Positions 1-64,000 of a DNA stretch of 64,000 bases are shown here, piece by piece. Made by a program: the position numbers and the translations under genes. This DNA comes from Apostichopus japonicus. Its lineage: Eukaryota > Echinodermata > Holothuroidea > Aspidochirotida > Stichopodidae. The DNA is taken from NCBI RefSeq assembly GCF_037975245.1, contig NC_092569.1:16352001-16416000 (forward strand), written 5' to 3'. Numbering within the stretch: position 1 is the first letter of the stretch; every line of letters starts with the position of its first letter. Below the pieces are notes generated by a model that ran no database searches, was not told where the DNA came from, and was given only the letters and a program-made list of their open reading frames with translations.

Positions 1-2220
1 TTGTAAAAATGTAGGCTTTTGAATGCACTATTGTTGTAGTGTATATATTTATAGATGTAACTGTTTTGTTAGTGTTGTAGGCCACATGTATTCTTAGATA
101 CAGCTGTTATGTTAGTGTTGTTGGCCACAGATATTCATAGATACAGCTGTTATGTTCATGTTGTAGGCCACGGATATTCATAGATACAGCTGTTATGTTA
201 ATGTTGTAGGCCACATATATTCATAGATACAGATGTAACGCTAGTGTTTTAGGCCACAGATATTCATAGATATGTATTATATGTTAGTGTTGTAGGCCAC
301 AAATATTCATAGATACAGCTGTTATGTTAATGTTGTAGGCCACATATATTCATAGATACAGCTGTTACGCTAGTGTTTTAGGCCACTTATATTCATAGAT
401 ATGTATTATGTGTTAGTATTGTAGGCCACATATATTCCCAGATACGGCTGTTATGTTAGTGTTGTAGGCCACATATACATAGATACAGCTGTTATGTTCA
501 TGTTGTAGGCCACGGATATTCATAGATACAGCTGTTATGTTAATGTTGTAGGCCACATATATTCAAAGATACAGCTGTTACGCTAGTGTTGTAGGCCACT
601 TATATTTATAGATATGTATTATATGTTAGTGTTGTAGGCCATAAATATTCAAAGATACAGCTGTTTTGTTGGTGTTGTAGGCCACAGATATTCATATATA
701 CCTCTATTCAATGTTAGTATTGTAGGCCACATATATTCCTAGATACAGCTGTTCTGTTAGTGTTGTAGGCCACCTATATTCATATATGTGTATTATATGT
801 TAGTGTTGTAATCCAAAAATATTCATAGAAACAGCTGTTCTGTTGGTTTTGTAGGCCACATATATTCATAGATACCTCTATTCAATGTAAGTATTGTAGG
901 GCACATATATTCCTTGATACAGTTGTTACGTTAGTGCTGTAGTTTAATCCTATTCCTAAGTATTCTAGCCACAGATATTCAAAGTGTCATACTATTCGTC
1001 ATTATTCTTAGCCACAGATATTCATAGATTTATCCTATTCGTAAGTATTCTAAGCCACAGATATTCATAGTATAATCTAAGTGACATAAATTCATAATTA
1101 AATACTATTCATAAGTATTCTAAGCTACATATATTCATATTTTACTCCTATTCATAAGTATTCATAGCAACAAATATTCATAGATTGATCCTCTTCGTAA
1201 GTATTCTAAGCCACAGAATTTCATAAATTAATCATATTTAAAGTTATTCTAAGCTACAGATATTCATAGATTATTCCTATTCGTAAGTATTCTCAGCCAC
1301 AGATATTCATAGGTGAATCCTATTAGAAGGTATTCTAAGCTACAGATATTCATAGATTAATCCTATTCGTAAGTATGCTAAGCCATAGATGTTCATAGTT
1401 TAATCCTATTCGTAAATATTGTAAGTCATATATATATTTATAGATTAATCCAATTAGTAAGTATTCTATCTCAAAAATATTCATGGTTTAATCCTATTCG
1501 TAAGTATTCTTAGGCACAGGTTACCTAGTTTAATCCTAATCGTAAGTGCTCTAAGCCACAAATATTCATATTGCAATCCTATTCGTAAGTATTCTAAGCC
1601 ACATATATACATAGTTCACTCCTGTTCGTAAGTATTCTAAGAAACGTATATATTTATAGTTTAATCAGATTCGTAAGTATTCTTATCCACAGATATTCAT
1701 AGTTTTACTCTATTTGTAAGTATTCTTAGCTACAGATATTCATAGATTAATCTTATTCGTTAGTATTCTAAGTTACAGATAATCATAGTTAATTCTTAAT
1801 CGTACGTATTCTAAAGCAGAGATATTCATAGTTAAATCTGATTCGTAAGTATTCTAAGCTATAGATATTCATAGACTAATCCCATTCGTTAGTAATCTAA
1901 GCCACTGATAGTCATAGTTTAATCCAAATATTTAGTATTCTATGCCACAGATTTTCATACTTTTTTCCTATTCGTAAATATTCTAGGCTACATATATTAA
2001 TCCTATTTGAAGGTATTCTAAGCTACATATACTCATAGTTAGCCAAAGATATTGATTGTTTAATCCTCTTCGTAAGTATATTAAGCCACATGTAGTCATA
2101 GTTTATTCATACTCGTTATTATTGTAAGCTACAGATAATCATAGTTTAATCCTTTTTGTAAGTTTTCTAAGCCACGGATATTCATGATTTAATCTGGTTC
2201 ATAAGTGTTCTAAGCTAATA
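1..2220. repeat. 43-bp satellite array, two monomer families
   Basis: Tandem repeat with a period of about 43 bp. In roughly 1-930 each unit contains GTTGTAGGCCACA followed by GATATTCATAGATACAG. From about 930 to 2220 a second family contains CCTATTCGTAAGTATTCTAA followed by GCCACAGATATTCATAG. The two share the core GCCACAGATATTCATAG and the same period, so they are probably diverged forms of one monomer. The array runs off the left edge of the window. It has an almost identical twin at 53929-56160. I see no coding capacity. Confidence 0.93.
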
Positions 2221-3530
2221 AAAAATGAACAATTTTGACGCCGAAGGGTTCATTCTGATACACATTTAGACAATAAATACATACAAGTAGTGCTAAATTC
2301 AACTTCTGCTAACAAATATTTTGTGTGATTTTGAAAATAAAGGTGGGTGTCCAGCCGTACAGAAGTAGCTCAATTCTTCTCCAACTGAATGAGGAAAGTA
2401 CCCGAATGATACATTTACCCGACTGACCATCTAAGGTAGAGATGGGAGGGGGGGGGGGCATGGTCTATGTGAGTGAGTATTATGAACTACACTCCTACCT
2501 CAAAAGGAAGAAGTGTGCTATATGTTTCCCATAGCAACATTAAATGCTCACCAAACTTCAATGTAAGTCCAGCATCTTTCATAGGTCGTGACACGAGATA
2601 TATCTGCTCTTCTTGTGACTTGAAACTCCGAAATAGTTGGGTCTGCTTCAAATAATTTCCCTTTTGTCTTACACACATACTAATTGTTAAACTATTGTTT
2701 CAATAGATAACACTATACATTTTTACTGGTAACTAGGACGTTGGCTATACATGGCACGTCATTGTTCTATTTCTCAAATGAAACTGTTTAGCCTCGAAGA
2801 AGCCGTAAGTTTGTTCATTAAATCTATGAATTGACACAATTTACTCAACTATGTTCGATTCGTTAACGTACTCTAAAATGCAATAATCCAGAAACAAGCA
2901 AAGATAAACATGATTTAGTATCTAATATTGAATGATATCTTCATTTTGATGTAGTTTTTGCCAAATGTATTAATGCTCTGGCGTAATGTTATCTATTACT
3001 ATTTTTAGTAACACTTTACATGGTAAAGGGTTTGCTACGACTAACTGTCCTCCTACCTCTCCTCTTCCCCTGTTGATTCCTTTTTTCCTGTGATGTTACA
3101 CATACTTATAGGCAAAATCGTTTTTTTGTTGATAAAGAAATTTATAGACCCGCTGCTTCCAATAAATGTATCACGTTATGAGTTTCGTTTTGTATGTTGA
3201 GTGAGAAATATACCTTAAGTAATGACATTTCCTCAATTATTTTCAAATCGTTAATGTACTCTAAAATGCAATAATCCAGAAACAAGCAAATATGAACATG
3301 ATCATATTGAATGATTTCTTGAATTCGATGTAATTTTTAGCAAATGTATTGATACTTGGGCGGATGGTTAGTTATTACTATTTGCAGTTACACTTTGGTA
3401 AGTTGTATGCGCAATTTAACAGTCACGTTAATGATAACCTTGTTTTTTAAAGTGACTATATATTTCTATAAATATGAGGGGGGGGGGGCAAGCTGCTTTC
3501 AATAAAAGTTAACATTATTATCTTCGTCGT
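2221..3530. repeat. 3'-flank block of the duplicated gene unit (copy A)
   Basis: Non-coding DNA between the satellite and gene A. It is homologous to 56160-57510 (next to gene D) and, in pieces, to 31640-32380 and 33700-34180 (next to gene C). It contains poly(G) tracts near 2447-2458 and 3477-3488 that recur at the matching places in the other copies. Up to about 2680 it is nearly identical to the copy beside gene D; beyond that the two differ at many positions. No gene is visible. Confidence 0.8.
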
Positions 3531-3604
3531 CAGCTTACTGCTGTTTAAACATTAAACACACACACACAGGACAAAGGACTCTCAGGGTGGATCATTACTT
3601 GACA

Positions 3605-3610
3605 TTTATT
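3605..3610 (-). terminator. Candidate poly(A) signal AATAAA of gene A
   Basis: AATAAA on the minus strand, about 275 nt beyond the ancestral stop codon of gene A. Gene C has AATAAA in the same aligned context at 35671-35676. In gene D the same place (about 57570) has a changed sequence without AATAAA. Conservation in two copies supports it, but transcript ends are not known. Confidence 0.45.
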
Positions 3611-3884
3611 CTTCTTCAGTATTCGTCATTCACAAATATTATGAAAAAAAAGCAGTTATCGGTTTTGACAAAGAGTAATATTAAAGTTATTCGTCAAGTA
3701 AAAATTTTCGTTCATTGTGTTTGAAAGATTTAAGTTCATTTCTCCAGAAGCACTCGTTTGCTGGTGCCTTGTTTGAGAACTAATTGTTCAAATTTCGATG
3801 AAAGTTTGAATTTTCACGGGACTCAAGGGACCCTTGAAGAAACTTCATGTTTTGTGATTGATGTTGCTGTCTGCGGCTGATGTA

Positions 3885-4135
3885 TTAAACTGGACGTATC
3901 TTCATTTCTGCGTATTTTATGTGGTATTTACCTCCTGGGAGATTATGCCATTAGATGCTCTTGTAATCAGTAGTTCCGGCTGAGTAAAGTCCGTTGAGAT
4001 TGATATAATAATTGTAAGTTCTGTACCACCACGCTCCATGGTAATACTGGGCCAGGTTTAAAGTACTGTAAGGGTCGTTGTCACTGTCGAATGTCGTAAA
4101 GGACATGTTCCTGCGGTATGCCATGCTATCATATC
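3885..4135 (-). pseudogene. Gene A exon 5 with in-frame stop at 3951-3953
   Basis: Acceptor ...TTTTCACAG at 4136 and phase 1 entry. The exon reads G-Y-D-S-M-A-Y... with DSDND (calcium site), HGAWWY and a nine-residue loop before LNG. Codon 248 is TAA. Downstream codons continue in frame (W-H-N-L-P-G-G ... K-I-R-P-V) to the original TAA at 3885-3887. Exon length with the lost tail is 251 nt, the same as gene D. Both cysteines of the usual C-terminal disulfide are absent. Confidence 0.88.
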
Positions 4136-7100
4136 CTGTGAAAAGAAACACAAGATGGAGATAAAACGCATGATCATATTTACAATAATATTAAGTTGAT
4201 TCCATACGGCATAAATTAAGAGAAGTTTCATAGTGGAATTTGTGTAAGATTAATGAAACACTGTCACATTAAACAAACATTGTCTTTAAATTTGTATTTA
4301 TTTCCAAATAAATGTTGTTTACACCACTTGAAAGAATTATAAGTGCCTATTATTAGATGAAAACTGAATTAAAATGGATTTTCTTTATTATATTTTTGTG
4401 ATTTGTCCAAAAATATTAGTACACCACGATACATGTTATTGCAAACTAACCATCTCTTTACGATAACACCCTTTCCAACGTCAGTTAATACATACCATAA
4501 ATACGGGACAAAATGGCCTAATTTAAACCAGTTTGTTGTCAGTATCCAATTTTCACATCACACGTAATGGATTCATTTTTTTATTTCATGACACACTATA
4601 TCTATGTTAAGAAATATATCGTTGCTACGACAATGGTACCGGTATGTTGGAATCGTAAAAGACAAAAAATCAATAGTTATTATGAAGAATATTATTTTTT
4701 CATCAATGGTTTTATTTACCATTTTTGTTATTATTTTCTTTTCGTGATGTTGCCAGTTGAACGGAGGTGAGGTCTTTTTATTATTAGAGAGGATGGAGAA
4801 AACTTATGGGATTTCGGGCAGATGACAAGGAAGTTGGAATAACTTTGTTGTTTTCAATTACAAAGCATTCTGTCACTGTAGGTATATGTATCAACCTGAG
4901 TTCAATTAAGGAGCCCATTAATCATGGATTCCAAATACAATTTCACCTGACCAGCTTTCTTTCGATTTGATTACAAACAGTGTACTATTTGAATTAAAAT
5001 AGAGTCAGTAATTGACTATGACCGTCGGCTGTCTATGCTTTAGCTCCCAATGTTATCGTTTGTCACACATGAGTATACTTTTCTAAATTTCACATTCGGA
5101 CACAATCAATAAACCAAATATAAAGAAGATTTATGGATATTTTAAAGACAGTATGCTCAGTCTGATAGCGTTGACGTGATGGATTTGTCTGGTGTTTATA
5201 TAACAACAGAAGTGGATTAACAGGCATTGCCCGGGAGGTTTGCAAAGTATCGTTTTATGCAGCTTTATGCAATGTTATTGTAAATTTTTTAATGAGATCA
5301 TTATTATTAATATTATTATATATTATTATTATTAATATATGCTAAATATTTGACGAATGGTTACAATCAGCTAACGAGCTGACAGACTAAATACACGGGT
5401 TAATTTGACGACAAATGTTAGAAAGGGAGGTAATGGATTAAGGAAGTTATGCATAATTTTGTAGAGGCGTTAGTAAACTCCTTACTAATCTTCAGTACTT
5501 TGAAATATATTTGATAAGGTGTCGATAATGACAAGCAAACTCCACGAGTTTATATATGCGTACCTGCAGTGCTTGAGCGATCGTATTCTCCAACGCCAAC
5601 TATACGATACTTGGTCCCTTCATCGCTGATCCTAAACAAGTCGTACTTCGCAAAATAGGGATCTCCATTCACGTTGTTTAAATCAATGCGAAGCATGTAA
5701 TCCTTTTGGTTAGTTAAGAGTGATATTTTATCGTTGCCAAGCCAAAATTCTCTATTCAGGAAACCAAAACCATATCGGTAATCATCCCAATCTCTGTAAA
5801 ACTCTACAGAACCGTCGACCCGGCGTTGGAAGACCTGGTTTAGTTTCAAAACAAAAACATGACACATTTGGTTTCAACATAATGAACCATTTGTTCGATG
5901 TACGTTTGATAGGTATAATGAATCAGTTTGGTTATTGCTTTTAATGTTTCTTCTAACGTTGAACAGATACGTTAGCCTGTGCACCAGTTAGATTCTACAT
6001 ACATTGGTATCATATATCTATGCCCATATTGCAAATATTGTAAAGAAATCGCTTTTAGAAAAACAATAAAATATAAATATCAACATACTTCAGCAAGCAC
6101 GCTAAATTTAAATTATTTAAGTTAATATTATGTTATGTTCTTACCGTCCAACCTCCTCCGTCAATTGAGTTATTACAGTAAACTTCAAAAGGTTCATTGG
6201 CTCCATCTGGCTTAATTAGATAAACTCCAGATTCAGAGGAACTATCTTCACATTGGTCGTAAACTTCTTGACAATCTCGAGGATATTCTGGCTCTTGGTA
6301 GAAAAGGTAGCAGGAGTCTGAAGAAATGAAATTTTTTTTTGTTTTTCCAAAAAATGATACAGATCAATTTTAAAGTGAACTACCGAACTCGATGTCCCAG
6401 TTACCGAATTATCGATAAAGGTGTAAAATTACAATTTGCAAAACAAAAAAGTGTTTGTCAAAATATGAAACATAAATCTTCCATACATTTTCCTGCTTGG
6501 AAAAACACGGAAGTAAACATTGTAAAATCGTAAAAAGTAACAACAAATATACAGAATAATCTTAAAATTAAGTAACAGAATAACAGGATATTCCTGATCA
6601 GTTCTGGTAACTTTGTCTGCTTAATTTTAAACGACAAATGTTGACCTAAACGCCGCGACAAATCTTTAAGGCTTATAATTCATTTTTAACTTCCCAGCCA
6701 GTGATAAAAGCGGGTTGCTTTCCCTGTTTATACATTTGTTTAGTTGTTTTAACCGAATTAAAAATCCACGTATTTTGAGTATGCCTCTCTGTCAAGAAAG
6801 AACTATAACTTAAACAAGAAACGTAAGTATAAATGCATATTAACCAAATATATATGAAGACCACAAAAGCAGAAATCACCATAATTGTCAATCAAGATCA
6901 TTATTATGACTGATTGTTTACGTTTCTGTCATACCGTTTTTAGATGATATTTTTTTATTTGTAAATTGGTTAAGTTAGATGAATCCTATATATGCATTTA
7001 TTCACCGATAGGTAACATGGTTTCCAAAATCAAAATTTAAAATCAAAATGAAATTAAAGTCATACCAAAATTGTAAATGTAGTAAAATAATGAAAAAAGC

Positions 7101-10100
7101 AAATAACCTCGATCAATTCTAGATTCTATGTCTGTATTAGTTTATCGATAAATGTTGGTCTCCTGTAAACCACCGCCTGTAGAAAGCATTTATAACACAG
7201 TAATCCTTCGATGATGATATAAGAAGAAAAAAACTTTCATACGTGTAATAGCCGTTATTGCAACGCGTTATTTCCTATTTCCCCATCAATATAACCATTC
7301 ATGCAGAAAAGTAGGACAAGAAAAAAAGAGGGAATAACGATGATAAGTTTGTGTTACCTCCAGTGGTTCTTTTGTTCCTTCCAGAATTTTCGCGTCCAAC
7401 ATTCTAATATTAAGATATGAAAATTGACATATAAAAAAATAAAAACATTCCGATAGGCGGGATCGTCCCATTTGTGAAGGCTACTCGCGGCCGAAATCAA
7501 TTCACGATGATAAATTCAGTTTCAAATATTGTTAAGTAAGTACTATTTATCTTTGGTTAAAATCCAATGTAATGATATCAGGAATCGTCAACTTTGTCAC
7601 CATTTAAGTCATCTTAATTATTTCACTGATAGAGAATCATTCAATTTGATCCCAATGATGTGACAATGTTTCTGTATTACTCATATTAAGAACTTAATAT
7701 AATTCATTATTAAATGTATTCAAATTTGCATCACTCTGTTTTAAGCAGATATTAGTTCCTTGGTAGGAAACATTACGGGGAAACCAAGAGACACCATTCC
7801 AACACAATGTTCCAACACAGTTGAACTATACAGTCTATAATGTTTGTATAGATCTTTCTTTAAGTCGTGACCTATTTTAATGAAAACAAAATGTGATTCT
7901 ACTCGATACTGTGACCGTTGTGTTTGTATGGCCGTTGTGTTTACTTCTTGGCATGGTTGTATTAAGACAAACTTAAAAAACTAAATTTTGAAACTATTTA
8001 GATGACAGAACGACTTAATAAACTACTTATTTAACGCCATTCTTGCCCTGTTTCCCGCCCTTATACTATATAACTTAAATGGATAAAACAGTATAGTAGA
8101 CGTTTTAATTTTTGCGAAATGAAGTGAGAAAGGAATATGATTCCTTCCTGTAGGAGAACAAATCAACATTGTATTCAATGAGCTTTTTGAAATGAAATGA
8201 ATCTAGAAAATACAAAGAAATTTGATAGCTTGAAACTGAGACAAACACACTGTTTTCTGGACGTTAACAATTTTCACAAATATATCTCATATAAAATAGA
8301 CATGTTTGTGTATGAAAACGGAAATACGACTATCATATTGCTTAGCTGAGGTAATTATCGTTTACTAAGACATTTAGGATTGATGAAAATATTACGAATT
8401 GACTTTCATGTACGTACAAATATAATTTGAATGAGACTAGTAAAATGAGTCGTTTTAGTATCTCTTAGCCATTTCTGCATTTTGTCATGTGATCTTGTTT
8501 ATTTGTATAATTTTTTCTCAAGAAAAGATCAATGAATTGCCCAGCTTCAACTTGAAACATAATTTAAAAAATGTTAGAAAGTTGAGTGATGTATCTAACA
8601 TAGTACTAAGTGTGGTGGGTACTCTCACCGTTTGTTCCTTCAAGGTTCTGTTTGCTTAGTAAGTTCTACCATTCTGACATTATGGCATATGTGATTTATT
8701 TGTTAGTAATAATCTTTAATACTTATTTAAATTCCCTCATAAACTAAGACCACCAATACAATTTATGCATCATAAAAATCAATGTTGTATTTGAGAAATT
8801 GGAAAACTTCAACGAACTGATAACTGATCAAGACAACATTTTATCATCAAGAGTGACATTAGATTTCTTTGTTGTTCAATTGGTATGGGTTCTTTACTGC
8901 CTTTTCCACGTTTTCAAATGTTTCCAAAGATAAAAGCCTATATTTTGACTGTTTTATGCAGACATAATTCCTTAAAATGTACAAGAATGACTCCCTCGGT
9001 AGAATAAATAAATTTCAGTAGTGCGTGTCCCGATTAGATATTTACAATTTTGTTAAATTTTGTTGTTTGGTTTATTTACAGAGTTAAATAAGTCAAAGCA
9101 AATTTATACTCTCCTTGGTATGTTGGTCTGTGTTGATGGTAAGTTTAATTAATGAAATATATGACTAAAGTAATTTAAGTTGTTAATATTAGGTACTGGT
9201 ACTTGGTAGATTAAAATCGAATGGAATCGATTCAATATTTAGATAGTTTTGCATCAAGTGATTTATGAGTATAATTTATGATTTTAAGGCATCATTCCAC
9301 AAGATATAATGTAAATATAAAGACGTTTTAAGTTTGATTGGTTGCTTTGAGTTTCTGTACAGTACCCTACGTCTCACAGTTCACCTACGTTTAGATTAAA
9401 TTTCAAATATGAATGTTTAAACTTTGTTTGTGCTATAATATTGAAAGACTATAGATTCGGCAGCAAAGTGTCAAGAGCGTTAACATTTGTTAAAATTAAT
9501 AATTTATTGCTTTCCTAAGTAATTCACAGTAAGTTGTAGACTGACATTTAAGTATCAGGTTTGATCTACTTTGATTTCTTACATCCATTTCCTAATCAGG
9601 TTACTTGTTACTTTGAAAGGTATGATTGAAAACACATTTGTCAAATGCGTATATTTCTTGGCGCGAAAAAGGAGCATGCCCACCAAAGAATATCAGCAAT
9701 TCAAGTTTAAGAACTGATTACTGGTAAGAGCAACATTTATCATAACATGTACCTAATATTCGATACCAAATTTCGTCTAACAGAATATCTAATAAATAAC
9801 CAATGAATTGGGAAATAAATATTTATTTGAGAGAGATTTTAATAGCCTCCATCTTTAAACATGATACAACGGTGACATGAAACATAGACTGATATATGAT
9901 ATTTTACTCAGTTACCTGAAAATCAAAGTTTGATAGCCATTTGAAGTAATACGGGGGACATTGGCCAGACATATCCGAAGTTCATGTTGTAAACTTGATG
10001 AAATAAAGTCGAGATGTTTTCTTTTCAATTTTTTAAACTGCTATAAAAAGAAATTCTATCACAATTTCCTTGATGAAATGTCAAGGAAAGAACAAGCTCA

Positions 10101-11441
10101 AAACACAGGAAAGAACAAACCACAATGTCAATTGATATAAACAATGACTCTCGCGGTAGAATAAAACATTTCTATAATAGTGGGTATCCTGAGTAGATAT
10201 TCACAATGGCTAAAATCGTTGCTTTGCTTATTTACACAATAAAACAAGTCAAAACAACTTTATTTTTTTAATGACTACTTTAGATCTGCTTTAGTCTTAA
10301 ATGGTAATTAACGGAATATCCATTTGACATTTGAAATTATTGGATCTTATTTTCTTTATAAATGGAAAATAATCGTTTGAATATTTCCAGCAACTTAAGT
10401 TTTGATCAATTATTAGTATTTATTTCTCTACGTAAGACGCCATTTAATCATTTAATCTAACTTAACTGATCCGTTAATAAGAAAATTTTAAGTTTTATCG
10501 ATTGCTTCAAATAGTTCCTATTATTGTTTCAAGGCATTAAGTTATTGGTATTGCACTGTACCATGTATCTAGCAAGTAACCTTCCGTCATGTAGTTTTTT
10601 AAATATATATTTAAATTGCCAAAAATGGTTATTGGAACTATGTTTGTACTAAAGGATTGATGTACTAGATTGGAAGCCAGTTAACGATGGCTCAAGGAAA
10701 AATTTCAATTAATCTTTGTTAAAGAATCAACGGTTATATCCTTACATATGATAAATCATGTTTTATGTTATCGATGGTTGTTATAGTTTATTTGCTATGT
10801 TGGACGATACAATTAAATACCCGTTTGAAACGTGATCATTTCCTCGATATATAGGCAAGTCATTGTCAATTTGAAATTGCTTGTTGTATACGTTAAATAA
10901 AAGAATTTTTATCGTTGTTTTAAGAAAATAACTGATATTTTAACCCTGTTTACCCCAATCTCTATTTATGATATGGTGTAATACAATTTTTTATGTTTTA
11001 TTGCGTACATGAGGTAGATCACAATGAGCAATCTAAGTATTTTTTTTTTAAATAAGTACAAATTATCGATATTTAACAAACAGCAAATACTTCAATAGAA
11101 CCCGACAATAAACTCAAACAGCATGATAAGAGAAGCTGAAAAGTCAAATTTAGTTAAGAAATAGATTAAAGTAGATTCGTTAGATTAGTAGATTAAGTAC
11201 AAACTAGCTAGATTGCAAAGATAGAAAATAAATCATTTGAACACCAAATATGAGCATGGTAACGAAAACTGGCACATTAATATTAAAGTTCGAAATCTAT
11301 CGACATAGAAATCATTTATCACACTTAAAATACAATTCAACTTGAATTTGAGAAAAGATAAAAGACACTTACGGTTTCTGCCTGAAAAGCTGGAAGTTGA
11401 GAGAAGAGTCCCAAAACACAAAATGTTAGGATTAACTGCAT
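3951..11441 (-). CDS. Gene A: secreted fibrinogen-related (FReD) protein, truncated by a premature stop
   Basis: Five-exon gene: exons 11373-11441, 7358-7403, 6145-6317, 5564-5834 and 3951-4135. Every boundary has GT/AG and the reading frame is continuous. The predicted protein has 247 residues: signal peptide 1-21, furin-type site R32-N-K-R35, then the FReD domain from about residue 39. DC (54) and YC (86) are the usual first FReD disulfide pair; GGGWT is at 92-96 and FQRRVDG follows. The calcium-site motif DSDND and GAWWY lie in exon 5. After YKSI a TAA replaces the Tyr codon present in genes B and D, removing the last 22 residues, which include the family's closing KIRP motif. The lost frame is still open to the old stop at 3885-3887, so the mutation looks recent. 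FReD proteins are usually secreted lectins for acetylated sugars; the role here is inferred. It could be a young pseudogene or an expressed short form. Confidence 0.85.
4136..5563 (-). other. Gene A intron 4
   Basis: 1428 nt with GTACGC donor and CACAG acceptor. Alignable to intron 4 of genes C and D. It includes a TTA/ATT-rich stretch near 5302-5342. No exon or RNA recognised inside. Confidence 0.75.
5564..5834 (-). CDS. Gene A exon 4: central FReD segment
   Basis: 271 nt, phase 0 in and phase 1 out, with acceptor AACCAG and donor GTACGC. It encodes V-F-Q-R-R-V-D-G-S-V, then EFYRDWDDYR and WLGNDKISLLTNQ, the typical FReD core. Gene A has private changes here: Y for D in DYRYGFGF, G for E in SDEGTKY, I-V-G-V-G for L-V-G-L-G, and an R in EYDRSST. 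Confidence 0.92.
5835..7357 (-). other. Gene A introns 3 and 2 (flanking exon 3)
   Basis: Intron 3 (5835-6144, 310 nt) is shorter than in B and D (about 535 nt). Intron 2 is 6318-7357 (1040 nt). AT-rich with short homopolymers. I see nothing else in them. Confidence 0.7.
6145..6317 (-). CDS. Gene A exon 3: N-terminal FReD segment
   Basis: 173 nt, phase 1 in and phase 0 out; acceptor TTCTTCAG and donor GTAAGA. It contains the DC...YC cysteine pair, an additional QC cysteine at residue 61, the sequon NNS and GGGWT. Gene A differs from the others by C and L in DSCYLFY (DSSYFFY elsewhere, ESSYFFY in C), Q in DCQEVY, D in CEDSSS and E in PFEVYC. It therefore has one more cysteine than the other copies. 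Confidence 0.92.
7358..7403 (-). CDS. Gene A exon 2: linker with RNKR site
   Basis: 46-nt exon, phase 0 in and phase 1 out, acceptor ATATTAG and donor GTAACA. It encodes NVGRENSGRNKRTTG. R-N-K-R matches the furin-type R-X-K/R-R consensus and lies just before the FReD domain. It is too short to find without comparison to the other copies. Confidence 0.85.
7404..11372 (-). other. Gene A intron 1 (3.97 kb)
   Basis: Long first intron, closely similar to intron 1 of gene B over about 7500-9500 and again near the 5' end. A segment of roughly 500 bp (about 9530-10040) is absent from gene B. Also alignable to introns of C and D. No coding region recognised. Confidence 0.75.
11373..11441 (-). CDS. 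Gene A exon 1: signal peptide
   Basis: 69 nt from ATG to the donor ACC|GTAAGT. It encodes MQLILTFCVLGLFSQLPAFQ then AET: hydrophobic core, a probable signal-peptidase site after FQA, phase 0 exit. The ATG is the first in the conserved block and is preserved in B and C (exon 1 of D is out of view). Confidence 0.88.
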
Positions 11442-11562
11442 CTTGACGATTTTTTCTGGTCTTAACGATCACAAATCTCAAGAAGGAATGAAGTAAACTT
11501 TCTGGCAGTGAACCAGTTCAACCACTTTCTGAGCATACCCTGCGTACTATGACGTTGTTGTT

Positions 11563-11574
11563 GACACGTGTCAC
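11563..11574. promoter_or_regulatory. Palindromic E-box upstream of gene A
   Basis: TGACACGTGTCA is a perfect 12-bp palindrome with a CACGTG E-box core, 122 nt upstream of the ATG of gene A. The same palindrome is at a matching place in B (27363-27374) and C (44075-44086), inside a conserved stretch. No TATA box is obvious in this promoter. CACGTG is bound by bHLH-type factors in general; which factor acts here is unknown. Confidence 0.5.
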
Positions 11575-14400
11575 CGAAGAGCTGATTTACCATTTGCATT
11601 TACACTATTTGTTAGAACCCGGATGATCACGTAAATAAAAACATAAGCTAACAGTTTTTCTATTGTCCCTTAAAGAGAAAAAATTATGAATATTATTACT
11701 ACTATTAGTTCATTTTGATAGCTTTAATTGTATAGACGTAATGCGATGTGACTCTAATGGTCATATTAGTTATTTTACATTCATATGCAATCTCAAACCA
11801 ATTTAAAATATCTCTTTCGATAACATAAATTATATCGCATATATATTACACTTAGCTTATTAACCTTTCACCTATAAATATCTCCGTAAGTTTGAATCCT
11901 AACGTAGCCTACTTCTATCAATTAACTTAATTACGTCATCTGCATATTACTATCAACAGTTGAATGATGTTAAGGAAACTGCGGTAAAGCCCTTTTGAGC
12001 ATTGCCAAAAATTCAAATACATATCTACAATCAAGAGGATACAATTTAACAGTATAAACCTCCATATCTAGGGAAACACGAGTTTTTTGTATTATGATAT
12101 CCCACCAACGCTCTCTGCAAGTTGCCATGTTTTTGTGAAATTACCCAGGATGCAACGTTTGCATGGCGTCACACATGCACCTCGGCAGAGTTAGACTTGC
12201 CGCTATGCAGATACTCTTGTAGTACCACTGCACACAACACAACGCTCGCGTACGGTATATGCTGAATCTACTAAACTATCACGGATTTTCAAATTATTAC
12301 AACGGTATTATCTATAATTCTAAAGAATAATAACTTAAGTTACCATGTAGCCATCTTGCCTTCGATTTTGAGTTATGTATACAGACGACATGTAGCCTAG
12401 GCCTTAATAGTGTATCGTCCATTATCCACAATCGTAGTTCAGGTAACAAGTATCGTTACTATATAACTTAGTCAAAGTAACACTACTCGACATACTGTGA
12501 CTGCGATCATCACTTGGTCGATGAAAAGTATCGTTCATTCGAGCAATTCAACATGACTGAGGCCCACATTGCCCCAGATGACTATTGCGTAGAATTTACT
12601 TTATCACCCCGACATAAGGTGCGAAAAAAAAATAGTAATTTCAGAAGAAAGGGATAGAGCCGTAAGTTTAACATTTGGAAGCAAACAATGACAATCACTG
12701 TGCGTCTGTGTTGACAGTCATCTTGAATAATACCAATTTACGCAAATTTATTTGTAAACGACATTTAGCGTACGTATGCATCTATCCTTCAAAATTGGTT
12801 AAATAGTTTACATTTACATGAATTCTGATGATGTTTTACACTTTTTAATTAATATCCTAAAGTCTTACAAGTTGTGTAAATCTCAACTATGTAAATAATA
12901 TTTAAGTTGGCAACGCATGTTCAGGAACTCTCTTAGGTGCATGTATGATGTCGTAAACAGCTGATTATCTGCTTCCCTCTCCTCCAATATGGAAAAAAAG
13001 GGCGGATAAGGGGATAATGGCCGGGAATTTGATTTTTTTAATTCAATGAAGTCGTAAAAGAATAACATGATAAAGGTCATTATTGTTGGCGTAAATATTT
13101 TTACTAAAAGTATGTGAAGTATCAATCAGGCAGTATTGCTCCCCATTAAGGTTAGTTTATACAAGGAGAAGGATTTATGTTTTTATAGTGTCTTTGTGAA
13201 GTTACCCTTACCACCACATGTTACAAAGGCAATGGAAGGGAGTTCTTTCAATGAATGGAATTTATGACGTAAGACGACATCAATCATATCATACATTGTA
13301 CAGTATGTGTACAGTAAACCTCTGAACATCTAAGACAATATGACAGCAGTGATCAAATGGTTTCATTGATTTATTTCAGTTGGTCTTACTAAACAGTTGC
13401 ATTGAAGTTAAGGCCGACACTGACTGTCTTTCCATCTTTTTAATAGTGTAATCATGATATCGACTTGTGTCGGCGATTCTCCTATATGACCGATGAGAAT
13501 GACGGAACTTTTCATCAATTGTTGCCTGTCACAAAGACATACATACATACACGTGGTCTGAGCATTCAGTGGTTGTAGCAGACGTGTGTAATACTGCATA
13601 GAAAGAGAAGCAAAGTGATAGCCAGAGCAGATTACGTCAACAGGAAAGATAAGGGAAATCATCCCCTGTAAAAATGATATACTAGCCAACAAGAATTATA
13701 CAGATAAACAGGTCAAGCCCATGTAGGAGTTAGAAGTTTTAAATTTATATGCAGTCGTTTTCTGTTTGAGAAAAACCAATTTAATGTCTTTGAAGGTACC
13801 TCTACAGGTTATCAGTGCTGAATGATTCCAATTACATTAGAAGGGTGTGTTTTGGTTGGCTATGTATGTATTCAGTAAAATTCTAAATACTGATGACAAT
13901 AATTCAGCCGCAGAAGAATATTTTTTCTCTTTATTCAGACAGGTTTTAGTAAGTAATAACAATAAATACATATTGGATATTCTTCATCCTTTGTTTTTGT
14001 GTACACTGTTTGTCTAAACATAAATACATAAACCGTACTATATGAAAAAAGGAAAAGCACATAGCTGAACAAAAATTGTGCTCAAAGTTGCTATTTTTTC
14101 ATGGATAAAAGAAATGTTTAAATTTTGGCATTGCATCTTCTCCTTAACCCCAATAAAACTTATTATAAACTGTCATTTTAAGCTAGATCTGCAAAGTAAT
14201 ATCGTCATAATCATATATGTATTAATTGTGAGCAATCTTGTGATTTACCTGTATCGCTAACTAGCTTTGTAACCAAAGCAGATAATGCTGATAGTTATTC
14301 GCCATTTTTATAGGCGTATACCATATCGATATGAAACTTTTGTTTTTAGACATCATACTTCAAGATAGCTGGTTGAGGTCGCTGTATAACTGACTCGATT
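11575..14400. repeat. Conserved 5'-flank block of gene A
   Basis: Non-coding DNA homologous to 27375-29700 (upstream of B) and 44087-46820 (upstream of C), with scattered substitutions and indels. The longest open frame (13408-13692, minus) is shifted by an indel in the other copies, so it is not a gene. Homology to the C copy ends near 14390, just after GATAGCTGGTTGAGG. Confidence 0.75.
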
Positions 14401-15290
14401 AAAGTCTCTGTACGTGTTTGTCAAATTTAAGCTTCGACCTTTCCAGCTTACTGCATTTTAAGTTCAGTAAAAATGACACCGTTCTATGAAATTTTCATAT
14501 CAATATTAATTATATTTCTTGAGTTATCTGACGTTAAAATGTTGCGGTGAATAAAATTCGCCAGATTTATTAACGAGTCCGTAGATACTACAAACTTCAA
14601 TCAAAATTTGCAAGCCCCGCCCAACATATCATGCGCCAATAATTTTTGTTTTCTGTTCACGACCGTTAGGCTTATAGGCTTACTTTACTTTCGTGACTAT
14701 CCTGTCTTAGGTCCATTCTCTTGTTTCTTTCTCTCGGTCTTATCGATGTAGCTGGTGGAATTGTGTCATTTCCTCCCATTGCAATGAATATACAAGTGTT
14801 TTTAGACATTTCCTCAGTTGAATTGTAAAAAGTGGATGACACGCGTACTTGATCGTGCCGCATGTGTAGACTATTTGTTTACATTTGTGTAACTAACATG
14901 CTGACATAGGCGTTCGCAGTGATTTTACGGTAAACCATAAGGGCAACAGAAAATACATTTCTTTCTTTTCAGAATATTCAGAATAAGAAATATTGAATCT
15001 ACTTCCGTTCGGAAGTTTGTTTCCAAAATTCATCAGCAAACACGTATTGAGACTTGAATGCACGACAACATCTAAGAAAGCCATCAACAAAATTATATAT
15101 ATTAAACTATTACTGAGTTGGTAATTTATTTTTGTCTCTTGTAGCTTTTGGGTACTTCAAATATATACTTGAGCGGACGATTGTGTATGTTAATACGACC
15201 ATCATACCTTACATCATAGTTTCCTAAAAGAATAAGTGTCTAGTTCAATGAAGCAGGACACAGCTAAATATACCTTTATGGTTCTTATAG
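14401..15290. other. Spacer, nothing recognised
   Basis: AT-rich intergenic sequence between the duplicated 5' flank of gene A and the duplicated block with the orphan exon. Short open frames only, none resembling a known family. Confidence 0.5.
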
Positions 15291-16600
15291 GCGATTGTTA
15301 AAAATTATTCTTGGACGGTAGATGTGATGAGGGGGTGGGGGTAGGTGAGTGGAGGATTGCTTAGAGGCAACACCTGTAAAATGAATCTCAATATGAATAA
15401 TATTTTCTTGTATCTTACATATTGGACAAAATTCCGCGGCATTCTCGATTACTGTGGAAGTCAATAGGCGGTGAACTTCAAGGTAAGGTTTACATTGTGA
15501 CAAACACAATTACAGACTGATGTTATTACCCAATATTTGAGATCACTTTTGATCGAACATTTTCAACGATGTATGTACTACCTCGATACCAATAGGTTTA
15601 CAAGAATTTCATGTTCAGCCCTTTGTAAATATAAAAAAGCTGACATTTTAATAAAGAAATTATATTTCTAACCAATAAATTTACAACTCAGAATAATAAT
15701 AATACAAATAAAACACTCTAGAAAAAAAGAAAGCAGCAGCGTTACTTGATAAATACAACATAAAGGGTTCATATTTCACATGAATAAAACTCAAGATGGA
15801 TGAGTCTGGAAATATATTCATCTTCCTGTAATATTCATCATTCAATGTTGAAGTCTAAGAGATTTGTTGTTAAGTTAATGGTCCATTATTTCACAAGTCT
15901 AGAGTATATGACGATGATACAATGTTTGGAATAAGAATCATAGCAATGAGTACCGTACCACCACGCTCCGTGACAATACTGAGCCAAGTGATAATAAGAG
16001 CGACGATCATTGTCGCGTTCTAACGTCGAAAATGTCTGGTTCCTGTGATGCGCCATCCTATCGTTTGCTGCGAAAGGAAAACACAAATACGAGATGAAGT
16101 AGACATGGTTCTTCATTATGTTATTTATTTACACCTTTGACTTATTTTCTACTTATTAAATAGTACATGCATTTTTAGGACTGCGGGCTACATGTGATGG
16201 AGGTATACAAGCTCCACAATTTCTCCTGTAAGTATCTTTGTAAAATATAATGTTGATAGTTACATCGTTTAGTGCCAAAATTTACTTGTGGTGATCAGAT
16301 GTGATGTCATAAATGCCTTTGATAAATCTGATTTTTTGATAAGATGTTATTCTAATGTTGGGAACTTTTCATTCCTTCAAGGTAAGGTCTGAACAATAAG
16401 ATAAAAATCTAGCAACTATTTTTTGTATAGTGTACAGTACAACTATGACATCACATCTGTTTGCACCATGTTTAGTTATTATACCACTGGCAAGTTACTA
16501 CCAATTTCAGCTTTCAATATATCGATAACGGTTACAGTTGCTGGCAAGTTTTATTAAAATGCTTAGAAACTATTTTTCTTTCATCAGTAATCTCATTTAC
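15290..16600. repeat. Duplicate of the gene B 3' region
   Basis: Homologous to about 20610-21760, which holds exon 5 of gene B and its 3' flank. Shared landmarks are GGAGTGGA(G/A)GATTGCT near 15350 and 20635, the motif TTTCACAAGTCTAGA near 15890 and 20930, and the sequence upstream of the exon. It contains the broken exon at 15886-16067 and no matching exon 4. Confidence 0.8.
15886..16067 (-). pseudogene. Orphan, internally deleted FReD terminal exon
   Basis: Good acceptor TTTCGCAG at 16068, then A-N-D-R-M-A-H-H-R-N-Q-T-F, ERDND (calcium-site position) and YCHGAWWYGTHCYDSYS. It is closest to exon 5 of gene B. After about 50 codons the frame runs directly into sequence that in gene B is 3' UTR (CATTGTATCATCGTCATATA), so the NLNG...KIRPV part was deleted and the remnant ends at TAA 15886-15888. 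No exons 1-4 lie nearby in the next 4.9 kb. It is most likely a pseudo-exon. Use as an alternative last exon of gene B (skipping over its own exon 5) is possible but unproven. Confidence 0.85.
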
Positions 16601-17480
16601 CCCTTGATTATCCTAGGAGTTTGCCAAGTCTATCTACATTTCAAATTAGTAAAGAAGCTCTCCTTTAAGCTTGTAATATATTTTTTTCGTCTATAAGAAA
16701 CTCATCCGTACCAAGTTTCTTTTCACCAGCCTGATGGGAAAAAATGAAATTTTTATGCTCCCTTGTTCACTCGTTCCCACGTCTACTCGCGCCCTTGTCC
16801 ATAATTGTCTTTTTGGATTATTGTATATACATGTTATATATGTATACTACGTATGTTAAGTGGTATGAAAAAAGCGGGCGCACTTTCGAATTCAAAAATA
16901 TAGGAAACCAAATTATTCAAGAACGACACATTTATCGTCGGTGTGTTAAACTTTGTTTTATTACTTTTATCACGGACATGCTGAGTAACAATCTTAATCT
17001 GAACTGTAACATTATACCGTTAATAGAATCACCCACTTCGAACATTGTCTTTTGCTTATTGTTTGGTATGAGAAAGAGCCTTTTCAAACAACTAGGTTTA
17101 TAAATTAAAATGTCTCTACTACTTAGTCTAACATGCAGACCATTATTTCAGTTGCTTAGATGCAACCCAAAACACAATAGAAAAACTAACCGTTACATGT
17201 TTAAGGGCTCCCATATATAACTGGTTTACAGTGTTTCTTGTTTTTGTTTTGTTTTTGTGTGTCCGACAAATCATGTTGTATATCATTTACGGATACGTTG
17301 CTTTTTATATGATGTTTTAAAGAATTTGTGTTGGTTTAGTAATTATAACTATATAAAAAGATGCTGTAATAGTTACAATTTACCATTAAAAGGCGCATTC
17401 CAAACAATCTACGGTACTATTTTAAGGCGAATATTTTGAAATCCGGACTAACTATGGAATCATCGTGAGCACTCTTTTCT
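16600..17480. other. Spacer, no gene recognised
   Basis: Contains a 119-codon plus-strand open frame (16744-17103) with low-complexity hydrophobic and Asn-rich composition. It has no recognisable domain and no copy elsewhere in the window. Nothing else seen. Confidence 0.4.
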
Positions 17481-17543
17481 CCTGGTGTATAAGGTAGTTT
17501 TAGCGAATTAGATTCTGCCTAAAGCGATCCTTTTACGATAATA

Positions 17544-17610
17544 ATGAGATTTACACGAAGTATTTTTTTTACCTCGATTCTGATTGTTTTGTCGATTAAA
17601 ACTGATAAAG
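17544..17610 (+). CDS. Possible plus-strand signal-peptide exon
   Basis: ATG followed by 22 codons encoding MRFTRSIFFTSILIVLSIKT then D-K, with a basic N-terminus and a hydrophobic core like a signal peptide. It stops at a strong donor, AAAG|GTGAGT. A TATAAG element lies about 55 nt upstream (17488-17493). I cannot find the following exon, so this may be a relic or chance. Opposite in strand to the FReD array. Confidence 0.3.
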
Positions 17611-17702
17611 GTGAGTACCCGTTACTTAGTTAAAACTGATGTGTGTTATTATTTCTTAACATCTGTTACATTTATGACTAGTTGCTACTGCAGTACACTT
17701 AC

Positions 17703-17912
17703 AAACAGAAACTACTAAACACTCTCATCCTATGCATAATGATAAACTGGATAACCAGACTACTTTCGCCATTATTGGTTTCGCCAATAATTTCGTCTAC
17801 ATTTATTGGAAGACACTTAACTGCAAAACGCTTAAAATCTGCTTGTTGAACCATCTTTACAACGTCAGTTTGTAAGTTTTGCACAGTAGCATCTGCTGAC
17901 AAGTCTAACATG
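17703..17912 (-). CDS. Possible exon of an unidentified gene
   Basis: Minus-strand open segment, protein-like in composition (L-S-A-D-A-T-V-Q-N-L-Q-T-D-V-V-K-M-V-Q-Q, later INVDEIIGETNNGESS). It is preceded by ACATGTTAG (acceptor-like) and ends at a perfect donor TGTTT|GTAAGT. No family recognised. It may belong with the decayed segment at 18340-19080 on the same strand. Confidence 0.3.
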
Positions 17913-18339
17913 TGTTACGGTGTTATAATTTACTTTAGCTTATACTGAGTACTGCTTGCCTCTTATGAACAGTACAAACTGATCAAGGGTCCGTTGCAAA
18001 ACTAAGAATACACTAGATCTTCTGATTGTTTTGACCAAATGAAAGTTATAAGTTAATATTAGAGATTCCACTCTTATAAGTTGGTAATTTAGCCGCCAAC
18101 ACATTATTTAAAGTGTACATTAATCACATGAAATGATCAACCGTAATGTCTACTGTAAAATTCGTCCATTGTGGGAAAACCTCTGCATAAGCTACAGTGT
18201 AGCACCACATGTGAAAGTTCCATTACCTTTGTCTTCTCCAATTCTATCGTAACTATGTAAATCCAGACTTTTACAAATCTTTACGACCTTTTGTTATTGG
18301 TTATTAGTAACCCCATGGTTGTACCGAGATGAGCATATC

Positions 18340-19080
18340 TTATAGATCAAGATCGGATTTTGCGTACAAATCATTGTATAAAGTATCGGAATCAGTTCCA
18401 TGCATTTTAAACTCTTCAAATAGGTTACTTAGCGTGTTCGTTATTGCATAATAATCTCCCGCGAGATAGATCAAGGCACCATTGTACATATATATGAATG
18501 GAACGTAATCGTTGGCGACGACATCCAACATATCCGGATCATCCGGGTATTTATAATTCTCGTGTGGTATGTAGGTACCACCCATACTCACTTGGTAACC
18601 AACGACACTATAGTCAATCGCTGTCAACAATGTTGTATCTAAACGAGATATCTGAGAGTAACTGGTAATTGCCGGACAAAGAGGATTCAATTAACAATGC
18701 AATCCCGAAAATTCAGCCATATTGGAATTTGTTCGCGGGCTTCGTAGCAGGAACAATCGAAAAACCCGGAAAGTTAGTAGGATCAATCTCCTCAGTGTTA
18801 GTTTACAAACATTAAAACAAAACATTTCAAATTTCTTGATATACTCTGGTAGAATATTACGGTCGATTTTGCTTCTCACTCCGCAACCGTTCAGGCTAAG
18901 AATGCGAATACATTTAGATGGTGAACGCCTAGTATGTCAGTACAGGATGGTTCCTCAAGTAATGTTTTATATACGAAATCTGAATAATCCAAGGTTGAAG
19001 GCCCGATATCCTATAATAAGTTGTAAAGTTGTAGTTCCTTCACTTTTTCATCTCTCAAATGCAGTTTCCAAATATCCTTG
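18340..19080 (-). pseudogene. Decayed coding region of unknown family
   Basis: On the minus strand several frames in succession read as protein: D-I-W-K-L-H-L-R-D-E-K-V-K-E-L-Q near 19080-19030, EEIDPTNFPGFSIVPATKPA near 18795-18730, then after an in-frame TGA (18713-18715) IFGIALLIESSLSGNYQLL, and after a frame change near 18615 VVGYQVSMGGTYIPHENYKY and following residues to a stop near 18340. The pattern of stops and frame changes inside non-random peptide sequence suggests a decayed gene or mobile-element gene. I do not recognise the family. Confidence 0.4.
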
Positions 19081-19129
19081 GCCGAATCTGAAGATCAATA
19101 AATACGAACGAAATCGTTAGTACTACTAA

Positions 19130-19345
19130 TGATCAACCCACGGTACTGATATGATCAGCAGTCAGTCACTGCAACTTGTCAAGTTTCGCGGAACTAGTTA
19201 GACCGATATTACAACCCTCGCTGTTAATTTTAGGCGTGGTTGGAGAGCCCTATTGAAACCCCTGAGGCTTAATGCAGTCAACACTATTCCTTTGCAGGTA
19301 CCATACCAGCAAAAAAAAACAAAAAACAAAAAAAACAAAACACAA
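19130..19345. repeat. Dispersed repeat, copy 1
   Basis: Shares CAGTCAGTC, AAGTTTCG(C/A)GGAACTAG and a GGCGTGG..GAGCCC region with 30510-30730 and 47430-47640. The three copies are diverged. The A-rich stretch at 19310-19345 follows it. A short GAGGGCGCTCTTCAC motif related to the same repeat occurs again near 19717. It may be an old transposable-element fragment. Confidence 0.5.
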
Positions 19346-20600
19346 AGATGACCAAATGTAAAGCTTGTTTTAGCATAATATCAGTTACCATCATATTTCT
19401 GTATGCCCTTATGTGAAAAGAGAATATTTTAAAATAGAGAGGATTGAAGGTGATATAAACCATTTTAGAAATTCTTTGGTTAAATGTGGATATTACTCCG
19501 AGGGAGCAGATGGAAGGGTTGGCTTTAGTTTGCTACACTTGCTCCTCTAAACGGTCATGATATGGAAATTTGCACGTGCCATGACAGACAAAGTTATCAG
19601 CTATCGTGTGGTGGGTAGGATATGCCAGTTGAAATCTTCTATCTAGGGTTTGGCTGTTCTTGAAAGAACAATGGAGTGATTATTGTGGTGGGACACCTGA
19701 AGCCACGATTTAGTAGAGGGCGCTCTTCACAAACAATGAAAAACCTCATGGCGATGCAAATGTAATTAAGAAAAACGAAAGAATCATCATACTCATTTGA
19801 ATCACATTTGACAGCGCTAAAATTGTGCATTTGCTGTTTTTTTGTATTAATGAGGTAAACATGACATTTGTCTTAGCTTTTTGTTATGTTTACTGAGCAA
19901 ATTCAAGAGTCGGTGCTCGTCGAAGGATCTTACACGTTGTTTTAAAGACAAGAAAGTATATTTAAATAAGTATTCGTCCTCTTTAGTGATATAAGTTGGT
20001 GAATGAGATGTTTGCAACTCATGGTACATATTTTGAGTTCAACAAGTCATAAAAGCATTATGCTTTCTAATTCAAATTTATATGTTGTTTCAATTCAAAC
20101 ATAACAACATCCTCTTGTCTTCGTACCTGTGATCCTTAACCCAATATTATGTATCGGGACGAATTTAATACTTTAGAATGGAATATGTTAATAAGTTCCC
20201 ACGGTGAGAGAACAATGTCTTACTTTAAAAGATATTTTCGTGTATACGTTGAGGATTACGTTGAAAATTGGCGAGTAAAGGAAAAATTGTTGCACTGCCA
20301 TATCTAGTCGATTGATTTTTAATGATAATTCGTTTCATATATAGGACTACATGAGAAAGTAAGCAAATATTCTTGGCGTGTACGGAACTGTATTGCTTGT
20401 GAGTAATTGTGCACTTCACGGTAATTAGATATATCGCAACATTCTATCGCTGACACCAAAACAAGTAACTCGAATTGTGTGCATGGCTACAGGACGGGCC
20501 CCACACTTTTTTCATTGTACTGGGTCGTAGTGGCTGGGTCGAAGGGGTTGGGGGATGGGGCCAATAGGTGAAGTCGTGCAGGGCTGCGGTCAAGTGAAAT
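19345..20600. other. Spacer, nothing recognised
   Basis: AT-rich intergenic DNA with short open frames only. No repeat or RNA gene identified apart from the small motif near 19717. Confidence 0.4.
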
Positions 20601-21000
20601 ATTATTTTTCTTGAACGGTAGATAGGGGTGGAGGAGTGGAAGATTGCTGCGAGGCAAAACCTGTAAACCGGAGTTATTGTGGATAAAGGTTTTTTGTTTT
20701 GTAGCCTATATATTGGGCATTGTCCTCGATTACTGTCAATCTCATTTTAGTAATGAAAACAATTTAATTTGCATTAAAAACGCTCGATGAAAGCCACAAT
20801 GGTTTCACAATGAAAAAAGAAATCAAGATGGACGAGTCTGGAAATAATTGTATTCATCTTCCTTTAATATTCATCATTCGATGTTATAAAATCATAAGGA
20901 TTTGTTGTTAAGTTAATAGTCGGATATTTCACAAGTCTAGACTATATCACGATGACACAGTGTTCGGTGATCATTCTAGTTGCTAAGAACGGTCGATGTA
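20600..21000. repeat. 3' flank of gene B, shared with the orphan-exon block
   Basis: Homologous to 15300-15885 but not to the 3' flanks of A, C and D. A variant poly(A) signal ATTAAA on the minus strand at 20863-20868 lies about 135 nt past the gene B stop; the orphan copy has ATTACA there. The different flank marks gene B's 3' end as a separate lineage. Confidence 0.6.
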
Positions 21001-21260
21001 TTACACTGGACGTATCTTCATTTCAGCGTATTTTATGTTGTAACTACTCCCTGGAAGATTATACCAATAGATGCTCTTGTAAGTAGTACTGCCGGCTGTG
21101 TACAGTCCGTTCAGGTTAGAATAATAATTATTATAACAATAACTACCGTGCCACCAAGCTCCGTGACAAAACTGGGCCAAGTTGTAACTAGAGTGACGAT
21201 CATTGTCGCGATTGAACGTCGTAAATGTCTGGTTCCTGTGATACGCCATCTTATCATATG
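21001..21260 (-). CDS. Gene B exon 5: C-terminal FReD end
   Basis: 260 nt, phase 1 entry after TTTCGCAG, stop TAA at 21001-21003. The loop between GAWW and LNG (21118-21150) reads HGSYCYNNYYSN, twelve residues with a cysteine at residue 228. B alone has NQTF, NRDNDRH and a WWH motif, traits it shares with the orphan exon at 15886-16067 (NQTF, RDND). Confidence 0.92.
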
Positions 21261-21786
21261 CTGCGAAAGGAAAACACAAATACGAGATAAAGTAGACAGG
21301 GATCTTTAGTTTATTATTTGATTACACGTTTCTCTTATATTATAGATGCATTAGAAGGACTTTTATTGGATACATTTGTTGGAGATAATGAACAGGCTAT
21401 ACAATATAATATGTTAGAATCCTTCTAAATTGTTATGTTGATAGTTACATTGTTGTGCCTCAAAGAGTACTCGTGGTAATCACATGTGATATCACAGCTG
21501 TCAATGTCAGATTTTTATAAATTCCCATTTTGGGATCAATTTGTAATGACTTTGCATTCCTCCAAGGTAAGATATAAATGATTTGGTGGAAATGCAATGG
21601 TTTTTGATATTTTTTTATTTAGTGTACAGTAAAACTATGACATCACTCACACTTGTTTCCATCAAGCTCATTTATTAAACCAAGACCCTTACAATTGCAG
21701 CTATTAATATATGGATAACTTTTACAATTATTGGAAAATTAATGACGACGCTTAGAACCATGTGCTTCAGTTGTCATAGGTAGTTT

Positions 21787-21864
<78 letters not shown>

Positions 21865-24800
21865 GGTTTTCTGTTTCTGTTTAATTCCCTTTTCTTAGTT
21901 TGTTTTGTTTTGTGTTTTTTTTTGTGTACTTTCCTAAAGGGTTTTATTGCTACGACTATATGGGAGCAGGGTAGGAAATAGGAGATTTCATATTTTGGAA
22001 TAACATTCCACTTCAATATATCCCGACTTCCTGGTTGACACTCAGATCACACGGGATATGGATTTGACGAAGAATATTCTATGTTTATAATCATATCTTA
22101 GAGCGACTTTTCGAGTAACTATATATCTTGGCATATACCTATGCAGAGTTTACTACCTTTATTGTTGGAACACATTCAGTAATAATTGTAGTAATAATAC
22201 ATGATGGTTGCACGTTGCCAAATGTCACAAATGGCACATCTTTCCGAAATGTCAATTATTTATTACCTTTAAATTTTGTATTGATATATTTATCGTATTA
22301 ATAGAAACACTGCGTTCATCATATATAAATACTGCTGATGTTTAACTTCCAAGTGAGAGTTATGCCTCGACACAGCAGGGAAATACAAAGAGCAACCGCA
22401 TGACATATTATATATACGTACCTGTAGTGCTGGAGCTATCGTATTCTCCAAGGCCAACTAAACGATACTTAGTCTCTTCATCGCTGATCCTAAACAGGTC
22501 GTACTTCGCAAAATAGGGATCTCCATTCACGTTGTTTAAATCAATTCGAAGTATGTAATCCTTTTGGTTGGTTAAGAGTGATATTTTATCGTTGCCAAGC
22601 CAAAATTCCTTATTGAGGAAACCAAAGCCATCTCGGTAATCATCCCAGTCTCTGTAAAATTCTACGGAACCATCGACCCGGCGTTGGAAGACCTGGTTTA
22701 GTTTAAAAAAAAAAATGGTTTCAAAATAATGAACAATTTGTACGATGTACCTTTGATGTGTATGACGTGTCAGTGTGGGAAGTGTTAATGGTTCGTCTTA
22801 CGTTGAACAGATACGATAGCCTGTGCACCATTATTCTTTTTCTAACAGAATACATTGGTATCATTTCATTTTTACCCATATTGCAGTAATATGGCTGTAG
22901 AAACATTTGAAGGTAGCGAAAAACTGTCTCGCTATAAGAGACAACAATCATACTTAGGATATTTAAAGGATACTCGTGAAGTTATGTTATACGTTATTAG
23001 AAATAAGACGGTAAATTTGAAACTAAGTAACGTTTTCCTGAGAATTATATCAAACTAAAAGATACGAATAAAGAATGCATGCCTTGTCGAACGAATCAGC
23101 ACCTGTTACACACAGAATCTGTACCAAGGAATCGCTTTTTACTGAACCAATAAAGTATAAAATATCAAAATACTGCAGCAGGCACGCTAAGTAGAAATGA
23201 ATTAAGGCTAATATTATGTTATGTTCTTACCGTCCAGCCTCCTCCGTCAATTGAGTTATTACAGTAAACTTGAAAAGGTTCATTGGCTCCATCTGGCTTA
23301 ATCAGATAAATTCCAGATTCAGAGGAACTCCCTTCACATTGGTCGTAAACTTCTTTACAATCTCGAGGATATTCTGGCTCTTGGTAGAAAAAGTAGGAGG
23401 AGTCTGAAGTAATGAAAGGAAAAAAAACTTGTAAGAAATGGATGCGATCATTTTTAAAGTGAACTACCGAACTGGATGTCCCGTTTACCGCTCTATCGAT
23501 ACAATTGAAAATTACGGTTTGCAAGAAAAAAAGCTTTCCAAATATGAAACATAACCTTCCATAGATTTTTTGCTTGGAATAACAGCATTGAAATAACGTC
23601 GTCAAATCGTAAAAAAACAAACAAATATAGAGAGAATCCTTAAACGAAGTCACAGAATATCCCACCTCTTTCCCCCGCAAGAAAAATAAATCCTGATAAG
23701 TTCTGGTCAAAATATCAATTAAATTTAAAACGACCAATAATTGCCTTCTTTCCAACCGCTGTGACAAACATTAAAAGGCTTCTCAGCCAGTGTTAAAAGC
23801 GTTTTGCTTTTCGATTTTTAGACATATTAGCTTTTTTTTTCACTAAATTAAAAAAAAACCAGAGTACGCCTTTCCGTGTAGAAATAATTATGACTTTAGG
23901 TAGTAGTTTTTAGTTCATATTAATTACTACATCATGAAACGTAAGTATTAACGCATATTAACCCAAAATATGTGAAGACCAAAAAAGCAGAAATCACCAT
24001 TATTGTCAATCTAAATCATTAATATGACTGATCGATTAATACTGTTTTTGATGATATTATTTTAAAACGGTTCTTAATATTAAGTGACATGAATACTATA
24101 TATGTATTTATTCACCGATAGTAACTCTTTTAATTATAAGTCGTTTCCAGCCAGCTTTAAAAGTGGCTTAATTTTCGTTTTACAGTTTTTTTTCTAACTA
24201 AATTAAATAATCCAAAGTATGTCTTTATGTGAAGAAAGCATTAAAAACACAATAAACAGTCGATGATGATATAAGGTAGTAGATATTGGTACATAGTTGG
24301 TTACAAAATAAAAAAAACGGAAGTACAACGCATATTAAACAAATGTGTGTACCAAAAAAAAAATCACTATACATGTCAAACGAGTTCACTGATATGAATG
24401 ATTAATTAAGTTAGATTAATCATTTACTTCGATGGGTACCTCTAAAATAAAAAATAAATAAATACAATTGCATTCATACTTGTAATGGCCTTTGTTAAAA
24501 CGTGATTTTTTTCCCCCCAACAATTGAAATATGCGTTTAAAATAGTAGAAACAAAAAGGAATAATGATGATAAATTTTTCTTACCTCCAGTGCTTCTTTT
24601 GTTCCTTCCAGAATTTTCCCGTCCAACATTCTAAAATTGAAGATATGAAAATTGACATATGAAAGAATCAACATTCCGATATGCGGGATCGTCTCGTTTG
24701 TGAAGGCTACTCATCGCTGAAATCAATTCACGATTAGAAATTCAGTTTCAAATATTGTTAAGTACTGTTTATCTTTGATTAAAATCCAATGTAGTGAAAC

Positions 24801-27243
24801 CAGGAATCGTTAACTTTGTCACCATTTAGGTAATCCTAATTCTTTCACTGACAGAGAGGCAATCAATTTGACCCCACTCGATTGACAATGTTTCTGTATT
24901 GTTCATATTAAGATCTCTCTGTTTGACTCATTTGTAGGAAACATTATGGGAAGTCAATCGATTATTCCAACACTCTGTTCCAACACAGTTGAACTATAGG
25001 GTCTATAACGTGTGTATAGAACTTTCTGTAAGTCGTGACTTATTTTAATGAAAACAAAACGTGGTTCTATTCTATACTGTGGTCTTTGTGTTTACTTCGT
25101 AGCATGGTTTGACGACAAAGTTAAAACAAAAAGTTGAAACTATTTAGATGACAGAATGACTGAATAAACAAATTACTTATTCAATGTCATTCTTGCCCTG
25201 TTTCCCGCCCTTATACTATATACCTTAGATAAAACAGTATAGTAGACGTTTTAATTTCCGCGACATGAAGTGAGAAAGGAATATGATTCCTTCCCGTAGG
25301 AGAAAAAAATCAAAATTGAATTCAATGAGCTTTTTGAAATGAAATGAATCTAGAAAATACTAGGAAATTTGATAGCTTGAAACTGAGACAAACACACGGT
25401 TTTCTAGACGTTCACAATTTTCATAAATATATCTCACATTAATGTTTTCGTCTGTGTATTAAAACGTAAATACGACTATCGTAGTGCTTAGCTGAGGTAA
25501 TTATCGTTAAGTAAGATATTTAAGATTGATGAAAATATTAGGAATTGACTTTCATGTACGTACAAATATAATTTGAATTATCCTAGTTAACATAATTTAA
25601 AAATGTTAGAAAGTTCAGTGATTTATCTAAAATAGTACTAAGTGTGGTGGGTACTCTCACCGTTTGTTCCTTCAAAGTTCTGTTTGCTTAGTAAGTTCTA
25701 CCATTTTGACATTATGGCATATATGATTTATTTGTTAGTAATAATCTATAATACTCATTAAAATTCCCTCATAAACTAAGACCACCAATACAATTTATGC
25801 ATCATAATAATCAAACTTGTAATGGGTGCTTCACTGCCTTTTCCACGTTTTCAAATGTTTCCAAAGATAAAAGCCTATATTTTGACTGTTTTATGCAGAC
25901 ATAATTCCTTAAGGTGTACATAAATGACTCCCTCGGTAGAATAAATAAGTTTCAGTAGTGCGTGTCCCGATTAGATATTTACAATTTTGGTAAATTTTGT
26001 TGTTTGGTTTATTTGCACAGTTAAACAAGCCGAAGCAACTTTATTCTCTCCTTGGTTTGTTGGTCTGTGTTGATGGTAAGTTTAATTAATGAAATATAGA
26101 CTAAAGTAATTTAAAGTTGGAAATATTATGTACTGGTACTTGGTAGATTCACATCGAATGTAATCGATTCAATATTTACATCAAGAGTTTTACATCAAGT
26201 GATTTATGAGTATAATTTATGATTTTAAGGCATCATTCCACAAGATATAATGTAAATATAAAGACGTTTTAAGTTTGATTGGTTGCTCTGAGTTTCTGTA
26301 CAGTACCCTATCTCTCATAATTTACCTACGTATAGATTAAATGTCAAATATGAAGGTTTAAACTATGTTTGTGCAGTAATATTGAAAGACTAGATTCGGC
26401 AGCAAAGTGTCAGGAGCGTTAACATTTGTTAAAATTAATAATTTATTGCTTTCCTAAGTAAGTAGTTTTCAACTTGTTTTACTGCTATAAAAAAAGGAAT
26501 TCTATCACGATTTCCTTGATGGCATGTCAAGAAAGGAACGCGCTCAAAACACAGGAAAGAACAAACGACAATGTCGATTGATATTAACAATGAGTCTCGC
26601 AATAGAATAAATACATTTCTAGAATAACGGTTATATTTAGTAGCTATTAACATATGCCAAAATCGTTGCTTTGTTCATTTATACAGTTATATCCTTACAT
26701 ATGATAATTATTTTCCTTTTTTTATGTTATCGATCATTGTTACATTTTATTTGCTATGTTGGACGATGTAATTAAATACCCGTTTGAAACGTGATCGTTT
26801 CCACGATATATCGGCAAGCCATTGTCAATTTTAAATTGCTTGTTGTATTCGTTAAAAAAAAGGAATTCATATCGTTGTTTTAATAAAATAAATGATATTC
26901 TAACCCATTTTCAAACCCAACTATATTTATGATATGGTGTACTAAGACGTCCTATACACGAGGTAGTTCACAATGAGCACTCTCGAATTTCTTTTTTAAT
27001 ATGTAGATTAAGTACAATATACCAATACTTTACAAACAGACAAATACATCAATTGAACACCGACAACAAACTCAAACAGCATGGTAAAGAACAACTGAAA
27101 AATCATATTTAGTTTAACAATTATTGTGTTAAAATATTCAACTTTAACTTGATAACAAGATAAAAGACACTTACGGTTTCTGCCTGAAAAGCTGGAAGTT
27201 GAGAGAAGAGTCCCAAAACACAAAATGTTAGGATGAACTGCAT
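21001..27243 (-). CDS. Gene B: complete secreted fibrinogen-related (FReD) protein
   Basis: Exons 27175-27243, 24585-24630, 23231-23403, 22422-22692 and 21001-21260 join into an open frame of 819 nt (272 residues). Signal peptide 1-21, linker with R32-N-K-R35, FReD 39-272. Key features are Cys54, Cys61 and Cys86, a sequon at N87, GGGWT 92-96, FQRRVDG 98-104, a sequon N196-Q-T, the calcium-site motif N203-R-D-N-D207 (first Asp replaced by Asn), C218-H-G-A-W-W, Cys228, N235-L-N-G and the end MKIRPV. The usual FReD Cys of the NCA motif is Leu214; Cys218 is displaced by four positions. Exon 5 and the 3' flank differ from A, C and D, while exons 3-4 resemble D and exons 1-2 resemble A, so the gene looks like a mosaic. 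Expected role: secreted lectin-like recognition protein, inferred from family. Confidence 0.9.
21790..21861. repeat. (AT)n microsatellite, about 36 copies
   Basis: Uninterrupted AT dinucleotide run of 72 bp in intron 4 of gene B. The equivalent introns of A, C and D lack it. Confidence 0.95.
22422..22692 (-). CDS. Gene B exon 4: central FReD segment
   Basis: 271 nt, open throughout; acceptor AACCAG with an A-rich tract upstream, donor GTACGT. Nearly the same protein as C and D; private changes are N-K-E for K-R-E in GFGFLNKEFW, I for M in KDYILRI, and a final S-T-T. Confidence 0.92.
23231..23403 (-). CDS. Gene B exon 3: N-terminal FReD segment
   Basis: 173 nt, acceptor TTACTTCAG and donor GTAAGA. 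DSSYFFYQEPEYPRDCKEVY, QCEGSSSES, VYCNNSIDGGGWT. It differs from gene D by a single S/P change, and the neighbouring introns also match D best. The open frame continues by chance upstream into intron 2; the acceptor shows where the exon really begins. Confidence 0.92.
24585..24630 (-). CDS. Gene B exon 2: linker with RNKR site
   Basis: 46 nt, encoding NVGRENSGRNKRSTG. Acceptor ...TTTTAG, donor GTAAGA. Same length and phases as in A, C and D. Confidence 0.85.
24631..27174 (-). other. Gene B intron 1 (2.54 kb)
   Basis: Similar to gene A intron 1 but shorter. One missing segment joins AGTAAGTAGTTTTCAACTTG to the ACTGCTATAAAAA motif near 26460-26490, where A and C keep roughly 450-500 bp more. 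No coding sequence seen. Confidence 0.7.
27175..27243 (-). CDS. Gene B exon 1: signal peptide
   Basis: 69 nt, MQFILTFCVLGLFSQLPAFQ then AET, donor ACC|GTAAGT. One residue (F for L at position 3) differs from gene A. Confidence 0.88.
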
Positions 27244-27362
27244 CTTGACGATTTTTCTGGTCTTAACGATCGCAAATCTCAAGAAGGAATGAAGTAAACT
27301 TTCTGGCAGCGAACCAGTTCAATCACTTTCTGAGCTTACCCCGCGTACTATGACGTGGTTGT

Positions 27363-27374
27363 TGACACGTGTCA
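27363..27374. promoter_or_regulatory. Palindromic E-box upstream of gene B
   Basis: TGACACGTGTCA, 120 nt upstream of the ATG, in the same setting as in genes A and C. Confidence 0.5.
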
Positions 27375-29700
27375 CCGAAGAGCTGATTAACCATTTACAT
27401 TTATACTATTTGTTATAACCTGCATGATCACGTAAATGAAAGCATAAGCTAACAGGTTTTCTATGGTCCCTTAAAGAGTAAAAATGATGACAATTACTAT
27501 TAGTCCATTTTGATAGCTTAAATTGTATAGACGAAATGCGATGTTGCTTTAATGGTCACATTAGTTATATTATATTCATATACAATCTCAACCAACTCAA
27601 AATATTTCTTTCGATAACACAAATTGTATCGCATTATATATATTACACTCAGCTTATTAACCTTTCACCTATAAGTACTTCCGTAAGTTTGAATCCTGAC
27701 GTACTACTTTCAATTAACTGAATTTCGTCTCATGTTGCTTACCATCAACAGATAAAAGATGTTAAGGAAACTGCTGTAAAGCCCCTGAGCAGTGCCAAAA
27801 ATTCAAATATATATCTACAATCAAGAGGAAATCATTTAACAGTATCAAACCTCCACGAGTTTTATTTTATGCAATCCCACCACGCTTTGTAAGTTGCCAT
27901 GTTTTTGTGAAATTACCCAGGATGCAAGGTTGCCATGGCGTCACACATGTACCTTGGCAGAGTTAGACTTGCCGCTCTGCGGATACTCTAGTAGTACCGC
28001 TACACAGAAAACAGCGCTCGCGTGCGGTATATGCTGAAACTACTAAACTATCACTAATTTTACAATTATTACAACAGCCGGGTTGAACTGGACTTTATTA
28101 TCCGGAAATCTAAAAAAAATAACTTAAGTCACCATGTAGCCACCTTGTGTTCGATTTTGAGTAATGTATACAGGCGACATGTAGCCTAGGCCTAAATAGT
28201 GTATCGTCAAATGTCCACAATCGTAGTTCGATTAACAAGTATAGTTACTATATATCTTAGTCATACAGTAACTCTACTCGACATACTGTTACTGCTATCA
28301 TCACTTCGTCGATGAAAAGTATCGTTCATTCGAGCAATTTAACATGACTGAGGCCCACATTATCCCAGATGACTATTGCGTAGAACTGACTCCATCACCC
28401 CGACATAATGTGCGACAAAATAATAGTAATTTCAGAAGAATGTGATGGAGCCGTAGTTTAGAATTCGAAAGCAAACAATGACAATCAAAGGACGTCTGTG
28501 TTGACATTCATCTTGCAAAATACCAATTTAGGCAGATTTATTTATACACGACATTCAGTGTACGTATGCATCTAACATTCAAAATTGGTTAAATAGTTTA
28601 CATTTACTTGAATTTTGAAAGTGCTTTACATTCTTTTAATAAATATCCTAAAGTCTTACAAGTTGTGCAAACATTAACTATGCTAATATTATTAAAGTTG
28701 GCAACGCATTTTCAGGAACTTCTGAGGCTCATGTATGACGTCGTAAACAGCTGATTTTCTGCCTCCTTCTCCTCCAATATGGAGGATAAGGGCGGATAAG
28801 GGGTTATGGGCGGGGAATTTGACTTTTTGTTTTATTCAATGAAGTCGTAAAGGAATAACATGATAAATGACATTATTGGTGGTGTAAATATGTATACTAA
28901 AAGCATGTGAATAGTCTATCAGGCAATAGAAGGGAGTTCTTTTAATGAATGGAATTTATGACGTAAGACGACATCAATCATATCATATATTGAACAGTAT
29001 GTGTACAGTAAACCTCTGACCATCTAAGACAATATGACAGCAGTGATCAAACGGTTTCATTGATTTATTTCAGTTGGTCTTACTAAACAGTTGCCTTGAA
29101 GTTAAGGCCGACACTGACTGTCTTTCCATCTTTCTAATAGTGTAATCGTGATATCGACTTGTGTCGGCTATTCTCCTTTATGACCGCTGAGAATGAGAAT
29201 GAAATTTTTTATCAATTGTTGCCTGTCACAAAGACATACATACACGTGGTCTGAGCATTCAGTGGTTGTAGAAGACGTGTGTAGTGCTGCGTAGAAAGAG
29301 AAGCAATGTGATAGCCAGAGCTGATTACGTCAACAGGAAAGATAAAGGAAATCATCCCCTGTAAAATGATATGCCAGCCATCAAGATTTATACAGATAAA
29401 CAGATCAGGCCCATGTAGAATTTACAAGTTTTAAATTTATATGCAGTCGTTCTCTGTTAAGGAAAACCAGTTTAGTGTATTTCAAATTAACCTTTACAGT
29501 TTATCATTGCTAAAATATTCCAGTAAAATTAGCAGGGTGTGTTTTGGTTGGCTATGTATGTATTCAGTAAAATTCTAAGAATTGATGACAATATTTCAGC
29601 CGCGGAGGAATATTTTTTCAATTCTCTTTATAGAGACAGGTTGTAGTAAGAAATAACAATAAATACATATTGGATATACTTCATCCTCTGCTTGTGTGTA
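27375..29700. repeat. Conserved 5'-flank block of gene B
   Basis: Homologous to 11575-14000 and 44087-46440. It lacks a part that A and C have near 13130-13220 (ACAAGGAGAAGGATTTATG and what follows). No conserved open frame. Similarity fades after about 29700. Confidence 0.75.
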
Positions 29701-30510
29701 ATGTATGTCTTTATATACATACATTATGTACGATATGAAGAAAGAAAAAGCATACATTTCGTGGTCGAGGGAGAAGGAGGGGATGGGAGGAATGAACGAA
29801 TGTTATCTGCAGTCAATGATCACTTTTGCTTGATCTCTTCGATTCGGCCAAAATTGTGCGAATTTTTTTATTTTTTTTATTTATAATGGAATGCATAATG
29901 GACTTGTAAAAACTATTCGAGTTGTCAAAATGTTTGATATTAAAAACGCAGTACCTGAATAATCCTATTCACTTTCAAACACAGATGAAAAAGTGGGAAA
30001 TTTGCAATACATTCATATTGGAGTTTTTTTGACGTGTTCAATAGCACTATGGAAAAGTTTCTAGGAGATGATTTTCTTTCATTATTTTAATCAGTTACTT
30101 GCTTACATTAGGTGAGCAGCAATGGACAATAAAAGAACCGTAGTATATATTCCAAGGGTAGAGCTGCATTTACATGTATGTCCATTGACTCTTTAATGGT
30201 CTAATGATTGATACTGGCATGACACGCAAAGTGTGAAGGCATTCTGGTGTATGATGACGTGTAATTTTATGGACCCAGGGCGCTGTCATATCTGGCCCAA
30301 TGTATGTAATATGAATCTTGTATGGAAATGCGCTTGGTGATTGTCTAGTTAAGGTTCCACTTGTGTGCAGTTTTGCCTAGGAAAAACAAGTGCTCTATGA
30401 AACACAAGTGCTTAAAACAGTTAGTCTAACTGGAATGTTCGAAAATATGTTTCAAAAGATCTCTTAGTCCATAGTTACTCCAGAAATAGTTTATAATATA
30501 AATTATCAAC
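29701..30510. other. Spacer between B and C, nothing coding recognised
   Basis: The part 29760-29870 (AG-rich, then CAATGATCAC...GATCTCTTCGATTCGGCC) is similar to 47060-47180 in the C-D spacer, so it belongs to the duplicated unit. The 64-codon frame across it is not preserved in the other copy. Confidence 0.5.
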
Positions 30511-30760
30511 TCCCGGTACTGTTATGATCTGCAGTCAGTCAATTCAAGTCAGTGCAAGTTTCGAGGAACTAGATAGGGTCGATATGATAGCGCCCTCTGT
30601 TATTCAGGGCGTGGCTGTAAAGCTCCATCGAATCTCAATTGCCTATTACAGTCGAAACTATGCAGCTCTGAAAAATTGAGGGCGCTCTTCTCAAACAGTG
30701 ATTTTCTTACGGCGTTACGAATTGCATTTGGCTGTTATTATTATTATTATTATTATTATC
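30510..30760. repeat. Dispersed repeat, copy 2, ending in short (TTA)n
   Basis: Homologous to 47430-47640 and more weakly to 19130-19345. It contains GATAGCGCCCTCTGTTATTC and GAGGGCGCTCTTC. It ends with about eight TTA units (30735-30759), the unexpanded counterpart of the large ATT array at 47641. Confidence 0.7.
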
Positions 30761-31399
30761 TTGGTAATTGTAATGTTTCAACGTAATGACCATTAACAAC
30801 AGCGATGGAAACATGGTTTGAAAATAATATTAAATGTAATACACAAGTTTAATAATATGAAAGTAAATCAATTGGAAAATGACGGAAAGTAGTCGTGTTG
30901 CGGCGCATATAAAGCAATGAATGGTTATAATCCGTTGGTAAGATGAATTACTTTCAATTAGTTTTGTTTTAAGCTAAGAACTAAGCTAACAGGATTTTAG
31001 AGCTAAACTAAGACGGAATTTAAAACTTGCAAATTTGTCTATTGTTTTGTCTGATGTTATGACTATTAAACAATCTTATAAAAATAAAGGTCGAGTGACA
31101 ATATGACATTGTCAAGTTAGAGTGGTATGGTAAGATGCAGGTAACCCCCTCCTCCTTACTTATTGCTATTGTGATCGACAGTGAGAATGCAACGCCCCGT
31201 CTGCGCATTTGCTACACCTACGGATGAACTCAAAAGCAATTTGCGGGATTGCTCTGGTTTATCAATTAATTGAGAAAACAAGAGTTTCAGATAATCAAAT
31301 GATGGAACTTCTAGTCACATATCTCTTTGTAAACCTTGAAGTATCTTTTACAAATATGGCATATTCACGAAATCCCTCCCCTCCAAGTTTACGAGATGT

Positions 31400-31400
<1 letters not shown>
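30761..31400. other. Spacer B-C, nothing coding recognised
   Basis: AT-rich. Partly alignable to about 48830-49500 in the C-D spacer. Short open frames are not shared between the copies. Confidence 0.45.
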
Positions 31401-34180
<2,780 letters not shown>

Positions 34181-34507
34181 TGGCGCACGGAGTAAAGAAA
34201 TTGTCTCACTGGCAAATTCCGCTTTTGTATAAGTATATTTATTTAATCTGTATTCGAGGAAAATAAAGAGAAATAATCAAGAAAATCATTTAAGAAGAGC
34301 GCCATTATTTTGCAAACTTGCCAAGCCGTAAATGTATTATCGAGCTTGTACTAGGAAGTTGTCCAACCCCCTGATTATACACTAAGCCTAGCTACACACA
34401 ATCCAGCCAACTCTACATCCAGAAAAAAAAAATGACTAAGTGACCTTTACAGGGCTCGCCAAACCAAAGCATATTGACAAAAAAACAATACACAAACACA
34501 CACGCAC

Positions 34508-34595
34508 GAATCCCGGCCGGAACGCGAATATTTTTTCCCAATCTGAACTGACACTGAAATTATTTCCTCGATTCTAATTGGGTCTCAGCGAGCAC
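34508..34595 (+). repeat. Inverted repeat, left arm
   Basis: Contains GGCCGGAAC, GCGAATA, TCTGAACTGACACTGA and CTCAGCGAGC in this order. The reverse complement is found at 35143-35235 with few differences. The spacing between the arms is about 550 bp. Confidence 0.8.
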
Positions 34596-35142
34596 GTGAT
34601 ATACTTTAGGATTCAACATGGATCCCTCCATACTCTGTCGATATCAGTATGATCAACACGAACAAATTCAACATATTCATATTAACAACTTTCCAGAACT
34701 TTTGGTAGGTCTATATGAACGAAAGTTTAAAGTGTTCTTAACACGATGAAGCAACTATTTCCAACTACTGCGCCCATTATAGGCAGTCCTCGATCGTTTG
34801 TTTACTCGATTGACTCCGCTCTACACAACAAATGTAATGTAGCCTATTGTACTGTGTATAGTGTACAACACAATAAAACGCAGTGCATTTCAGTGAATTT
34901 GTATACATGTAGCCGATGTACATATGAACGAGCTGTGTACATTCGGAGTTAGTTTTATAACCATAGGTTAAAAATGTATTCAGTCAATGAATCATATTAG
35001 GCCGAATATGCAGTGGCCATGAAGACGGCGAGCGACTGTGCCAGCCAGTGAGTGTACACAAAAAGGCATTTGACGATATGTCTGTGTCTTTTGACTTGTT
35101 TACTAGTTATATAGCCTTATAACCTACACGTACGGAAACCTA

Positions 35143-35235
35143 TTGGCTCGCTGAGAGCCAATCAGAATCGAGGAAAAAAATGTCAGTGTCAGTTCAGTTT
35201 GGGAAAAAAAACTATTCGCGGCCGGAACAGTCAAA
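35143..35235 (-). repeat. Inverted repeat, right arm
   Basis: Reverse complement of 34508-34595: GCTCGCTGAGAG, AATCGAGG, TCAGTGTCAGTTCAG and TATTCGCGGCCGGAAC. In RNA the two arms could fold into a long hairpin. Confidence 0.8.
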
Positions 35236-35670
35236 GTAAACACTTGCCCAACCCCATAAATACGGCCGGGTAGACAAAGTTGTCGAGTATACTCAAATGA
35301 ATCAGTACATAGCCTATACACTGCTTACTGTTAGGCCCGTAAAACATAAATCCTAAAGACATGGTAGAACTTATAAGAAATTATACGTGAACATTAAATA
35401 AGAATACCTACTTCTTTGGCCGGAATCAACCTGCATTTCTCAAAAACTTGATCACTTTGGTATTCAATGTCAATACATGCAAAATAACAACACACTGGTT
35501 AGCAGTGAATACGATCGAACAGGTAAGCTATAACTACCTCTCGTTTCCAAGAAGTCCCGACAGAGCGCTCCCTTGGGAAGCCGATCGATACAACGAAACA
35601 CTGCTGTTTAAATATTCAACACACATACAGGACAAAGGATTAACTCTCAGGGTAGATATATTACTTGAAA

Positions 35671-35676
35671 TTTATT
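35671..35676 (-). terminator. Candidate poly(A) signal AATAAA of gene C
   Basis: AATAAA on the minus strand about 265 nt after the stop codon of gene C, aligned with the one in gene A. Confidence 0.45.
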
Positions 35677-35941
35677 CTTTTTCAGTCATTCGCAAATATT
35701 ATCAAAAAGCGGTTATCGGTTTTGAGGAAGAGGTATATTTAAAGTTATTCGTAAAGTGAAATTATTCGTTCATTGTGTTCGAAAGTTGTAAGTTCATTTC
35801 TCTAGAAGCACTCGTTTGCTGGTGCCTTGTTTGAGATATAATTGTTAAAATTTAGATGTAAACTTTATTTCTCACGGGACTCTGTGACCCCTGATGGAAC
35901 TTCATGTTTTTTGATTGGAGTTTTTGTCTGCCGCTGATGTA

Positions 35942-36201
35942 TTACACTGGGCGTATCTTCATTTCTGCGTATTTGATGTGGTAATAACTTCCTGGAAGAT
36001 TATACCAGTGGATGCTTTTGTAATTAGTACTTCCCGCTGAGTAAAGTCCGTTTAAATTGGCATAACAGTAATAATAATAATAAGACTTGTACCACCACGC
36101 TCCATGACAATACTGGGCCAGGTTATAACTACTATGAGGGTCGTTGTCACTGTCGAATGACGTAAAGGACATGTTCCTGCTGTATGCCATTCTATCATAC
36201 G
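35942..36201 (-). CDS. Gene C exon 5: C-terminal FReD end with tyrosine run
   Basis: 260 nt, acceptor TTTTCACAG. The loop at 36059-36091 reads YKSYYYYYCYA, with Tyr codons forming a (TAT/TAC) run in the DNA, then NLNGLYSAGS. Stop TAA at 35942-35944. The loop is three codons longer than in A and D. Confidence 0.93.
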
Positions 36202-39200
36202 CTGTGAAAAGGAAACACGAGATGCAGATAAAACGCATTATCATATTTAAAACAGTTTTCAGTTATTTCCACACGGCATAAATTAAGAGAAGGTTCATAG
36301 TAGAATTTATGTAGAATTAATGATAAATGAAACACTGTCATATTAAACAAACATTTTCTCTAAATTTGTATCAATTTCCAAATATATGTTGTTTACACCG
36401 CTTGAAGGAATTATTAGTGCCTTCATATGAAAACTTAATTAATATCCAACTTTCACATCACACATTGTGGATTCATTTTTACTTCATGATACGTGCATGC
36501 ACATTATGTCTTTTTCAAGTAAGGTACTATTGCTACGACAATGGTACCGGTATGTTGGAATCGTAAAAAAAAAAATCAATTATGAAGAACATTATTTTTT
36601 CATAAATGGTTTTATTTACCAAATTATTGGATCATTGTGTAAGAAGTCTATAGAGATTCCAGCTTTTATTTCTACTATTATTCTCTTTTCGTTATGTTTC
36701 CAGTTGAACGGAGGTGAGGTCTTTTGGTAATTAGAGAAGATGGCAAAATATTATAAATCATGGGGAGATGAAAGGAAAGTTGGAATAGGGTTTTTGTTAT
36801 CAATAACAAGTCCGTTTGTCACTGGAGGTATACGTGTTTCAACCTGAGTTAATTTAAGGTATATCTTTCAACCTGAGTTCATTTTCGGAGCGCATTAATC
36901 ATGGATTTCAACCACAATTTACCTGACCAGCTTTCTTCCATTCGACCACAAACAGTGTACTTATTGAAAAAAAAGAGAGTCGGTAATTGTCTATGACCGT
37001 CGGCTTTCTATACTTGAGCTCCCAATGTAATCGTTTATCACACATGAGTATACTTTTTTATATTTCAAATTCGAACACAATAACAAAACCTAAATTATTT
37101 AATATTTATGGATATTTTAAAGACAGTATGCTCAGTTTGACAACCTTGACGTGATGGATTCGTCTAGTGTTTTGATAACAACAGAAGTAGAGTATAACGG
37201 CCATTGCCTGGGAGTCTTGTAATGTATCGTTTTATGAAGATTTATGTAATGTTATAGTAAAACATGTAAATAAGATAATAATTATAAATATTGTTCTTGA
37301 GCTGATCATTTCTAAAATGTTTTCGTATATGCTACATATTTGATGAAATGTTACAGTCGGCTAATGAACTGACGAACTAAATACACGGTTTAATTTGACA
37401 ACAAACGTTAGAAAGGGAGGTAACGGATCAATGTAGTTATGCATAATTTGTTTGAGGCGTTGATAAACTCCTTGCTAATCTTCAGTACTTTGAAATATCT
37501 TAGATAAGGTATAGGTGATGACAAGCAAAATCCACGAGGTTTATATGTACCCACCTGTTGTGCTGGAGCTATCGTATGCTCCAAGGCCAACTAAACGATA
37601 TTTAGTCTCTTCATCGCTGATCCTAAACAGGTCGTACTTCGCAAAATAGGGATCTCCATTCACGTTGTTTAAATCAATGCGAAGCATGTAATCCTTTTGG
37701 TTAGTTAAGAGTGATATTTTATCGTTGCCAAGCCAAAATTCCCTTTTAAGGAAACCAAAGCCATCTCGGTAATCATCCCAGTCTCTGTAAAATTCTACTG
37801 AACCGTCGACCCGGCGTTGTAAGACCTGGTTTAGTTTCAAAATAAAAAAAAACATGCCATATTTGGTTTAAACATAATGAACCATTTGTTCGATGTACGT
37901 TTGATGGGTATAATGTATCAGTCTGGTTAGTGCTTTTAATGTTTCGTCTAACGTTGGACAGATACGGTAGCCTGTGCATCAGTTGGATTCTACTTATTCT
38001 AATGAAATACATTGGTATCATATAACTTTTGCCTATATTGCGAACAGTAATATGGCTAAAGAAACATTTTGAGGTACCGAAAAACTGTCTCGCTATAAGA
38101 GAAAACAATCATACTAAGGAATATTAATGGTTACTCGGGAGGTTATGTTAAGCGTTATTAGAAATACATATCTAAGATGGTAAATTTGACACTAAGTAAC
38201 CTTTTTAAATCAAACTGAAAATAAAATAATGAAGATTGCATGCCTTGTCGAACGAATCATCATCTGTAACACATATAAACTTTGTAAAGAAATCTGTTTT
38301 ACTGAACCAAAAGAATATACACTATCAACATCAGGCGCGTAGCCAAGGGGGGGGGGGCGAAGGGGGCAGCCGCCCCCCTTGAGCTTAATTTTTTTTTTTT
38401 ATGTTTTTATGATATCGCTAGTATTTTCAAAAGAGAAAATGCTAAGATGCAACTTACAAGGCCTGGGAAGTGCCTTTTCCAGCGATCTGGGAGGCATTCT
38501 AAGCCAAAATTTTCTTGTACGCTTCGCGCCAACCATGGTGGCGCTACGCTTAGATAGTTTTCAATGCCGAATCTACAGTTTCGCCCCTCCCTTGGCAAAT
38601 TCCTGGCTACGCGCCTGATCAACATACTGCAGCAAGCACGCTACATAGAAATCAATTAAGGGTAATATGATATTATGTTCTTACCGTCCAACCTCCTCCG
38701 TCAATTGAGTTATTGCAGTAAACTTGGAAAGGTTCATTGGCTCCATCTGGCTTAATTAGATAAACTCCAGATTCAGAGGAACTCCCTTCACATTGGTCGT
38801 AAACTTCTTTACAATCTCGAGGATATTCTGGCTCTTGGTAAAAAAAGTAGGAAGACTCTGTAGAAATGAAAGAAACTTTTTAAGTGAACTACCAAACTCG
38901 ATGTGTCGTTTACCTAACCCTCGATTAATGTGAAAATTACTGTTTGCAGAGAAAAATTTTGTCAAAGTTTTAAACGTAAATCTTCCATATACATTTTTCT
39001 GCTCGAAAATATAACCATGGAAGTACACATTGTAAAATCGTAAAAAGAAACAACAAATAAACAGAATAATAATTAATGAACTAAAAGAATAACAAGCAAG
39101 TTTTGATCAGTTTTGGTAACTATGTCGATTTAATTTAGAACGATAAATTTTTCCTCCTTTCACCGCGACAAACCTTAAAAAAAAAACATTATTTTGTGTA

Positions 39201-42200
39201 CTTTTCAGTCAGTGATAAAAGTGTGTTGCTTTTCGATTTTTCGATATTTTTTAATTTAACCAAACTACAAAATCCCGAGTACGCCATTTAGTGAAGAAGA
39301 AATCATGTCTAACGGTAGTAGGTCTTAGTTTATATATAATTACCAAATCAAGAAACATAAGTATAAATGTAAAAGACCACAAAAGCAGAAGTCAAAATTA
39401 TTGTTAATTAAGATCATTAATATGACTGATTAATTCCGTTTCTGTAATACTGTTTTTGATGAGAGAATTTTTTTCTTCAGTGACATGAATACTATATATG
39501 TATTTATTCCCCGATGGGTAAATCTATCATAATAGTTTCTTAAAGGCATGAAGCCCAAATTAAAAATGAAAATTAAGTTATATTCAATCCGAAATTATAA
39601 ATGAAGTAAACTAATTTTAAAAATCCCGATAAATTCTAGTAGCTATATTTGTTTAAGATTAATCGACAAATGTTGGTCTCCTTTAGACCACCGCGAAAAA
39701 CATTAAAAGGCTCTCAGTTTTTACATAAATTGATTCCAGCTAGCTTTTAAAGCGGTTAAGTTTTTGTTTTACAGTATTTTTTGTAACCAAATTAAATAAT
39801 CCACAGTATATCTTTATTTGAGGAAAGCTTAAATAAATATTAATATGCCGATGGTGTTATAAGGTAGTAGGTATTGTGCATATTTAATTACTACATCACG
39901 AAACGGAAGTATAACATCATATTAAACAAATGTATGTAAAAAAAAACAGAAATCACAATAATTGTCTATCAAAATCAATGATATTAATGACTCATTAAGT
40001 TAAATGAATCATATATATCGATGGGAACCTCTTAAGTGAAAAAAACAAATAACATGCATACTTGTAATGTCCTTTTTTAGAACGTGAATTTTTTTTTGTG
40101 TGTATAAGATTCATGTAAAAGTTTCTTTGAAATAGTTAATAAAAAATCAAGAGAATGATACATATTTCTTACCTCCAGTGCTTCTTTTGTTCCTCCCAGA
40201 ATTTTCCCGTTCAACATTCTAACATGGAGATATGAAAATTGAATATAAATTCAACAAAATCACTAAAAGGACATTCCGATAGGCATGAGGGACTCGATTG
40301 TAAAGGGTACTTACCGCCGAAATCAATTTAGTTCCAAGGCTATTTTAATTTGCTGCAAATCTTTAGTTAAGGTCCAACGAAGTGAAATCAGGTATCATGA
40401 ACTATGTCACCATTAGGTCATTTTAATCATTTCACTGATAGAGAGGCATTTACTTTGACCTCACTCCTGTGACAATGTTTCTGTATTATTCATATTAAGA
40501 TCTTTCTGTTTTACTCAGATATTAGCTCTTTTGTAGGAAACATAACGGGAAATCAAGAGACACTATTCCATCACTTTATTCCAACACAGTATAGGTATTC
40601 AGTTTATAACATTTATGAAATTTTCGTTAAGCCGTGACATATTTTAATAAAAACAAGATATGTTTCTTTTTAATACTGTGTTGTCGTTGTGTTTACTTTT
40701 TGGCAACCATGATTGTTCGTAAAATAAGTTTTGACATTATTTAGATGATAGAATATATGAATAAACAAATTACACACTCAACGCCATTCGTACCCTTTTT
40801 CCCGCTTGTATTCTGTATAACCTAGATAAAACAATAATATGTGGCGCTTAAATTTTCGCGACAGGAATTGAGAGAGTAATATGACTCGTTCTAGACGATC
40901 ACAATTTTCATAAATACATCTCATATTAATGTTCATGTTTGTGTATTAAAGGGAAATACGACTAAAGCAGTGCTTACTTGAATTAATTATCGTTTAGTAA
41001 GATATTTAGGATAGATGAACATATTACGAAATGACTTTCATGTACGTACAAATTAATTATCCTAGTTAAATTAGTCGTTATCGCAATTCTCAATTCTTCA
41101 ATGTTCGGTTTGCTAAGTAAGTTGCGCCATTCTGCTCCTATGGCACGTATGATGTATTTGTCAATAATAATATATAATACTTATTAAAACTCCCTCATAA
41201 AATTATACCACCGATACAATTGATTACAATTAAAGCTTCATGGAATGCATCATATTAATCAATGTTGTGTTTGAGAAATTGATAAACTTCAACTCACTGA
41301 TCTAGACAACATTTTATCATCAATTGCGATATTCGCTTTCTATATTGTTCAAAAATTGTAATGGATTCTTGACCGCCTTCTCCAATTTTTTCAATGTTTC
41401 CAAAGATAGGCCTTTATTACTTCATACGATGCAACAACGTTATTGAGCCTACTAAAACCAAATATTCTAGTTAAATCAGTCTCAGTCATAACCAAATTGC
41501 TCAGTGTTCCTTTGTAGTAATACGGCGCTCTTTTAAAGTTTATATTCAAGACTACATCAGATTAAAGCAATGAGGGATTCTTGTTATTTGTTTAAACTGT
41601 TATTAAAATATTTTGATATTCCATCGCTATGTCGTCGATGTCATGCCAAGGAAAACATGCGCTAAAAACACGCGAGAGTACAGTTTATTCCTAATTTTTA
41701 TGTTAAAAATGAGTGTCTCGGTAAAATAAATACCTTTCAGTAGTGTGTGTCCCGATAAGATATTTAAAATTTTTAAAATTTTGTTGTTTGGTTTATTTAC
41801 AGAGTTAAACAAGCCAAAGCAACTTTATTCTCTCCTTGGTATGTTGGTCTGTGTTAATGGTAAGTTTATTAAATGAAATATATGACGAAATTATTATAAA
41901 AATATTGTTCAATATATATGTACTGGTACTTAGTAGAATCATATCGAATATAATCGATTCAGTATTTACAACAATTGTTTGTGATTTATGAGAATGATTT
42001 ATGATTTTAAGGCATCATTCCACAATATATAATGTAAATATAAAGACGTTTTAAGTTTGATTGGTTGCTCTGAGTTTCTGTACAGTACCCTACGTCTCAT
42101 AATTCACCTACGTTTAGATTAAATGTCAAATATGAATGTTCATACTTTGTTTGTGCTATAATATTGAAAGACTAGATTCTGCAGCAAAGTGTCAAGAGCG

Positions 42201-43954
42201 TTAACATTTGTTAAAATTAATAACTTATTGCTTTCTTAAGTAATTCACAGTAAGTTGTAGACATATATTTTAGCATCAGGTTTTTATCTACTAATCGATT
42301 CCTTAATCAGGTTAGTTGTTATTTTGAAAGGTATAATTGAAAACACATTTGTCAAATTTATATATTTCTTGGCGCAAAAAAATGAGAATGCCCATCTAAG
42401 AATATCAGCAATTGAAGTTTGAGAACTGATTACTGGTAAAAGTAGCATCTATCATAACATGTACGTAATATTCGCCACCAAATTTTGTCCAACAAAATAT
42501 ACAATACATGTCCAATGAATTGGGGAGAAATATTTATCTGAGAGAGATTTTAAAGGCCATTATTATTAAACACGATACAACGGTGACAAAAAACATAGAC
42601 TGATATTTTACTTTAGCAAGACATGTTTTAAACTTGATGAAATTAAGTTGAGATATTTTCTTATCAATTTTTTAAACTGCTATAAAAAAGAAATTCTGTC
42701 ACGATTTCCTTGATGAAATTTCAAGGAAGGAATGCGCTCCAAACACAGGAAGAACAAACTACAATGTCGATTGATATAAACAATGAGTCTCGCGGTAGAA
42801 TAAATACATTTATATAACAGTGGGTATCCTGAGTAGATATTCACAATTGCCAAAATCGTTGCATTGTTTATTTAAACAATTCAACAAGTTAAAACAACTT
42901 TAACCGTTTTTGCCTACTTATGATCTGCTTTAGTCTTAAATGTAATTAACGGAATATAAATGTGACGTTTGAAATTATTGCTTTATATTTTCTTAACATA
43001 TAGATGATACGCTTGAATCTTTCTTGCAACTTCAACTTTTTATGATTTATGAGTATTTTTATTTCAGACATTATTCAACCATTTAATCTAACTTAGCTAA
43101 TCCATTAATAAGAAAGTGTTAAGTTTTATAAATTGCTTCAAATAGTTACTATTATTGTTTCAATGCATTTATTTATTGGTATCGCACTGTACTATGTACC
43201 TAGCAAGCCACCTTCACCCATTTATTTTTAAAAATATAAATTTGAATTACCAAAAATGGATAATGGAACTATGTTTTTACTATAGTATTGATTTACTAGC
43301 TTAGAAGCAAGTTAAAGTTGGCTTAAGGAAAAAATTCAATTAATCTTTGTTCAGGAATCCAAAGGTTATATCCTTACATATGATAATTATTTTCACGTTT
43401 GTGTTCGATAATTGTTATAGTTTGTCTGCTATGTTGTACGATAATTAAATACCCGTTTGAAATGTGATCGTTTCCACGATGTATCGACATGTCAATGTCA
43501 GTTTTAAATTGCTTATTGTTTTCGTTTAAAAAAAATGAGTTATTATCGTTGTTATAAGAAAATAACTGATATTTAGACCACTTTTCAAACCTATCCATGT
43601 TTATGATATGGTGTAATTAAACTTATTATATTTTATTGTGCACATGAGGTAGTTAACAATGAGAATTCTATATTTTATCGTAAATAAGGAGATTAAGTAC
43701 AATAATATCAATATTTTAAGAACAGACAAATACACCAATAGAACACCTACAATAATCTCAAACAGCATGGTTAAGAGAAATTGAAAATCATATTTAGTTT
43801 AAAAATTATTGAGAATTGAGATAGAAATTCATTTATAACAAGTAAATATTCAACTTGAATTTGTTGAAAGATAAAAGAAACTTACGGTTTCTGCCTGGAA
43901 AGCTGGAAGTTGAGAGAAGAGTCCCAAAACACAAAATGTTAGGATGAACTGCAT
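35942..43954 (-). CDS. Gene C: complete secreted fibrinogen-related (FReD) protein
   Basis: Exons 43886-43954, 40173-40218, 38685-38857, 37555-37825 and 35942-36201 join into an open frame of 819 nt (272 residues). A second ATG directly upstream (43955-43957) could add one Met. Signal peptide 1-21, R32-N-K-R35 furin-type site, FReD 39-272. Cys54 and Cys86 are the standard first disulfide; Cys61 is extra. D203-S-D-N-D207 is an intact calcium-site motif. C218-H-G-A-W-W is followed by a tyrosine run and Cys232, then N235-L-N-G. It ends MKIRPV. The second cysteine is four residues away from that of gene B. Intron 3 carries a hAT-type MITE. Probably the best candidate for a functional gene with both C-terminal cysteines and a full calcium site. 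Confidence 0.9.
36202..37554 (-). other. Gene C intron 4
   Basis: 1353 nt, alignable with gene A and gene D intron 4. No coding content recognised. Confidence 0.7.
37555..37825 (-). CDS. Gene C exon 4: central FReD segment
   Basis: 271 nt; donor GTGGGT rather than GTACGY. VLQRRVDG (L for F at position 98) and GAYDSSST (A for E) are private to this copy; otherwise it matches D. Confidence 0.92.
38332..38617. mobile_element. hAT-type MITE in intron 3 of gene C
   Basis: 286 bp bounded by CAGGCGCGTAGCCAAGG on the left and CCTGGCTACGCGCCTG on the right, which are inverted repeats of each other. It is flanked by an exact 8-bp direct repeat ATCAACAT (38324-38331 and 38618-38625). Gene A has a single ATCAACATAC in the same intron, an empty-site match. 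An 8-bp target duplication is characteristic of the hAT superfamily. There is no transposase, so the element is non-autonomous. It also has a poly(G) and GGGGGCAGCCGCCCCC palindromic tract near the left end. Confidence 0.88.
38685..38857 (-). CDS. Gene C exon 3: N-terminal FReD segment
   Basis: 173 nt, acceptor TTCTACAG, donor GTAAGA. It begins E-S-S-Y-F-F-Y (E for D at the split codon), then DCKEVYDQCEGSSSESGVY and GGGWT. Confidence 0.92.
38858..40172 (-). other. Gene C intron 2
   Basis: 1315 nt, AT-rich, closest to intron 2 of gene D. Nothing coding seen. Confidence 0.7.
40173..40218 (-). CDS. Gene C exon 2: linker with RNKR site
   Basis: 46 nt, NVERENSGRNKRSTG; E replaces G at position 26. 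Acceptor CATGTTAG, donor GTAAGA. Confidence 0.85.
40219..43885 (-). other. Gene C intron 1 (3.67 kb)
   Basis: Alignable with intron 1 of A over most of its length and, at its 3' end, with D. No coding content recognised. Confidence 0.7.
43886..43954 (-). CDS. Gene C exon 1: signal peptide
   Basis: 69 nt, same peptide as gene B (MQFILTFCVLGLFSQLPAFQ then AET). The donor is ACC|GTAAGT. ATGATG at the start leaves the exact first Met open. Confidence 0.87.
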
Positions 43955-44074
43955 CATGACTATTTGTCTTGGTCTTAACGATCGCAAATCTCAAGAAGAA
44001 ATGAAGTAAGCTTTCTGGCAGCGAACCAGTTCAACCACTTTATGAGCTGACCCTGCTTACTATGACGTGGTTGT

Positions 44075-44086
44075 TGACACGTGTCA
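44075..44086. promoter_or_regulatory. Palindromic E-box upstream of gene C
   Basis: TGACACGTGTCA, 121 nt upstream of the ATG, conserved in genes A and B with the neighbouring bases CGGTGACACGTGTCAACAAC on the minus strand. Confidence 0.5.
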
Positions 44087-46820
44087 CCGAAGTGCTTATG
44101 AACCATTTAACTTTATGCTATTTGTTATAACCTGGATGATCAGGTAAATAAAAACGCAAACTAACAGTTTCTCTATTGTCCCTTAAAGAGTAAAATTATG
44201 ATAATTACTATTAGTCCATTTTGATAGCTTCAATTGTAAAGACGTAATTGTGACTTTAATGTTCACATTAGTTATATTACATTCATATTACATCTTAAAC
44301 CAATTCAGAATATCTCTTTCGATAACACAAATTATATCGCATATATATTACACTCGGCTTATTAACCTTTCACCTATACGTACAACTTTCAATTAACTGA
44401 AATTTTTTCCCGCAGCTAACCATCGACATTTAAATGTTGTTAAGGAAACTGCTGTGAAGCCCCTTAAGCAGTGCCAAAAACTCTAATATATATCTACAAT
44501 CGAGAGGATACAATTTAACAGTATCAAACCTCCATATCCAGGGAAAGACGAGTTTTTTTAATTATATAAAATCGCACCAACGATCTCTGCAAGGTACCAT
44601 GTTTTTGTGAAATTACCCAGGATGCAAAGTTTGCATGACGTGACACATGCACATAGGCAGATTTGGACATGCCGCTATGCAAAAATATCTCCTAGTACCG
44701 CTACACACAAAACACCGCTTGCGTACGGTATACGCTGAAACTACTCAACTATAACTGATTTTCAAATGATTACAACTGTTGAATTGGAGTCTATTATCCA
44801 GAAATCTAAAGAATAATAACTTCATCCATCTTGCGTTCGATTTTGAGTAATGTATACAGACGAGATGTAGCCTAGGCCTAAATAGTGTATCGTCCAATGT
44901 CCACAATCGTAGTTCAGGTAACAAGTATAGTTACTATATAACTTAGTCATATAGTAACACTACTCGACACTGTGACTGCGATCACCACTTCGTCGATGAA
45001 AAGTATCGTTCATTCGAGCAATTTCAACATGACTGAAGCCAACATTATCCCAGATGACTATTGCGTAGAACTGACTCCATCACCCCGACATAAGGTGCGA
45101 CACAAATATAGTGATTTCAGAAAAAAAAAAAAAGTGATAGAGCCGTAAGTTTAATATTTGGTAGCAAACAATGACAATCACTGTGCGTCTGTGTTGACAG
45201 TCATCTTGCTAAATACCAATTTACGCAAATTTATTTAAAGTTGTTTAACATATTTTTTTAAATATTCTAAAGTCTTACAAGTTGTGTAAAAATGAACTAT
45301 GTAAATATGTTTTAAGTTGGCAACGGATTTTCAAGAACTCTCTCAGATGCATGTATGACGTCGTAAACAGCTGATTGTCTGCCTCCCTCTCCTCCAATAT
45401 GGAGGATAAGGGCGGATAAGGGGATAAGGGTGGATAAGGGCCATAAGGGCGAATAAGGGAGGGAAATTTTATGTTTTATTTTTCAATTAATGAAGTCGTA
45501 AAGGAACAACATGATAAAGGTCATTATTGTTGGGGAAAATATATCTATACTAAAAGTATGCGAAGAGTCAATCAGGCAGTAATGCTCCCCATTAAGGTTA
45601 GTTTATACAAGGGTAAGGATTTATGTTTTTAGAGTGTCTTTGTGAAGTTACCCTTACTACCAACAAGTTTTGAAAGACAATGAGAGGGAGTTCCTTAAAA
45701 AAATGGAATTTATGACGTAGGACTTCATCAATCCTAGCATACATTGTACAGTATGTTTACAGTAAACCTCTGAATATCGATGAGAATGTGGCAGCAGTGA
45801 TCGAATGGTTTCATAGATTTATTTCAGTTGGTCTTACTAAACAGTTGCCTTGAAGTTAATGCCGACACTGACTTCCTTTTCATCTTGTTATTTGTGTCAT
45901 CGTGATATCGACTTGTGTCGGCTATTGTCCTATATGACGGTTGAAAATGATGGATTTTTTCATCAATTGTTGCCTGTTTCAAAGACATACAAACACGTGG
46001 TCTGAGCATTCAGTGGTTCAAGAAGACGTGTGTAGTGCTGCGTAGAAAGAGAAGCAATGTGATAGCCAGAGCAGATTACCTCAACAGGAAAGATAAAGGA
46101 AATCATCCCCTGTAAAATGATATGCTAGCCGTCAATATTTATACAGATAAACAGATCAAGCCGAGTTAAAGGTTTTAAGTTAATAATCGGTCGTCCTCTG
46201 TTTGAGAAAAAACAGTTTAGTGTCTTTCAAGTTACCTTTACAGTTTATCAGTGCTGAAATATTACAATAAAATTTAGCAGGATGTGATTTGGTTGGCTAT
46301 GAATGTATTCAGTAAATTCTAAAAATCGATGACAATATTTCAGCCGCAAAGGAATATTTCTTCTTTTCTCTTTATTCAGACAGGTTTCAGTAAATTATAA
46401 CAATAAATATATATTTGATATTCTTCATCCTCTGTTTGTGTACACTGTGTGTCTAAACATCCATACATAAACCGTACTATATGAACCAAGGAAAAGCATA
46501 GAGCTGAAAAATTGTGCTTAAAGTTGCTAGTTTTTCGTGGATAAAAGAATTTTTCAAAACCTGCCATTGCACCCCCTCCTTAACCGAAAAACTTATTATA
46601 AACTGTCTTTTTCAGATTATCTGAAAAAGCAAAATCGTCATAATCATAAATGTATTAATTGTGAGCATTCTTGTGATTACATGTACCGCTGACTAGCTTG
46701 GTAATCAAATCAGCAGATAATTATTTGGCTAGTTATGTAGGCGTATACCATATCGATATGAAACTTCTGTTTTTGACATCATACTTCAAGATAGCTGGTT
46801 GAGGCCGCTGTATAACTCAA
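44087..46820. repeat. Conserved 5'-flank block of gene C
   Basis: Homologous to 11575-14400 and 27375-29700. It has its own short duplication of AAGGGCGGATAAGGG-like units near 45407-45460. No conserved open frame. Confidence 0.75.
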
Positions 46821-47430
46821 ACATAACAACAACAACAACAACTTTATAATAATGGCTTTGATAAGACATGGATGTATACAATCAAACAAAATGTGCGTGA
46901 ACCTTACGTCATATAAATTTTACAATAGGATATTGATGTTTGCATGTGATCTATAAAGAGAACTCGGATAACACCTCCATTGACGGCAAATCCCCGGTAA
47001 AGGCATTAAGGTCCCAGCTACATTCGATGTCGACAGTATTCATATTCTATTTGATTTCTTGGTGGGGGAGGAGGGTAGGAAGGGGAAAGGAGGGGACAGG
47101 GCTAATAGACGAATGTATATTGTACTCAATGATCACATTCGCACGATCTCTTCGAATCGGCCAAATTGTACGAAGAAAGCTCATTGACAATCTTATGTGG
47201 TTATTTACTACTCAATGGTACGAAAAACGTTTGCCTAGTTAATGTTCGTTTACTTTATGTTTCTGAAATACATAACGGTCTGAAATAACATATTCGAGTT
47301 GTGACAATGTTGATATTAAATCGCAGTATCTGGCTAAGCGTGTTCGCTTTCAAATACAGATGAAAAGTGGGAAATTTGGAATACATTCATAATGAAGTTT
47401 TTCGACGTGTTCAATAGCACTATAGAAAAG
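46821..47430. other. Spacer C-D, nothing coding recognised
   Basis: Contains an (AAC)n stub near 46825-46840 and an AG-rich stretch at 47060-47105 that aligns with 29760-29800 in the B-C spacer. Confidence 0.5.
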
Positions 47431-47640
47431 TTTCTAGATCTGCAGACAGTCAATGCAACTTGTCAAGTTTCGAGGAACTAGATAGGATCGATATGATAGC
47501 GCCCTCTATTAATTATGGGAATGGCTGAAGAGCCCCATTGAATTCTTAAGTGCTTATTGCAGTCGATACTTTGTAGCTCTGAATAATTAAGGGCGCTCTT
47601 CACGAGAGTGATATTTTTAAGACGATACGAATTGCCTTTG
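47430..47640. repeat. Dispersed repeat, copy 3
   Basis: Homologous to 30510-30734: CTGCAGACAGTCAATGCAAC, GATAGCGCCCTCTATTAATT, AGGGCGCTCTTCAC. It leads directly into the ATT array. Confidence 0.7.
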
Positions 47641-48738
<1,098 letters not shown>

Positions 48739-49530
48739 TCATTCGATATTTTATCGTTGCAAAGGTAATTTTAAAACGAAAGAGAACTCACTATTCATTT
48801 AAGTCCCTGAAAATGAACATTCACAACAGCGCTTGAAACATGGTTTGAAATTAATATTAAAGGTCAAACACAAGTTAAAGGGTGTGAAGACTCGTGCAAC
48901 ACCGCCATCGATCCCAGAAAATACACACACAGCTTGCTAAAGTCGGTAATTAGGCACAAGTGTACAGTCAGTACATACAGTTGCAGTCACTACCCACAGC
49001 ACAATGTACAAACGATACAGCGATGGACATCTCAGGTCAAGCTAAAGATAGCAAGGCATCACCTCTCATCATTGTCTGCATTTTGTAGCGACAAGAGAAA
49101 AACTTCACTAAAAAAGTTAACTTTTTCACAGGGCGGCATGCGGTTTGTGGCGAAGCTTCAATGTCTTTAAGTAAGAAGAAAATAGATCAATTGGAATTGG
49201 AAGAAACTGCACGGATTGCGTAATGAATGGATACAACCCTTTGGTAAGATTTAGTAATTTTTAACATGTATTCCCCTCTCCGCCTTACTATTGTTATTGT
49301 AATTGACTGTAGGAAAGTAAGTTAGGACCATGTTCCTCCACCACCCCTTCCCCCTCACTTTGCTACCTACAGATGCACTCAAAACTGATGCTGTGTCGTT
49401 CTGATTCATCCATTGAATTTGCAATCAAGAGTTACAGATAATGAAATGATAGAACTTCTAGTCACATGTACCTTTGTAAACCTTCTATTGGATAAACACG
49501 TAATTGCCGCCCCTCTCAATATACAAGATG
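48739..49530. other. Spacer C-D, nothing coding recognised
   Basis: Loosely alignable to the B-C spacer 30770-31390. No gene recognised. Confidence 0.4.
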
Positions 49531-49895
49531 TAGTAAATTGCCATCTGGGAACCCTACGCTAAATAATAAATTAATAAATTCCCCGACTGACTTGGATAGT
49601 GACTTGACTTATTTTGTGAGTTACAGAAGTCAGTCTGGTGTCATTAAAGCCGTCTCCTATTTAGGGATTGCTTTTTTCAACAAGTAAAGAATAAACAATA
49701 ACAACGCCAAATATAACATTCTGATACACATTTTGACAATAAATTAAATAAATTCAAGTATTCCTAAACGCAAGTGTTTGCTAATAAATACTTCGTGTTA
49801 ATTTGGATGAAACATTAGGTGTCCAACCGTTATAATAGTGACCAAATTCTCCTCCAACTGAAAGAGGTAAGTACCCCGAATGATCCATTCCCCGA
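49530..49895. repeat. Truncated 3'-flank fragment (fourth copy)
   Basis: GCCATCTGGGAACCCTACGC and the following sequence align with 31406-31790. Similarity stops near 49890 after AATGATCCATTCCCCGA. Confidence 0.65.
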
Positions 49896-51720
49896 GAAGC
49901 AAATGGAAATGTTGATACTTTGTTTCCGAAACTAGTGAAGTGATCCAGAAAATGGCCTCAATAACCACAGCTTTTAATTTGCAAAGTTTGCGGAAAAGCG
50001 AGTAGGCATCACATCCTAGTAGACCTTTAGAAAATTAAATGTATCTAATGTACGCTAAGATAACTGATTAGACTAAAAACTGCGTAATCCACAAATAAAT
50101 ATGTAACGACATTTGTAAACTGGATCAAACGTACCGCATACGTCAACCAAACGCTATATGATACAATATGCAAACCGTTTGTTGATGCAAAACCAATTGC
50201 TGAAACTTTCATGTCATACTTAACCAATTTAACAATACACATGTAATATGAATAATCAAACCTTGGCTGACAGTTATATTGAGAACACGTTATAGCACTT
50301 AAAAATTGTCAAAACAAGATTGCTTTATTTGTAACATTTTCTGCACGCAAATAATAAAGTCTAAAATATTTTGTTAGATTCTTTCATTTTTATATCTCGA
50401 GAAAGTCGTTTAACTATCGGTTCAAAGGATCACTCTTTTTCAAACGAAACACCAAATTGTTATATAACACCACAACTTCACAGCGAATGTAACGGATTTC
50501 CAGAAGATCCAAATCCGAGTCTATAAATTGAATGGACTCGAGTAGTATAGGTTCGATGAGTCATTTCACAGCTATCTTCGTCTTTCTATTATAGACAAAT
50601 GTACAGCTGTTACCTCATGAGAACAAACGTGTCACCCTTCTATATCCAATAGACCACACATATACACGATAAGCATCAATACGGAAATGACTAAAGCGTC
50701 ACTTGGTGTAAGGTAGTTCATACGGTCTTACAGTCATCTTTCCATAACTCGCCGTTATCTGTCATGGCGTCAGAGGCTAATCCAGGTAAAGAAATTCTGA
50801 TCAAAGGTATGCAATATAAGACTAATCTATTCAAATCTGTACAAGAAGATATAATTGATGGTGCGGGAATGTTTAATTAGAGTTAATACCATATAGTCAA
50901 TATCAAGCTAAATCATCTTCTTCCTTTTTTCTTTTTCTCTTTTCCTTGGCGGTGGAACTTATGTATTCGTTCAGTCTGTTGCATGATGCTTGCATTCAAA
51001 CTGTTATGAAGGGCTTTACTCATTTGGTTTTTGTTATTCAGTGTCGGGTAAAGCGCATCAAGGCTAGAGCAGGCATGCAGGGCAAGTAAACCTCATTGAT
51101 TCAGATAATCACGAATGTCGTTTCCAAGTTATACCTTCATCATCTATTCATCAAAGTATGCAGGAATTTAATACTATATTGTTAATCAAAATAACAGCTA
51201 TACTCCCATACGGAAAAGATAAAGACTGGTTTATCTGATCTATTGATGCACTGTATTGGCCTACACACGCAGGCCTGTCTGTGTACACTGTACATGGGCT
51301 TTTAGTTATAGCCTTTATAAGCAGACGTTAACTTAACCACTATACCTTCAATGGGACTGGGGTTGAGAGTGGACAGTTGTTTGTTACACAGGCTTTTTTT
51401 TTTGGTGACCTTTCTTAAATAGTAACTTTATTTGCACATTTCGGAATGGATTATCGTCTCCACAGTTTTGGAACTGCATTATCTTTATGTTAGTACCAAT
51501 AATATTTACGGACAATTGTTCCTCATCGCAGTTCCAGTAGAACAATATTATCTATCTTATCATTTGCAGATAATATAACCGGAAAATCTCGCGTTTATTC
51601 CACATGGACAAGCTGGTGGGAAATTTATTCTGTTAAAGGTCAATGCGAACAATTCCAACCCTTGTAACAATATGGAGCGCAATATACTAAAACAAACAGG
51701 ATATCCAGAAATAAATACAA
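49896..51720. other. Spacer C-D, no gene recognised
   Basis: Unique sequence with no match elsewhere in the window. A tiny ATG-to-donor segment at 50764-50785 was considered and not accepted. Confidence 0.4.
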
Positions 51721-51723
51721 CAT

Positions 51724-51945
51724 TTTTGGAACGAAATTCAAAATTTTCGGAAATATTTCAGGATTTTCGGAACTAAATACAGGATTTCGGAACTAAATTC
51801 AGGATTTTTGGAACTAAATAAAGGATTTTCGGAATTTAATGCAGGATTTTCGGAACTTAATTCATGATTTTCCGAACTAAATTCAGGATTTGGGGAATTA
51901 AATTCTGGATTTCCGGAACTAAATTCAAGATTTTAGAACTAAATG
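51724..51945. repeat. 21-bp tandem repeat
   Basis: About ten imperfect copies of GGATTTTCGGAACTAAATTC plus A. A stray related unit lies at 52518-52560 (AGGATTTTCGGAAC), on the other side of the U2-like sequence. Confidence 0.85.
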
Positions 51946-52034
51946 TCCAGATAGTGAAGCTCTCTGTCAATTTGTTAGTAAATTGTTTTTACAAGTTAGA
52001 TTAGGCCTAGTCTGTTTTGTATATACTTTTTAAG

Positions 52035-52215
52035 AAGAGTCACCCAGTAAAGAACTTGGGCACGAAAACCAAACTACCGAACGACTGATCCGCTCTCAAC
52101 CCCATTCCCCGTGCATTGAGACTGTGACTGTTATCATCGCCGGGTGTGTATCACCATTCCCCTCTAAAGGGAACAGATACTACACATAATCTTAACCAAA
52201 AGGCCGAGAAGCGAT
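52035..52215 (-). ncRNA. U2 snRNA 5'-domain-like sequence with an unrelated 3' body
   Basis: On the minus strand the first 45 nt (52215 down to 52171) begin ATCGCTTCTCGGCCTTTTGG and include GTGTAGTATCTGTTC, the branch-point-pairing region of U2 snRNA. I count three differences from the conserved metazoan U2 5' end as I remember it. After that the similarity to U2 stops. The next 135 nt can form several small hairpins (TTCCC/GGGGAA, GGTG/CACC, TCTCAA/TTGAGA, GCCCA/TGGGT). I see no clear Sm site. It could be a U2-derived pseudogene, a SINE with a U2 head, or a divergent structured RNA. The 3' boundary is a guess. Confidence 0.6.
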
Positions 52216-52259
52216 CTGTTTCGAATATTATACATATATTCAATGATACAACTAGTTTG

Positions 52260-52515
52260 TTAGTGATGTAAGCTACAGATATTCGTAATAAGTTAACCCG
52301 AAACGTTTTCTAAGCCACATATATTCATCTAGGAAAAACACTATGTAAGTGATGTAATACACACACATATTCATAAATAGATTAGCTATGTCAGTTGTCT
52401 CAACCACAGATATTCATAAATAGACTAAACGTGTTTCGTATGTATTTAAAGCCACAGATTATTGAAGGGATGTAACTTACAGATATTCATAGATTAATGT
52501 CTTTCGTATGTATTT
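52260..52515. repeat. Degenerate satellite units
   Basis: About six diverged units with GCCACAGATATTCATA-like cores, related to the 43-bp satellite at 1-2220. They lie on the far side of the U2-like sequence from the 21-bp repeat. Confidence 0.6.
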
Positions 52516-53928
52516 GCAGGATTTTCGGAACAAAACTAAGGATTTTCTTGCATTCTCGGAAGCTGATTGGATTCCATCGGATTATATTTGTCAATCGTGG
52601 TGATTGACTGATCTCTTCGCCGGTCCGTGGTAAGTATCTAGGGACAGTAAGGGAACCGGGGGTAAGGAAGGGAACAGATGAAGAAGAAAAACCGTGAGTA
52701 CACTGTTTCCATACTAATTATTCTGGATCGTCTTACTAACACTGGAAAAAGTTTCACTCAAACAATTTCATTGACGTACATTGAGACCCTATTGAGACCC
52801 ATTTAAACCATTTATTCAACACATACCAAACAAAGCGTATTAAATTACAAATCCCAACGTAATTATAAATAATTATTTTTAATTCCAAACTAACTACGCA
52901 CAGTCAAGATAAGCCATGTATTCTATCGATACAAAAATGTGAACGTAAAACTCGAACTTATCTAAACAATTTTTAAGTATCTAATTACAAATGGGAAATT
53001 AAACAAATTTAATCGATACAAAACGTGCTTAATTACTTAATTCCATTATCATTACAAATCTCCATTACTTATCTCGCGGATAAGTGGATCAACTTAAACC
53101 ATCGATTAAAAGAAATCTGACATTTCATTCTCCTACAATATTTTTAGCGCATGCTTCTACGTTCTCTTCACGTTCTTCAAATTTGAAGACCACGAGAGTA
53201 TCCATTCTTTCTTTTGCCTCGTAGCTCACTCGTATCTTTATCGCTGATGGCGAAAAGAACAAGTTTAAGATTTTGCTGTACACCACTTATCAATTTTGTT
53301 TTTACAGCAAGCGCGCGTCTGTAAAGAATTTTTACAAAATTATGTAGCTGAAGGCGCTACTATGACATAACACTTGTATTTTAAGTTCAGTAATAATATT
53401 TTTTTGAAATATCTAATTCAGCGAAACAGTACATAATTTTGCTTTCATGAAAGTATGTCGCTTGAGTACAAGCGTTTCACCCCATTATCCACACCGTCCC
53501 TCGTTAGGAAATATCTCAAAGAAATGTTCTAGACATCAGCTCGTTTGGTTTACTTTTCCAACCACAAACATTACCTTGGCATTCCACTACACCTTATCTT
53601 CCCTTCCCGAAAAAAGGAAGACTTAGATATAACTTTTGCAATTGTACAAAATAATTGCGAACGGAAGAAAAATAATTGCGAACGGAAGACCACGAAAGAG
53701 ATAAAACAGACAATGTATTTTTATATGTAAAAACGCAATGCAATTAACGCAATGCAACGCAATTACCGAATGGCAATTCCATACCTGCCGATGTCGATTC
53801 CATTCTGAAAATAAAACCGTGTCAAGTTCAATTTGCTATGTACATTTTTCGGTGATGTCAGCAGTATACAGTAAGTTATCGAATTATCACAACATAGTTT
53901 TACGCTTGTCACAAGTTGTTTGTATTTA
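52516..53928. other. Spacer C-D, nothing recognised
   Basis: Unique AT-rich DNA. It includes a doubled AATAATTGCGAACGGAAGA-like motif near 53650-53690 and an AACGCAATGCAA-rich patch near 53735-53765. No gene seen. Confidence 0.4.
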
Positions 53929-56160
53929 TTGTAAAAATGTAGGCTTTTGAATGCACTATTGTTGTAGTGTATATATTTATAGATGTAACTGTTTTGTTAG
54001 TGTTGTAGGCCACATGTATTCTTAGATACAGCTGTTATGTTAGTGTTGTTGGCCACAGATATTCATAGATACAGCTGTTATGTTCATGTTGTAGGCCACG
54101 GATATTCATAGATACAGCTGTTATGTTAATGTTGTAGGCCACATATATTCATAGATACAGATGTAACGCTAGTGTTTTAGGCCACAGATATTCATAGATA
54201 TGTATTATATGTTAGTGTTGTAGGCCACAAATATTCATAGATACAGCTGTTATGTTAATGTTGTAGGCCACATATATTCATAGATACAGCTGTTACGCTA
54301 GTGTTTTAGGCCACTTATATTCATAGATATGTATTATGTGTTAGTATTGTAGGCCACATATATTCCCAGATACGGCTGTTATGTTAGTGTTGTAGGCCAC
54401 ATATACATAGATACAGCTGTTATGTTCATGTTGTAGGCCACGGATATTCATAGATACAGCTGTTATGTTAATGTTGTAGGCCACATATATTCAAAGATAC
54501 AGCTGTTACGCTAGTGTTGTAGGCCACTTATATTTATAGATATGTATTATATGTTAGTGTTGTAGGCCATAAATATTCAAAGATACAGCTGTTTTGTTGG
54601 TGTTGTAGGCCACAGATATTCATATATACCTCTATTCAATGTAAGTATTGTAGGCCACATATATTCCTAGATACAGCTGTTCTGTTAGTGTTGTAGGCCA
54701 CCTATATTCATATATGTGTATTATATGTTAGTGTTGTAATCCAAAAATATTCATAGAAACAGCTGTTCTGTTGGTTTTGTAGGCCACATATATTCATAGA
54801 TACCTCTATTCAATGTAAGTATTGTAGGCCACATATATTCCTTGATACAGTTGTTACGTTAGTGCTGTAGTTTAATCCTATTCCTAAGTATTCTAGCCAC
54901 AGATATTCAAAGTGTCATACTATTCGTCATTATTCTTAGCCACAGATATTCATAGATTTATCCTATTCGTAAGTATTCTAAGCCACAGATATTCATAGTA
55001 TAATCTAAGCGACATAAATTCATAATTAAATACTATTCATAAGTATTCTAAGCTACATATATTCATATTTTACTCCTATTCATAAGTATTCATAGCAACA
55101 AATATTCATAGATTGATCCTCTTCGTAAGTATTCTAAGCCACAGAATTTCATAAATTAATCATATTTAAAGTTATTCTAAGCTACATATATTCATAGATT
55201 ATTCCTATTCGAAGGTATTCTAAGCTACAGATATTCATAGATTATTCCTATTCGTAAGTATTCTCAGCCACAGATATTGGTATTCTAAGCTACAGATATT
55301 CATAGATTAATCCTATTCGTAAGTATGCTAAGCCATAGATGTTCATAGTTTAATCCTATTCGTAAGTATTGTAAGTCATATATATATTTATAGATTAATC
55401 CAATTAGTAAGTATTCTATCTCAAAAATATTCATGGTTTAATCCTATTCGTAAGTATTCTTAGGCACAGGTTACCTAGTTTAATCCTAATCGTAAGTGCT
55501 CTAAGCCACAAATATTCATATTGCAATCCTATTCGTAAGTATTCTAAGCCACATATATACATAGTTCACTCCTGTTCGTAAGTATTCTAAGAAACGTATA
55601 TATTTATAGTTTAATCAGATTCGTAAGTATTCTTATCCACAGATATTCATAGTTTTACTCTATTTGTAAGTATTCTTAGCTACAGATATTCATAGATTAA
55701 TCTTATTCGTTAGTATTCTAAGTTACAGATAATCATAGTTAATTCTTAATCGTACGTATTCTAAAGCAGAGATATTCATAGTTAAATCTGATTCGTAAGT
55801 ATTCTAAGCTATAGATATTCATAGACTAATCCCATTCGTTAGTAATCTAAGCCACTGATAGTCATAGTTTAATCCAAATATTTAGTATTCTATGCCACAG
55901 ATTTTCATACTTTTTTCCTATTCGTAAATATTCTAGGCTACATATATTAATCCTATTTGAAGGTATTCTAAGCTACATATACTCATAGTTAGCCAAAGAT
56001 ATTGATTGTTTAATCCTCTTCGTAAGTATATTAAGCCACATGTAGTCATAGTTTATTCATACTCGTTATTATTGTAAGCTACAGATAATCATAGTTTAAT
56101 CCTTTTTGTAAGTTTTCTAAGCCACGGATATTCATGATTTAATCTGGTTCATAAGTGTTC
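53929..56160. repeat. 43-bp satellite array, second copy
   Basis: Matches 1-2220 base for base apart from a few substitutions (for example near 54639, 54828 and 55009) and one change in unit content around 55180-55290. The copy offset is 53928 at the start. Both monomer families occur in the same order. Confidence 0.95.
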
Positions 56161-57510
56161 TAAGCTAATAAAAAATGAACAATTTTGACGCCGAAGGGTT
56201 CATTCTGATACACATTTAGACAATAAATAAATACAAGTAGTGCTAAATTCAACTTCTGCTAACAAATATTTTGTGTGATTTTGAAAATAAAGGTGCGTGT
56301 CCAGCCGTACAGAAGTAGCTCAATTCTTCTCCAACTGAATGAGGAAAGTACCCGAATGATACATTTACCCGACTGACCATCTAAGGTAGAGATGGGAGGG
56401 GGGGGGCATGGTCTATGTGAGTGAGTATTATGAACTACACTCCTACCTCAAAAGGAAGAAGTGTGCTATATGTTTCCCATAGCAACATTAAATGCTCACC
56501 AAACTTCAATGTAAGTCCAGCATCTTTCATAGGTCGTGACACGAGATATATCTGCTCTTCTTGTGACTTGAAACTCCGAAATAGTTGGGTCTGCTTCAAA
56601 TAATTTCCCTTTTGTCTTACACACATACTAACTGTTAAACTACTGTTTCAATATATAACACTATACACTTTTACTGGTAACTATAGCAAGTTGGCTATAC
56701 ATGGCACGGAATTTTTCTATTCTCAAATAAAAATGTTTAGCCGCGACGAAGCCGACAATTTGTTCATTAAATCCTCTGAATCGACACAATTTCCTCAACT
56801 ATGTTCGATTCGTTAATGTACTCTAAAATGCAATAATCCAGAAACAAGCAAAGATAAACAAGATTTAGTATCTAATATTGAATGATATCTTCATTTTGTT
56901 GTAGTTTTTGCCAAATGTATTAATGCTCTGGCGTAATGTTATCTATTACTATTTTTACTAACACTTTATATGGTAACGGGTATGCTACGACTTACTGTCC
57001 TCCTACCTCTCCTCTTCCCCTGTTGATTCCTTTTTTCCTGTGATGTTATACATACTTATAGGCAAAATCGTTTTTTGTTGATAAAGAAATTCATAGACTG
57101 GCTGCTTTCCAATAAATGTATCACGTTATGAGTTCGTTTTGTATGTTGAGTGAGAAATATACCTTAAGTAATGACATTTCCTCAATTATTTTCGAATCGT
57201 TAATGTACTCTAAAATGCAATAATCCAGAAACAAGCAAATATAAACATGATCATATTGAATGATTTCTTGAATTCGATGTAATTTTTAGCAAATGTATTG
57301 ATACTTGGGCGGATGGTTATTTATTACTATTTGCAGTAACACTTTGGTAAGTTGTATGGTCATTTAACAGTAACATTGACAAAAACCTTAAAGGGATCAA
57401 GGGATCATGAATATGTTCACAGGTTTACCAAAGTGACTATACATTTCTATTAATATGAGAGGGGGGGGGGGACAAGCTGCTTTCAATTAAAGGTGCATCA
57501 GCTTACTGCT
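56161..57510. repeat. 3'-flank block of the duplicated gene unit (copy D)
   Basis: Aligns with 2221-3560. Almost identical up to about 56625, then visibly more diverged. Contains poly(G) tracts near 56396-56406 and 57461-57471. Non-coding: the open frame at 56421-56603 is the same as in the left copy, but the third copy near 31850 lacks its ATG. Confidence 0.8.
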
Positions 57511-57737
57511 GTTTAAACATTCAACACACACACAGGACAAATGATTTACTCTTAGGGTGGATAATTACTTTATACTTCTTCAGTATTCGTCATTCGCAAA
57601 TATTATCAAAAAGCAGTTATCAGTATTGACAAAGAGTTATATTTAAAGTTGTTCGTCAAGGAAATTATTCGTTCATTGAATTCGAAAGTTGTAAGTTCAT
57701 TTTTTCTAGAAACATGTTGATGTCTGCGGCTGATTTA

Positions 57738-57988
57738 TTAAACTGGACGTATCTTCATTTCTGCGTATTTTATGTGGTAATAACTTCCTGGAAGACTATA
57801 CCAGTAGATGCTTTTGTAATTAGTACTTCCTGCTGAGTAAAGTCCGTTGAGACTGACATAATAATTATAAGTCTTGTACCACCACGCTCCATGATAATAC
57901 TGGGCCATGTTATAACTACCATGAAGGTCGTTGTCACTGTTGAATGTCGTAAAGGACATGTTCCTGTAGTATGCCATGCTATCATATG
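57738..57988 (-). CDS. Gene D exon 5: C-terminal FReD end
   Basis: 251 nt, acceptor TTTTTCACAG, stop TAA at 57738-57740. The loop at 57855-57878 is nine residues, as in gene A. No cysteines in this exon. Confidence 0.92.
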
Positions 57989-60900
57989 CTGTGAAAAAGA
58001 AAACACGAGATAGAGATAAAATGCATGATCATATTTACAACCATATTAAGTTGTTTCCATACGACATAGATTAACAGAAGTTTCATTGGAGAATTTATGA
58101 AAGATTAATGAAGCACTATTTTATTGTACAAAAGTTTTCTTTAAATTTGTATTTATTTCCAAGTAAATGTCGTTTACACCACTTGAATGATATATTAGGG
58201 CCTTTAGATGAAAACTGAACTAATATGGATTTGCTTCATTATTTTGTTTTTGTTTTTTGCCAACATGATTAGTACACTAGGACATATTTTTATTGCAAAC
58301 TGGCAATCTCTTTACGATAACACTAGAACCCTTTTCCAATGTCAATTAATACAATGAATACAATAAAAACTGTACAAAATGGCTTAATTTAATCCAGTTT
58401 GTTGTCAAGTATCCAATTTTTACATCACATCTTATGGATCCCTTTGTACTTCATGGTACACATTATGTCTATTTCAAGTAATATATCACTGCTCCGACAA
58501 TGGTACCGGTATATGGGAATCGTTAAAACAAATTAATCGATAATTATTGTGAAGAACATTATTTTTTCATCAATGGTTTTATTTACCAACTTATTGGATT
58601 ATTGTTTAAGAAGTCTAAAAAGATGTCTATTTAATTGTCATTAATCTCTTTTCGTTCTGTTTCCAGTTGGACGGAGGTGAGGTCTTTTTGATTATTAGAG
58701 AGGATGAAGAAAAATTATGGGATGATGAGCAGATGACGAGGAAGTTGGAATAGGTTTGTTGTTATAAATTACAATGCATTCTGTCACTGTAGGTATAAGT
58801 GTTTCAACCTGAGTTCATTTAAGGTATATCTCTCAACCTGAGATCATTTACGGAGCTGATTCATCATTTACTCCAAACACAATTCTACCTGACCATTGAG
58901 CTGATAATTTCTTAAAATGTCAACGGATATGCTACATATTTGATGAATGGTTACAATCGGCTAATGAACTGACAAACTAATTACACGGGTTAATTTGACA
59001 ACAAATGTTAGAAAGGGAGGTAATGGGTCAAGGTAGTAATGCATAATTTGATATAGGCGTTAATAAACTCCTTGCTAATCTTCAGTACTTTGAAATTTCT
59101 TTGATAAGGTATCGATGACTAGCGAAATCCACGGGGTTTTATATATACGTACCTGCAGTGCTGGAGCTATCGTATTCTCCAAGGCCAACTAAACGATATT
59201 TAGTCTCTTCATCGCTGATCCTAAACAGGTCATACTTCGCAAAATAGGGATCTCCATTCACGTTGTTTAAATCAATTCGAAGCATGTAATCCTTTTGGTT
59301 AGTTAAGAGTGATATTTTATCGTTGCCAAGCCAAAATTCCCTTTTCAGGAAACCAAAACCATCTCGGTAATCATCCCAGTCTCTGTAAAATTCTACGGAA
59401 CCATCGACCCGGCGTTGGAAGACCTGGTTTAGTTTCAAAACAAAAAAATGGCTTCAAAATAATGAACAATTTGTACAATGTACCTTTGATGTGTATGACG
59501 TATCAGTGTGGGTAGTGTTTAATGGTTCGTCTTACGTTGAACAGATACGGTAGCCTGTGCACCATTATTCTTTTTCTAACAGAATAAATTGGTATCATAT
59601 CATTTTTATGGCTGTAGGAACATTTGAAGGTAGCGAAAAACTGTCTCGCTATAAGAGAAAACAATCATACTTAGGATTATTAAAGGTTACTCGTGAAGTT
59701 ATGTTAAGCGTTATCAGAAATACATATCTAAGACGGTAAATTTTAAACTAAGCTACGTTTTCCTGAGAATTATATCAAACTAAAAGATACGAATAAAGAA
59801 TGCATGCCTTTTCGAACGAATCAGCACCTGTAACACACAGAATCTGTATCAATGAATCGCTTTTTACTGAACCAATAAAGTATAAAATATCAAAATACTG
59901 CAGCAGGCACGCTAAAAGTAGAAATGAATTAAGGTATATATTATGTTATGTTCTTACCGTCCAGCCTCCTCCGTCAATTGAGTTATTACAGTAAACTTGA
60001 AAAGGTTCATTGGCTCCATCTGGCTTAATCAGATAAATTCCAGATTCAGAGGGACTCCCTTCACATTGGTCGTAAACTTCTTTACAATCTCGAGGATATT
60101 CTGGCTCTTGGTAGAAAAAGTAGGAGGAGTCTGAAGGAAGCAAAAAGAAAAACTTGTAAGAAATGGATGCGATCAATTTTAAATTGAACTACAGAACTCG
60201 CTGTTCCGTTTACCGAACTCTCGATAAAAGTGAAAACGGTTTGCAAAAAAGCAACAACAAATGTTTATCAAAGTATTAAACATAAATCTTCAATGCATTT
60301 TCCTGCTTGGGAGAACACCATGAAAGTAAAAAATTTAAAATCATAAAAGAACGCAACAAATATATAGACAAATCTTAAATTGAAGTAGCAGAACACCTGA
60401 ATAAATGTCTATTTAATTTAAAACGACAAAAGTTGGCCTCCTTTTCACCGTCGCGAAAAACCTTTCATTTTTTTTAAATTTCCCAGCCAGTTAAAAGCGG
60501 GTTGCTTTCCATTTTTTTTTTCCAGTTTTTTAGTTTTTTAAACTAAATTACAAAACCACGTCATTTGAGTACTTCTCTCTGCCAAGAAAGAATTATAACT
60601 TTAGGTGGTAGGTTTAATTAATATGTATACCTACCACATCAAGAAACTTAAGTATCAATGCATATTAACCAAAAATATGTGAACACCACAAAAGCAGATA
60701 TCACCATCATTGTCAATTAAGATAATGTATATGAATGCTCAATGTCGTTTCTGTAATACTGCTTTTGATGGTAGCATGTTTGTTTACAAACAGAATTGAA
60801 TATGAAGTGAGATGAATATTATATATGCATTTATTCACCGACGGCTACATCTATCATGATGGTTTCCTAAAGGCATGAAAACCAAGTTAGAATTGAAAAT

Positions 60901-61446
60901 TAAGATACATTCAATCCTAAATTTTAAATGAAGTAAACTCATAAAAAAACGATCAATTTTAGTAGCTATGTTTGTTTAAAGAACTGTAGTCAAATGTTGG
61001 CCTCCTTTTTACTATAAGTATTTTGACTATAAGTTGTTTCCAGTCAACTTTAAAAACTTAAATTAAATTTAATAATCCACAGTACGTCTTTATGTGAAGA
61101 AAGCATTAAATAAATATTAATTAGTCGATGATGATATACGGTAGTAGGTGCATATCTAATTACCACATCACGAAACAGCATATTAGACAAATGTATGTAA
61201 AAACAAAACAGAAATCACAATAATTGTCTAATTAAGTTAGATGAATCATATATATCGATGGGTACCTCTAAATCGAAACAAAAAATGAAAATTACATTCA
61301 TACTTGTAATGTACTTCTTTAGAACATGTATTTTTTTGTAAAAGATTCATGTTAAAGTTCATTGATAAAAGAAATGAATAAGAATGATCATTTTTTTTAC
61401 CTCCAGTGCTTCTTTTGTTCCTCCCAGAATTTTCCCGTCCAACATT
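57738..61446 (-). CDS. Gene D: secreted fibrinogen-related (FReD) protein, exon 1 outside the window
   Basis: Exons 2-5 seen: 61401-61446, 59958-60130, 59153-59423, 57738-57988; all frames open and splice sites present. By alignment of its first intron with gene A, exon 1 (signal peptide) should lie roughly 0.6-0.7 kb beyond position 64000. Linker with RNKR, standard cysteines Cys54 and Cys86 plus Cys61 (numbered as in B), GGGWT, VFQRRVDG. Exon 5 has NSDND at the calcium site (first Asp replaced), YYHGAWWYKTYNYYVSLNG without either C-terminal cysteine, NLNG changed to SLNG, and an intact end YWYSLPGSYYHIKYAEMKIR. The usual AATAAA seen in A and C is altered here. Inferred to be a functional paralogue of A with the full C-terminus. 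Confidence 0.88.
59153..59423 (-). CDS. Gene D exon 4: central FReD segment
   Basis: 271 nt, donor GTACGT. VFQRRVDGSVEFYRDWDDYR, GFGFLKREFWLGNDK, and ends GEYDSSSTA. Looks like the consensus of the four copies. Confidence 0.93.
59958..60130 (-). CDS. Gene D exon 3: N-terminal FReD segment
   Basis: 173 nt, acceptor CTTCAG, donor GTAAGA. DSSYFFYQEPEYPRDCKEVY, QCEGSPSES (P private to D), VYCNNSIDGGGWT. Confidence 0.93.
61401..61446 (-). CDS. Gene D exon 2: linker with RNKR site
   Basis: 46 nt, NVGRENSGRNKRSTG; donor GTAAAA is weaker than in the other copies. Acceptor ...CATTTTAG. Confidence 0.82.
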
Positions 61447-64000
61447 CTAAAATGGAGATATGAAAATTAAAAATATAAAGATCAACGAAGTCACTAAAAG
61501 GACATTCCGATAGCGGGAGGGACTCGTGTGTAAACGGTACTTACCGCCGAAATCAATTTAGTTCCAACTTATTTTTAAGTTGCTGATAATCTTTGGTTAA
61601 ATTCCAATGAAGTAAAATCAGGGATCATCAACTATGTCACCATTAGGTCATCTTAATCATTTCACTAATATAGAGGCATTAACTTTGACCCCACTCGTAT
61701 GAGAAGGTTTCTGTAATATTCGTATTAAGATATTTCTCTTTTACTCAGATAATAGCTTCCTTGTAGGAAATATAACGGGAAATCAAGAGACACTATTCCA
61801 ACACTCTATTCCAACTCAGTATAACTATTCAGTTGATAACGAATATAGAACTTTCGTTAAGCCGTGACATATTTTAATGAAAACAAAACGTGTTTCTATT
61901 CGATACTGTGTTGTCGTTGTGTTTACTTCTTGGCATTGATGTTTATAGACAAACTTTAAAAAAATATTTTTGAAACTATTAAGTTGACAGAACGACGAAT
62001 AAACAAGTTACACACTCAACGCTATTGTTGTCCTGTTTCCCGCCCATATACTTAATAACCTAGATAAAACAATAAACTGTGCCGCTTGAATTTTCCCGAC
62101 ATGAAGTGAGAAAGTAATTTGATTCGTTCTGGACGTTCACAATTTCATAATATATCTCATATAAATGGTCATGTTTGTGTTTGTGTAGTAAAAGGGAAGT
62201 ACGACTATAGCAGTGCTAACTTGAATTTATATCGTTTAATATAAAATTAAGGATTGATGAAAATATTACGAATTGAGTTTCACTTTTTAATTATCCTAGT
62301 TAAAAGAGTCGCTTTCGTATCCCTGAGCCATTTCTACATTTTGTCATGTCATCTTGTTTATTTTTATCATTTCTTTCAGTATAAGCTGAATGAATTGCCC
62401 AGCTTCAACTTGCAACATAATATACAATTTTTAGAAAGTTAAGTGATTTATGTTAAATAGAACAAAGTACGGTGGGTACTCTCGCCGTTTCTCCCTTCGA
62501 GGTTTTGTTTGCTTAGTAAGTTGTACCATTTTGACCTTTTTGCACATATTATGTTTTTGTTAATGATAATATATAAGACTTATTAAAACTCCCCCATAAA
62601 CTTATACCACCGATACAATTTTTTTACAGTTTAAGCTATTTGGAATGCATCATATTAATCAATATTGTGTTTGAGAAATTAGAAAACTTCAACGCACTGA
62701 TCTAGACAACATTTTATCATCAAGAGTGATATTCGATTTTAATGTTGTTCAAAAATTGCAATGGATTCTTCACTGCCTTCTCCAATTTTTCAAATGTTTC
62801 CAAAGAAAAATCCTATTTGACTATTTTATATAGACATAATTCCTTAACATAAACTAACAGCGTTCCTCCAGCAGAATCTTTAATACAAATTCTAATCTAA
62901 TCTAATAAACGGAAAATGTATTTGAGAGATAGTTTACAGGCCTTTATTCCTACATACGATGGAACAATTTAATTAAGCCTATACCCAAATATGCTATTTT
63001 AAACAGTCTCATTCATAACAAATTGTTCAGTTTTCCTTTTGAACTAATACTGCGTACTTTTTACGTTCGTATTAAACAATACATTAGATTAAGGCAATGG
63101 GAGGTTCTTGTCATTTGTTTAAACTGTTATTAAAAAGAATTTAAAATTCCATCGCTACTTTGTCGATGTCATACCAAAGAAAGCATGCTCTAAAAACACG
63201 GCAGAGAACAAACTATTGTTTCTTTTGAAGTAAAAAATGTCTTACATTCATTTGTAGTGATACGGCTGACTTTGGCCAGACATATCCGAAGTTCATGTTG
63301 TAAACTTGATGAAATTAAGTCGAGATGTTTTCTTTTCAATGTTTTAAACTGCTATAAAAAGAAATTCTATCACAATTTCCTTGATGAGATGTCAAGGAAG
63401 GAACGCGCTCAGAACACAGGAGAGAAAAACTACAATGTCGATTGATATAAACAATGAGTCTTGCGGTAGAATAAATACATTTCTATAATAGAGGATTGCC
63501 AAAATCGTTGCTTTGTTTATTTACACAATAAAACAAGTCAAAACAACTTTATACTTTTTGCCTACTTTTGATCTGCTTTAGTCTTAAATGTTACTAACGG
63601 AATATAAATGTGACGTTGGAGATTATTGGTTTATATTTTCTTGCGATATAGATGATAATCGTGGGAATCATTCCCGCAACACCAGGTTTTATGATTAATG
63701 AGTGTTTTGTGATTTAAGACATCATTTAACCATTTAATATAACTTACCTAATCCGTTAATAAGAAAATGTTACTTTTATCGATTGTTTCAAGGCATTAAG
63801 TTATTGGTATTGCACTGTACCATGTATCTAGCAAGTCACATTCTTTCATGTATTTTGAAAATATATACTTGAATTGCCAAAAATGGATGTTGGAACTATG
63901 TTTGTACTATAGGATTGATGTACTAGATTGGAAGTAAGTTAAAGATGGCTTAAGGAAACATTTCAATTAATCTTTGTTAAGGAATCTACAGTTATATTCT
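61447..64000 (-). other. Gene D intron 1, incomplete
   Basis: Runs to the right edge. Its last part (GGAAGTAAGTTAAAGATGGC...) matches gene A near 10670-10740 and gene C near 43305-43380. No exon recognised. Confidence 0.7.

Follow-up and report, generated by a model that had tools for sequence, protein, structure and literature searches.

Variation at a tyrosine-rich pocket loop in a tandem array of FReD genes of Apostichopus japonicus

Across a tandem array of genes predicted to encode secreted FReD proteins in Apostichopus japonicus, variation within the terminal exon (exon 5) peaks at a tyrosine-rich loop and at the other residues that, by alignment, line the FIBCD1 pocket. Sequence comparisons also resolve the array into two old classes of intron 4-exon 5 cassettes carried on a homogenised 5' body. 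The most likely function of such an array would be recognition through many variants of one pocket. Expansion of FREPs in A. japonicus and diversification of FREPs by conversion are already known. What is new, as far as the open-licence literature shows, is a form that centres on the pocket, contains a triplet repeat and falls into two cassette classes; titles and abstract openings in that literature yielded neither tyrosine-repeat pocket loops nor relocated pocket cysteines in FReD arrays.

Results

The window is the whole stretch of 64,000 nucleotides that was analysed, C9:16352001-16416000. It contains four copies (A to D) of a five-exon gene for a secreted FReD protein, all on the minus strand; the gene model is computational and was built from genomic sequence rather than cDNA. 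Exon 1 encodes a signal peptide, exon 2 encodes 15 residues with RNKR and is present in 20 of 20 regions compared, exons 3 and 4 encode the first two thirds of the FReD, and exon 5 encodes the rest. The exons of copy B (exon 1 with the signal peptide, 27175..27243; exon 2, 24585..24630; exon 3, 23231..23403; exon 4, 22422..22692; exon 5, 21001..21260) join into a clean, open precursor of 272 residues in which exon 5 codons start at residue 188. The precursor matches Pfam Fibrinogen_C across the whole domain (E 4e-64, profile 2-220 of 221), and its closest solved structure is ficolin-1 (2d39, E 9e-49). The FReD match begins at residue 51 and is preceded by only the signal peptide, the 15 exon 2 residues and roughly twelve residues from exon 3. 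A Pfam scan of the precursor at E 0.01 returned Fibrinogen_C and no IgSF domain, the joined computational precursor has no collagen-like region before the FReD, and no transmembrane part was seen in the gene model. Exon 2 of copy B encodes GRNKRSTG, and closely similar sequence occurs elsewhere; this sequence, placed before the FReD, resembles a furin-type cleavage site.

The other window copies share this structure. Copy C has exon 1 at 43886..43954 (signal peptide MQFILTFCVLGLFSQLPAFQAET), exon 2 at 40173..40218 (15 residues plus a split codon), exon 3 at 38685..38857 (the start of the FReD) and exon 4 at 37555..37825 (conserved FReD body). Its terminal exon, 35942..36201, is read from 36201 to 35942 and was delimited by its acceptor and open frame: the acceptor ends in TTTTCACAG, the exon opens with CGTATGAT, and a TAA stop lies at the low end. 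It encodes the C-terminal portion of the FReD, which includes the Ca site and the pocket loop, and matches Pfam Fibrinogen_C profile positions 141-220 (E 6e-14). Copy D comprises exon 5 at 57738..57988, exon 4 at 59153..59423, exon 3 at 59958..60130 and exon 2 at 61401..61446; its exon 1 lies beyond the window end and is visible in region L037. Copy A (exon 5, 3885..4135; exon 4, 5564..5834; exon 3, 6145..6317; exon 2, 7358..7403; exon 1 with the signal peptide, 11373..11441) is probably a pseudogene because its exon 5 carries an in-frame TAA after ...DYKSI. Modelling of exon 5 alone with AlphaFold2 (copies B, C and D) gave mean pLDDT values of 34.4 and 38.9 and was set aside.

These copies belong to an array of at least 38 scored terminal exons at C9:16.156-16.719 Mb, on a single strand and spaced mostly 12-17 kb apart. 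A genome-wide scan scored 150 of 781 candidates; the majority of the 150 are on contig C9 and 38 are in the array. The analysis covers 37 of the 38 (L001-L030 and L051-L057), leaving out a partial match at 16221228; a truncated exon in the window, 15930-16145, is outside the 38. The 37 comprise 30 distinct DNA sequences, of which 26 are stop-free. Identical copies of exon 5 are L001/L002, L013-L016, L020/L021, L029/L030 and L052/L053. In-frame stops occur in four of the 37, namely L011 (window copy A), L024, L055 and L057, so some decay appears to be under way. The four stop-bearing exons and seven exact duplicates were removed before entropy and maximum-likelihood (ML) tests (37 reduced to 26), as was one inserted codon of L054. 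Some 5-10 kb segments of the array are 98-99.7% alike, and copy C has a twin 53 kb distant that is 99.2-99.7% alike across 9.9 kb.

The sequence-only reading had singled out the stretch between WW and LNG in the four window copies, and its description of that stretch holds: the loops are YRTYNYYIN (A, 3999-4025), HGSYCYNNYYSN (B, 21115-21150), YKSYYYYYCYAN (C, 36056..36091) and YKTYNYYVS (D, 57852-57878), 9 codons long in A and D versus 12 in B and C, and the loop of copy C is rich in TAT and TAC (TAC AAG TCT TAT TAT TAT TAT TAC TGT TAT GCC AAT). The 37 array exons carry 28 different loops of 8-16 residues, a variety beyond what chance would give, composed of 41% Tyr, 17% Asn, 11% Ser and 7% Cys, with Tyr at 11% elsewhere in the exon. 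The interior codons of the 29 distinct loop DNAs are TAT (100), AAT (23), TCT (20), TGT (20), CAT (5), GAT (3), TAC (3) and TAA (1, in a stop-bearing exon), with TTT at 0. Point changes from TAT in the loop core yield Tyr, Asn, Ser, Cys, Asp or His. Judged from its codons, the loop core is a decayed TAT-triplet repeat whose length changes by whole codons. Slippage in this run, proposed from the sequence of copy C, fits the comparison of L022 with L028, near-identical copies whose loops of 15 and 16 codons are one TAT apart and whose flanking intron differs by 0.75%. A control with noncoding TAT repeats serves as a hint only, because 8 of the 16 runs found were the exon loops themselves and the approximately five distinct noncoding runs left are too few for a firm null.

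Loops fall into two classes. In the G class, to which copy B belongs, the second loop residue is mostly Gly, the loop has 11-16 residues and it contains Cys. In the K class, which includes copy D, the second residue is mostly Lys, the loop has 8-10 residues and Cys is absent from it. Copy C is of the K class by intron 4 (as is its twin L001), yet has a 12-residue loop and a Cys pair.

The location of the loop can be read against FIBCD1. As described in PMC3908420 and PMC10825690, its acetyl pocket is formed by Tyr405, His415, Tyr431 and Trp443, with Ala432 at the base, and also uses main-chain groups of Cys414 and His415. The pocket is held by the Cys401-Cys414 bridge, and a cis bond precedes Cys414. 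Extended sites include His382, His396, Glu398, Arg412 and Asn413; Lys381 is the equivalent of a TL5A ligand residue but makes no ligand contact (PMC3908420, PMC10825690). FIBCD1 numbers were assigned to the array by counting along the ficolin-1 row of a sequence alignment, not by structural alignment. In this alignment the loop takes the place of FIBCD1 residues 412-415 of the S1 acetyl pocket, in agreement with the earlier suggestion that it borders the ligand pocket (PMC3908420, PMC10825690).

Among the 26 exons, mean entropy is 1.39 in pocket columns (n = 11) versus 0.47 in others (n = 69; Mann-Whitney p 1e-5). Outside the loop the values are 1.18 (n = 7) and 0.43 (n = 66), with a Mann-Whitney p of 4e-4 for the column set fixed by the ficolin-1 alignment. 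Because the five ficolin alignments disagree on the placing of positions 398 and 431/432, and because Lys381 of FIBCD1 makes no ligand contact, eight variants of the column mapping were compared, and the outside-loop p ranged from 8e-5 to 0.007. A first column set, which took the more variable of two candidates for residue 443, had given an outside-loop permutation p of 0.0005 and was replaced; the second set gave 0.018.

The residues at these positions differ from those of S1 lectins, and the Ca site is retained. The Asp-x-Asp positions of Ca-binding Asp393 and Asp395 are Asp in 26 of the 26 distinct stop-free exons. Position 405 is Cys in 15, Tyr in 10 and Trp in 1; position 414 is Cys in a single exon (L056); position 415 is never His, being Cys, Tyr, Asn, Ser or Asp; and position 443 is Ser in 22, Gly in 3 and Asn in 1, with no aromatic residue. 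Alignment at 431/432 is ambiguous: in two of five ficolin alignments Tyr stands at 431 (22 of 26 exons) and 432 is missing, and in the other three Asn, Thr, Tyr or Asp stands at 431 and Tyr at 432. The S1 acetyl-binding residue set (Tyr405, Cys414, His415, Tyr431, Ala432 and an aromatic 443) is found complete in none of the 26 exons.

The canonical pocket cysteines (NCA ... WWYxxC, corresponding to Cys401-Cys414), a disulfide that is a usual FReD feature and not a condition of the Pfam family, are absent as a pair from all 37 array exons. In the window copies the NCA cysteine had been read as Leu throughout; it is Leu in A, B and C and Met in D (YNMAQYYHG), and the canonical Cys is missing in all four. 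Across the 26 exons it is replaced by Leu, Met, Phe or Arg in the ficolin-1 alignment. Cys218, at 36107..36109 in copy C, aligns with FIBCD1 Tyr405 (+4; ficolin-1 alignment, numbering from PMC3908420), and the usual loop Cys of the G class aligns with His415 (+1). The positions previously given, Cys218/Cys228 in B and Cys218/Cys232 in C, are correct in the numbering of the 272-residue copy B precursor, and the two new cysteines also occur together beyond the window. Cys218 is accompanied by a loop Cys in 14 of the 15 distinct stop-free exons that have it, the exception being L025, and a loop Cys occurs in 0 of the 11 that lack it. This coupling is strong when kinship is ignored (Fisher 1.6e-6), and 13 of the 14 pairs are in the G class; the stop-bearing L024 also has Cys218 without a loop Cys. 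We infer a disulfide between Cys218 and the loop Cys.

Eight of nine hand-picked FReD exons outside the array in the same genome retain the canonical pair (NCA, with one HCA; WWYxxC or WWFxxC), and exact G-[A/G]-WWYxxCH codons occur at 36 places in a scan of the genome, all of them outside the array. The ninth, L058 (C9:32268625-32268785), has NSGQYC, WWYKANC and a further Cys, the G-class positions, and no tyrosine run. L058 and the canonical pairs outside the array make the relocation of cysteines look older than the tyrosine loops, and L058 is possibly an evolutionary intermediate.

The 5' part of the gene is uniform across classes. Relative to copy D, exon 4 identity is 92-100% in 23 of 23 matches, self included, and exon 3 identity is 95-100% in 21 of 23, self included, the exceptions being L046 (76%) and copy A (88%); L038 has neither exon. 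In 54 cross-class pairs from 15 genes, synonymous difference is 0.06 in exon 3 and 0.13 in exon 4, whereas the two parts of exon 5 reach 0.75 and 0.37. Copies B and D are 90% alike in intron 3, and the first 900 bases of intron 4 have no detectable similarity between them; alignments between B and the other three window copies end approximately 14 bases past exon 4. Intron 4 of L022 and L023 is K-like over bases 1-260 (91.6-92% to L008 and L006); from base 356-360 almost to the end of the intron it matches G genes. On these matches, intron 4 of both genes holds a junction between the two cassette classes; a window-by-window scan labels the K-like stretches as G only because both genes match each other.

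Exon 5 itself bears signs of exchange. In several close pairs it differs more than the adjoining intron; for example, L003 and L004 differ by 3.8% in the intron, 1.0% in the 3' flank, 6.5% and 7.9% in the exon parts and 13% in the loop. There are counter-examples: L009/L012 and L006/L008 have identical C parts of exon 5, and the 3' flanks of L022/L023 differ by 7%. Exon 5 differences within close pairs, some of which have members in common, are shared with other copies in 14/16, 7/7, 4/5, 17/18, 23/26, 4/5, 1/2 and 0/1 cases. The expected share for random changes is 0.26, a value that assumes equal mutability and is too low for freely changing sites. Conversion and cassette exchange would leave such a pattern, to which convergent selection may contribute. 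We did not adopt the view that conversion accounts for every pair difference, because L022/L028 (1/2) and L013/L019 (0/1) do not show it.

The evidence for selection on the loop differs by class. Whether the loop diverges beyond neutral introns receives a split answer: the mean is 0.20 versus 0.16 for the intron in the K class (38 equal-length pairs), and 0.11 versus 0.15 in the G class (10 pairs). Among pairs with intron p<0.3, the loop exceeds the intron at codon positions 1+2 in 30 of 34 K pairs and 5 of 9 G pairs. The comparison uses the 24 of 30 distinct exons that have flanks, including two stop-bearing K exons, and equal-length loops. In ML estimates, with partitions run separately in IQ-TREE, omega is 0.43-0.51 in exon 5 outside the loop within each class and 0.38 outside loop and pocket for the 26 exons together. 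K-class loops have an omega of 7-28 that rejects 1 under three frequency models (2dlnL 5.5, 9.6 and 13.9), in a test that covers 8 of 13 K exons, those with 9-codon loops, the other 5 being of other length. G-class loops have an omega of 1.0-1.6 (13 exons, gapped alignment), for which 1 is not rejected, and the seven non-loop pocket codons have an omega of 2.3, not significant versus 1 (2dlnL 2.1-2.6). Nei-Gojobori ratios for the loop, likewise from equal-length loops, are 2.6-3.2, or 0.8-0.9 with changes to stops counted in a partly different gene set; pN/pS of 2.6-3.2 was dropped as the main figure in favour of ML codon values because, where loops are rich in Tyr, omitting changes to stops inflates the number of silent sites. 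All tree-based tests are weakened by conversion and recombination, which break the assumption of a single tree. From the omega tests and the intron comparison, therefore, evidence for positive selection is moderate in K loops and absent in G.

Discussion

We suggest that the array is probably, with considerable room for doubt, a germline repertoire of pocket variants, in which secreted single-domain FReD proteins would share one body and Ca site and differ in their pockets. Diversity would come from cassette exchange within intron 4, short conversion tracts in exon 5 would add to it, and triplet slippage would vary the loop. G-class proteins would have a new disulfide, between Cys218 and the loop Cys, that braces the longer loop. 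N-acetyl groups would no longer be bound in the standard way and a range of ligands would be recognised instead, most likely on microbes or on wounded self tissue. Surface loops often vary more than cores, which counts against this reading. A stronger version, which we offer tentatively, is a germline system resembling CDRs: a coding TAT repeat would generate the length and residues of a ligand loop, intron 4 would be the point at which pocket cassettes are exchanged, each animal would have its own tyrosine-rich sites, and the disulfide moved by +4 and +1 into the former acetyl pocket would define a second structural class.

The loop pattern could also arise under relaxed constraint acting on a microsatellite, where the disulfide has been lost, the loop is a tolerated bulge, the TAT repeat is neutral and copies drift toward pseudogenes with no binding repertoire. 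Consistent with this are a G-class loop omega near 1, G loop divergence that is not above that of introns, stops in 4 of 37 exons with one inside the loop (TAA, L057), and residues that are those to which TAT repeats mutate. Neutral drift of the loop, however, leaves both the variable pocket columns outside it and the coupling of Cys218 with the loop Cys unexplained. The Asp residues of the Ca site are invariant, omega elsewhere in the exon is 0.38 and K-class loop omega exceeds 1; the 0 TTT and 3 TAC among interior loop codons also stand against 71 other single-step neighbours of TAT, a contrast for which the noncoding control is too small to supply a neutral expectation. We regard relaxed constraint as unlikely.

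The genes could instead be ordinary paralogues with one ligand, copies of a secreted FREP for regeneration or defence that multiplied for dosage; variation in exon 5 would then be incidental and the ligand site would lie elsewhere, as with S2-S4 of ficolin-2. FREPs are reported as the most expanded family of A. japonicus and as up-regulated during visceral regeneration (PMC5638244), and ficolin-2 is described as relying on other sites where its S1 is not active (PMC10825690). If the S1 region were unused, variation would not be expected to concentrate on its pocket columns, and we consider this explanation improbable. An assembly artefact, in which the length and mosaicism of the array are exaggerated by haplotype copies or mis-assembled repeats, would account for the several identical copies of exon 5 and for the highly similar 5-10 kb segments. 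But the published assembly that this genome matches is described as built from HiFi and Hi-C reads (PMC10344927), the most alike segments compared still differ by approximately 0.3-2%, and two haplotypes of a few genes could not supply as many as 26 distinct stop-free exons, which makes an artefact very improbable.

Compared with the S1 lectins FIBCD1, tachylectin-5A and M-ficolin, the array has the same domain and the same Asp pair in the Ca site, and a Tyr near the position of Tyr431 in 22 of 26 exons, where the alignment is ambiguous. These lectins have Cys401-Cys414 and His415, whereas the 37 array exons lack the pair and have Cys, Tyr, Asn, Ser or Asp at 415. Depending on the alignment, the array either lacks one residue or has Tyr in place of Ala432. 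Relative to the ficolin-1 row its loop is 0-8 residues longer and Tyr-rich, and ficolins have a collagen-like region, whereas the array gene model has neither a collagen-like nor a transmembrane part.

For A. japonicus, PMC5638244 reports 21 tandem FREPs on Scaffold75 and FREPs clustered mainly on one linkage group. The array very probably belongs to this family, and most of the 150 scored exons are on C9. Expansion and up-regulation in regeneration are described in that source (PMC5638244); pocket hypervariability, Cys relocation and cassettes are described here. Gene conversion, duplication and exon shuffling are reported as sources of diversity in Biomphalaria FREPs; these proteins have one or two IgSF domains before the FReD, whereas the array has none, and a triplet-repeat loop in the pocket, present in the array, is not among the features described in the available part of that account (PMC10875847). 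Sp185/333 (SpTransformer) of sea urchins is likewise a tandem echinoderm family for which duplication, conversion and nearby microsatellites have been proposed, and its coding exon is reported also to contain repeats (PMC3091723, PMC5103432). As described there, GA and GAT microsatellites flank those genes, whereas the array has its triplet repeat within the loop-coding sequence of a lectin-type domain; we point to a likeness and make no claim of homology. Minimalist Tyr/Ser antibody libraries, according to PMC3498902, have loops made mainly of Tyr and small polar residues, as the array appears to; those libraries are man-made and the diversity of the array is germline, so the comparison is an analogy only. 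In Holothuria glaberrima a FReD gene is reported to respond to LPS (PMC2702171), and FREPs of A. japonicus are reported to rise during visceral regeneration (PMC5638244); for neither report is a link to the array genes established.

How invertebrates without antibodies broaden recognition is an open question. Variation in the array falls on a structurally known pocket, and a simple coding repeat is a plausible generator of it. As a natural panel of variants on one body, the array allows a direct test of how germline loop diversity relates to ligand range, and it is likewise a natural experiment on the loss or move of a conserved pocket disulfide.

Other Features of the Array

Three G genes, copy B, L012 and L023, are each followed by a second, orphan terminal exon of the G type, 4.4-5.1 kb downstream of their own. 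These orphan exons are the truncated minus-strand exon at 15930..16145 of the window, C9:16221228-16221416, and L017 (region L044, C9:16522456). Two are partial; because L017 is intact, alternative last exons are possible in G genes. Terminal exon L010 has no exon 3 or exon 4 match in the 9.9 kb upstream (L038, C9:16452350-16462250) and is possibly another orphan 3' cassette.

In the window, copy C is flanked on both sides by microsatellites of approximately 1.1 kb, nearly pure TATC and ATT (32424-33514 and 47641-48738), and a block of a 43-base minisatellite is duplicated 54 kb apart (43-2215 and 53971-56165). The flanks of copies A and D are 97.6% alike up to a point approximately 460 bases from exon 5, on the 3' side of that exon, and 80-84% alike thereafter. 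Elsewhere the FReD family is very large in this genome, with further canonical WWYxxCH codons at C7:1215142-1330706 and C9:22-28 Mb.
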